A stretch of 35,956 nucleotides of DNA, from positions 1-35,956 of the forward strand of contig JAIDTT010000048.1 in assembly GCA_029060545.1 (NCBI GenBank), given 5' to 3'. This DNA is from Paramuribaculum sp. Its GTDB lineage: Bacteria > Bacteroidota > Bacteroidia > Bacteroidales > Muribaculaceae. Shown here piece by piece: positions 1-35,956 of this stretch (positions are counted from its first letter, which is position 1; each line of letters opens with the position of its first letter). Below the pieces are notes generated by a model, which was given only the letters and a program-made list of their open reading frames with translations, was not told where the DNA came from and did no database searches. The position numbers and the translations under genes were made by a program.

Positions 1-1
1 C

Positions 2-11
2 GGGGGGGGGG
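2..11 (+). repeat. G10 homopolymer tract followed by TAAATT
   Basis: Ten consecutive G residues followed directly by TAAATT, about 90 bp upstream of the first gene. The same arrangement recurs at 21875-21883 and 25036-25044. The tract begins one base inside the window, so its true left context is not visible. A homopolymer of this length can slip during replication. Confidence 0.85.
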
Positions 12-25
12 TAAATTCTTTTGTA

Positions 26-33
26 TACCTTTG
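26..33 (+). promoter_or_regulatory. -7 promoter element (TACCTTTG)
   Basis: TACCTTTG matches the Bacteroidetes -7 consensus TAnnTTTG. A transcript would start near 40 and leave a leader of about 63 nt before the gene at 103. No good -33 TTG is visible; the expected position falls in the G tract. Confidence 0.5.
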
Positions 34-102
34 AGGGTGATTTGCGGTGGTGACTGCAATCTATGACCTAATAATAAATTCAATCTTAATGTAATCATCA
101 GT

Positions 103-1806
103 ATGAAAAGAAAATTAATCTCGGCGGCGATGTGTGCCGCAGTAGCTCTTAACGCGTCTGCATGGAAAATGAGTAATACCCCCTATAGCTTTCACGATTG
201 GGTAGGCACCTATCGCACCCTTAGCCATATAACGATTGCATTGGCGGACCTGGAAAATCCATACACCGATGTGTTGGCTGACTATGAATTTGCCGACGAC
301 CACGGACTTAAATTATGCCGGACTAATGAAACGTCGGTCGTTCTTCCCGCCGAAGTGAATCCTGACAATCGCCGCGAAATGTTTCTCTATTTCAATGTTG
401 ACAAATCGGATATCACTAACACCACGATAGGACTCACGGTATCAAATCTCAATCAAGTAAAAGTGGTGAATCGCACTACCGGTGTGGAATGTGCCATTAA
501 AGATGTAATAGGGAGTGCCGGTACTAGAGATTCTTATAATTGGACATGGTTTTCCGCGAGAGATATCGATGATGGTTTGGCAGTACTTGAATATCCGGTG
601 AAGAGCACAATGCCCGGTGAACATACATTTCTGTATGGTACATACGAGTTCCGTATGATAGGGCAGAATGGAAACAGTGATCCGGGTCACAATAGTTGTT
701 ATTTCGCGAAATACCATCAGGATAATGAGGCTCCTGTTGAGGGCAAGCTGATAGATGAATCTGGAGATTCGATAGCTCCGCTTGTATTTACCTATCACGA
801 AAATGTGCTTGCGCTTACTTTGAATGAAAAGATTACAGCTCCGGGTGAATACTATATGATCGCTCCGACCAACGGATATTTCGATTATAGTAATAGTGGA
901 TTAGGTGGACACCATATTTCTTATCAGAAGTTTGGCCCCTATAATATAGTAGAGGAGGGCGATGCTTCTGAAATGCAGTCGGCTGTATTTGCCTATGGTC
1001 AGACGATCTATAATGACAATTTGAGCGCCGGTATCGGATTGACCGTCACGAACGCCGCCGCTCTGTCACTCAACCCGGGTGCATCCAATAATGTGAATGT
1101 GAAGATCACATCCAATCACAATGCTACCGGCGTGACGGCAGAAGTGCCTATTGCAGTGAGAGGTAATGAGGTCGTGTTCTTGATACCGGAAGAGCTGATC
1201 AAAACTCCGGACAATTATTTCCTTAACATCACGTCGGATCTCAATACGGTATTAAGTGGTATCACTTCTGATCACCAGCTCATGGATTTTACGAAAAAAT
1301 ATGCGGCTGCAACTTATTCGTTTACTGTGCTTCAACCTCAGTCGCACGAGGATGAGGTGGGGTATTATGTGAAAGGTGAGCCGATGGGCTATGAACTGGC
1401 GGAGGATGAGACTGCTTTGGTTCGGCTCCAACTACCCGACAGTGCCGATGGTTGCAGAATCTATTACCGTTGGACGCCGGCCGATACTGGGACTCTGACT
1501 ACCAATGCGGATGCAGCCGACGGCTTCGCGGAACACACGGGTGATATCAAGATTTCCGGCCCCGGTACTCTCGACTATTATACTCGCGTGAGCAACACGT
1601 CATCCCCGATAAGGAGCATTAACTTTACGGTGAAGAATGATGATACGTCGGAAGTAGTGGAGATCAACGGTGTACGTCCGGATGACGGTGAAGGGGAGCC
1701 CGTTTACTACGATCTCGCCGGTCGTAGGCGCCACGATGTTTCCTTGCCCGGGATCTATATTCGCAGTTACCGCAACGGAGCTTCGGATAAAGTACTCGTG
1801 AGATAA
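103..1806 (+). CDS. Secreted protein with sorting-tail-like C-terminus
   Basis: This 567-residue protein has an N-terminal signal peptide (basic MKRK, hydrophobic stretch, probable cleavage after NASA near residue 20) and no lipobox, so it should pass the inner membrane and leave the cytoplasm. The body is Thr/Ser/Asn-rich and beta-rich, with no domain I recognise. The last about 35 residues (YYDLAGRR, then PGIYI, then KVLVR) resemble the short C-terminal tails of many Bacteroidales exported proteins and, loosely, type A CTDs of type IX secretion cargo. The start at 103 is the first ATG and leads straight into the signal peptide. It is monocistronic and ends in a shared hairpin with the convergent oxidoreductase gene. 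Function is unknown; T9SS or surface attachment is inference. Confidence 0.75.
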   Translation: MKRKLISAAMCAAVALNASAWKMSNTPYSFHDWVGTYRTLSHITIALADLENPYTDVLADYEFADDHGLKLCRTNETSVVLPAEVNPDNRREMFLYFNVDKSDITNTTIGLTVSNLNQVKVVNRTTGVECAIKDVIGSAGTRDSYNWTWFSARDIDDGLAVLEYPVKSTMPGEHTFLYGTYEFRMIGQNGNSDPGHNSCYFAKYHQDNEAPVEGKLIDESGDSIAPLVFTYHENVLALTLNEKITAPGEYYMIAPTNGYFDYSNSGLGGHHISYQKFGPYNIVEEGDASEMQSAVFAYGQTIYNDNLSAGIGLTVTNAAALSLNPGASNNVNVKITSNHNATGVTAEVPIAVRGNEVVFLIPEELIKTPDNYFLNITSDLNTVLSGITSDHQLMDFTKKYAAATYSFTVLQPQSHEDEVGYYVKGEPMGYELAEDETALVRLQLPDSADGCRIYYRWTPADTGTLTTNADAADGFAEHTGDIKISGPGTLDYYTRVSNTSSPIRSINFTVKNDDTSEVVEINGVRPDDGEGEPVYYDLAGRRRHDVSLPGIYIRSYRNGASDKVLVR

Positions 1807-1837
1807 TCGCTAAAACAGCGCATCATATCATAAACGG

Positions 1838-1875
1838 CAAAGGCCCGCTTCCCGGCAGTGGGAGGCGTGCCTTTG
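1838..1875. terminator. Bidirectional terminator-like hairpin, copy 1
   Basis: CAAAGGC at 1838-1844 pairs with GCCTTTG at 1869-1875, and the inner CGCTTCCC and GGGAGGCG pair with one mismatch, giving a long stem around a short loop. It sits between the convergent genes ending at 1806 and 1898. Almost the same sequence is at 5172-5208, also between convergent genes. Confidence 0.75.
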
Positions 1876-1897
1876 TGGTTTGAGCACCGGTAATAAT

Positions 1898-2869
1898 TCA
1901 GGGGAGGGTGACGACGATCTTGCCGATGCGGGTGCGCTGCTCGGCAAGGGTGTGGGCATCTGGGATCTGATCGAAGGTGAAGCGGGCGCCTATAATTGGC
2001 CGGATGCGATAACGCTCGATAAGTGTCATCATTCCGTCGATCTGCTCCTGTGTGGGGCGGTTGCTGTAGAAGCCTGTGAGATATACGCCGGATGGTATCT
2101 CTTTGATCGGATCAAATTCTTTGAGGCCATATACACCGCCAAGCAGTCCGGTGTGGCACACGATACCATGCGTGGCTGTTACTTTCAGTGACGAGCGGAG
2201 GGTGGATGCGCCTATGAGTTCGAGCACTTTTGTGGCTCCGGCGGGATGACTGTCGAGAAACCGACGCACGAAGTCGTCGCCTTCTATCACAACATCGTCA
2301 GCTCCATACGTGCGTAGCAGCTCCGCTTTATGCTCACTCCGGGTCGTGTCGATGGCGCGGGCTCCGATGGCACGGGCGAGTTGGAGGGCGGCGAGCCCTA
2401 CCGTGGATGTGCCGCCGCGAATGAGCAGAGTATCGGCCGATGTGAGTTGAAGCGACAGAGTGAGTGAGCCGTAGGCTGTATAATAGGTCTCGGGAATGGC
2501 AGCAAGTTCCTCCCAATCGAGTGTGCTGTAGACAGGAAATACGTTGGCGGCAGGGAGCAGGGCGTATTCGGCATAACTGCCGTCGAAACTTCGCCCCATT
2601 CCGCCCATAAGCGCAATGACGCGCTGCCCCTTGACGAGCCGGCTATCGGACGGATCCACGACCTCACCTACACATTCGATACCGGGAATTATGGGCTTGC
2701 GGATATAAGGTTGCGCTACTTCAAACTGTCTCAGCAGTATCTCGGAGTGATTGATGCCGAAGGCGTGGACCTTGATGAGCACATGGCCGGGAGTGACCTC
2801 CGGAACGGGTACATCGGCGACGGTCATCTCATCGGCACGGCACGGGGCTGTGAGTACTATTGCTTTCAT
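1898..2869 (-). CDS. MDR-family (quinone oxidoreductase-like) NAD(P)H oxidoreductase
   Basis: This is a 323-residue medium-chain dehydrogenase/reductase. The N-terminal GroES-like fold has PGIECVGEV near 62-70, and a Rossmann domain follows with the dinucleotide-binding turn GGTSTVG at 152-158. At the usual catalytic-zinc position (GINHSE, 38-43) there is no Cys, so it looks like a zinc-independent NADPH:quinone reductase or enoyl-reductase type. The ATG at 2869 overlaps the stop of the radical SAM gene as ATGA; a longer reading from 2884 adds five unlikely residues. The overlap implies translational coupling, so it may reduce or oxidise the modified peptide. A general electrophile or quinone detoxification role, fitting the HxlR regulator nearby, is equally possible. 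It is last in the operon and reads into the hairpin at 1838-1875. Confidence 0.85.
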   Translation of the reverse strand: MKAIVLTAPCRADEMTVADVPVPEVTPGHVLIKVHAFGINHSEILLRQFEVAQPYIRKPIIPGIECVGEVVDPSDSRLVKGQRVIALMGGMGRSFDGSYAEYALLPAANVFPVYSTLDWEELAAIPETYYTAYGSLTLSLQLTSADTLLIRGGTSTVGLAALQLARAIGARAIDTTRSEHKAELLRTYGADDVVIEGDDFVRRFLDSHPAGATKVLELIGASTLRSSLKVTATHGIVCHTGLLGGVYGLKEFDPIKEIPSGVYLTGFYSNRPTQEQIDGMMTLIERYRIRPIIGARFTFDQIPDAHTLAEQRTRIGKIVVTLP

Positions 2870-3885
2870 ACTTTTTTCCAACATTGAGGATCAGGAGCGT
2901 AGAATGAGTGATGATATCCGAAGGATACTGCGGGGCATCCCCGGCAGAAGCGCATGAGTTCGCATCGGGAGCATTTTTCGAATTTCTCGAATTGGCGGTA
3001 GCGCTCCATTTCCGGGCCGGACCAGAGAGAGTGGAGCGGTGTGCGGAAGAGATTGCCTACCGTACTGTCAAACCGGCGGCAGGCCATTACATCGCCGTCG
3101 GGGAGTATGGTGAAGTGGCAGTCGCCGCAGTGGCAGCCGTCGTAGATAGTGTCGGCATCACTGTCGGGTGGTATGCGGAAGAGCCCTTTTTCATAGAGGA
3201 AGAGAGTCCACAGGTGATCCTTGAGGTTGAACGTAGTGCCGGAGTCCTTGTATTGCTCGAACTTGCGCCACATCGCGCCGAGAAAGTCGCGATACTCATC
3301 AGGAGATATGCAGGTCGACTTCTCATCGGAGGTGGGGCAGTATCGACCGAAAGCAAATACGCCGACCCCTTTCTTTACTACGAGGTCAACGATCTCAGGT
3401 ATCTCAGCTATATTGGTGCCGGATACGGTGGTCATCACGGCTACTCGCAGGTCTCCGCGGCGCAGTGTGTCGATTGCATTCAGGGTGGCGTCGAAGGAGC
3501 CGGGTCTGCGTATGGCGTCGTGTGTGTCGCGCATACCGTCGATCGACAGCTGATATTTCACGCATCCGTAGTCTTTAAGGCGTCGGCACACCTGATCGGT
3601 GATGTGAAAGGGATTGCCGAGTATGGTGAATGGAATATCGCGATCCTTGAGTAGCCCGAGTATAGTCCAGAAGTCGCGGTGCAGTATCGGGTCACCTCCG
3701 GTGATGTAGAAGTATGGACGCCTGGCAAGGCGGCTGCACATCTCTTCACATTGCCGGATGACTTCTTCGGCACGCGAAAGAGGCATTTCTATGAGCCGCG
3801 GATGGCCTTCGGAGAAGATGTAGCAATGGTTGCAGCGTTGGTCGCAGCTGTCGGTTATATGCCATTGAAAAGCGAAATATTCCAT
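2866..3885 (-). CDS. Radical SAM/SPASM peptide maturase, ACGX-system type
   Basis: This 339-residue protein has the radical SAM cluster motif CxxxCxxC at Cys14, Cys18 and Cys21, a GGDP motif at 63-66 for SAM binding, and a Cys-rich SPASM-type C-terminus (Cys251, 253, 256, 269, 305, 308, 314, 317, 335) that would hold auxiliary Fe-S clusters. SPASM enzymes typically form thioether or C-C cross-links in ribosomal peptides. The ATG at 3885 (MEYFAFQWHITDSC) puts the motif where the family expects it; the open frame extends upstream to 4113 but that part is the antisense of the precursor peptide. It lies 73 nt downstream of the 56-residue ACGS/ACGA peptide, and from memory it fits the TIGRFAM 'radical SAM/SPASM protein, ACGX system'. 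The product of this system is, to my knowledge, not chemically characterised. Confidence 0.88.
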   Translation of the reverse strand: MEYFAFQWHITDSCDQRCNHCYIFSEGHPRLIEMPLSRAEEVIRQCEEMCSRLARRPYFYITGGDPILHRDFWTILGLLKDRDIPFTILGNPFHITDQVCRRLKDYGCVKYQLSIDGMRDTHDAIRRPGSFDATLNAIDTLRRGDLRVAVMTTVSGTNIAEIPEIVDLVVKKGVGVFAFGRYCPTSDEKSTCISPDEYRDFLGAMWRKFEQYKDSGTTFNLKDHLWTLFLYEKGLFRIPPDSDADTIYDGCHCGDCHFTILPDGDVMACRRFDSTVGNLFRTPLHSLWSGPEMERYRQFEKFEKCSRCELMRFCRGCPAVSFGYHHSFYAPDPQCWKKV

Positions 3886-3902
3886 TGTAGGCTTGCGGAT
3901 TA

Positions 3903-3940
3903 ACGGCTCCGATACGCTTGCGGAGCGATATCGGAGCCGT
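3903..3940 (-). promoter_or_regulatory. Hairpin between precursor peptide and maturase
   Basis: ACGGCTCCGATA at 3903-3914 is perfectly complementary to TATCGGAGCCGT at 3929-3940, and CGCT at 3915-3918 pairs with AGCG at 3924-3927 inside it. It lies wholly between the peptide stop (3959) and maturase ATG (3885), 17 nt before that ATG. No T-run follows on the minus strand, so a processing or stabilising stem, or partial attenuator, is more likely than a full terminator. Confidence 0.75.
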
Positions 3941-3958
3941 GGTGAATAAGGTGAAGGT

Positions 3959-4129
3959 TTATTCTCCGGCGCCGCAGGCGGAGCCACAAGCGGCAGGCTT
4001 GGGTTCGGGCTTTTCGTCGCCGGCTCCACAAGCGGAGCCGCATGCTGCTGAAGGCTGTTCGATTTCGGAATTGGCGCACAGATAAGCCTGGGCGGTGTGA
4101 TTGATCGCACCATTGTTGTTGCGTTTCAT
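3959..4129 (-). CDS. ACGX-repeat RiPP-like precursor peptide (56 aa)
   Basis: A short gene whose product starts MKRNNNGAINHTAQAYLC and carries two identical decapeptide blocks, AACGSACGAG at 28-37 and 46-55, separated by an acidic/proline/lysine linker (DEKPEPKP). It ends with Glu56. Five Cys are present (18, 30, 34, 48, 52), four of them spaced CxxxC within the blocks. The ATG at 4129 lies about 33 nt downstream of a predicted start site from a well-formed promoter, and a SPASM radical SAM gene follows immediately. The repeats match my memory of the TIGRFAM 'ACGX-repeat peptide' targets, so the likely fate is radical-mediated modification at the Cys blocks, with residues 1-27 as leader. No signal peptide and no exporter are visible. 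Modification and activity are inference. Confidence 0.88.
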   Translation of the reverse strand: MKRNNNGAINHTAQAYLCANSEIEQPSAACGSACGAGDEKPEPKPAACGSACGAGE

Positions 4130-4169
4130 TGTAGTTTGGTTTTTATGTGGTTAGACAGATGTTTCGGGG

Positions 4170-4200
4170 CAAAAGTAGGGTATTGGGCGTTAATGTGCAA
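4170..4200 (-). promoter_or_regulatory. Promoter of the ACGX peptide operon
   Basis: On the minus strand, TTG (4200-4198), a 20-bp spacer and TACTTTTG (4177-4170) form a full Bacteroidetes promoter. Transcription would begin near 4162, giving about a 33-nt leader before the peptide ATG at 4129. Confidence 0.8.
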
Positions 4201-4204
4201 GTAG

Positions 4205-4216
4205 GTATAATTATAC
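4205..4216. promoter_or_regulatory. Candidate HxlR operator (12-bp perfect palindrome)
   Basis: GTATAATTATAC is a perfect palindrome five bases upstream of the -33 TTG of the ACGX operon and within the divergent region shared with HxlR-1. MarR/HxlR dimers bind such sites. Assignment to the neighbouring regulator is by position only. Confidence 0.45.
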
Positions 4217-4303
4217 GCCTTACTAACCTTTTTATCGCTTTTGTTGCTTACCAACGGGTTAGCGGATGCAAATTTTTTGAAAAAAATCTCACGCGTCTGA
4301 TTA

Positions 4304-4335
4304 TTTGCATAGCATATTGAAATAGAGTACCTTTG
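4304..4335 (+). promoter_or_regulatory. Promoter of HxlR-1, giving a very short leader
   Basis: TTTG (4304-4307), 20-bp spacer, TACCTTTG (4328-4335). A start about 7 nt downstream lands near 4342, only about 8-14 nt before the run of three ATG codons at 4350-4358, so the mRNA would be almost leaderless. Confidence 0.78.
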
Positions 4336-4349
4336 CCTGCGTAATACTG

Positions 4350-4724
4350 ATGATGATGAGAAAGAAAACGCAACTCAATTCGATAATCGAGATATGTCCG
4401 GTGCGCAATGTGATAGCGCGTTTCGGTAATAAGTGGGCGCTGCTTGTGATACTCGTGATCGGCGAGAATGATCCTATCCGCTATAACCAGCTCGGGAAGC
4501 TGATTCCGGATATATCGTCGAGGGTGCTGACATCGACGTTGCGTACGCTTGAGGCCGACGGGCTTGTGGAGCGTAAGCTGTATCAGGAGGTGCCTCCGCG
4601 GGTAGAGTATTCGCTTACCGCTACGGGGCGGTCGCTGGTACCTCTGATCGGACAACTTACCGAATGGGCTCAGGCGAATATGAAGACGATAATGGAGCAC
4701 CGCGAGGCAGCGGAACAGAATTAG
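4350..4724 (+). CDS. HxlR-family transcriptional regulator (HxlR-1)
   Basis: A 124-residue winged-helix regulator. The family hallmark CPVRNV is at residues 16-21, followed by the HxlR core (KWALLVI, RYNQLGKLIPDIS, LTSTLRTLEADGLV, PPRVEYSLT). A lone Cys at this N-terminal position is the redox or electrophile sensor in characterised relatives such as YodB and QorR; whether Cys16 does so here is inference. Three consecutive ATG codons make the exact start uncertain by six bases. It is divergent from the ACGX peptide operon, with the palindrome at 4205-4216 between them, so it probably controls that operon and perhaps itself. The YjbR-like gene follows after 64 bp and may be co-transcribed. It is clearly related to HxlR-2 at 5782. 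Confidence 0.92.
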   Translation: MMMRKKTQLNSIIEICPVRNVIARFGNKWALLVILVIGENDPIRYNQLGKLIPDISSRVLTSTLRTLEADGLVERKLYQEVPPRVEYSLTATGRSLVPLIGQLTEWAQANMKTIMEHREAAEQN

Positions 4725-4788
4725 CAGCAGTGAACTGCATGTCGGGTGAGCTGTTACTTTATAAGTATGTTATAACCGAATTGCGGCT

Positions 4789-5148
4789 ATGAATGTAGAA
4801 GATTTCAGGGAGTATTGCCTATCGCTGCCTCAGGTAAAAGAGAATGCACCGTGGACGGAGCCTCAGTATCAATGTCTTGTGACGTTTACCGTCGGGGGTA
4901 AGTGGTTTGCGCTGCTTGATATCGATAAAAAGTTTTGCGACCTCAAGGCATCCGCGGAGGTTATTGCCGAGATGCATGAGAGGTACGATGCCGCATTTCC
5001 GGCCTGGCACATGAACAAGTCGCATTGGCTTGGCGTGCGTCTGGAAGCTGATATGCCCGACGATGTGATGAAGGATCTGCTCAGGGAGGCATACGATCTG
5101 ATAGTGAAAAGTCTGCCTAAAAGCAAGCGTACAGAACTCGGCCTATAA
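4789..5148 (+). CDS. MmcQ/YjbR family protein
   Basis: A 119-residue cytoplasmic protein with the compact MmcQ/YjbR (former DUF419) fold signature: an N-terminal helix beginning MNVEDFREYCLSLP, the PWTEPQY segment, a beta core with GGKWFALLDI, and the HMNKSHWLGVRL motif at about 71-82 followed by two helices. Family members have a CyaY-like double-wing DNA-binding-type fold, but no defined function. Full length for the family. It lies 64 bp downstream of HxlR-1 on the same strand with no clear promoter of its own. It ends before the conserved hairpin at 5172-5208. Confidence 0.88.
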   Translation: MNVEDFREYCLSLPQVKENAPWTEPQYQCLVTFTVGGKWFALLDIDKKFCDLKASAEVIAEMHERYDAAFPAWHMNKSHWLGVRLEADMPDDVMKDLLREAYDLIVKSLPKSKRTELGL

Positions 5149-5171
5149 ACTGATACAAAGATAATCAACGG

Positions 5172-5208
5172 CAAAGGCCCGCTTCCTGCAATTGGAGGCG
5201 AGCCTTTG
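5172..5208. terminator. Bidirectional terminator-like hairpin, copy 2
   Basis: CAAAGGC at 5172-5178 pairs with GCCTTTG at 5202-5208, with the inner CGCTTCC and GGAGGCG forming the rest of the stem. It lies between the convergent YjbR and cupin genes. The flanking ACGG and the loop are near-identical to copy 1 at 1838-1875, so this is a repeated element, not an independent terminator. Confidence 0.75.
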
Positions 5209-5226
5209 TGATTGGAGGCGGGGGAA

Positions 5227-5637
5227 TCAGAGGAGGTTGGCGCGCTCGGTGATAGCGGCGTCCGTCATAGTATAACCGCCGAGACTTCCTTCCTTGGCCT
5301 GAATACAGATGTAGACGAGGGGCTCGGTGGATGTGCATTTGAGATTGCGGTCGCAATTGGTGGCTACGCGCACCACGGAGCCTTCGGCGATGTCAAATAC
5401 TTCGTCGTCGACCTGGAATCGGCCTGAGCCGGAGAGAATGATGTAGTTTTCCTCATTTTCCTTATGGCTGTGGAAGAAGGGGACTTCGGCTCCGGTTGGA
5501 AGAGTGCCGAATGAGATTTCGCAGGATGTGGCGCCGGTGGCGTCCTTTACAAACTGCTTGCCTTCGAATGTGGAGAGGGCGCCTACGGAGGCGTGCGCGA
5601 ATTTTTCGCTTTTGTGGAGTGTCTTGATTTCGCTCAT
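5227..5637 (-). CDS. Small cupin-domain protein
   Basis: A 136-residue single-domain cupin. Motif 1 is visible as PTGAEVPFFHSHKENEENY, with an HxH pair and downstream Glu for metal binding, followed by GSGRFQVDDEVFDIAEGSVVRV leading to the second motif region. Substrate is not predictable; small cupins of this kind often act on reactive small molecules. The ATG at 5637 (MSEIKTLHK) is chosen over the longer frame to 5685 because the predicted transcription start (about 5694) would leave no leader for the latter. It is divergent from HxlR-2, and a 7+7 palindrome overlaps the transcription start, suggesting repression by HxlR-2. Confidence 0.85.
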   Translation of the reverse strand: MSEIKTLHKSEKFAHASVGALSTFEGKQFVKDATGATSCEISFGTLPTGAEVPFFHSHKENEENYIILSGSGRFQVDDEVFDIAEGSVVRVATNCDRNLKCTSTEPLVYICIQAKEGSLGGYTMTDAAITERANLL

Positions 5638-5682
5638 ATTTTTTGTAATATTGATTTGTTGATTAACTTTGCGGTGGAAAGT

Positions 5683-5701
5683 CACTATCTAATTGATAGT
5701 G
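5683..5701. promoter_or_regulatory. Candidate HxlR-2 operator
   Basis: CACTATC-TAATT-GATAGTG, a perfect inverted repeat with 7-bp arms. It covers the predicted transcription start of the cupin and the -33 region of the candidate HxlR-2 promoter, so one bound dimer could block both. The ACTAT...ATAGT arms resemble my recollection of YodB-type sites. Confidence 0.65.
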
Positions 5702-5723
5702 CAAATATATATCCATTGATTTG
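5693..5723 (+). promoter_or_regulatory. Weak candidate promoter of HxlR-2
   Basis: TTG at 5693-5695, 20-bp spacer, TTGATTTG at 5716-5723, one mismatch from TAnnTTTG. It shares the palindrome with the divergent cupin promoter. Confidence 0.4.
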
Positions 5724-5732
5724 ATAAAACAA
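5702..5732 (-). promoter_or_regulatory. Promoter of the cupin gene
   Basis: On the minus strand, TTG (5732-5730), 20-bp spacer, TATATTTG (5709-5702). The start site would fall near 5694, inside the palindrome at 5683-5701. Confidence 0.8.
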
Positions 5733-5781
5733 GAAGTTACGCCGGTGAAAGCCGGTTACTGTCAGGTAAGTATTATTGAAA

Positions 5782-6126
5782 ATGAATAGATTGCAGCTGC
5801 AAGAAAATTTGAAAAAATATACGCGCATCGAAGATTGCCCGATCCGGAATGTGGTGGCACGCTTTTCGGGTAAGTGGTCAATGCTGGTGCTGTGTGTGTT
5901 GGCCGAAAATGAGAGCACACGTTTCAATGCCATCGGCCGGGCTATACCGGATATTTCGCCGAAGGTACTGTCGGCCACGCTGAAGTCGCTTGAGGATGAC
6001 GGGCTGATAGGGCGCAGAATATATGCTGAGATACCGCCGAGAGTAGAGTATTCGCTCACGGCCAAAGGGGAGTCGCTGATGCCGATTCTCTACAGCCTCA
6101 TCGCCTGGGCGGTGGAGAACAGATAG
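5782..6126 (+). CDS. HxlR-family transcriptional regulator (HxlR-2)
   Basis: A 114-residue winged-helix protein with the hallmark DCPIRNVVARF (Cys19) and the core KWSMLVLCVL, RFNAIGRAIPDISPKVLS, LKSLEDDGLI and PPRVEYSLT. It is a clear relative of HxlR-1, with the same lone N-terminal Cys that serves as thiol sensor in YodB/QorR-type regulators. The ATG at 5782 (MNRLQLQEN) is preferred to an in-frame TTG at 5776. It is divergent from the cupin with a shared palindromic operator, and convergent with the nitroreductase (12-bp gap). Autorepression plus control of the cupin is the simplest reading. Confidence 0.92.
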   Translation: MNRLQLQENLKKYTRIEDCPIRNVVARFSGKWSMLVLCVLAENESTRFNAIGRAIPDISPKVLSATLKSLEDDGLIGRRIYAEIPPRVEYSLTAKGESLMPILYSLIAWAVENR

Positions 6127-6138
6127 CGATATATGAGG

Positions 6139-6909
6139 CTACTGAAATTTTACGAGGGGTATCCACTTGGGGTGGGCGGGGGCGTCCTCGCACATCGATA
6201 GCTGGCCTTCGATTCCCTGCTCTTTGGCTGCGAGATAGAAGTGGCTCAGGCCGATACCGAGATCGAGGATCGATGCGGCGGATTTATTCTCGTAGTAGAA
6301 ATATACGGTGTCGCCGTCGACAAGTGCGCGCCACGGTTGGGAGTTGGTGGATGAAGGGGCGAGGCGCATCATTTCGAGCGGCTGATAATACTTGCTCGCC
6401 AGGTCGACGATAAACAGATCGGCCATCGGTTTGCGGCGTGCGCTGCCTACGGCTGCGCGCATCAGTCGCTCCTTCAGGCTCATTTTCTCGGTGGGATAGC
6501 CTACGGGCATTACTGCCTTGAGCGGGGTGTCCGGAGGAAATGCGCAGGCATTGGCGAAGGTAGTGCCTTTGAATGTGCCGGCTATCCAGCAGGTGCCGAG
6601 CCCCATGGATGCGGCCTTGAGCACTATTTGCTCCATCCGGAATCCGAGGGTAAGTTGGGATGCTTCGGAGCCGTCGGTTCCCATAAGAAAATACCATGAT
6701 GCTCCGTTGATTGTGCCGTAGGTGCTTGGCTTGAACGGCCCTTTGAGGTCGAATTTCTTCAATTCAATTGTCACCTTCCCTCCAAACGGCGACTCTGCCC
6801 CGGCTAATTCGGAGAGCAATATTTCGGCTTCCTTTTCGGTCATCTGTCGATGTATGTCGAATGAGCGTACGGAGCGGCGCTCCGCGATTATCCGGTCAAG
6901 ATCTTTCAT
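6139..6909 (-). CDS. Nitroreductase-family FMN oxidoreductase
   Basis: A 256-residue protein. The FMN-phosphate segment ERRSVRSF is at residues 10-17; AASMGLGTCWIAGTF and the repeated-half element RLAPSSTNSQPWR mark a nitroreductase fold. The single-chain layout with a second FMN-binding-like half resembles the 'putative TM1586-type nitroreductase' group, in which one polypeptide mimics the usual dimer. It probably reduces nitro, quinone or flavin substrates with NAD(P)H. The ATG at 6909 (MKDLDRIIAERR) is chosen over 6936 because the -7 box TATATTTG at 6941-6934 would put the start site near 6926. Gene context (HxlR, cupin, DsbA, MDR) fits a redox or electrophile response. Confidence 0.88.
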   Translation of the reverse strand: MKDLDRIIAERRSVRSFDIHRQMTEKEAEILLSELAGAESPFGGKVTIELKKFDLKGPFKPSTYGTINGASWYFLMGTDGSEASQLTLGFRMEQIVLKAASMGLGTCWIAGTFKGTTFANACAFPPDTPLKAVMPVGYPTEKMSLKERLMRAAVGSARRKPMADLFIVDLASKYYQPLEMMRLAPSSTNSQPWRALVDGDTVYFYYENKSAASILDLGIGLSHFYLAAKEQGIEGQLSMCEDAPAHPKWIPLVKFQ

Positions 6910-6933
6910 ATCCGTATGACTTTTTTGTGGTTG

Positions 6934-6941
6934 CAAATATA
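6934..6941 (-). promoter_or_regulatory. -7 element for the nitroreductase gene
   Basis: TATATTTG on the minus strand, about 25 bp before the chosen ATG. The -33 position holds only a poor CTG-like match. Confidence 0.6.
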
Positions 6942-7038
6942 GGATATTTTTTAATAACGACAGAAAAAACTGACCGGGTCAACATTTGTGGCTGTCCGGG
7001 CGTTGTATAGACAGAAACCAACTAAACCTATCTATATT

Positions 7039-7743
7039 ATGATGACATTGACTATATGGAGCGATTTCGCTTGCCCCTATTGCTACATCGGCGAACGCCG
7101 TCTGCAGAAAGCTATTGAAGTGATGGGTCTGACCGACGAGGTCCGGATCGACTATCGCGCTTACGAACTTGACCCCAATGCGCCGAAGGTGGTTACGGGT
7201 TCTACTCCCGAACGATTTGCGAGGAAGTATCGCCTGTCGCTCGAAGATGCCCGCAAGAAGGTCGACGAGATTTCAGCTCTTGGCCGAGAGATCGGCATCG
7301 ACTTCCGCTATGCCACCACTCAATATTCCAATACTCGCGATGCTCACCGCCTGATGAAGTTGGCCGAAGCGAAGTATGACCGCGCCACGGTGGAACGTCT
7401 CAACGAGGCTCTCTTCGCCGCATATTTTACCGAGAATCTTGTGCTGGCCGACCACGCCGTATTGCTCGACAAGGCAGTGTCGGTCGGGATGAACGCCGAT
7501 GATGTGAAGGCGGTGCTTGATAGCGATGAATATGCCGACGAGGTTCGTCTTGACGAGCGTGAGGCTGCGATGCGCGGTGTGCGCGGCGTGCCATACATAG
7601 TGTTTGGCGGTAACTTCGCGGTGCCGGGTGCTATGGAGGTCGACGGTTTCAAGATGGCGCTTGAGCGCGAGCTGCGCAATCAGAAGCAGGCCGAAGAGGC
7701 TCAAGATGTGCATTCTTGTGGTCCTGAAGGTTGTAAACTCTAA
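7039..7743 (+). CDS. DsbA-family (FrnE-like) thioredoxin-fold oxidoreductase
   Basis: A 234-residue cytoplasmic protein without a signal peptide. The active-site motif CPYC is at residues 12-15 (SDFACPYCYIGERRL), followed by the inserted helical domain typical of 2-hydroxychromene-2-carboxylate isomerase/FrnE relatives and the cis-Pro region VRGVPYIVFGG near 190-200. A second Cys pair ends the protein (CGPEGCKL), possibly a C-terminal redox or metal-binding tail. FrnE-like proteins act as disulfide oxidoreductases or isomerases in the cytoplasm. Two ATG codons in tandem (7039, 7042) make the start uncertain by one residue; a longer frame from 6988 is not supported. The metallo-beta-lactamase-fold gene follows after 12 nt, so they are probably co-transcribed. 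Confidence 0.88.
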   Translation: MMTLTIWSDFACPYCYIGERRLQKAIEVMGLTDEVRIDYRAYELDPNAPKVVTGSTPERFARKYRLSLEDARKKVDEISALGREIGIDFRYATTQYSNTRDAHRLMKLAEAKYDRATVERLNEALFAAYFTENLVLADHAVLLDKAVSVGMNADDVKAVLDSDEYADEVRLDEREAAMRGVRGVPYIVFGGNFAVPGAMEVDGFKMALERELRNQKQAEEAQDVHSCGPEGCKL

Positions 7744-7755
7744 TTGCCGACGGCT

Positions 7756-8385
7756 ATGGTAAAGGAATTGCAAGTGCAGGGCGTATTTGCCGAAAACTGC
7801 TATTTCTATATCGACGAACACACTCGGAGCGGTTTTCTGATCGATCCGGGTGCGCAGGCCGGTCTTATCTACGATGTGATCCGCCGCAACGACTGGCATA
7901 TCGAGAAGATACTGCTCACACACGGCCACTTCGACCATCTGGGTGCCGCCGAGCAATTGCGCGAGGCTCTTGTGGCGCCGGTGTATGTCTACCCCTCAGA
8001 TGCACCCTATCTTACCGATCCGTACCTGAATCTCAGCGGTAGCTCCGGTCAGCCGGTCACGGTGCCTCACTATGAGGAGTTTTCCGATGGTGAGGTGATA
8101 CGCCTTAAGGCCAACTCGGAATATTATCTGAAAGTGATCCATACCCCGGGCCATACGCCCGGGTCGGTGACGCTTTGGTCGCCGAGCGAGAAGGTGGCGT
8201 TTGTGGGCGATACGCTTTATGAGCACGGACCCGGTCTGACTCATTTTCCGGGTGGCAACCGGCAGGAACTGGAGCGCTCGATAGTGGATAAGATACTGAC
8301 ACTGCCGGAGGATACGGTGTTGCTGTCGGGCCATTCATCGCCGATCACTGTAGCGGAGGAGCGCCGGATACTATTGGGGCGCTGA
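7756..8385 (+). CDS. MBL-fold metallo-hydrolase (glyoxalase II-like)
   Basis: A 209-residue hydrolase. THGHFDHLG at 55-63 supplies the HxHxDH zinc motif; HTPGHTPGS provides the third-motif His, FVGDTLYEHGPG the bridging Asp, and LLSGHSSPIT the last His. This is the small glyoxalase II-like group, which hydrolyses thioesters or other labile bonds, usually with two metal ions. The ATG at 7756 (MVKELQVQG) is preferred to an in-frame TTG at 7744. It is 12 nt downstream of the DsbA-family gene, which suggests joint work on thiol or thioester chemistry. Confidence 0.9.
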   Translation: MVKELQVQGVFAENCYFYIDEHTRSGFLIDPGAQAGLIYDVIRRNDWHIEKILLTHGHFDHLGAAEQLREALVAPVYVYPSDAPYLTDPYLNLSGSSGQPVTVPHYEEFSDGEVIRLKANSEYYLKVIHTPGHTPGSVTLWSPSEKVAFVGDTLYEHGPGLTHFPGGNRQELERSIVDKILTLPEDTVLLSGHSSPITVAEERRILLGR

Positions 8386-8404
8386 AGGATTTGAGCTTTT
8401 TTGC

Positions 8405-8412
8405 TATCTTTG
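8405..8412 (+). promoter_or_regulatory. -7 element for the isomerase-like gene
   Basis: TATCTTTG matches TAnnTTTG; a CTG at 8382-8384 sits at the 20-bp -33 distance. The start site would be near 8419, leaving a leader of about 24 nt. Confidence 0.6.
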
Positions 8413-8442
8413 CGGAAGTAATTAGTCCTTATCCGAATAGTG

Positions 8443-9648
8443 ATGAAACCGCACCTTAAACTCTATCGCGCCATTTCCGAACTGCACAACCCGGAGGCAG
8501 TGCAGTCGGCTCACCAAGATCTATTTGCGGCTTTAGAGCCGGTATTCGATATCGAAATGCTTCCGCTTGATGCGCTGAAGGATGCCGATGATGTAGCTTT
8601 CCTGTTTGTCGCCACCGGCGGCGTAGAGGAGGGGGTACGCGAGGCTGTGGCGCGATCGCGTGTGTCGGGCATCTATCTCGTGGCCGACGGACTGCAGAAC
8701 TCGCTTGCCGCATCGATGGAGATTGCAGCATGGCTCGGAGCGAAGGGTATCGGTGCACGCATCGTGCATGGTGCGCCCGATGATATGGCACACGAACTGC
8801 TGTCGGTGCAGAGAGCCGAAGCTTTGCGCGGATGTCGTGTGGGGCTGATAGGCGGTGCGTCGGGGTGGCTTATCTCGAGTGATATAGACTTCGGGAAGGT
8901 AGGGGAGCGCTATGGTATAGAGTTCGTAAGGATCGGGCTTGATGAGGTGATCGAGGAGTATCATCGCTCAGAACCCGCGGTGGTGGAGGGTATCGGATCG
9001 CTCCGTCGTGTGGAGCCCACGGCCGAGGATCTCGACAAGGCGCTCCGGCTGACGTCGGCCATCGGTACGGTCGTGAACCGCTATCGGCTCGATGCTTTCA
9101 CGCTGAAATGCTTCGATCTGCTCGCACCGCTTGGTACTACGGGATGTATGGCGCTCGCAGTATTCAACTCACGTGGTATACCTGCCGGATGTGAGGGTGA
9201 TGTGCCGGCGCTGCTCACGATGCTGCTTGCCCGCCGGGTGATGGGTGTGGAGGCATTTATGGCTAATCCGTCGCATATCGACAGGGTCAACAACCGGATT
9301 ATATTCGCTCACTGCACACTTCCGCTGGCGATGGCCGAACGCAATATTCTGCGCAGCCATTTCGAGAGTGGTATCGGTGTGGCACTGCAGGGTGTGCTTC
9401 CGCTCGGCGATGTGACGGTGGTGAAATGGTGGGGCCCGGAGATGGAGCATTACTTCATATCACGCGGACGCCTGGTGGAGAATCTCGATAATCCGTCGAT
9501 GTGTCGCACGCAGGTGTGTCTTGCACTCGACGAGAGCGTGGATTACTTCCTGACTAATCCGCTTGGCAATCACCACATAATACTGCTTGGTGATCATTCC
9601 GAAGCATTCCGCCGGTTCTTTACTTCCAACAGAAGGCTCCGGGAGTGA
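8443..9648 (+). CDS. L-fucose isomerase-like protein
   Basis: A 401-residue protein of the fucose/arabinose isomerase superfamily (COG2407-like, shorter than the about 590-residue FucI). The metal-site region GIPAGCEGDVPALLTMLL (Cys250-Glu251-Gly-Asp) is typical, as is FAHCTLP near 285 and the GGxSGWLISS element after the first Rossmann-like domain. The N-terminal domain has the FVATGGVEEGV and ADGLQNSLAASMEI pattern of this group. Sugar substrate cannot be assigned, and no kinase or aldolase partner is adjacent. An ATG at 8443 is used; a GTG directly before it is in frame. Its last 29 bp overlap the end of the convergent beta-propeller gene, so both stops lie inside the other's coding sequence. 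Confidence 0.78.
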   Translation: MKPHLKLYRAISELHNPEAVQSAHQDLFAALEPVFDIEMLPLDALKDADDVAFLFVATGGVEEGVREAVARSRVSGIYLVADGLQNSLAASMEIAAWLGAKGIGARIVHGAPDDMAHELLSVQRAEALRGCRVGLIGGASGWLISSDIDFGKVGERYGIEFVRIGLDEVIEEYHRSEPAVVEGIGSLRRVEPTAEDLDKALRLTSAIGTVVNRYRLDAFTLKCFDLLAPLGTTGCMALAVFNSRGIPAGCEGDVPALLTMLLARRVMGVEAFMANPSHIDRVNNRIIFAHCTLPLAMAERNILRSHFESGIGVALQGVLPLGDVTVVKWWGPEMEHYFISRGRLVENLDNPSMCRTQVCLALDESVDYFLTNPLGNHHIILLGDHSEAFRRFFTSNRRLRE

Positions 9649-10702
9649 TGCCGACATAAAATTCGTCGAGCAATTCGCCGTCAGGAGAGAAGCGGTAGAT
9701 CATACCCTGCTGCTGATAGTCGATGGCGTCGGCCACATATACCTCGCCATTGACGGGGTTGATAGTGAGGCCGTAATATTTCGTATCGCGGTATTTTAGG
9801 AATGGGCGTACGGGGAGACGTTCGGATGTGACATCCATACTCCAGATATCGTTGTTGATCCAGTACAGACGGTCGCGTTCGCCATTGAGCTGCACTTCGC
9901 TCGGCCAGTCGCCGAGTTTGAACTTAAAGCGGCGCTCTATGGTAAATGTCTCAGCGTCGATACGGTAGAGCGACGGAGCCTCATAGCCGTAAGGGGAGCC
10001 TTCGTATCCGCCGTCGGTCACTGTCCAGAGTTTGTTGTATTTGTCGAGCACGAGCGACGTGGGCTGTATGCCTACGGTTAGTTCGTCGACTACGCGGTCG
10101 GTCTCGGTGTCGATCTTTATGATGCGGTTCTGATAACTCCAGCAGTTGCAGTACACGTACTTACCGTATTGTACCATCTGCTCGGTGGATCCGCTCTCCA
10201 TTGTCATATCGGGCACCTGAATGTAGCCCGTGATTTCGTATGTGGATGGGTTGACGATGAATATGCGGTTGTCCCACAGTTGGGTGACGTAGGCTTTCTC
10301 ATCGCTCAGGAAGTGGATGTAGCGCGGAGATGTGAGGTTTTCGATATGGCCGAGTACCTTGAATGTATTGAGGTCGATGGCAAAGATCACGTGAGAGTTG
10401 TTGACTACGATCCATCCCTTGCCTCCATATATGGTCATCGATTGGGCCACATCGCCAAGCTTAATGCCGTTGGCGCGGGCAAACACTTCGTTTTGCACCT
10501 GATTGGTGGCGGGGTCGTAATACGATAGAGAGGCGTTGCCGTATAGGAAGTTGCCTTCGTTGGTGATGAACAGACCGGAGCCTGTGGCATCGAAATCTTC
10601 GGTAATCTCTCCGTAATCCCATTCCATGCAGCCTGTCAGCGACAGGACTGCACAGAATAAGACGACAGAAAAAAGGAATATCTTTTGGATTATCTTTTTC
10701 AT
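9620..10702 (-). CDS. DUF5074/YncE-type beta-propeller lipoprotein, BtuG-like
   Basis: A 360-residue lipoprotein: hydrophobic signal, lipobox LTGC with Cys25, then repeated propeller blades (NEGNFLYGNASLSYYD, AIDLNTFKVLGHI, IVNPSTYEITGYI, KIDTETDRVVDEL, RIDAETFTIERRF). The blade pattern and length match DUF5074/YncE-like proteins, the group that includes the surface cobalamin-binding protein BtuG of Bacteroides. Placement downstream of a cobalamin riboswitch in a lipoprotein operon supports cobalamin or corrinoid capture; this is inference from context and family. The ATG at 10702 overlaps the preceding stop as ATGA. A longer frame to 10762 is antisense to nothing useful and lacks a signal. 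It overlaps the convergent isomerase-like gene by 29 bp. No btuB lies next to it. Confidence 0.85.
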   Translation of the reverse strand: MKKIIQKIFLFSVVLFCAVLSLTGCMEWDYGEITEDFDATGSGLFITNEGNFLYGNASLSYYDPATNQVQNEVFARANGIKLGDVAQSMTIYGGKGWIVVNNSHVIFAIDLNTFKVLGHIENLTSPRYIHFLSDEKAYVTQLWDNRIFIVNPSTYEITGYIQVPDMTMESGSTEQMVQYGKYVYCNCWSYQNRIIKIDTETDRVVDELTVGIQPTSLVLDKYNKLWTVTDGGYEGSPYGYEAPSLYRIDAETFTIERRFKFKLGDWPSEVQLNGERDRLYWINNDIWSMDVTSERLPVRPFLKYRDTKYYGLTINPVNGEVYVADAIDYQQQGMIYRFSPDGELLDEFYVGITPGAFCWK

Positions 10703-12474
10703 TTCCCGGCGAGATTCAGGTCCTCGAATCCGAATACTTCGGTAGATACTTCGCCGAGCCATCCGGCTTTGCTGTTGATGCCGGTGTGTACGCGGATGAA
10801 GTCAATGTATCGCAGATTGATATGAGTGCCGTTGATATACATTGCGTTTTTGATAAGGAAGCCGTTGCGCTGTCCCTCGCCTCCGCCGGAGTCATTGCTC
10901 GACAGTACGTCGCTGCCCATATTGTCGGCATAGCCCCAGGCGAAGCAACTGTTGTCCCACATACCGGTATCGCTGTTCTGACTGGTGCGATCCTTCAGGC
11001 GGGTGCCGCGCAGGGTATAACTGTCAGCCTCGATCCATGCGGGGTAATAGTATGGTTGCTTGTGGAATGCCGAGAGATAGTCTACAGTACCGCTCTGACC
11101 GAGACAATCGGTCCACTGCACATTCATGGCTGGAGCCGACGGACGATAGTAGGTGACGGCATAGTCGGATAGTGTCTCCGCCTTTCCGGTCTCGGATCCG
11201 CGGAGTTCATACCATTCATCGTCCGGCAGGCCGTTGCCGTTGACGTCCTGACTCACGTACACGATACCCGGCTCGTTGGAACCGCCGGTGCCGGTGTTGA
11301 CATTGAAGAATGCGTTGGCCATGATGGAGAAGTCGTAGGAGGTCTCGATATTCTCAATACTATGGTCGAAGCCTACGATGATGTAACCGCCGAATGCTCC
11401 AAGCGATACATATTGCTCCTCGCGCATGCGCTGCATAGCCCATTCTGCGGCAGCTTCGTGGGAGGTGCCTGTGAAACCGCCTGAAGCAGTCTCGCCGATA
11501 AATTGACCGGGGGCGGGTACCCACTCGAATACCTTATTGCACCGCGAACTGCTGGCCGAGCCCGGTTTGCGCCATCGGGACTCTTCGGTAGCGTCGACAC
11601 ACACCACGGTGACTGATGCACCCGCGGAGCCGTCGACTGTCAGGTTTACCACATACTCACCCGGAGTATCGGGTGTGAATGTGAAGATATCGCTGTCACA
11701 TTCTACCGGTTGTCCGTCGACGCTCCATTCAAACAGCGTGGCATCCAGACCGCTTATGATGGGGCGGAGCATCACCGCGCGTCCGGCAAATGTATAGCGT
11801 GTGGTGGATGTCATGAAATAGGACTGCGAGGGGAATTCGAGGGTGAAGGGGAGGCTGTCGAGCACACGGATAGTGAATGAGCGTGTGTCAGAGCCGTCGA
11901 TGTTGGTGGCGGTGACGCTGACCGCGTAGTCGCCGGTGGTCTCGGCTACGAAGTGGAGAGTGCGGGTGGTCGAATACTCTTTTCCGTCGATTACCCAGCT
12001 GACCGAGAGATCGGTGTCGTCGTCGGTAGTATTGGCTATCTCCGGCGTGAGCACATAGTCGGTTCCGGTTTTGAGGACCAACTCGTCGCCGGCAAAGGGG
12101 AGCGAGATGTAGGGTATGCCGGGCTCAAGTACGTCGACACGCATCTCCTCGGTAATGCTACCTCCCGATGTGGTCACTGTGAGGTCGATATAATATTCGC
12201 CCGCCTCATCCCAGCTTGATGTGAATGTAGGGGCGGTACCTCGTAGCACACCGTCGACCTTCCATGTGTACGTGGCGCCTTCAGCGTTTTCGTATCTCGG
12301 TGCGATGGTGAGTTCACGTCCTACCTTGACATCATAGACGCCGGTAGGATTATCGAGGATGATGCGCGGAGGCACACCGGTGGTGATAAGATCGTCCTTG
12401 TTGCATGACGAGAGCATCCCTCCGGCCAGTAAGGCCGAAAGGATGCAAAGGTATGAAAAGAGTGTTCGGGTCAT
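10699..12474 (-). CDS. PKD-repeat surface lipoprotein of the cobalamin-riboswitch operon
   Basis: A 591-residue lipoprotein with lipobox LSSC (Cys24). About three PKD/Ig-like domains follow, each ending in a pattern such as GEYYIDLTVT, GDYAVSVTAT and GEYVVNLTV (roughly residues 35-285). The C-terminal half (from GSASSSRCNKVFEWVPAPGQF) holds an acidic, Asn/Gly-rich segment with DVNGNGLPDDEWYEL, a calcium-loop-like stretch. This architecture is common beside DUF5074 propellers in Bacteroidales cobalamin loci; its own role is not known to me. It is 9 nt downstream of the DUF4465 gene and ATGA-coupled to the propeller gene. Confidence 0.82.
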   Translation of the reverse strand: MTRTLFSYLCILSALLAGGMLSSCNKDDLITTGVPPRIILDNPTGVYDVKVGRELTIAPRYENAEGATYTWKVDGVLRGTAPTFTSSWDEAGEYYIDLTVTTSGGSITEEMRVDVLEPGIPYISLPFAGDELVLKTGTDYVLTPEIANTTDDDTDLSVSWVIDGKEYSTTRTLHFVAETTGDYAVSVTATNIDGSDTRSFTIRVLDSLPFTLEFPSQSYFMTSTTRYTFAGRAVMLRPIISGLDATLFEWSVDGQPVECDSDIFTFTPDTPGEYVVNLTVDGSAGASVTVVCVDATEESRWRKPGSASSSRCNKVFEWVPAPGQFIGETASGGFTGTSHEAAAEWAMQRMREEQYVSLGAFGGYIIVGFDHSIENIETSYDFSIMANAFFNVNTGTGGSNEPGIVYVSQDVNGNGLPDDEWYELRGSETGKAETLSDYAVTYYRPSAPAMNVQWTDCLGQSGTVDYLSAFHKQPYYYPAWIEADSYTLRGTRLKDRTSQNSDTGMWDNSCFAWGYADNMGSDVLSSNDSGGGEGQRNGFLIKNAMYINGTHINLRYIDFIRVHTGINSKAGWLGEVSTEVFGFEDLNLAGK

Positions 12475-12483
12475 TAATCAGTC

Positions 12484-14133
12484 TTAGAATAATACGGTTA
12501 CGTCGTCGTATGCGAAGTAGGCGGGCTGGCTGAATCCGGCACCGTTGTCGCTCGAACCGGTCACGTTGAACTCGATTTTAGCTACTTTGCCCAGCGATGA
12601 AAGATCCCACTTGGTCCAGTCACGGACAATATTGTCGGGACCGTCGCAGGTGTAGAAGTATGTTTCGCCGACCTTGTTACCTTCAGCATTGTAGCCGGTA
12701 GCTATGAGTTTTACCCAGTCGTCGGGACCGATTTTGGCTGTAAGGCCGTTGCCGGATACGTAGCAATTCATCGCATAGAGGGTGTTCATTACCCACATAG
12801 ACTCTACTACGTGTTCCAGACCGTCGCCGAATGTAAGTGCGGCGAGGACTGCATCGTTGGTGTATCCGGAATTATCACGATATCCGTAATGAATGGCGAA
12901 ATTAGCTGAACCATTATGACCGGATGTGCCATAGACTGAAAGCTGATGAGAGAAGTCGCCGAGCGACAGATCGGTGCTTACATAGTTGGATACGGCGTGG
13001 CCTCCACCCCAATAGCAGTACATGCCATAGCGCTGTGAGATTTCGTGCTTGAGTTCGGTATTGCCTTTGTCGTACCACATGTAAGGCTCATCCATACCCC
13101 AACCGGAATCACCGTAGAGCATCAAGCCCCCATACTCCTTGCTATCGATAAGGTCAGACCAATTGGTGATATTCTTCGAGCAGTATGCGAGGGTATAAGC
13201 GGGGAACTTGACATCGGCATCTTCAAATGTGAGTATGCGACGGTCTACGGTAGTCACTGCTATGCGTACAATCATGCTCGTGCCGGCAGTGGAAACCACG
13301 GTGACGTCAACCGATCCTTCCTGTTCGGCATAAGTATTGGCTTCTGCGGGTGCGGTGATGGTAAGGGTGTTGTCGGCAAATGCGGCACGCCATCCATCGG
13401 GCTTGCTTATCGTATAGGATGCGATGTTGGCTGTCTCTACTGCAAATGATTTGCTCTCGCCACACCGGATCACCTGTACGCCTTCGGCATCCTGCACGGC
13501 AAACAGAGGTGCGGAGGCATCGTAGCGGGCTACTTGAAATTCAGTGCCGTCGGTGAGGGTAAATACTACATAGGCGGGATTGGATGTGTCGACACTTGCA
13601 AATATCGATTCGCCGCTCTCACCCTTGGATGATACGCCGGTCGAAGTCCATACGGCACCGCCGTCGGTCGAGATCTCCCATTCGCCTGTAGTGGGGTTGA
13701 TTCGCAGCTGAGGTGCTACGGCATCGTTGCCGTCGAGTGCGGTAGCGCGTACCTTTTCGCCGTCGACAATGAGCCATTCGCCCCCGATGGTCCAGTAGTA
13801 GAGGCCGTCGTCGGCTTTACGTACGGAGATTTCGGGAGCCGATGCTCCGTCGATACCATTGGTGATAGTGGCCTCCGAACCATCAGAGAATTTGATGGTG
13901 TAGCCGTCGGATGTAGGGGTGATGGAGGTGATGGAGATATTGTTCTGCAGGGCTTCCACGATAGCCTGAAGCGACTTGATGTCGGCATTCATCTGAGCGG
14001 ATGCCTTCTCAAGGTTTTCTACTCGATCTTCAATACCGTTGACGGCACTCCAGAGATCGGAATCATCGTAGCTACAGGCCGACGGAATGAGTGCGGCTGC
14101 GGCAACTGACAGGATAATAAATGACTTTCGCAT
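12484..14133 (-). CDS. DUF4988/DUF4465 lipoprotein, first gene after the cobalamin riboswitch
   Basis: A 549-residue lipoprotein. Lipobox IPSAC gives Cys20; a coiled-coil follows (IEDRVENLEK, IKSLQAIVEALQ, about 30-65), then Gly/Asp-rich repeats with the GIDGASAPEISVRK and GGEWLIVDG patterns typical of DUF4988, a BACON/Ig-like middle, and from about residue 305 a DUF4465-type jelly-roll-like domain (ILTFEDADVKFP ... YFAYDDVTVLF). As I recall, a family of surface cobalamin-binding lipoproteins (BtuH) from such loci is of this kind; I am not certain of the equivalence. The ATG at 14133 (MRKSFIILS) is the only start that yields a lipoprotein signal; the frame runs open to 14394 through the riboswitch leader. 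Expression should be shut down by cobalamin. Confidence 0.83.
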   Translation of the reverse strand: MRKSFIILSVAAAALIPSACSYDDSDLWSAVNGIEDRVENLEKASAQMNADIKSLQAIVEALQNNISITSITPTSDGYTIKFSDGSEATITNGIDGASAPEISVRKADDGLYYWTIGGEWLIVDGEKVRATALDGNDAVAPQLRINPTTGEWEISTDGGAVWTSTGVSSKGESGESIFASVDTSNPAYVVFTLTDGTEFQVARYDASAPLFAVQDAEGVQVIRCGESKSFAVETANIASYTISKPDGWRAAFADNTLTITAPAEANTYAEQEGSVDVTVVSTAGTSMIVRIAVTTVDRRILTFEDADVKFPAYTLAYCSKNITNWSDLIDSKEYGGLMLYGDSGWGMDEPYMWYDKGNTELKHEISQRYGMYCYWGGGHAVSNYVSTDLSLGDFSHQLSVYGTSGHNGSANFAIHYGYRDNSGYTNDAVLAALTFGDGLEHVVESMWVMNTLYAMNCYVSGNGLTAKIGPDDWVKLIATGYNAEGNKVGETYFYTCDGPDNIVRDWTKWDLSSLGKVAKIEFNVTGSSDNGAGFSQPAYFAYDDVTVLF

Positions 14134-14167
14134 AATGATATGGTTTGATAAAAATAGAGTTATACGC

Positions 14168-14199
14168 AAAATAAAATCCCGTTCGCGTAAATCTACGGG
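14168..14199 (-). terminator. Possible expression-platform stem with T-rich tail
   Basis: On the minus strand, CCCGT (14199-14195) can pair with ACGGG (14182-14178), followed by ATTTTATTTT. A second, mutually exclusive stem (CGTTC with GAACG) overlaps it. This could be the off-switch of the riboswitch, or chance; the stems are only 5 bp. Confidence 0.3.
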
Positions 14200-14350
14200 T
14201 GAACGTAGAGTGCGGACGGGGTAGTGGTGTCGGTTTGGTTTTGCGCATATGTGACTTAGGGAGTGGTATCTCCACAGTCGCCATTGACAACGAAAGCCGG
14301 AAAACTGCTGCCCATAGACCCGCAGGCACGTTCGTATATATCGGTCGAAT

Positions 14351-14559
14351 GGCAGGTCTTCTGACTTATCCCGGTATCTTTCGCGCCTTCCCAATCAGAG
14401 AGATTGATCAGTGGCAGGTTGCGAAATACCGTCTGCATCGCCACGCTGATAGCGCAGGCGAGGCGGGAATTACAGCAGCGGGTACTGTCGGGGATTCTCA
14501 CCCCGTTCCCTTTTGATGCCCCTCAATGCCTCCTCTCTCGGATGGCGGAGCAACCATTT
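14351..14559 (-). ncRNA. Cobalamin riboswitch
   Basis: Read on the minus strand, the segment has GGGAACGGGGTGAGAATCCC, then CAGTACCCGCTGCTGTAA (the conserved core of cobalamin aptamers), a variable region, and ends with AAGTCAGAAGACCTGCC at 14367-14351, the B12 box. These elements and their order are diagnostic. A -7 box at 14573-14566 puts the transcript start near 14559. It is followed by about 210 nt of leader before the first lipoprotein ATG at 14133 and should repress the three-gene operon when adenosyl- or methylcobalamin is abundant. Confidence 0.93.
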
Positions 14560-14565
14560 CGGACG

Positions 14566-14573
14566 CAAAGGTA
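14566..14573 (-). promoter_or_regulatory. -7 element upstream of the cobalamin riboswitch
   Basis: TACCTTTG on the minus strand, matching TAnnTTTG. It lies only about 25 bp after the stop of the upstream PH-like gene; the -33 region (TTTCG) is poor. Confidence 0.65.
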
Positions 14574-14597
14574 ATAAAAATTTTGATAAAGCGAAAT

Positions 14598-15074
14598 TTA
14601 AGATTTTATTCGGGAGCGGATGTAGGCGACCATTGAGTCTGGATCCGAGCATCCGAGCACGTATTTGCGACCTGATCGGGTGACGATGAGGAAGCAGTCG
14701 GATGCTTTGCCGTAATAGGCTGTGTAGCGGCCGATATCGCTTTCGCGGAATAGTCCCCAGTAGCCCACATAGCCGCCGGATGCGCAGATGCGTATGGCAC
14801 CCATTGTGGGCTGGAATCGCTCGATGCTGACCACATCGGTCATCGGTATCTTTGTTTTACGCAATATGTGGACTATTGTGATGGTATGGTCGTCGGCCTT
14901 TATGCTGACGGGGGCGAAAAGCATAAAGGTAATAAGCAACGCAAGGGTGATACCGAGCAGGCAGAAGAATTGTGCCGGCTCTTTGAGCGTAGCGAAACAG
15001 CCTATATAGAGTGCCAGATTAATAACCGTTGTCAGTATGAGCGAGAACTGGCTGAGTTTTACACGTGCTTTCAT
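14598..15074 (-). CDS. Small membrane protein with PH-like domain
   Basis: A 158-residue protein with two membrane helices near residues 11-30 and 35-55, followed by a soluble, beta-rich region (HTITIVHILRKTKIPMTDVVSIERF, then CFLIVTRSGRKYVLGCSDPD, ending in a helix MVAYIRSRI). The layout, two helices then a small PH-like fold ending 'xxGxxYxLxxxDPxxxxxxIrxrI', is that of bacterial PH (bPH-type) membrane proteins. Function unknown. It lies 14 nt downstream of the antitoxin-like gene and so probably shares its transcript. Confidence 0.7.
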   Translation of the reverse strand: MKARVKLSQFSLILTTVINLALYIGCFATLKEPAQFFCLLGITLALLITFMLFAPVSIKADDHTITIVHILRKTKIPMTDVVSIERFQPTMGAIRICASGGYVGYWGLFRESDIGRYTAYYGKASDCFLIVTRSGRKYVLGCSDPDSMVAYIRSRIKS

Positions 15075-15088
15075 AAATTATCGTAGGA

Positions 15089-15400
15089 TTAAGAAATGGC
15101 CATACAGGAGATACCGAGTTTTTCTTCGATATTAGCTACACTTTTGAAACTCAAGTTCTCTGTACCGGATAGTAGTTTGCTGACATACTGAGGGCTCACG
15201 CCGAGCTTGGTCGCAAGATCGGCTCGTTTCAGACGATTATCCTGCATATATCCGATAAGCGTAATGGCAAGTTGGCGCGACCAACGAAGCCAATTCGCGT
15301 TTTCTTTACGCCAAGCAGCATCCTCGACAAAACGGGAAGGTGATTCAGAGGTATTGGCCTCTAAAAATTTGATTGCTTTACTTGCCATAGTATTATTCAT
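15089..15400 (-). CDS. XRE-family HTH protein, antitoxin-like
   Basis: A 103-residue protein whose C-terminal half is a classical lambda-repressor-type HTH (RADLATKLGVSPQYVSKLLSG, about 60-80, then LSFKSVANIEEKLGI). The N-terminal 50 residues are charged and helical, suited to binding a partner. Its ATG at 15400 overlaps the end of the upstream gene by 8 bp (an alternative ATG is at 15388). Order toxin-then-XRE-antitoxin matches HigBA-like modules, in which the antitoxin binds the operon promoter. Confidence 0.8.
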   Translation of the reverse strand: MNNTMASKAIKFLEANTSESPSRFVEDAAWRKENANWLRWSRQLAITLIGYMQDNRLKRADLATKLGVSPQYVSKLLSGTENLSFKSVANIEEKLGISCMAIS

Positions 15401-15941
15401 TAGTTAGTTCAACAAAACTTCCTTGGTCAAATACGCCGTTGCTTTTCAAATATGCCTTGCATCGGTTTAGTTTATCCAATTCAATAGCGGTGTGTTCGCG
15501 TTCTTGCATTGTCCGGCTTAACTTGATTGCACCTCCGGTGACTACGTACACATTGGGTTCCAATCTTATAGCGTATATTCTGAGCCAACTTGCGTGTCGG
15601 TCACGATCCCAATTGCGGGCTTTTTCGCGCGTGAGTTCCGACATTCGCGTATCTGTAATATCAAGGGGTTTGAAAAGTTCGTCGAGATGTTCGGTGTAAG
15701 GGAAATCGAGTACCATTTCTTCAAGAGCGTCAGCATCCTCAAGTGTATCTTCCACGGCTTGATCAAGTCGTTCGATTTTGAAGAATCCTTTAAGGTCTTC
15801 AAAATTTGCCATAAAGAAGTCAAGAAGATACTCTGCATTATTCCATTTGCGGAAAAGCAGGGTAAGTTCATCTACTTCTTCATCAGGCGACTTTACTGCC
15901 CATAAATGATCATATGCAGGTATAATCCTTACGAACTCCAT
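15393..15941 (-). CDS. Putative toxin partner of the XRE antitoxin (HigB/RelE-like)
   Basis: A 183-residue protein, longer than a typical HigB/RelE. The C-terminal part reads like the end of that fold: a strand WLRIYAIRLEPN, a second VYVVTGGAIKLSR, then a Glu/Lys-rich helix with EREHTAIELDKLNRCKAYL. The acidic helical N-terminal 100 residues are an extra domain I cannot assign. The ATG at 15941 (MEFVRIIPAYDH) is 18 nt after a predicted start site at about 15959; the longer frame to 15968 begins with TTG inside the -7 box. It overlaps the XRE gene by 8 bp. Toxin activity is inferred from operon layout and this weak fold resemblance. Confidence 0.62.
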   Translation of the reverse strand: MEFVRIIPAYDHLWAVKSPDEEVDELTLLFRKWNNAEYLLDFFMANFEDLKGFFKIERLDQAVEDTLEDADALEEMVLDFPYTEHLDELFKPLDITDTRMSELTREKARNWDRDRHASWLRIYAIRLEPNVYVVTGGAIKLSRTMQEREHTAIELDKLNRCKAYLKSNGVFDQGSFVELTNE

Positions 15942-15965
15942 ATTATAAGAACATTTATACGATAG

Positions 15966-15996
15966 CAAAGTTACTCTTTCTATAGTAAAAATGCAA
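15966..15996 (-). promoter_or_regulatory. Promoter of the toxin-antitoxin-like operon
   Basis: On the minus strand, TTG (15996-15994), 20-bp spacer, TAACTTTG (15973-15966). The leader before the ATG at 15941 is about 18 nt. Confidence 0.8.
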
Positions 15997-16008
15997 CTTA
16001 TAGGTTGA

Positions 16009-16848
16009 TTATTTGTGGTAGTCGGTTTCGATTAGGTCTACTACGGAGGAGGGGACGAAGAGGGGGGCGTCGTCGGCGGTGTTACCGTCGGCCTTCACTA
16101 CCGTTATGTTACCTCCAAGTTGGGCATTGATCTGACCCATAGGATTGTCGAGGAAGGCGCGCTTGGCTTTGAGGTAATCGATTCGGTTGGTACGCTCGTA
16201 GCTGTCGGCAAGATATACCGGAGTGATCGGCTTGCGTGTCTGCTGTATGCCGGTAGCTACAAACCGATACTCGCCGCCCTCCGATTCGGCTTCGAGGATA
16301 AGTCCGAGCAGACGGTCGAATTTCCATGGACCGTTCATAATCGGTATTTCGGGGGTGAACCACACCGTCCAATGCCGGCCATGGAAGTCGGTAGTGGCCT
16401 TGAAGCATTCGTAGCCAAGGATTTCTTTGACGGAGTCGCCGATCTCCCATTCCCACCGAGGGACAGGCTCTTCATAGAAGTATTTGTCGAGTCCGGCATT
16501 GTCGTAGTAGATGTGCTTGTCTTCGTCGAGCGACTTCACGATATAGTATGTGCCATCCTTTGACGGCATATTATCCATATTACCGCTGAAGTAGGCATTG
16601 CGCGCCATCTCCTGATATTTGGCGCGTCCGTCGGGGGTGGAATTGAGGGAGTCGATATACTCGGTGCGGGGCGAGTAGAATTTGGACTGCGATTCGTTGG
16701 CCAACAGGATATACTGATTGGAGGGGCCGGCGGAGCCATCTCGCATATTGGGCATATAGGCCGTGTAGCTTACTTCGATTTCGGAGGTCTGAGCGGTTGT
16801 ACATACGGCTGTGATACCGACGAGTATGAGTGATAGTATCTTTTTCAT
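16009..16848 (-). CDS. GLPGLI family protein 1
   Basis: A 279-residue exported protein with signal peptide (MKKILSLILVGITAVCTTAQ). It shows the GLPGLI-family order: early EVSYTAYMPN strand, a KFYS plus Y(I/L)DSL segment, GYECFKATTDFHGRHWTVWFTPEIP, then the family signature as WKFDRLLGLILEAE, where the usual GLPGLI has drifted to RLLGLI. Function of the family is unknown; members are periplasmic or surface-exposed and often sit beside outer-membrane barrels. It is the last gene of the operon, 2 bp after GLPGLI 2. Confidence 0.88.
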   Translation of the reverse strand: MKKILSLILVGITAVCTTAQTSEIEVSYTAYMPNMRDGSAGPSNQYILLANESQSKFYSPRTEYIDSLNSTPDGRAKYQEMARNAYFSGNMDNMPSKDGTYYIVKSLDEDKHIYYDNAGLDKYFYEEPVPRWEWEIGDSVKEILGYECFKATTDFHGRHWTVWFTPEIPIMNGPWKFDRLLGLILEAESEGGEYRFVATGIQQTRKPITPVYLADSYERTNRIDYLKAKRAFLDNPMGQINAQLGGNITVVKADGNTADDAPLFVPSSVVDLIETDYHK

Positions 16849-16850
16849 AT

Positions 16851-17708
16851 TCAGTTTTTATAATCGGGTTCGATGCTATGCTTGGCAGGATTGTAGACCG
16901 GAGCGTCGATGGGGTTACCCTCATCGTCTTGATAGGTAAGAGTGGCATTACCGCCATTCTGCGCCTTGAATATGGCTTCGGCATTGTTGACGTGGTATTC
17001 GTGTTGTGCCTGAGCCTTTTTGCGATCCACACGCTCGTAGTCGGCAGGGGAGTAGATGGTGGTCATCTCACGGTCGGTCGATTCGAGGCCGGTGGCAGTG
17101 AAGGAGAAGGCTCCATCGCAAGTAGCCTTGAGTATCAGTCCGGGCAGACCGCGCAACTTCCACGGGCCGAAGCATACCGGTATCTCGGGAGTGAACCAGG
17201 CTTTCCAATGACGACCATGATAGTCGGTCTCAGCAAGGATACATTCGTAGCCAAGCATTGTGGCGGTGGAGTCGCTGATAATATTCCATTCGATTTCAGC
17301 CAGAGGCTCGGTGTAGAAACCGAGGTCGTCACCCCATTTCCCGTAGACGGTCAGGAGTGCGGCATCATTGTCGGTAAAAATATATGTGTAGACGGTCTTG
17401 GTCGGGCCTTTTCTGAGATCCCACGACATAGTGCCGTCAGGCTCGATGGTGAGACACGATTGCTTGAGTATCTCCATATATTGAGCCTTTCCTTCGGGGG
17501 TGGACTTGAGGGAGTCGATCCAGAGGCTCAGGCTGTTGAAGTACTTCGATCGGTCGTGCGACGCGAGCAGGGTCATAGGCGTGGTCTGTATCTTGTCGCG
17601 TGTGGTGGGATAGGTGTAGTCGTAGCTTACCGCGATGTCGGCTTTCTCCTGTGCGAAGGCCAGAAGCACTATCAGGAAGAAGATGAGGAATGTGATGATT
17701 CGGTTCAT
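16851..17708 (-). CDS. GLPGLI family protein 2
   Basis: A 285-residue exported protein: signal peptide to about residue 19 (ending LLAFAQ), DIAVSYDYTYP strand, DRSKYFNSLSLWIDSL, GYECILAETDYHGRHWKAWFTPEIPVCFGPWK, and the signature LRGLPGLILKAT. Clear paralogue of the other two GLPGLI genes in this operon. The ATG overlaps the stop of the barrel gene as ATGA, so its translation is coupled to that of the outer-membrane protein. This implies a stoichiometric partner, for example a periplasmic or surface companion of the barrel. Confidence 0.9.
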   Translation of the reverse strand: MNRIITFLIFFLIVLLAFAQEKADIAVSYDYTYPTTRDKIQTTPMTLLASHDRSKYFNSLSLWIDSLKSTPEGKAQYMEILKQSCLTIEPDGTMSWDLRKGPTKTVYTYIFTDNDAALLTVYGKWGDDLGFYTEPLAEIEWNIISDSTATMLGYECILAETDYHGRHWKAWFTPEIPVCFGPWKLRGLPGLILKATCDGAFSFTATGLESTDREMTTIYSPADYERVDRKKAQAQHEYHVNNAEAIFKAQNGGNATLTYQDDEGNPIDAPVYNPAKHSIEPDYKN

Positions 17709-20302
17709 TTTTTGAAAGAGATTGTGAGTAACAGTTCACGCCCGCGGAGCCAGCGAAGGCTCTCGAAGGAGTTGAGTTGATTGTATGTCTTGTAATAATA
17801 TGTGCGGTGATTGAAGAGATTACTCAGCGATGCCGTAAGACCGATCTGTTTGGTTAGTGAGTAGGATATTTCTGCATCGACGAGAAGCACATGCTTGTAG
17901 CTGTCGGCAGCGATCTCGTTGAGATAATGCTCGCCGTTGATTTTGCAGTGCCATTTCTTATATGGTATGATACTGAGGGTCATGCTGTTTTCCAGACTTC
18001 CGAGCCATGATGCCGATGATCCGCTGATGGCGAGTCGGCTTGCCGAGTAGCTGATGCTGTAGTCGAACGACAGCCATCGTAGGGGCGCGCCGTTGATCTT
18101 CGCACCTGCTGACCACGTGGAGCTGACGGAGTTTACTGCCTGAGATTCCGAAAGAAGATGCGATTCGGAGCGGTTAAATGAACCGTTGATGTTGGCGCTA
18201 CCGCGCATAAAGTCGAGTGTCTTGCCTACATTGGCCGTGGCTAAGAAAGTGGAGGCTTTGCTTCGGGCAGGTGAGTAGGAGTAGAGCACGTAGTCACCAT
18301 AGAGTTGTTGGGCGAGTGTGTAAGGACGCTGGTTCCACGATTGTAATACTACGGCGTTGGCGAATACGCCACGGCGCGTATGCTTGAACGAGAAATTGGC
18401 CGACAGATTCTGAGAGGTGTTATTGTAGAAGTCGTCGACACCACGGCGGAATGAACGGTAGTTGGTCATCACATATCCGGGCTGGATCATGCTTAGATCC
18501 ATAGGTTTGCGTCCGGAGCCTCCGCGCAAGCCCATAGATATGCGGTTGTTTGGTTTCCAGTTGACACTGAGCGACGGTGAGAAATATGCTTCGCTGCGGT
18601 TGGCCAGTGCTTTGTCGAAGGTATAGTGAGCGAAACTCAGCGGAAGGTTAAGTGTGAAGTTGACCCGACGTAGCCAATACTCCATTTTGGGAGTAGCGTA
18701 GATGGAGAAATAGTTGGTACTTAATACGTTGGTGAAAGATTCGGCGCTCTCGGGACCGTCGGTAAGATCCGGCAGACCGGTAAGGACGGTATTGAGTGAG
18801 CGGATATAACCTTTCACTCCGCCTTCGAGCCCTACGGTGATGCCATTGAATGTGAAGGAGTAGCCGATCGTCTCATCGGTATAGAAGGCATGGTCTCGCA
18901 CACGCTGACGGCTTCGCTCGGAGCTGATGATGGTGGAGAGAGTCTGAGGCATCGACTCCCACTCGTTTTTACTCAGTATGGTGATGATATGCTTTCCCCG
19001 GATACGCTGTATGAGTTTGAAGTCATTGGAGATAAAGTAGTCGGGGAGTGAAGCTGACTGGTCGTTGGTGAGCGAGCCGGTGACATCGAGCGTCACGTTA
19101 TCCCAATTCAGATTGGTCTTTAAGGTATTGTTGATAAACGAAGTCTTTTGATTGAGTTCGTATATCACTTTGGCCGACAGGGCGTGGGAGCGGTCTACAC
19201 CGCTACGGTTTTCGGTGACTACACGGTTAGCCTGAGAAAGAAAATAAGTGGTGATATTGGATGCGTCGGATGCCACGCGATTATATGTGTAGTCGATCTG
19301 GGCTTTTAGTTCACCGCGGCCGAATTTCCACAGATCGTTGGTGGAGATGAGTGCGGAGCGGTTGAAAAGCGTGCGCTCTTTATTGAGGCTCGGCACACCG
19401 GGGAGCGATACGCCTACATAACGGGTGAGATCAGTACCTCGGCGTGAGGCGAAAAAGTCGTTGGCCTGAGTTGAAAGATCATCGCCGGTATTGTTGGTCT
19501 TTATGGTCGTGATATTCTGGAATCCGGTCATAGCGGCCATGGCAAACAGCTCCTCTTTCCAGAGCCCTCCCGCAGGCTGATGGGAGTATCCGCCGGCAGC
19601 ACTCCCGCTGACGCTCCATGTGGCTTTCGCTTTGTCTTTTAGGCGGAGATTGATGGCCGCCTGATCGGAAAAGGCTACCCCCGAAAGTACCTGCATAGGC
19701 TGATGATTCTCCATCACCTCGACAGAGCCGACGTCGGCGTGGCTAATGCCATTGGTGGCGATGCCGTACTTGCCACCGAGCAGGTCGGAGCCTTCGATAT
19801 AGAAGCGGTTGATATCCTTACCCTGATATTGTACCTTACCCGAGGATTCCACGCTGATGCCGGGCATACGGCCGAGCACGTCGCCGATCGAGCCGTCCTG
19901 ACTTTGGGCGAAACTCGCTACATCGTAGGTGATCGTATCGCCCTGCTCGCGGATGCGGTCGGCTTTCACGGTCACCTCCTTGAGGATTGTGGCGCCCGGC
20001 ACCATCTCGATAGTAGCCGGGAGGGTGATGCTGTCGAGCGGGAGCGACTGCTTGGCGAAGCTGATCATCGTCACCTCCAGTCGGCAGCTATCGGTCGTCG
20101 GGATGCTGAGTGAAAAGGAGCCGTCGGCTTTCGAAGTGGTGTATTTCTTGATTTTGCCGTCGGGACCTTTGATTATGACGGATGCTCCGGCCAGTGGCTC
20201 ACGGCTATCCTTTTCGATCACAGAGCCTGTGACGCTCACCTGTGCGATAGCACAAAGCGGACAGCTCATCAGGAAAATTAGGTATGTGATAATCCGTATC
20301 AT
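17705..20302 (-). CDS. TonB-dependent-receptor-like outer-membrane beta-barrel protein
   Basis: An 865-residue protein. A signal peptide (MIRIITYLIFLMSCPLCAIAQ) is followed by a CarboxypepD_reg-like domain (VSVTGSVIEKDSREPLAGAS, to about 105), a plug-like domain (LKEVTVKADRIREQGDTITY ... IGDVLGRMPGISV ... INRFYIEGSDLLGGKYGIA) and a long barrel of the 'outer membrane beta-barrel family' type ending in RELLLTISFKK, without the aromatic C-terminus of classic porins. No evident TonB box. No SusD partner is present; GLPGLI genes take its place. The ATG at 20302 overlaps the stop of GLPGLI 3 (ATGA), and its own stop overlaps GLPGLI 2. A longer frame to 20434 is rejected. Substrate unknown. Confidence 0.88.
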   Translation of the reverse strand: MIRIITYLIFLMSCPLCAIAQVSVTGSVIEKDSREPLAGASVIIKGPDGKIKKYTTSKADGSFSLSIPTTDSCRLEVTMISFAKQSLPLDSITLPATIEMVPGATILKEVTVKADRIREQGDTITYDVASFAQSQDGSIGDVLGRMPGISVESSGKVQYQGKDINRFYIEGSDLLGGKYGIATNGISHADVGSVEVMENHQPMQVLSGVAFSDQAAINLRLKDKAKATWSVSGSAAGGYSHQPAGGLWKEELFAMAAMTGFQNITTIKTNNTGDDLSTQANDFFASRRGTDLTRYVGVSLPGVPSLNKERTLFNRSALISTNDLWKFGRGELKAQIDYTYNRVASDASNITTYFLSQANRVVTENRSGVDRSHALSAKVIYELNQKTSFINNTLKTNLNWDNVTLDVTGSLTNDQSASLPDYFISNDFKLIQRIRGKHIITILSKNEWESMPQTLSTIISSERSRQRVRDHAFYTDETIGYSFTFNGITVGLEGGVKGYIRSLNTVLTGLPDLTDGPESAESFTNVLSTNYFSIYATPKMEYWLRRVNFTLNLPLSFAHYTFDKALANRSEAYFSPSLSVNWKPNNRISMGLRGGSGRKPMDLSMIQPGYVMTNYRSFRRGVDDFYNNTSQNLSANFSFKHTRRGVFANAVVLQSWNQRPYTLAQQLYGDYVLYSYSPARSKASTFLATANVGKTLDFMRGSANINGSFNRSESHLLSESQAVNSVSSTWSAGAKINGAPLRWLSFDYSISYSASRLAISGSSASWLGSLENSMTLSIIPYKKWHCKINGEHYLNEIAADSYKHVLLVDAEISYSLTKQIGLTASLSNLFNHRTYYYKTYNQLNSFESLRWLRGRELLLTISFKK

Positions 20303-21165
20303 AAATCGTGAGGGTAGTCGGTCTCCTCTTTGTCGTGGTGCGTGATGCTTTTGGATTCCTGTGGCGCGGTGGAGGAAGATACGCCATACATAGCGCGGAT
20401 ATTTGCCGAAGAGTCGGTGTTGGTGTAGTGCCACCAGTTGTTGAAAAATTGGTCGCGCGTCACGTTGGTGACACCTCGCTTCTCCCGATGAATCAGGTAG
20501 CCTACGTCAGGCCGATCGGATTGCATAAGGCCGCAGGCGATGAAATGGTATTCGCCCGTGTCATCTCCTGCTTCGAGTATCAGTCCGGGTAGTCCGCATA
20601 GCTTCCAGGGGCCGTCGTGGAATGGTATCTCTGGTGCAAACCATGCGGTCCATCTCCTACCTCTATAATGGGTGGTAGCCTTGAAGCACTGATAGCCAAG
20701 AATCTCTTCGGTCTCTTCACACATCTCCCATTCGGGTTGCTCCCAATCTTCGGTGTATCGCCAGTTAGTAAGATCGAAATACGAAGTTTCGGTCAGTTTC
20801 CCCGCCGGATAGTTTTTGTATATGGTGCTCCAGTAGCGGCCGCTACGCTGCAGGGTGGTGCGGTCGTGTTCGATAGGATCTTTATGAAAAGAAGCCGCTT
20901 CCATCTGCCAGTAAAGGTCGGGGGCGCAGAACATAAGAGAGTCCCGATAGTAGTATGGCACCGAGCAGAAGCGCGACATCGAAGGCCCGATGCGTAGCAT
21001 AGTCTCCTCCGTGAAGTATCTTGAGGAGCGCATAGTGGTGTCCGTCACCTGAGTGCGCGTATATCGTACTTCGAGCAGCGTAGGCTCGGCATCGCGCAGC
21101 CAATTATCAGCCCAGGCCTGAGTGGAACAGATAGTCAGTATAATATATGTAACGATATCCTTCAT
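20299..21165 (-). CDS. GLPGLI family protein 3
   Basis: A 288-residue exported protein with signal peptide ending near TQAWA (residue 18). It has LEVRYTRTQVTDTT, the GYQCFKATTHYRGRRWTAWFAPEIP block and the perfect signature WKLCGLPGLILEAG. First gene of the operon; its stop overlaps the ATG of the barrel gene. The ATG at 21165 (MKDIVTYIILT) is chosen because it starts the signal peptide and lies after the -7 box TATTTTTG at 21194-21187; the frame extends to 21189. The C-terminus (ESKSITHHDKEETDYPHD) is hydrophilic. Role unknown. Confidence 0.88.
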   Translation of the reverse strand: MKDIVTYIILTICSTQAWADNWLRDAEPTLLEVRYTRTQVTDTTMRSSRYFTEETMLRIGPSMSRFCSVPYYYRDSLMFCAPDLYWQMEAASFHKDPIEHDRTTLQRSGRYWSTIYKNYPAGKLTETSYFDLTNWRYTEDWEQPEWEMCEETEEILGYQCFKATTHYRGRRWTAWFAPEIPFHDGPWKLCGLPGLILEAGDDTGEYHFIACGLMQSDRPDVGYLIHREKRGVTNVTRDQFFNNWWHYTNTDSSANIRAMYGVSSSTAPQESKSITHHDKEETDYPHDL

Positions 21166-21186
21166 GTCGGAGTGAGTAGTCGGGTG

Positions 21187-21194
21187 CAAAAATA
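21187..21194 (-). promoter_or_regulatory. -7 element for the GLPGLI/barrel operon
   Basis: TATTTTTG on the minus strand fits TAnnTTTG. The nearest TTG lies 23 bp upstream, longer than the 20 bp seen elsewhere in this window. Leader would be about 15 nt. Confidence 0.5.
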
Positions 21195-21243
21195 AGTAGC
21201 GGAGAAGAAATAAGGCTCAACATTTGTTGAAATCTGCCGCTGT

Positions 21244-21807
21244 TTAAATATTTTTACGTAATCGGCTGAGATGCGTGGGGGTGATTTTCAGAAATGACGC
21301 TATATCGCGCAACGGGAAGAGTGAGAAGATATCGGGATGACGCGAGATCAGATCGTTGTAGCGTTGTTGCGGTGTGAGGCTGTACAAGGCTTTGTAGCGG
21401 TCGTAGACCATACCGAACACAGCTTCGGTAGAAGCTGCCATGATCTCATTCATTTTCGGATCGAGGGCAATACGGTCGGAGATTTCGGCTGTGGGTATGC
21501 AGAGTATGTCGCATGGCGAAGCGGCTACCACTGATGTGCGGGCTTTGAGTCCGCGGAGCGAGAAGGGGAAATCGGTGACGAAGCCTCCTGTAAATTCGAG
21601 TCCCATCACGTGCTCGGTGCCGTCGTCGCCGAATGTGATGTATTTCAATGTACCCGATTTGATATAGCCGAGATAACGGGCTACTTCGCCTTCGCGGAAG
21701 AAGTAGTCGCCGCGTTCATAGTGGCGCATCTCTCCTTCACGGAGGCAAAGGTCAATCCAGTAGGCCACTACTTCGCTATCTCTGTATGAATTGAATTCGG
21801 TATTCAT
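21244..21807 (-). CDS. Crp/Fnr-family transcriptional regulator
   Basis: A 187-residue protein. Residues about 30-120 form the cyclic-nucleotide-binding-type beta-roll (YERGDYFFREGEVARYLGYI, SGTLKYITFGDDGTEHVMG). The C-terminal 50 residues carry a short winged-helix DNA-binding part (FPLRDIASFLKITPTHLSRLRKNI). This is the compact Bacteroidetes Crp/Fnr type; the effector is unknown and no Fe-S Cys cluster is present. The ATG at 21807 (MNTEFNSYR) follows a -7 box at 21833-21826. It lies 79 bp upstream of the GLPGLI/barrel operon on the same strand, which it may regulate. Confidence 0.9.
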   Translation of the reverse strand: MNTEFNSYRDSEVVAYWIDLCLREGEMRHYERGDYFFREGEVARYLGYIKSGTLKYITFGDDGTEHVMGLEFTGGFVTDFPFSLRGLKARTSVVAASPCDILCIPTAEISDRIALDPKMNEIMAASTEAVFGMVYDRYKALYSLTPQQRYNDLISRHPDIFSLFPLRDIASFLKITPTHLSRLRKNI

Positions 21808-21825
21808 TCGGGTGATTTTGAGCCA

Positions 21826-21833
21826 CAAAGATA
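21826..21833 (-). promoter_or_regulatory. -7 element for the Crp/Fnr gene
   Basis: TATCTTTG on the minus strand, about 19 bp before the ATG at 21807; the nearest TTG is 23 bp upstream. Confidence 0.55.
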
Positions 21834-21874
21834 GTAAAAAATCGAATCCCGCACCACAATTTCAAAATATTTTC

Positions 21875-21883
21875 GGGGGGGGG
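21875..21883 (+). repeat. G9 homopolymer tract followed by TAATTT
   Basis: Nine G residues followed by TAATTT in the divergent region between the Crp/Fnr gene and the sigma operon. Its end is 52 bp before the -7 box at 21936. Same motif at 2-11 and 25036-25044. Confidence 0.85.
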
Positions 21884-21935
21884 TAATTTGCTAAATATTA
21901 GACGTTTACAAGTATGATTTTTCGTGTAAAATTCG

Positions 21936-21943
21936 TATATTTG
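21936..21943 (+). promoter_or_regulatory. -7 element of the DUF6249/ECF sigma operon
   Basis: TATATTTG matches TAnnTTTG; start near 21950 and about a 90-nt leader. No exact TTG at the -33 distance, where a run of T is found. Confidence 0.65.
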
Positions 21944-22039
21944 CGCAGTGAATGTCACTTTTGATCCGATATCGGCGTCAAATAGTCGAGGATTCTCAGA
22001 GATAAGTCAATATTAAAAAACTAAATAAACAGTAATATT

Positions 22040-22438
22040 ATGCATTGGATAGTTCCTATCGGAGTAGTCGTAGTTCTACCGGTCATGGTTGTATGGCTTG
22101 TGTGTCGCGCACTTACCAACCGCGACAATAAGAAAACCCAGATTGTGATAAAAGCTATCGAAAGCAATTCGCCGATTGATGTCTACAAGCTTGCCGAAGC
22201 TCTCTCCAATAAGGAAAAGAGTGCCGAGCAGGTGCTTCACCTCTGGCTGCTACGCGGGTGCACATTCACATTTGTAGGTGTGGCGCTGGCGATATTTGCC
22301 TTAGTGATGGCTCTGCGTATGTATGACACTGATGTAGAATTGTTTTTCTTGTTTTTGTCCGTAATATCGTTTGCGATCGGGCTTGCATATCTGGTGGTGT
22401 ACTTCGTGACACGAAAGTCGATCAACAAAAATTCGTAG
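22040..22438 (+). CDS. DUF6249-type membrane protein
   Basis: A 132-residue integral membrane protein with one N-terminal helix (about 3-24), a cytoplasmic segment with the conserved-looking IESNSPIDVYKLAEAL, and two C-terminal helices (about 70-92 and 97-120). The arrangement matches the DUF6249 family, which in Bacteroidales usually precedes an ECF sigma factor gene, as here (21-bp gap). Probably part of the membrane side of the same signalling unit. Function not established. Confidence 0.8.
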   Translation: MHWIVPIGVVVVLPVMVVWLVCRALTNRDNKKTQIVIKAIESNSPIDVYKLAEALSNKEKSAEQVLHLWLLRGCTFTFVGVALAIFALVMALRMYDTDVELFFLFLSVISFAIGLAYLVVYFVTRKSINKNS

Positions 22439-22459
22439 CGGAAGGATTAACGGCGTCGG

Positions 22460-22936
22460 ATGGATCGACAGCAATTCATACAACACGTGGAGAGCAATCA
22501 GAAGGCGGTGCGCCGCTTCCTGACGGCTCTTTGTTGCGGTGATGCTGCGCTGGCCGACGATCTGGCTCAGGATACTTTCGTGAAAGCGTATCTGTCGTGC
22601 GATACGTTTCGAGGCGACAGCAAATTCTCGGTATGGATCTACCGCATAGCTTACAATACTTTCGTAAGCAGCCGGCGCTCCGCACGTCAATCGGAGCCAA
22701 TTTCCGAAGCTGAGCGTATGAGCGGTGCCGACCGCGCCGATAGTGCTTTTGAGTATCAGGCGCTTTATGCCGCTATGGAGCAACTATCGGAGAAGGAGCG
22801 CACTGCTATCCTGCTATACTATATGCAGGGCTATGCCATCAATGAGATAGCTGAGATCACCGGAGCGTCGGTGGAAGCCGTGAAGCAACAGTTGTCGCGC
22901 GGTCGACGCAATCTTAAAGGACTTCTAACAGAATAG
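22460..22936 (+). CDS. ECF-type RNA polymerase sigma factor
   Basis: A 158-residue sigma-70 family protein of the ECF class. Region 2 is visible as DDLAQDTFVKAYLSCDTFRGDSKFSVWIYRIAYN (region 2.1-2.4) and region 4 as LYYMQGYAINEIAEITGASVEAVKQQLSRGRRNLKGLL, the HTH that reads the -35 element. Regions 1 and 3 are absent, as usual. It is flanked by two membrane proteins in the same operon; the downstream one is the likely anti-sigma factor. The target regulon cannot be read from this window. Confidence 0.95.
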   Translation: MDRQQFIQHVESNQKAVRRFLTALCCGDAALADDLAQDTFVKAYLSCDTFRGDSKFSVWIYRIAYNTFVSSRRSARQSEPISEAERMSGADRADSAFEYQALYAAMEQLSEKERTAILLYYMQGYAINEIAEITGASVEAVKQQLSRGRRNLKGLLTE

Positions 22937-22942
22937 ATCACT

Positions 22943-23344
22943 ATGGAAGAGGATAAATTGCACAGGCTATTTGCCGAATATGAGCCGGCGTTATCGCCCG
23001 ACGACGAGTTTATGCGCCGACTTGAGCAGAACCTGCAGACGGTAGAGCTGGTGAAGCAGCGCGTGGAGCAGATGCACCGAAAAAATAGCCTTGCTATTGC
23101 GGTAGCTACAATCACCGGCTTCGTGCTTGGTGTACTGTCGACTTTCTGCTATCCATATCTTACAGCGTGGCTCAACGGCCTGACCATCGAAGCGGCCGAT
23201 CTGGCACGCCTCGTGTCTGACTATGGTAATGTGGCTGTGTGGGGCTTGATGGCGCTTGTGGTAGGCATAGCTACCTATTGTGCCTACGACATCACCATAA
23301 TTGCCACCCGCAAGTTCGCCCTCGCCTCCCCCCGCCACCACTGA
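22943..23344 (+). CDS. Putative anti-sigma membrane protein
   Basis: A 133-residue protein 6 nt downstream of the sigma gene. Residues 1-48 are a soluble, acidic, helical segment (DDEFMRRLEQNLQTVELVKQRVEQMH) and two membrane helices follow (about 50-70 and 95-120). No zinc-binding HxxxCxxC motif is present, so it is not a ZAS-type anti-sigma factor. Position and topology nevertheless point to sequestration of the sigma factor at the inner membrane. It ends 6 bp from the convergent gene at 23351. Confidence 0.7.
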   Translation: MEEDKLHRLFAEYEPALSPDDEFMRRLEQNLQTVELVKQRVEQMHRKNSLAIAVATITGFVLGVLSTFCYPYLTAWLNGLTIEAADLARLVSDYGNVAVWGLMALVVGIATYCAYDITIIATRKFALASPRHH

Positions 23345-23350
23345 TAAGGG

Positions 23351-24661
23351 TTATTGCGGGATGGAGTCGCTTTCGATACGCTCTATGTGGAAGCCCTTGT
23401 GACGGCTGCGCCTGAATTCGCGCCAATTTTTCTTCTGCTTCCTCTTGCCAAGAATAGAACTTATACCGAACATATCCTTTATGCGCATGAGCACTTTTGC
23501 TCCGAAGCTCCTCACTACGCGATGACTCACCAACCGTTGGTCGGGCTTCATCGCAAGTCGGATCTTGTCGTGGTCAACTTCATTGACACGCCCGATCAAT
23601 TCTACTACTGCCGCTTGCAGCGGAGGTGCTTCGCGGGCTTCGATAATACCGATTTCCTCCCCGCCTATCTCTCGCTTATCCCACTTCTTAGCTTCACCGA
23701 TGGTGATAAACTCCTTGTCGACGATATACACCTCTCCATAGGTGGTCACATAGATCGGTTGGTCGGAGCGATTGAACATAAACATTTCCCGCCCGCGTCC
23801 GTTGGATTCAATATTGAAAGAGTATCCCGACATATCCAGCGGGCCGACGCTGTTACCTACAAAATTCGCATAATTCACTTGTAACTTAAATCTTTCGTAA
23901 TCAAGTCCGTTACTGAAAAATGCGGAAAGGTTAGGCACCCACTTACGGCTTTCGTGGTCGGCTAAGATATCCAGATCGAGGCGTATCTTGTCGCCGATGC
24001 GAGTCCACGTTTCCGTAGGGCTGTACCTGCCGAAAACGGTATCTGAGGCATTCTCGTTCAGGGCAATTATCTGAGGCAATGCGGTTTCCGGCAATATTTC
24101 TATCCAGTCCGCCCAAGAGAAATGATGGGCACACGCATCGCTGACACTGTCGCGACCCTGAGCGTTTGTAAAGCGGTAGTACGACTTCGAGTATAATATC
24201 CGCGGATTGCGCCAGCCTCGGAATCTCGATTTGCGCTCGGTCGGTATCATATAGTCGACCGTCTTTTCGCGAAACATAAATACGGTGTCGGTATACGTCG
24301 ACAGCGTGGAATATTCCCTCACGTAAGCAAGGATATGCAATGCCTTCTGTGCTTTCGACGACACTACTACTTCGGCCAACTCCGACGGATTTTCCACAAG
24401 GAAAATCGTGTCCGGCATCTCAGCTCCGACAGTCCGCTCCCGGAAGCCCATATATCTCACCGTTATAGGGAAATCCGCAGCCGGAATATACGGCAACCGA
24501 CCTTTCTTTCCCGTCATACCTGCAAAAGCCCCGCTCCGTGTGAAGACAGAGGCTCCCGACAGAGGTTCGCACGTCGACGAGTCGGCTACCAACACTATGC
24601 GCCCTTCTGCACTTACCGCAGGCAGAGCCACGCACACTATCATCAGCAATCGCAGCAGCAT
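23351..24661 (-). CDS. Exported CarboxypepD_reg-like domain protein
   Basis: A 436-residue protein with an N-terminal signal peptide (cleavage near SAEG, residue 20). A carboxypeptidase-regulatory-like domain follows (IVLVADSSTCEPLSGASVFT to about 95, ending AEVVVSSKAQ as in the N-termini of TonB-linked proteins), then a long domain without a plug or barrel. This resembles the 'carboxypeptidase-like regulatory domain' proteins common in Bacteroidales. The C-terminus is strongly basic (GKRKQKKNWREFRRSRHKG). Function unknown. It is convergent with the sigma operon; a -7 box (TAATTTTG) is at 24700-24693. Confidence 0.72.
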   Translation of the reverse strand: MLLRLLMIVCVALPAVSAEGRIVLVADSSTCEPLSGASVFTRSGAFAGMTGKKGRLPYIPAADFPITVRYMGFRERTVGAEMPDTIFLVENPSELAEVVVSSKAQKALHILAYVREYSTLSTYTDTVFMFREKTVDYMIPTERKSRFRGWRNPRILYSKSYYRFTNAQGRDSVSDACAHHFSWADWIEILPETALPQIIALNENASDTVFGRYSPTETWTRIGDKIRLDLDILADHESRKWVPNLSAFFSNGLDYERFKLQVNYANFVGNSVGPLDMSGYSFNIESNGRGREMFMFNRSDQPIYVTTYGEVYIVDKEFITIGEAKKWDKREIGGEEIGIIEAREAPPLQAAVVELIGRVNEVDHDKIRLAMKPDQRLVSHRVVRSFGAKVLMRIKDMFGISSILGKRKQKKNWREFRRSRHKGFHIERIESDSIPQ

Positions 24662-24692
24662 AATCCAAGACCGGTTATTTGATACATTGCTA

Positions 24693-24700
24693 CAAAATTA
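24693..24700 (-). promoter_or_regulatory. -7 element of the CarboxypepD_reg-like gene
   Basis: TAATTTTG on the minus strand, matching TAnnTTTG, about 31 bp before the ATG at 24661; a CTG lies near the -33 position. Confidence 0.55.
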
Positions 24701-24879
24701 TGCCAAAGGAGTTTACGGCCACAGCCTTTTAAGTCTCTTTATATAGCATTAACTTTTTGAAGCAATCCCAGAAAAATTTTCGTAAATCACACTTCCTCAC
24801 CTTCCTCCGTCTCGTGAAGCCTTAGTAAGAAAAATTTCCCCATCACACAGCCTCCTGCTGCGATCTTAGATTAACATAC

Positions 24880-24927
24880 ATATTATATATAGATAGATAT
24901 TATTGGATATTATATATAGATATTATT
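24880..24927. repeat. AT-rich direct repeat
   Basis: ATATTATATATAGATA begins at 24880 and again at 24907, each followed by TATTATT (the first with an extra GATA). The two copies are 27 bp apart in a pure A/T/G stretch about 170 bp upstream of the fimbrial -7 box. Confidence 0.75.
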
Positions 24928-25035
24928 AGATTACGGCTTGCGCGTCTGAATCCGGCGGAATCTCCCTTCTGAAGCGACTTTCGGCAGTATTTTTTTGCTT
25001 AAAAAGAATCTTGATGTGTTAAAATAAATTAAAAT

Positions 25036-25044
25036 GGGGGGGGG
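25036..25044 (+). repeat. G9 homopolymer tract followed by TAAATT
   Basis: Nine G residues then TAAATT, ending 51 bp before the fimbrial -7 box and 28 bp before its -33 TTG. Same motif as at 2-11 and 21875-21883. Slippage here could alter fimbrial expression. Confidence 0.85.
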
Positions 25045-25072
25045 TAAATTAGTTTATTTAAGTTTTGGATAG

Positions 25073-25103
25073 TTGCTTATACGTAAATTATTGTTTAATT
25101 TTG
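25073..25103 (+). promoter_or_regulatory. Promoter of the fimbrial operon
   Basis: TTG (25073-25075), 20-bp spacer, TAATTTTG (25096-25103). Start near 25110 gives a leader of about 105 nt before the DUF3575 gene. Confidence 0.78.
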
Positions 25104-25215
25104 CACCCTGAAATATTGCACATTACTTGACGTTCAGAATTTGGATTGTAATTTTGTATGTGATTGGGTTATGGTGCGCTAAATTTTATTGACTCGTACA
25201 TCATATTCTATACTT

Positions 25216-25794
25216 ATGAAACATTTGTTATTGGTTGTACTGACTATACTCGGCATTACAGGTTCGCTGCGTGCCCAGAATGTAGCAGTGAAGACCAACT
25301 TGCTTTACGATGCCACAGCCACCATCAATCTTGGTGCGGAAGTACTTTTGGCTCCGAAGTGGTCGCTCGATGTCTCCGGCAACCTCAATGCGTGGCGTGT
25401 AAATGACCATAGCTGGAAGCATTGGCTGTTGCAGCCTGAGGCGCGTTATTGGTTCTGTGACCATTTTTCCGGTCATTTTTTAGGCGCACATTTGCTCGGT
25501 GGTCAGTATAATCTCGGCAATCTTTCCGGCCTTCCCGATTTCCTCGGCACAAACTTCAGCCTGTTGAAAGATACTCGTGTACAGGGTTGGTTTGTTGGTG
25601 CCGGTGTGGCATACGGCTATAGCTGGATTCTCGGCAAGCATTGGAATATTGAGGCTGAGGTCGGGTTCGGTTGGGCATATACTCGCTTTGATCGTTTCCC
25701 ATGTACCGAATGCGGGTCCAAAATCGAGAAAGACAAGCCTCACCATTATGTCGGACCTACCAAGGCAGCCTTGAATCTGGTGTACGTGTTTTGA
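25216..25794 (+). CDS. DUF3575 outer-membrane protein, first gene of the fimbrial operon
   Basis: A 192-residue protein with a signal peptide (MKHLLLVVLTILGITGSLRAQ) and the DUF3575 pattern: VAVKTNLLYDATATINLGAEVLL, PEARYWFCDHFSGHFLGAH, a Gly-rich GWFVGAGVAYGYSWILGKHWNIEAEVGFG and a C-terminal strand ALNLVYVF ending in Phe. It should form a small outer-membrane beta-barrel. DUF3575 proteins regularly precede DUF3868/OmpA and fimbrillin genes in Bacteroidales, as here. The ATG at 25216 starts the signal peptide. Exact role in fimbrial assembly is unknown. Confidence 0.9.
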   Translation: MKHLLLVVLTILGITGSLRAQNVAVKTNLLYDATATINLGAEVLLAPKWSLDVSGNLNAWRVNDHSWKHWLLQPEARYWFCDHFSGHFLGAHLLGGQYNLGNLSGLPDFLGTNFSLLKDTRVQGWFVGAGVAYGYSWILGKHWNIEAEVGFGWAYTRFDRFPCTECGSKIEKDKPHHYVGPTKAALNLVYVF

Positions 25795-25856
25795 TGTCAT
25801 TAGTCACCTTTGATAATCTAATCTCTATTCCGAATCCATTTACTTCTGTTGATATA

Positions 25857-27338
25857 ATGAAGACTCTGAGATACATATTGGCTTTGTGCGGCGCAGCCGT
25901 GACAGGCGCAGCTTTCGCGCAGACTTCTGTGTCGCTTGAGTTGCCGGTGTCTGACCTGTCCGTTACTCGCTCGGCTACCGACAGCCTTCAGGTGGCAATG
26001 AATATCGATGCTTCTGCTGTGAAGCTGTCATCTTCACGCGAAGTGATTCTTACACCTGTAGCGAGTGATTCGATCGGTAATGAAGTGTATTTTCCATCCC
26101 TTTATCTTGCCGGTCGCGACCGCTATTATTTGCATCTTCGCGAAAATGATATCAAATCGTCCGACCGCATGCAGCGTGCAGGCAAGCTGGGCGTAGTGGC
26201 TTACTCGTCGGCTGTTCCGTTCAGCCAGTGGATGGAGCAGAATCCCGTGGATGTGAAGCTCATTGCCGATTTGCGCGGTTGCTCTTGCGCTCCTGTTGAA
26301 AGCATCGACACATTTATAGCTACTGTCGACTTCCGTCCGCCGGTGCCTGAGATTATTGAGTTCACTCCCGAGTTTATTATTATGACCCCTGTTGCCGAAG
26401 TTGAGAAAACGCGTGAACTCAAAGGACAGGCATTCATCGACTTCCCTGTCAATCGCACCGAGTTGAATCCCGACTATCGCGGCAACCGTAATGAGATCGA
26501 AAAGATTCTCAAGTCGATTGACTTCATAATCAATGATCCGGAGGCCAGCATCAAAGCTATCACAATCAAGGGTTATGCATCACCCGAAGGATCTTACGCC
26601 AACAATGTCCGTCTTGCCAAGGGCCGTACAGCTACACTCGCTGATTATGTCCAGACCCTCTACTCTTTTGATCCTACGCTTATAGCTACAGCTTACGAGC
26701 CTGAAGACTGGGAGGGATTGCGCAATTATGTGGTTTCCGATACTACGCTTGCCAATCGCGAGAAGATACTCGCCATTATAGATTCGGATCTGGCTCCCGA
26801 CCCCAAGGACAATAAAATACGATCCACATATCCCACCCAGTATAAATTCCTGTTGACCAATGTATATCCCGCATTACGCCACTCCGACTACAAGATTCAG
26901 TACGTAGTGCGTACGTTTACCGATGTCAACGAGATAGCCCGTGTGATGCGTACAGAGCCCAATAAGCTATCGCTCAACGAACTTTATGTACTCGGCCTGA
27001 CTTATGATCCTGCATCGCCTGAATATCAGGAAGTATTCGAGCTCGCTGCCAATCTCTATCCTACCGATCCGGTGGCTAATGTCAATGCTGCCGCAATCAC
27101 ATTGCGCCGCGGTGAGCTTGATCGCGCGGCACGCTTCCTTGAGAAAGCCGGCGATTCCGATGAAGCCCGTTATTATCGTGGCGTATACAAAGGAATGTCG
27201 GGAGATTACGACGGTGCCATAGCGATATTTGAGCAACTCGCGCCCGTAAATGCAGCCGCAGCTGCCGCTCTTGATAATATTAAGGAGGTTAAAAACTCCG
27301 TGGAATTGCGCTCATCTTCGAAATATAGAAATAATTAA
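25857..27338 (+). CDS. DUF3868/OmpA-domain protein of the fimbrial operon
   Basis: A 493-residue protein with a signal peptide (cleavage after AAFAQ, residue 22). Residues about 25-180 are a DUF3868-like domain with a CSC motif (GCSCAPVE). An OmpA-type peptidoglycan-binding domain follows from about 190 (FIDFPVNRTELNPDYRGN ... TIKGYASPEGSYANNVRLAKGRA-like pattern), and the last about 110 residues are TPR-like (LYPTDPVANVNAAAITLRRGE, RYYRGVYKGMSGDYDGAIAIF). It probably anchors the fimbrial assembly to the cell wall. The ATG at 25857 is the signal-peptide start; the open frame to 25701 overlaps the upstream gene and is rejected. Gap to the DUF3575 gene is 62 bp. Confidence 0.9.
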   Translation: MKTLRYILALCGAAVTGAAFAQTSVSLELPVSDLSVTRSATDSLQVAMNIDASAVKLSSSREVILTPVASDSIGNEVYFPSLYLAGRDRYYLHLRENDIKSSDRMQRAGKLGVVAYSSAVPFSQWMEQNPVDVKLIADLRGCSCAPVESIDTFIATVDFRPPVPEIIEFTPEFIIMTPVAEVEKTRELKGQAFIDFPVNRTELNPDYRGNRNEIEKILKSIDFIINDPEASIKAITIKGYASPEGSYANNVRLAKGRTATLADYVQTLYSFDPTLIATAYEPEDWEGLRNYVVSDTTLANREKILAIIDSDLAPDPKDNKIRSTYPTQYKFLLTNVYPALRHSDYKIQYVVRTFTDVNEIARVMRTEPNKLSLNELYVLGLTYDPASPEYQEVFELAANLYPTDPVANVNAAAITLRRGELDRAARFLEKAGDSDEARYYRGVYKGMSGDYDGAIAIFEQLAPVNAAAAAALDNIKEVKNSVELRSSSKYRNN

Positions 27339-27366
27339 CAATAATTTTTTTATCAATCACACATTT

Positions 27367-29547
27367 ATGAAAATTAAATCTCTTTTCACAGGTTTGCTTT
27401 CGTTAGCCTTGTTTGCATCCTGTTCCGATGATGTGGATTTGGCCGGTTCCCAAAACAACGGTAATACCGTTTTGGACTCGGATCATACTTTCTACGTCAG
27501 CATGAATATCAAGGGCGACGGAGCCCAGTCCCGTGCCGCCGGCGATGATGGCACACCTCTGCCCGGCGATGATTTTGAAAATGGCACTCCTAATTCTGAG
27601 AATCTGATCAACAATGCCTATTTCGTGTTCTATGACGAAGATGGCAACGTGGTTGGTGATATCGTCCCTGTAGAACTCGATGACTCTCATCTTAGCGAAA
27701 GCGTTAATGACAATTTGACTATCGAACGCTCTTATAAGTCGGTAGTTCCGGTAAGCGTTAAGAAGGGTGAGAAAAAGCCCGCTCAGGTTATTTGCTACAT
27801 CAATCCGATTTCTCCCTCCACCCTTCAGAATCCTCTCAATGTGATTCAGACCATCTCGCGCACGGCCACATATAGCACCATCGGCGGCAATGCGAATAAG
27901 TACTTCGCTATGAGTAACTCTGTCTACTATCCCCGCAGCGCAGGTGCTACTACGGGTCTCGCTCCCGACAATGGACTGCCCCAGGTTGCTGTACCCATCC
28001 CTGCCACATATCTTTATACTACCGAAAAAGCAGCTGAAGACGCTCTCGGTACAGGTAATACCCTTGACATTTATGTGGAGCGTTATGCAAGCAAACTTGC
28101 CTTCAAAGCAGTCGACCCCACCAATTATGTTACTGCTACCCGCGTCTACGACCTGACCGCAGAAAATCCTGCCGCAGCTTCGAGTACGACTACCAAGCTC
28201 GTCACTCTCCAGTTTGTTCCCCAGTATTGGGCTGTGAATGCCGAGTCAAACAGCACTTATGTGATCAAGTCGTTCCGTCAGGACTCTGAATTAGGCGGAG
28301 TTCTCGCTGATAACTATACTTTTGCTCAGCTTAATGCTCTTATTAATCCGGCTGATTATAATGATAATACTGGTTGGAATTATGGTGAGGGTGCCAGCGT
28401 GCTTTCTGCCGCTAACCGTTGGGCATGGAACAATCCTGATCTTCACCGTTCGTTCTGGGGTATGTCGCCTGCTTACTTTACACAGGAGTATCCTGAAGTA
28501 TCTTCCGACCTCAAGAACATCACTGTCAATCAGAAGTACATCTCGTACAACGAACTTGCTACCAATGGCAACAATATAGGTTTCGCCGCTACCGAGACTG
28601 CTCCCCAGTATTTCCGTGAGACGACTGTAGGCTATCGTGCGCTTAACTCCAAGAATCCCAATGCAGCTGTTGCATCCGTAATTTACGTAGGTCAGTACAA
28701 ACTCAATCTTGATGGTACCGATCTTCCCGAAGGCACAAGCTTCTACACTTATCTTTCCGGTAATGTGCCTGACGCGAGTGTGACTGAAGATCGCCCTTAC
28801 ATCTATTTCAATACCGGCACCGGCATTAAGAGCGCCGTAGACGGTGGCGAATCAATGCTCCTCCGTTTCTTCGCTCAGACAACCATCCTTTACAGAAAGT
28901 CAGTGACTGATGAAGAAAAGGCTGCCGGCGAGTATACTCGTCTGACTATAGCCAACCCCACTGACATAACTATGATGCTGAATGCGCTTACAGTTTCTGA
29001 AATATCCGATAAGGTTAAGCAGAATTACGACGGCAATACCAACACCGTCCTGAAGCTTCAGAACAATGCTCGCTCGCTCCAGTTTACCAGCGCTGCAGAT
29101 GCTGATGGCATTTATATCGTGACCGGCGGCGGTTATATGCAGATTGTTCCCGATAATACCTCCGATGCTGCTTTCGATGGAAACACTCAGATTCGTCTGA
29201 CCGATGCCAACGTTACTCTTATGCGTCAGGTCGGTCTCTCGTACTACTACACTACTGGTCATGCCTACTACTCAATCCCTGTTAAACACTTCGGTTGGTA
29301 TCGTCAGGGTAATGAACAGAAAAACTCCGCTAAGATCGACTGGAACCGCGTGCGCGTAGGTGATTTCGGTATGGTCCGCAACCACAGCTATCAGGTAAAT
29401 GTCACCGAAATCTTAGGTCTTGCTTCAGGTATCGGCGACGATGATAATCCTATCGTTCCCCCGGCCAACACAGAAGATTATTTCATGGCTTACTCCGTGA
29501 ATATTCTTAAATGGGCCGTAGTTCCTGTACAGAACGTTACACTCTAA
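27367..29547 (+). CDS. Mfa1-family major fimbrillin
   Basis: A 726-residue lipoprotein precursor: signal with lipobox FASC (Cys19), then an N-terminal fimbrillin domain. SR-AAGDD at Arg56 is a likely protease maturation site, by analogy with gingipain cleavage of FimA/Mfa1 precursors, which frees the donor-strand groove. The C-terminus (VNILKWAVVPVQNVTL) is the usual fimbrillin donor-strand-like end. The order DUF3575, DUF3868, fimbrillin, Mfa2 agrees with Mfa-type loci. It is longer than P. gingivalis Mfa1 (563 residues). A strong terminator-like hairpin follows at 29594. The ATG at 27367 begins the signal; the frame to 27250 overlaps the upstream gene. Confidence 0.9.
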   Translation: MKIKSLFTGLLSLALFASCSDDVDLAGSQNNGNTVLDSDHTFYVSMNIKGDGAQSRAAGDDGTPLPGDDFENGTPNSENLINNAYFVFYDEDGNVVGDIVPVELDDSHLSESVNDNLTIERSYKSVVPVSVKKGEKKPAQVICYINPISPSTLQNPLNVIQTISRTATYSTIGGNANKYFAMSNSVYYPRSAGATTGLAPDNGLPQVAVPIPATYLYTTEKAAEDALGTGNTLDIYVERYASKLAFKAVDPTNYVTATRVYDLTAENPAAASSTTTKLVTLQFVPQYWAVNAESNSTYVIKSFRQDSELGGVLADNYTFAQLNALINPADYNDNTGWNYGEGASVLSAANRWAWNNPDLHRSFWGMSPAYFTQEYPEVSSDLKNITVNQKYISYNELATNGNNIGFAATETAPQYFRETTVGYRALNSKNPNAAVASVIYVGQYKLNLDGTDLPEGTSFYTYLSGNVPDASVTEDRPYIYFNTGTGIKSAVDGGESMLLRFFAQTTILYRKSVTDEEKAAGEYTRLTIANPTDITMMLNALTVSEISDKVKQNYDGNTNTVLKLQNNARSLQFTSAADADGIYIVTGGGYMQIVPDNTSDAAFDGNTQIRLTDANVTLMRQVGLSYYYTTGHAYYSIPVKHFGWYRQGNEQKNSAKIDWNRVRVGDFGMVRNHSYQVNVTEILGLASGIGDDDNPIVPPANTEDYFMAYSVNILKWAVVPVQNVTL

Positions 29548-29560
29548 CACACTATTCCCG

Positions 29561-29580
29561 GCACTAAGAGACTTTAGTGC
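29561..29580 (+). promoter_or_regulatory. Small hairpin after the major fimbrillin gene
   Basis: GCACTAA (29561-29567) pairs perfectly with TTAGTGC (29574-29580) around a 6-nt loop, 13 bp after the stop. It may protect the 3' end of a fimbrillin-terminated transcript. Confidence 0.55.
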
Positions 29581-29593
29581 ACTTCCAAAATAA

Positions 29594-29621
29594 CCCCGGA
29601 GGGAAATCCCTCCCTCCGGGG
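29594..29621 (+). terminator. Intra-operon terminator after the major fimbrillin
   Basis: CCCCGGAGGGA (29594-29604) and TCCCTCCGGGG (29611-29621) form a perfect 11-bp stem around a 6-nt loop, followed by TATTTTAA. It is a strong intrinsic-terminator candidate placed between the major subunit and its anchor/tip genes, so the latter may be expressed by read-through. Confidence 0.8.
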
Positions 29622-29643
29622 TATTTTAACCCTTATCACTTTT

Positions 29644-30693
29644 ATGCTTCCCAACATTTTCCGCAACATATTACGCTTGATTCCTACGGCATTGGCCGTT
29701 GGTCTGACAATGACAGGTTGCTCTTCGTTTGTGTACGATGATCTACCTGAATGTCCCGCGCAACTCAATGTGAAGTTTCAGTTCAACTACACTCTTGATC
29801 GCGGCGAGGCTTTTGCCGCACAGGTTCACAGTGTCAATGTGTGGGCATTTGATCAGGCCGGAAATTTCGTCTGGACAGGCTCGGCCTCCGGCGAAATACT
29901 GACCGATCCTGATTTCAAGCTGGAAACTCCGCTCGGAGCCGGTACTTATGACTTCGTGGCATGGTGCGGACTTGAGGGCAACGATGATTTCTCTCTTGCC
30001 ACATACACACCGGCAAGTATGCGAGAGCTCGAAATGAAGCTTAATACTATAGAAAAAGACGGATTGAACGTAAGTTCGTCGCATTTCAAGTCCTTGTTCC
30101 ACGGTATGAAATTAAGTGTCGAGCACAAAGTAAATCCTACTGCTCCTTCGATTACTACTGTAACTATACCCTTGATTAAGGACACCAACGACATCGCAGT
30201 GATGCTCGTAAATGAAGATGGTACAGCTTTAAAAGAAAGTGATTTTACTGTATCATTCACCTACGCCGACTCATGGCTGGCGTGGAACAACGCAGTCCGG
30301 GACGACAGCCCCGCTGTAACCTATACGCCGTGGAGTATACTCTACGGTGAGACAACAAAGGCGCGCGCCGCAGGCGACTCGCCTGACTCGCCTGTGCGCT
30401 CCTCACTCCTCTTCGAAATGTCGGTGAGCCGCCTTATGGTCGATGGCGATGCGTATCTCGATATAGTGCGCAATACCGATGGTAAGCGCATAATCCATAT
30501 TCCCCTTATCGACTATTTCATATATGCCAAAGGTAACCGTTTCGACCAATACTCTGATCAGGAGTATCTCGATCGTCGTAGCGATTACTCGGCATTATTC
30601 TTTATTGATAATAATTTGGGGTGGTATACTGCTGCCGGCATATATATTTGCGGTTGGGCGGTGGTGCCTCCGCAGTCCGAACCTGTTTACTGA
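29644..30693 (+). CDS. Mfa2/FimB-type fimbrial anchor lipoprotein
   Basis: A 349-residue lipoprotein: signal with lipobox MTGC (Cys26), then CPAQLNVKFQFNYT and VNVWAFDQAGNFVW, the characteristic start of Mfa2/FimB-type subunits, with a C-terminal GWAVVPPQSEPVY. Anchors of this type fix the fimbria to the cell and limit its length. Located right after the intra-operon terminator, 96 bp after the major fimbrillin. The ATG at 29644 starts the signal. Confidence 0.88.
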   Translation: MLPNIFRNILRLIPTALAVGLTMTGCSSFVYDDLPECPAQLNVKFQFNYTLDRGEAFAAQVHSVNVWAFDQAGNFVWTGSASGEILTDPDFKLETPLGAGTYDFVAWCGLEGNDDFSLATYTPASMRELEMKLNTIEKDGLNVSSSHFKSLFHGMKLSVEHKVNPTAPSITTVTIPLIKDTNDIAVMLVNEDGTALKESDFTVSFTYADSWLAWNNAVRDDSPAVTYTPWSILYGETTKARAAGDSPDSPVRSSLLFEMSVSRLMVDGDAYLDIVRNTDGKRIIHIPLIDYFIYAKGNRFDQYSDQEYLDRRSDYSALFFIDNNLGWYTAAGIYICGWAVVPPQSEPVY

Positions 30694-30711
30694 TAGATTT
30701 TATTGATTCCA

Positions 30712-32007
30712 GTGAATCCTAAGATATATATATATTTATTCCTCTTGCCGACCTTGTGGCTGCTGACAGCATGCTCATCGTCCGAATCTCCCGAGTATGC
30801 CGGGATGGGTGATTGCGTGTCGCTCAGTTTCAATATGGTTACCGCCGGTTCGATTGCTGGCTCCCGTGCCGACAGTGAAGGCCATAGCGAGACCGACAGC
30901 GAATTTCGTGGCTTCGAGGATGGTGTCGACATCGGGGATCTCGCAATATTTATTTTCGCCAAGATTGCCGGTTCCACCTCTGAGGATAAGCTCCTGTATA
31001 AACTGACGAATCTGCTTGATTATGATGATGCTCGCATTAGTGTTGCGGGTTCTAATGGCAATTATTTCATCAATCTCATGGTTCGTAGGGATGATCTTAA
31101 AGATGTGCTTGACGGGTATGAGATAACTTCCGACGGAAACTCGATCATCTCTTTCCGGTTCTTGATTTTGGCCAATTGTTCTACGTCCGACGCGAATCCT
31201 ACTGCGATGTGGGATGCAATTACCGGTCAGACTTTCTCCGCTGTCATAGCGCAACTCGCTCAATGGAATTATCCAATGAGCGATGTTTATAATGCCGATG
31301 GCGGACCCGGTGTGGAGTCTCTATATACTAATGTGAAGAATCACATACCTATGTTCGGCACTGATGCGTTTGCTATCACCGAGGCCGGTCTCTACTATAG
31401 CCGTCCCGAGGATCGGATATATCTCGGAGAAGTCAACCTCCTCCGGTCGCTTGCAAAAGTCAGAGTCGTGGATAATATTCAGAATAAAGACGCTCAGGGA
31501 TATCCTTGTATTACTGGTGTGGAAATTCTCAGCTCGCAGGATCAGGCGATGATACTACCCGCTAATGCCATCAATTACGAGGATGGTCAGCAGGTACATA
31601 CTCCCAATATATATCAGGACAATGTTAATCTGACCCTCGCGGCAACATATAAGTTGGGTATTTTGCCTGAAGATTGGACCATAACTCCGTCGTCGCAACG
31701 CACTGGCAATGTATTCATCGGCTTCGTTCCCGAGCAAAAGATAGGTCATCCCAACGGCAACTTCGATGAAGGAATGCCTGTGTTCCATGTCACAATAGCC
31801 AATCACAAAGCCGATGGCTCTATGGAATCACTCGATTATTATGTGCCTATGACTTCCTACAATGGAGTCAACTTCACTTTCGGTCAAAATATACTGCGAA
31901 ACCATATTTACACACTGTCGATCAATGACTTCGGAGCTAAACTCGACCTCCAGGTCGATGTGGTGCCCTACCGCTCGTGTGTGCTTGAACCAATCTTCGG
32001 ACTTTAA
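30712..32007 (+). CDS. Accessory fimbrillin-like lipoprotein
   Basis: A 431-residue lipoprotein with lipobox LTAC (Cys21), then CVSLSFNMVTAGSIAGSRAD with an Arg before the mature domain, a fimbrillin N-domain (DLAIFIFAKIAG ... LANCSTSDANPTAMWDA) and a C-terminal region (NILRNHIYTLSINDFG) close to fimbrillin folds. No ATG is available: the start is either GTG at 30712 (MNPKIYIYLFLL) or TTG at 30703; I use GTG because the signal peptide begins there. The non-ATG start suggests low expression relative to the major subunit. Probable minor or tip-proximal subunit. Confidence 0.8.
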   Translation: MNPKIYIYLFLLPTLWLLTACSSSESPEYAGMGDCVSLSFNMVTAGSIAGSRADSEGHSETDSEFRGFEDGVDIGDLAIFIFAKIAGSTSEDKLLYKLTNLLDYDDARISVAGSNGNYFINLMVRRDDLKDVLDGYEITSDGNSIISFRFLILANCSTSDANPTAMWDAITGQTFSAVIAQLAQWNYPMSDVYNADGGPGVESLYTNVKNHIPMFGTDAFAITEAGLYYSRPEDRIYLGEVNLLRSLAKVRVVDNIQNKDAQGYPCITGVEILSSQDQAMILPANAINYEDGQQVHTPNIYQDNVNLTLAATYKLGILPEDWTITPSSQRTGNVFIGFVPEQKIGHPNGNFDEGMPVFHVTIANHKADGSMESLDYYVPMTSYNGVNFTFGQNILRNHIYTLSINDFGAKLDLQVDVVPYRSCVLEPIFGL

Positions 32008-32037
32008 CGCGATTAATATCCAACCAGTATCACAACT

Positions 32038-35000
32038 ATGAAGTTTTCTCGCTATATATCTTTCCTCTTCACGCTTCTTGCTCTATTCTTCACCGCTTGT
32101 GTGGACGACTTGCTCTACGACGACACCGTCATAGGCGAAGGAGAAGCTGATCTCAACGTCAAAGTTGAATTTCATACACTCGAGCCAGCCCTCGGATCTC
32201 GCTCGGCCGGTAATGCTGTCGATCGTGTGGATCAGCTTTGGGTCGTGATTTATAAAGTCAATGCCGATGGCTCTGAGGCCGGCCTTTATGAAAAGGTTCG
32301 TCTCTATGACCGTTTGGAAGGTTACACCTTGGCCGGATCAGATTTCAATATCGATCAGGCTGGCAATGTCAATGCTCCTGTGGATGCCGAGACCGTATCA
32401 CCATCGGGCAATCAAAATGTAGGACCGGACGACGGTACTATAAGCGGCTCGGGTGAGAAGACACCGAGCGCTACTTTCAAGCTCCTCCATATTCCCTACG
32501 GTCGGTATAAGATGTTTGCCGTGGCAAATGTCGACCTTACCAATGTAGACTGCACGACAATAAACGATTTACGCAGTACGCGTTTTAACTGGCAGACAAC
32601 CGTCAGTCTTGACAATCAGATGTTCGGCTATTTCACAATGTCAACCCCTTCGTCGGCTGAAACGTCTGCCGGATTCGATGCCCCTATGCTTGTGATAAAT
32701 CAAAATGTAGTATCTCTGCACTCCTGGATTAAGCGTCTCGTCTCTAAGGTTACGGTGTCGTTTGACGGATCGGATCTTAAAGACAACGTCCGTGTCTATA
32801 TCAAGAGTGTGACTATCCATGATATTCCGGCAAGTTGTGCATTAGGAGAGGTAAATTCGCCTTCCTCAGACGAAGAGCTAATAAGGGATGGCGAATCCTT
32901 CACTTATTACAATGCTGGCGATGAGAGCGATGCCAACCATGAGAATTGGAACATCGTTATATCGAAAGGTGATGCTATCGGTGGTCAGTCCGACCATTTG
33001 GAAAGCGATCCCTCGCTCTATTTCTACGAAAATATGCAGGGCGATTATCCGGGTGTTGCGTCGATGGACAAGCGCCAGGATCCCGATGCCGTCGGCACCC
33101 CCATCGATACACCTGATGATGGCCCGGACTATAAGGATTCAAAACTCTATGGTACGTATATCGAAGTAGTAGGCTACTACGACAGTCGACATAAGGATAA
33201 AATTTCGCAGGGGCCGATCCGTTATCGCTTCATGCTCGGCAAAAACAGCACTTTCAATTACAATGCTGAGCGCAACTATCACTACAAGCTCACCCTCAAA
33301 TTCCGCGGTTGGGCAAATGAAGCCGACTGGCATATTTCCTATAAAGAATATACTCCTACGCTGATCACCCCCGAACCGTATTATATCTCCTATCTCTACG
33401 ATCAGCAGATGGATTTCCCTGCTCGCGTGATTCTGCCCGAAGAGTGGGATAAGTCTCAGTATTACATCAAGGCTGAGATCGTAGAGAATAACTGGTTTCC
33501 CTGGGACCGCAAACTCAATAACGGTAAAGGTGGCCGCCCCGCTGAATTTGTTGGTGCTCAGAATGTAGAAAGTGGATTTGCATGGAACACCGGTTCGCTC
33601 AATATTTATACGCCTGTCACTTACAACAAGGATACTTACGATGGAGATCCCTACAAAGGAGGAAACTACGTAGGGTTCCTCTCGCTTCGGCCCAACACTA
33701 GCGATGTTATCGGTACCGATGCAGAAGTGCAGGCTCAGACCGGTGGTCTGGATGAAAATGGCTACGGAACACACGCTAATTCGTATCTTGAATGGTATTA
33801 TAAAAATAATAATCTTGCCGTAAACCAATACTCTCTCGTAGGCGCCAATACTTCCTACGATCCCATCGATAAGTCGGTACACATGTATATTCCGATGTAT
33901 ACCAGAAATAAGGAAATGGTTCCTTCTTCTGACTTTACCGGAAATAATCCTTTCAGTGCCTACTACCGCTATGCCAAGGTTCGGTTCACGTTATGGCAGC
34001 GGACCGGTTCCGGGGATAAGATGATTGAATTCAAAAACGAAGACGGCGACTGGGAAACAGAGCGCCTGGCTACGATTTATCAGGTGCCGCGAATCGAGAA
34101 TCCCAAGGCCATATACCGCGATGCCGGAAATGATGACGAGTTTGAGATAAAACTTATGGTTTTGCCTAAGGCTGACGCAACCGATTACGAAACATTTAAG
34201 TCCGATGGCCCGTGGCGTGCATACGTATTGTGTCAGACCGAGAGCTTTATTGAGCTTTCCGACCGCTATGGTCAGAAAGGAGATACTATTAAAGGTGTGA
34301 CCGACGAAGATATTGTGTTTAAGTATAAGCCTGCAAGCGTTATTGGCGATGACCAGACGCGGTCGGGTATAATTAAAGTGGAATATCATGACCATAACTG
34401 CTCCCACCTCATCTTTGTAAGGCAGGGATACCACAAGGGTGTTCAGCTCGGCGATGCCAATTGGAGTTGCTACAACGTGTATGCTACATCCCGCGGTGGC
34501 ACTGCCCCTGACCGAAACAATCTTGCCCCATCCGATGAAACTTCCGTGCCTGTAGCTTTGACCAAAAGCCCGCTTTCGGTTGGCTCTCTTTTGAAGAGAT
34601 GTCAATATAACTATAGTATCAGGGAAGCGAACAATGCTAAATATGGTTGGCTTGAGTCGGTTACCAATCCCGCTACCGATTCGTTGTTGACTACGGCTCA
34701 TATCGCCGCCGGTAATATCGTTGAATCTAATAATCGAGATGTCAAGTGGGCGAGCATTCAGGGCTTTGCATGGGCTAATTATGGAGCGTCAGAAGAACGA
34801 TACACAAAACACTGGGCTGATACATGGACCGCTGTAGGCGGATTCCGCGACAATGAGACGTTCGCGGTTCCGACTGCGGATAATTTCAACAGTCTGCTCG
34901 CTAACTGTGATTTCGGTTATGGAATAGTATATGCCGATGGTGCTACCACTACTGAATCGAATGTCAAACTGGCTTCTGGCTATACTGACTATGAAAATAC

Positions 35001-35478
35001 TGGCGTGGAAAGTACGTGCGGCGTCCGGGCTTGTGTCGTTTACGATGAATTCGATGGTAGAAACATCATATTCCCTCTCGGTGAGTTGGGGCAGGCACGC
35101 CGCGCGTGTCTTTCGCCTTGGGGCAACGACAACGCTCCATTCGCGGATCCCGGTGTGGGCTCGCTCACCTACGGCGGTTTGCGTTCGGTGTTGAGCAGTT
35201 CAATAAACCGTTACCGCCCCTACACTTATAACCTTTACCGTGATCCGGGAGGTCTATATTGGATCAAGACACCCGTGACTAAATCTGGCACTTCTGACGG
35301 ACATTTGCATAAGCCATATCCGGATTATGCTTCGTGGGACATCAACTATCGTACGCTCGTTTTCAACCCCTACGCTTATAATTCGCTCGGAGGGTGGAAC
35401 AATAACACACATCAATATACGTCAACCACCGTGGCCGCTTCATCCGATGCGCTCCCGATAAAACTGATTTATCAATAA
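32038..35478 (+). CDS. Very large fimbrial tip-like lipoprotein (DUF4906-like)
   Basis: An 1146-residue lipoprotein: lipobox FTAC (Cys21), then the fimbrillin-type N-domain (ADLNVKVEFHTLEPALGSRSAG, with an Arg maturation-like site, and QLWVVIYKVNADG). A middle part fits the DUF4906 group of fimbria-associated proteins. The last about 250 residues (FAWANYG ... TFAVPTADNFNSLLANCDFGYG ... GVRACVVYDEFDGRNIIFPLGELGQARR) resemble a FISUMP/C-type-lectin-like fold and could be the binding head. It closes the operon, 30 bp after the previous gene, before a strong terminator. Adhesin function and ligand are inference. Confidence 0.82.
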   Translation: MKFSRYISFLFTLLALFFTACVDDLLYDDTVIGEGEADLNVKVEFHTLEPALGSRSAGNAVDRVDQLWVVIYKVNADGSEAGLYEKVRLYDRLEGYTLAGSDFNIDQAGNVNAPVDAETVSPSGNQNVGPDDGTISGSGEKTPSATFKLLHIPYGRYKMFAVANVDLTNVDCTTINDLRSTRFNWQTTVSLDNQMFGYFTMSTPSSAETSAGFDAPMLVINQNVVSLHSWIKRLVSKVTVSFDGSDLKDNVRVYIKSVTIHDIPASCALGEVNSPSSDEELIRDGESFTYYNAGDESDANHENWNIVISKGDAIGGQSDHLESDPSLYFYENMQGDYPGVASMDKRQDPDAVGTPIDTPDDGPDYKDSKLYGTYIEVVGYYDSRHKDKISQGPIRYRFMLGKNSTFNYNAERNYHYKLTLKFRGWANEADWHISYKEYTPTLITPEPYYISYLYDQQMDFPARVILPEEWDKSQYYIKAEIVENNWFPWDRKLNNGKGGRPAEFVGAQNVESGFAWNTGSLNIYTPVTYNKDTYDGDPYKGGNYVGFLSLRPNTSDVIGTDAEVQAQTGGLDENGYGTHANSYLEWYYKNNNLAVNQYSLVGANTSYDPIDKSVHMYIPMYTRNKEMVPSSDFTGNNPFSAYYRYAKVRFTLWQRTGSGDKMIEFKNEDGDWETERLATIYQVPRIENPKAIYRDAGNDDEFEIKLMVLPKADATDYETFKSDGPWRAYVLCQTESFIELSDRYGQKGDTIKGVTDEDIVFKYKPASVIGDDQTRSGIIKVEYHDHNCSHLIFVRQGYHKGVQLGDANWSCYNVYATSRGGTAPDRNNLAPSDETSVPVALTKSPLSVGSLLKRCQYNYSIREANNAKYGWLESVTNPATDSLLTTAHIAAGNIVESNNRDVKWASIQGFAWANYGASEERYTKHWADTWTAVGGFRDNETFAVPTADNFNSLLANCDFGYGIVYADGATTTESNVKLASGYTDYENTGVESTCGVRACVVYDEFDGRNIIFPLGELGQARRACLSPWGNDNAPFADPGVGSLTYGGLRSVLSSSINRYRPYTYNLYRDPGGLYWIKTPVTKSGTSDGHLHKPYPDYASWDINYRTLVFNPYAYNSLGGWNNNTHQYTSTTVAASSDALPIKLIYQ

Positions 35479-35498
35479 ATTTATCAAATAGTAGTGTC

Positions 35499-35532
35499 GA
35501 GCCCAACTTTCCGATCAAGTGAAGTTGGGCTC
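35499..35532 (+). terminator. Terminator of the fimbrial operon
   Basis: GAGCCCAACTT (35499-35509) and AAGTTGGGCTC (35522-35532) form a perfect 11-bp stem with a 12-nt loop, followed by ACCTTTTG, 20 bp after the last stop. Confidence 0.85.
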
Positions 35533-35744
35533 ACCTTTTGCGGAGTCAGCAGAAAAAAAGTTTCATATCACATCCATCACACCACCAGCCACATACCATC
35601 AAAAACACACCCGAAATTTACCGCCGTCTCCGACACAAACAGTAAAAATATGTGTCCCCCCACCCCAATCCACCCTTAACTTTGCATCCACAAACCAAAA
35701 ATCCAACCGACGCATTGCGTCAGCCAGGGATCGGAGGCTTGTAG

Positions 35745-35764
35745 GGAAGATTTTCAAATCTTCC
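35745..35764. repeat. Perfect inverted repeat
   Basis: GGAAGATTT and AAATCTTCC separated by TC, embedded in a longer imperfect palindrome with GCCAGG at 35723 and CCTGGC at 35775. It looks like part of a dispersed palindromic element or cruciform; no open frame is in it. Confidence 0.65.
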
Positions 35765-35812
35765 GCCTGTAGCGCCTGGCTTCCGTCCACCTCAAAATCC
35801 TAAAAATCAATC

Positions 35813-35854
35813 GTGCATTGTGCATTGTGCATCGTGCATCGTGCATCGTGCATC
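35813..35854 (+). repeat. Six tandem copies of GTGCAT(T/C)
   Basis: Two copies of GTGCATT followed by four of GTGCATC, head to tail, 7 bp each, ending 10 bp before the ATG of the next gene. Seven is not a multiple of three and it is non-coding here, but copy-number change would alter spacing upstream of that gene. Confidence 0.85.
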
Positions 35855-35864
35855 CAATAATACT

Positions 35865-35956
35865 ATGCCCCACACCTACCACTTCCGCCAATTCCTCGGC
35901 GAGCCCCTGCCACCCGAACTCCGACGCCTCTTCTCCAACCTCGAGCTGTGGCGCCA
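35865..35956 (+). CDS. 5' part of an unidentified gene, cut by the window end
   Basis: An open frame from ATG 35865 runs off the window after 30 codons (MPHTYHFRQF LGEPLPPELR then RLFSNLELWR). Codons are strongly C-ending (CTC, ACC, TTC), unlike the neighbouring fimbrial genes. No signal peptide and no recognisable domain in the visible part. It may be a different functional unit from the fimbriae; too short to name. Confidence 0.5.
   Translation, partial: MPHTYHFRQFLGEPLPPELRRLFSNLELWR

Follow-up and report, generated by a model that had tools for sequence, protein, structure and literature searches.

Three genes lie in tandem on the minus strand of the window, i.e., the whole 35,956-nt stretch of Paramuribaculum sp. 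DNA analyzed here, and a fourth gene diverges from them. The leading gene (3959–4129) encodes an acgA-type precursor of 56 aa that carries a leader with an HTAQ motif and two AACGSACGAG blocks. It is followed by the gene for an acgM-type radical SAM/SPASM maturase (2866–3885; 339 aa with the Met at 3885 as start; Pfam Radical_SAM and SPASM) and by that for an MDR-family, quinone oxidoreductase-like reductase (1898–2884; Pfam ADH_N and ADH_zinc_N), which overlaps the maturase gene by 19 nt. On the plus strand, an HxlR/DUF24-type regulator is encoded at 4350–4724 (Pfam HxlR, PF01638, 97.4 bits). The operon is thus composed of the precursor AcgA, the maturase AcgM and a reductase, and is divergent from the HxlR regulator. 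The MDR protein scored 189.9 bits against TIGR02824, under the cut-off of 296.8; its gene falls within the interval 1898–4200 treated in the first-pass annotation, which had omitted it from the interpretation. A longer, 415-aa frame of the maturase overlaps the peptide gene and was set aside as unnecessary.

Profile searches gave 41.8 bits for the peptide against TIGR04341 (target_ACGX, cut-off 28) and 563.7 bits for the maturase against TIGR04340 (rSAM_ACGX, cut-off 400). Since both proteins exceed the NCBI curated cut-offs, the pair is a member of the already named acgA/acgM family, as the first-pass annotation had proposed. The gene order is that of the ACGX system, in which the precursor gene precedes the maturase gene on the same strand; relatives, judged only where upstream DNA was present, are alike, sometimes with a gene in between. 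The peptide with two identical blocks and five Cys, read earlier from the letters, is a real frame, and the enzyme indeed carries the CxxxCxxC motif (CDQRCNHC) and nine C-terminal Cys, present from residue 251 on. The remark that the peptide is unannotated and too short for the usual gene-calling cut-offs does not hold generally: NCBI RefSeq names a homologue acgA, "ACGX-repeat peptide". We found no product or role of the ACGX system in the open-licence literature, which agrees with the earlier statement that the product is uncharacterised. A Pfam scan of 32 window ORFs, six of which (the peptide included) had no match, returned no exporter or leader peptidase, again as first stated, and no MNIO (DUF692) enzyme.

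Conservation of the peptide frame in relatives, the lack of which would have told against the first-pass annotation by its own terms, was evident in the first set of loci: an ACGX frame lies near the radical SAM gene in 76 of 81 loci, the window counted. Among the remaining five, three (L020, L043, L079) have less than 50 nt of upstream DNA, one (L078) has its peptide 9.5 kb away, and one (L081) has none. Of 120 pairs among 16 related 57-aa peptides, 89 were usable and gave a median dN/dS of 0.07; against each of these 16, the 56-aa window peptide showed a dN of 0.06–0.17 with dS above 1 or saturated. The acgA frame is therefore under purifying selection. Most Bacteroidota ACGX peptides carry an [ST]AQ motif in the leader, and the repeated ACGX cores are separated by K/P/E spacers. 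No signal peptide was seen by eye in the window peptide. For the one methanogen peptide scored (L069), TIGR04341 gave no match up to an E-value of 0.1, and it is by the maturase and the repeats that this peptide is placed in the family.

The window regulator has the two traits of HxlR/DUF24 sensors, the HxlR domain and a conserved N-terminal Cys, here in a CPVR motif. A divergent HxlR gene occurs within 2 kb upstream in 54 of the 71 loci with at least 1.5 kb of room and is missing in the other 17. HxlR genes are scarce, with three in the window's own genome and 16 over 21 genomes. In 96 of 100 HxlR proteins near ACGX genes, a Cys precedes the first KW by no more than 20 residues; in three of the other four, which have a DRW variant, it was found by eye, and the last is a fragment. 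Formaldehyde sensing through a Cys11–Lys13 bridge, described for HxlR in passages of PMC7835342, was unsupported, the window CPVR having no Lys two residues on.

To the intergenic region we assign a candidate operator (4205–4229) made up of the palindrome GTATAATTATAC (4205–4216) and TAACCT (4224–4229), on the basis of k-mer enrichment. AGGTTA/TAACCT was present in 38 of 50 HxlR–peptide regions versus 6.6 in shuffles and 16 of 116 other intergenic regions; six of 56 regions had been dropped from this count, either for a misplaced HxlR start (L029, L030) or for an intervening gene (L057–L060). Only some Muribaculaceae-type loci show the element clearly; in the window itself the dyad is weak, and AGGTTA was found in none of three Bacillota regions. 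A general search for intergenic palindromes gave mixed results, the k-mer count being clearer. A candidate promoter of the peptide operon (4170–4200, minus strand) consists of TTG, 20 nt and TACTTTTG, with both elements conserved in an alignment of 23 related regions, and a candidate promoter of the HxlR gene (4304–4335, plus strand) of TTTG, 20 nt and TACCTTTG, recognised by eye; both were matched to the Bacteroidota consensus. HxlR may control the operon through the candidate operator.

The reductase gene is also a recurrent neighbor. In the window and 80 further loci, a co-directional MDR, nitroreductase or PNPOx gene lies right downstream in 69 of the 75 loci with at least 700 nt of room. 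Among the six exceptions, three (L057, L060, L076) have a reductase upstream and one (L073) has it further down, and L067 and L074 have none within 4 kb. Of 28 non-ACGX SPASM loci of relatives, with flanks of up to 1.5 kb, none contained a member of the families looked for. Over 34 tips of a maturase tree, in which 43 of 127 ACGX maturases were kept (below 82% identity), nine of them without an assigned partner, the first downstream partner switches no fewer than nine times. In all, the recurrent oxidoreductase neighbors span five Pfam families. In L138/L173, a Flavin_Reduct domain continues in frame into an ACGX tail (TIGR04341, 33.7 bits, cut-off 28), and the HxlR gene is again divergent; this fusion is a single case, found in 1 of 299 genomes with E-values up to 1e-50.

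The analysis was extended beyond Bacteroidota. In the family to which one Lachnospiraceae carrier belongs, 36 of 299 sampled genomes have an ACGX maturase scoring above the cut-off; in the genus of a methanogen carrier, 17 of 67 do. From each of the two match sets, one locus already present in the first set was removed (L114, L115). The 29 Lachnospiraceae loci, from the best 30 of 39 matches, have a reductase in 27 of 28 and a divergent HxlR gene in 23 of 28 with room. The 19 methanogen loci, from all 20 matches, have a reductase in 15 of 18 and a divergent HxlR gene in 9 of 13 with room. Three plasmid loci all carry both. The neighborhood thus recurs in Bacteroidota, Lachnospiraceae and methanogens. 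What is new here is that the pair is mostly divergent from HxlR and has as its neighbor an oxidoreductase, flavin- or NAD(P)H-dependent, of repeatedly changing family; passages of a survey of Bacteroidales RiPP clusters (PMC10352776) contain nothing on HxlR. These neighbors, in bacteria as in methanogens, suggest that the system is a stress-response or redox device internal to the cell and not a secreted antibiotic.

An AlphaFold model of the maturase (mean pLDDT 75.7, below 50 over residues 299–339) gave SkfB, TigE and BlsE as its first Foldseek matches; the predicted fold is that of a radical SAM enzyme, like SPASM-type maturases, and the model adds nothing beyond this. For three ACGX maturases, SbtM (TIGR04082) was the next-best model with 178, 208 and 188 bits, the following model reaching 122–133; the window maturase, with 178.2 bits, lies below the SbtM cut-off of 350. 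Conversely, ACGX came second for three SbtM proteins (147–157 bits), ahead of a following model at 81–87. The PapB model (NF047865, cut-off 340) gave only 69.9 and 73.4 bits for two ACGX relatives and was absent from the 25 models listed for the window maturase. Judged by these scores, the nearest named relative of AcgM is the thiooxazole former SbtM and not the thioether maturase PapB; that SbtM forms thiooxazoles also accords with its NCBIfam name. SbtM and ACGX are separate families by score, and their joint grouping had an SH-aLRT of 81–88, not starred, with outgroups from Bacteroidota only; a second maturase tree omitted eight long-branch rows. Screening the small ORFs of SbtM loci for richness in Cys gave no clear precursor; comparison of small ORFs between loci did reveal, in four of them, precursors in which [KR]C[AG]G motifs stand singly.

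The core cysteines were counted in 74 peptides from the 81 loci, with five unassigned and L052 and L077 omitted for Ns; the count includes at least two leader CG (L027, L060) and the truncated peptides of L064, L066 and L072. Among 375 core Cys, Gly stands at +1 in 374 and A/S/G at −1 in 370, and the spacing is free. Another Cys lies at +4 in 140 of the 375 and not in 235, so cross-linking of CxxxC pairs was rejected as a family rule. The repeated thioethers that the first-pass annotation had drawn from such pairs are accordingly not favored, the pair spacing being unconserved and the nearest named maturase being SbtM. Among the 235 unpaired core Cys, Asp/Glu occurs exactly at +4 in 173 and at +3 or +4 in 210, leaving 25 without an acid at either position. 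In the window peptide, two of four core Cys have the Cys-X3-Asp/Glu arrangement, and the last block has two Cys and one acid.

We give a probability of roughly 45% to the reading that AcgA is a cytoplasmic, HxlR-controlled peptide of thiol or electrophile stress, whose ACG cysteines are modified singly, probably to 5-thiooxazole; it would then parallel the captophorins in anaerobes. The N-terminal Cys of HxlR would sense thiol-reactive stress (electrophiles, quinones, disulfide stress, perhaps metal), upon which the operon would be made. AcgM would bind the leader, possibly at the [ST]AQ motif, and modify each [A/S]-Cys-Gly-[S/A/T] unit independently, probably in the manner of SbtM, to a 5-thiooxazole that would keep a reactive sulfur. 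The modified repeat peptide may then remain in the cell and act with the neighboring flavin/NAD(P)H reductase as a soft-nucleophile, redox or metal buffer. Family membership, purifying selection, the HxlR and oxidoreductase context, partner swapping, the one fusion and SbtM as nearest named maturase are shown by the data above; control by HxlR, chemistry, location and function are inferred. The intracellular role hinted at in the first-pass annotation is likewise strengthened and extended by this context and by the flavin-reductase fusion. Against the thiooxazole stands the Asp/Glu at +4 of most unpaired core Cys, which a PapB-type thioether model predicts and a thiooxazole does not. Moreover, HxlR and reductase genes often adjoin one another where no RiPP is present, and the peptide could simply travel with that stimulon while serving another purpose.

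Cys-X3-Asp/Glu thioethers are possible and a serious rival to the thiooxazole. AcgM would then form them as PapB does in PapA, in the same stress-regulon context, and AcgA would be a ranthipeptide; passages of PMC9413430 report that PapB links Cys to Asp/Glu by a thioether in each of six CX3D/E motifs and also accepts Cys-Xn-Asp for n of 0–6. We regard this as unlikely overall: for all the acids counted above, the PapB model falls far behind SbtM, the 140 Cys with a Cys at +4 have no acid there, the last window block offers one acid for two Cys, and 25 unpaired Cys have none within reach at +3 or +4. A cytosolic metal (copper) buffer resembling captophorins and bufferins, with the thiol-stress context reflecting metal-induced thiol stress, would also account for the repeated Cys-Gly units and the SbtM-like maturase, as captophorins carry 5-thiooxazoles, several in EGKCG repeats, and bind copper (passages of PMC12668002 and PMC12452194). 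By eye, a permease-like cluster, one member of which has a heavy-metal-type domain, is present several kb off in four loci; an ArsM-like methyltransferase cluster is likewise found in four, again several kb off. Clusters found in at least five loci, three of them without a Pfam match, include no metal regulator or close metal transporter; their sole transport-type member is an HlyD/CusB-like adaptor (five loci, median 7.6 kb), and we consider a metal buffer rather improbable.

Repeated cores with K/P/E spacers and the recurrent link to five oxidoreductase families might instead point to a peptide-derived redox cofactor, short modified units being released from the repeats to serve the adjoining reductases, as with mycofactocin or PQQ. 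No peptidase is among the recurrent neighbor clusters named by Pfam, the fusion keeps the repeats attached to the flavin reductase, and the reductase families are unrelated, which makes a single common cofactor less likely; this reading is distinctly improbable. A small leader-bearing precursor paired with a SPASM maturase is what sactipeptide and ranthipeptide clusters usually have, and would fit an ordinary secreted antimicrobial or signalling RiPP with a shared exporter, to which an ABC-transporter-like cluster about 5 kb away in four loci (by eye) and an MFS gene near a Roseburia acgA could be added. We set such a reading very low because no exporter or leader peptidase was found by Pfam in the window ORFs, none recurs close by across loci, no signal peptide is apparent, and the neighbors are a stress-type regulator and reductases, one of them fused to the repeats.

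Under the thiol-stress reading, what had been only a family name becomes, through the regulator, the exchange of reductases and the fusion, a claim open to test, that of a gut-anaerobe RiPP acting within the cell under thiol or electrophile stress. Should AcgM form thiooxazoles, two unrelated enzyme classes, one thought to require O2 and the other anaerobic, would have been recruited for the same reactive-sulfur peptide. A bolder version, which we hold to be doubtful, would have cytosolic poly-5-thiooxazole chains made without O2 by an SbtM-like enzyme, switched on by HxlR thiol sensors and acting next to flavin-dependent reductases, in one case as the tail of such an enzyme. These chains would be a redox or electrophile device based on reactive sulfur, spread by horizontal transfer between bacteria and methanogens, sometimes on plasmids: the strict anaerobes' answer to MNIO captophorins.

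Together, the window pair is a structurally ordinary member of the ACGX system (TIGR04341/TIGR04340), with the same adjacent genes in the same order, to which the present analysis adds the HxlR/reductase context and the kinship to SbtM. In the SbtA/SbtM system (TIGR04081/TIGR04082), a thio(seleno)oxazole system whose SbtM chemistry is treated in passages of PMC12668002 and PMC12538549, the maturase is the nearest named one in both search directions, and the precursors of four SbtM loci likewise have a single Cys followed by two small residues. The window maturase nevertheless stays far from the SbtM cut-off, its match starts at model position 198, so the N-terminal part is absent, and the precursor leader is unlike, lacking a hydrophobic N-terminus. 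Captophorins (bufferins, oxazolin, fontiphorin) share Cys-Gly repeats in several cases and multiple modified Cys per chain, and have been linked to oxidative or metal stress (passages of PMC12668002, PMC12452194 and PMC12538549); they differ in using MNIO enzymes, thought to use O2, in place of a radical SAM enzyme, and in the Sec signal peptides of bufferin and oxazolin precursors, whereas no export signal is seen by eye in the ACGX peptide. Freyrasin and other PapB ranthipeptides are comparable in part, by repeated Cys that often have Asp/Glu four residues on, although AcgM falls outside the PapB family by score. Finally, HxlR/YodB (DUF24) regulons likewise place a divergent N-terminal-Cys HxlR gene beside a reductase gene, YodB sensing quinones and diamide (passages of PMC8063818); the candidate half-sites resemble TACT/AGTA with a spacing unlike YodB's of about 7 bp, and to this arrangement the ACGX loci add a RiPP pair.

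The ACGX peptide gene lies on the minus strand of the window (3959-4129) and encodes MKRNNNGAINHTAQAYLCANSEIEQPSAACGSACGAGDEKPEPKPAACGSACGAGE, a peptide with five Cys and two identical copies of the AACGSACGAG block. It is followed in gene order by the radical SAM/SPASM maturase gene (2866-3885, minus strand), whose product carries CDQRCNHC and nine C-terminal Cys, and by an MDR-family reductase gene (1898-2884, minus strand), which overlaps the maturase gene by 19 nt. The plus strand carries an HxlR regulator gene from 4350 onwards, separated from the peptide gene by 220 nt. The first-pass annotation had described a two-block, five-Cys peptide in tandem with a SPASM enzyme bearing CxxxCxxC and nine C-terminal Cys, with which the sequence agrees. 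Its assignment of the pair to the ACGX family was borne out by profile searches: the peptide scored 41.8 bits against TIGR04341 and the maturase 563.7 bits against TIGR04340, above the NCBI curated cut-offs of 28 and 400, respectively. The pair genuinely belongs to an already named family and is an ordinary example of it; no published characterisation of that family could be found. Purifying selection acts on the peptide frame: among 16 related peptides, the median dN/dS was 0.07 (89 of 120 pairs usable, synonymous sites near saturation).

A compact island of redox/electrophile type (1898-7743) begins with the ACGX operon, comprising MDR reductase, radical SAM, peptide, HxlR, YjbR, cupin, second HxlR, nitroreductase and DsbA-like genes. 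Elsewhere, the window holds a 909-aa CarboxypepD_reg protein amid three related Porph_ging/PNGase_F-II_N-like proteins (16009-21189) and a fimbrial-type cluster of DUF3575, DUF3868, Fimbrillin_C, Mfa2 and DUF4906 proteins (25189-35478).

The best 80 of 155 loci from one scan were collected (58-80% identity to the window maturase); their record titles name Bacteroidota, Bacillota (mostly Lachnospiraceae) and Methanobrevibacter. Presence is patchy: a maturase above the cut-off occurred in 2 of 61 genomes, the window's own included, in 36 of 299 from the family of a Lachnospiraceae carrier, and in 17 of 67 from the genus of a methanogen carrier. Four plasmid records also encode it, namely a Methanosphaera plasmid in two versions, a Subdoligranulum plasmid and a Roseburia plasmid; putative horizontal spread is the natural reading. 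The Methanosphaera maturase (locus L208, 4995-6019) is split in its record, being annotated as adjacent radical SAM and SPASM pieces.

Neighbour genes of the window and these loci were clustered, and profiles of the recurrent families were run on all frames. Their representatives matched HxlR, ADH_N/ADH_zinc_N, Nitroreductase, PNPOx_N plus 4Fe-4S, Macro and Cupin in Pfam; the Sir2-type representative had no Pfam match and takes its name from RefSeq. Across the window and the best 80 of 155 loci, many of them closely related and hence not independent, 69 of 75 (at least 700 nt available) had an MDR, nitroreductase or PNPOx gene directly downstream in the same orientation, and 54 of 71 (at least 1.5 kb of room) had a divergent HxlR gene no more than 2 kb upstream. 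Where both sides had room, such a reductase gene occurred anywhere in 56 of 59 loci and together with HxlR in 46 of 59. Six loci lack the directly downstream reductase (L057, L060, L067, L073, L074 and L076); four have one upstream or further down, and L067 and L074 have none within 4 kb. In relatives, 28 SPASM loci outside the ACGX family, with flanks of 1.5 kb at most, showed none of the searched families.

Among loci with room, the pattern recurred in 29 Lachnospiraceae loci (reductase 27/28, divergent HxlR 23/28) and 19 methanogen loci (15/18 and 9/13), the latter overlapping the first set in part because some of them share peptides with it (for example L156 with L066 and L157 with L064). 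The methanogen loci missing a reductase are L168, L169 and L172; at wider range (L175, L176), the first two show flavodoxin-like genes adjoining or near the maturase, one of them FMN_red by Pfam and the others judged by eye. HxlR, peptide, maturase and reductases are all present in the three distinct plasmid loci; RefSeq annotates the Roseburia locus as helix-turn-helix, acgA, acgM, nitroreductase, 4Fe-4S protein, ADP-ribose hydrolase and Sir2. HxlR genes are scarce, with 16 in total across 21 genomes and three in the window's genome, two of these within the window. On the maturase tree, the first downstream partner changes at least nine times across 34 tips with an assigned partner, so what is conserved seems to be a type of function rather than any single gene. 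Genes for a Sir2-type protein and a macrodomain protein also occur as a pair near ACGX genes in a number of loci (clusters of 13 and 10 loci; L036, L037, L038, L042, L051, L056, L062, L079, L081 and L207), which suggests that ADP-ribosylation is linked to the same stress response.

An N-terminal Cys was found by rule in 96 of 100 HxlR proteins near ACGX genes and by eye in three more, the last being a fragment. This Cys is described as a general HxlR/DUF24 trait, and electrophiles react there in YodB and HxlR (PMC8063818, PMC7835342). Of 50 HxlR-peptide regions, 38 contain AGGTTA or its complement, compared with 6.6 in shuffles and with 16 of 116 other intergenic regions from these loci (140-230 nt long); by group, the motif occurs in 20/26 Muribaculaceae-like, 16/19 other Bacteroidota, 0/3 Bacillota and 2/2 archaeal regions. 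Some loci carry a full dyad, AGGTTACTA-N10-TAGTAACCT, directly upstream of the peptide promoter (18/18 positions in L014, 17/18 in L013). The window's own dyad is weak (13/18), and a separate palindrome, GTATAATTATAC, lies apart from it at 4205-4216. YodB is reported to prefer TACT and AGTA spaced about 7 bp (PMC8063818). Given the conserved Cys and the motifs of the HxlR-peptide region, we infer that direct HxlR control of the peptide operon is likely. Between the cupin and second HxlR genes, a 7-bp inverted repeat seen by eye (CACTATC-TAATT-GATAGTG, 5683-5701) is possibly the operator of that second HxlR itself.

One case (L138/L173) joins the repeats to an enzyme: a 249-aa protein begins with a Flavin_Reduct domain (47.3 bits) and ends in ACGX repeats, its last 51 residues scoring 33.7 bits against TIGR04341 (cut-off 28). 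Its gene is internal to a contig of 26.5 kb; a divergent HxlR gene and the maturase gene flank it, the latter preceded by a single small ORF. The fusion is unique among 299 genomes, and the other 29 matches (E up to 1e-50) stop short of the tail. The fusion argues that ACGX repeats are able to function intracellularly, joined to a redox enzyme.

Across 72 distinct peptides with 375 core Cys, Gly follows in 374, A/S/G precedes in 370 and S/A/T/V stands at +2 in 372, while unit-to-unit distance varies; this points to a modification that would recognise each unit separately. For its nature, the thiooxazole former SbtM is the closest named relative by profile, ranking second among NCBIfam models for three ACGX maturases (178, 208 and 188 bits; next 122-133), as ACGX is for three SbtM proteins (147-157 bits; next 81-87); the PapB model reached 70 and 73 bits where listed. 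On the tree, ACGX maturases form a single clade (SH-aLRT 96), and their grouping with SbtM is not firm (81-88). In four SbtM loci, a shared type of precursor lies upstream; its GKKCAGM, GRKCGGL or GRRCGGI motifs occur singly and lack an acid at +4, and the example that was scored resembles SbtA weakly (14.3 bits against a cut-off of 30.5). These Bacteroidota precursors (L116-L119) start at 1037-1124 on the SbtM strand and have 93-122 aa, a hydrophobic N-terminus and [KR]C[AG]G motifs.

Counting against SbtM-like chemistry, 173 of 235 unpaired core Cys (no further Cys at +4) have an acid at +4, the motif reported to be cross-linked by PapB (PMC9413430), a Cys-Asp/Glu thioether maturase. The methanogen peptide tested, with no TIGR04341 match, has ACGSD units with the acid at +3. 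At another methanogen locus (L176, 4804-5025, plus strand), a divergent small peptide without a Pfam match, with a KIAQ leader and SCCIDTT and PCGS replacing the ACG repeats, is perhaps a variant substrate.

What is new is the HxlR context, the exchange of reductase partners, the flavin reductase fusion and the kinship to SbtM, which open function and chemistry to direct tests. Captophorins, MNIO products with 5-thiooxazoles that in several cases sit in EGKCG repeats, are reported to lose 4 Da per modified Cys while still reacting with iodoacetamide, to bind copper, to have ties to oxidative or metal stress, and to share absorbance near 305 nm with the SbtM product (PMC12668002, PMC12538549, PMC12452194). 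We would prefer SbtM-like chemistry to a PapB-type cross-link by about two to one.
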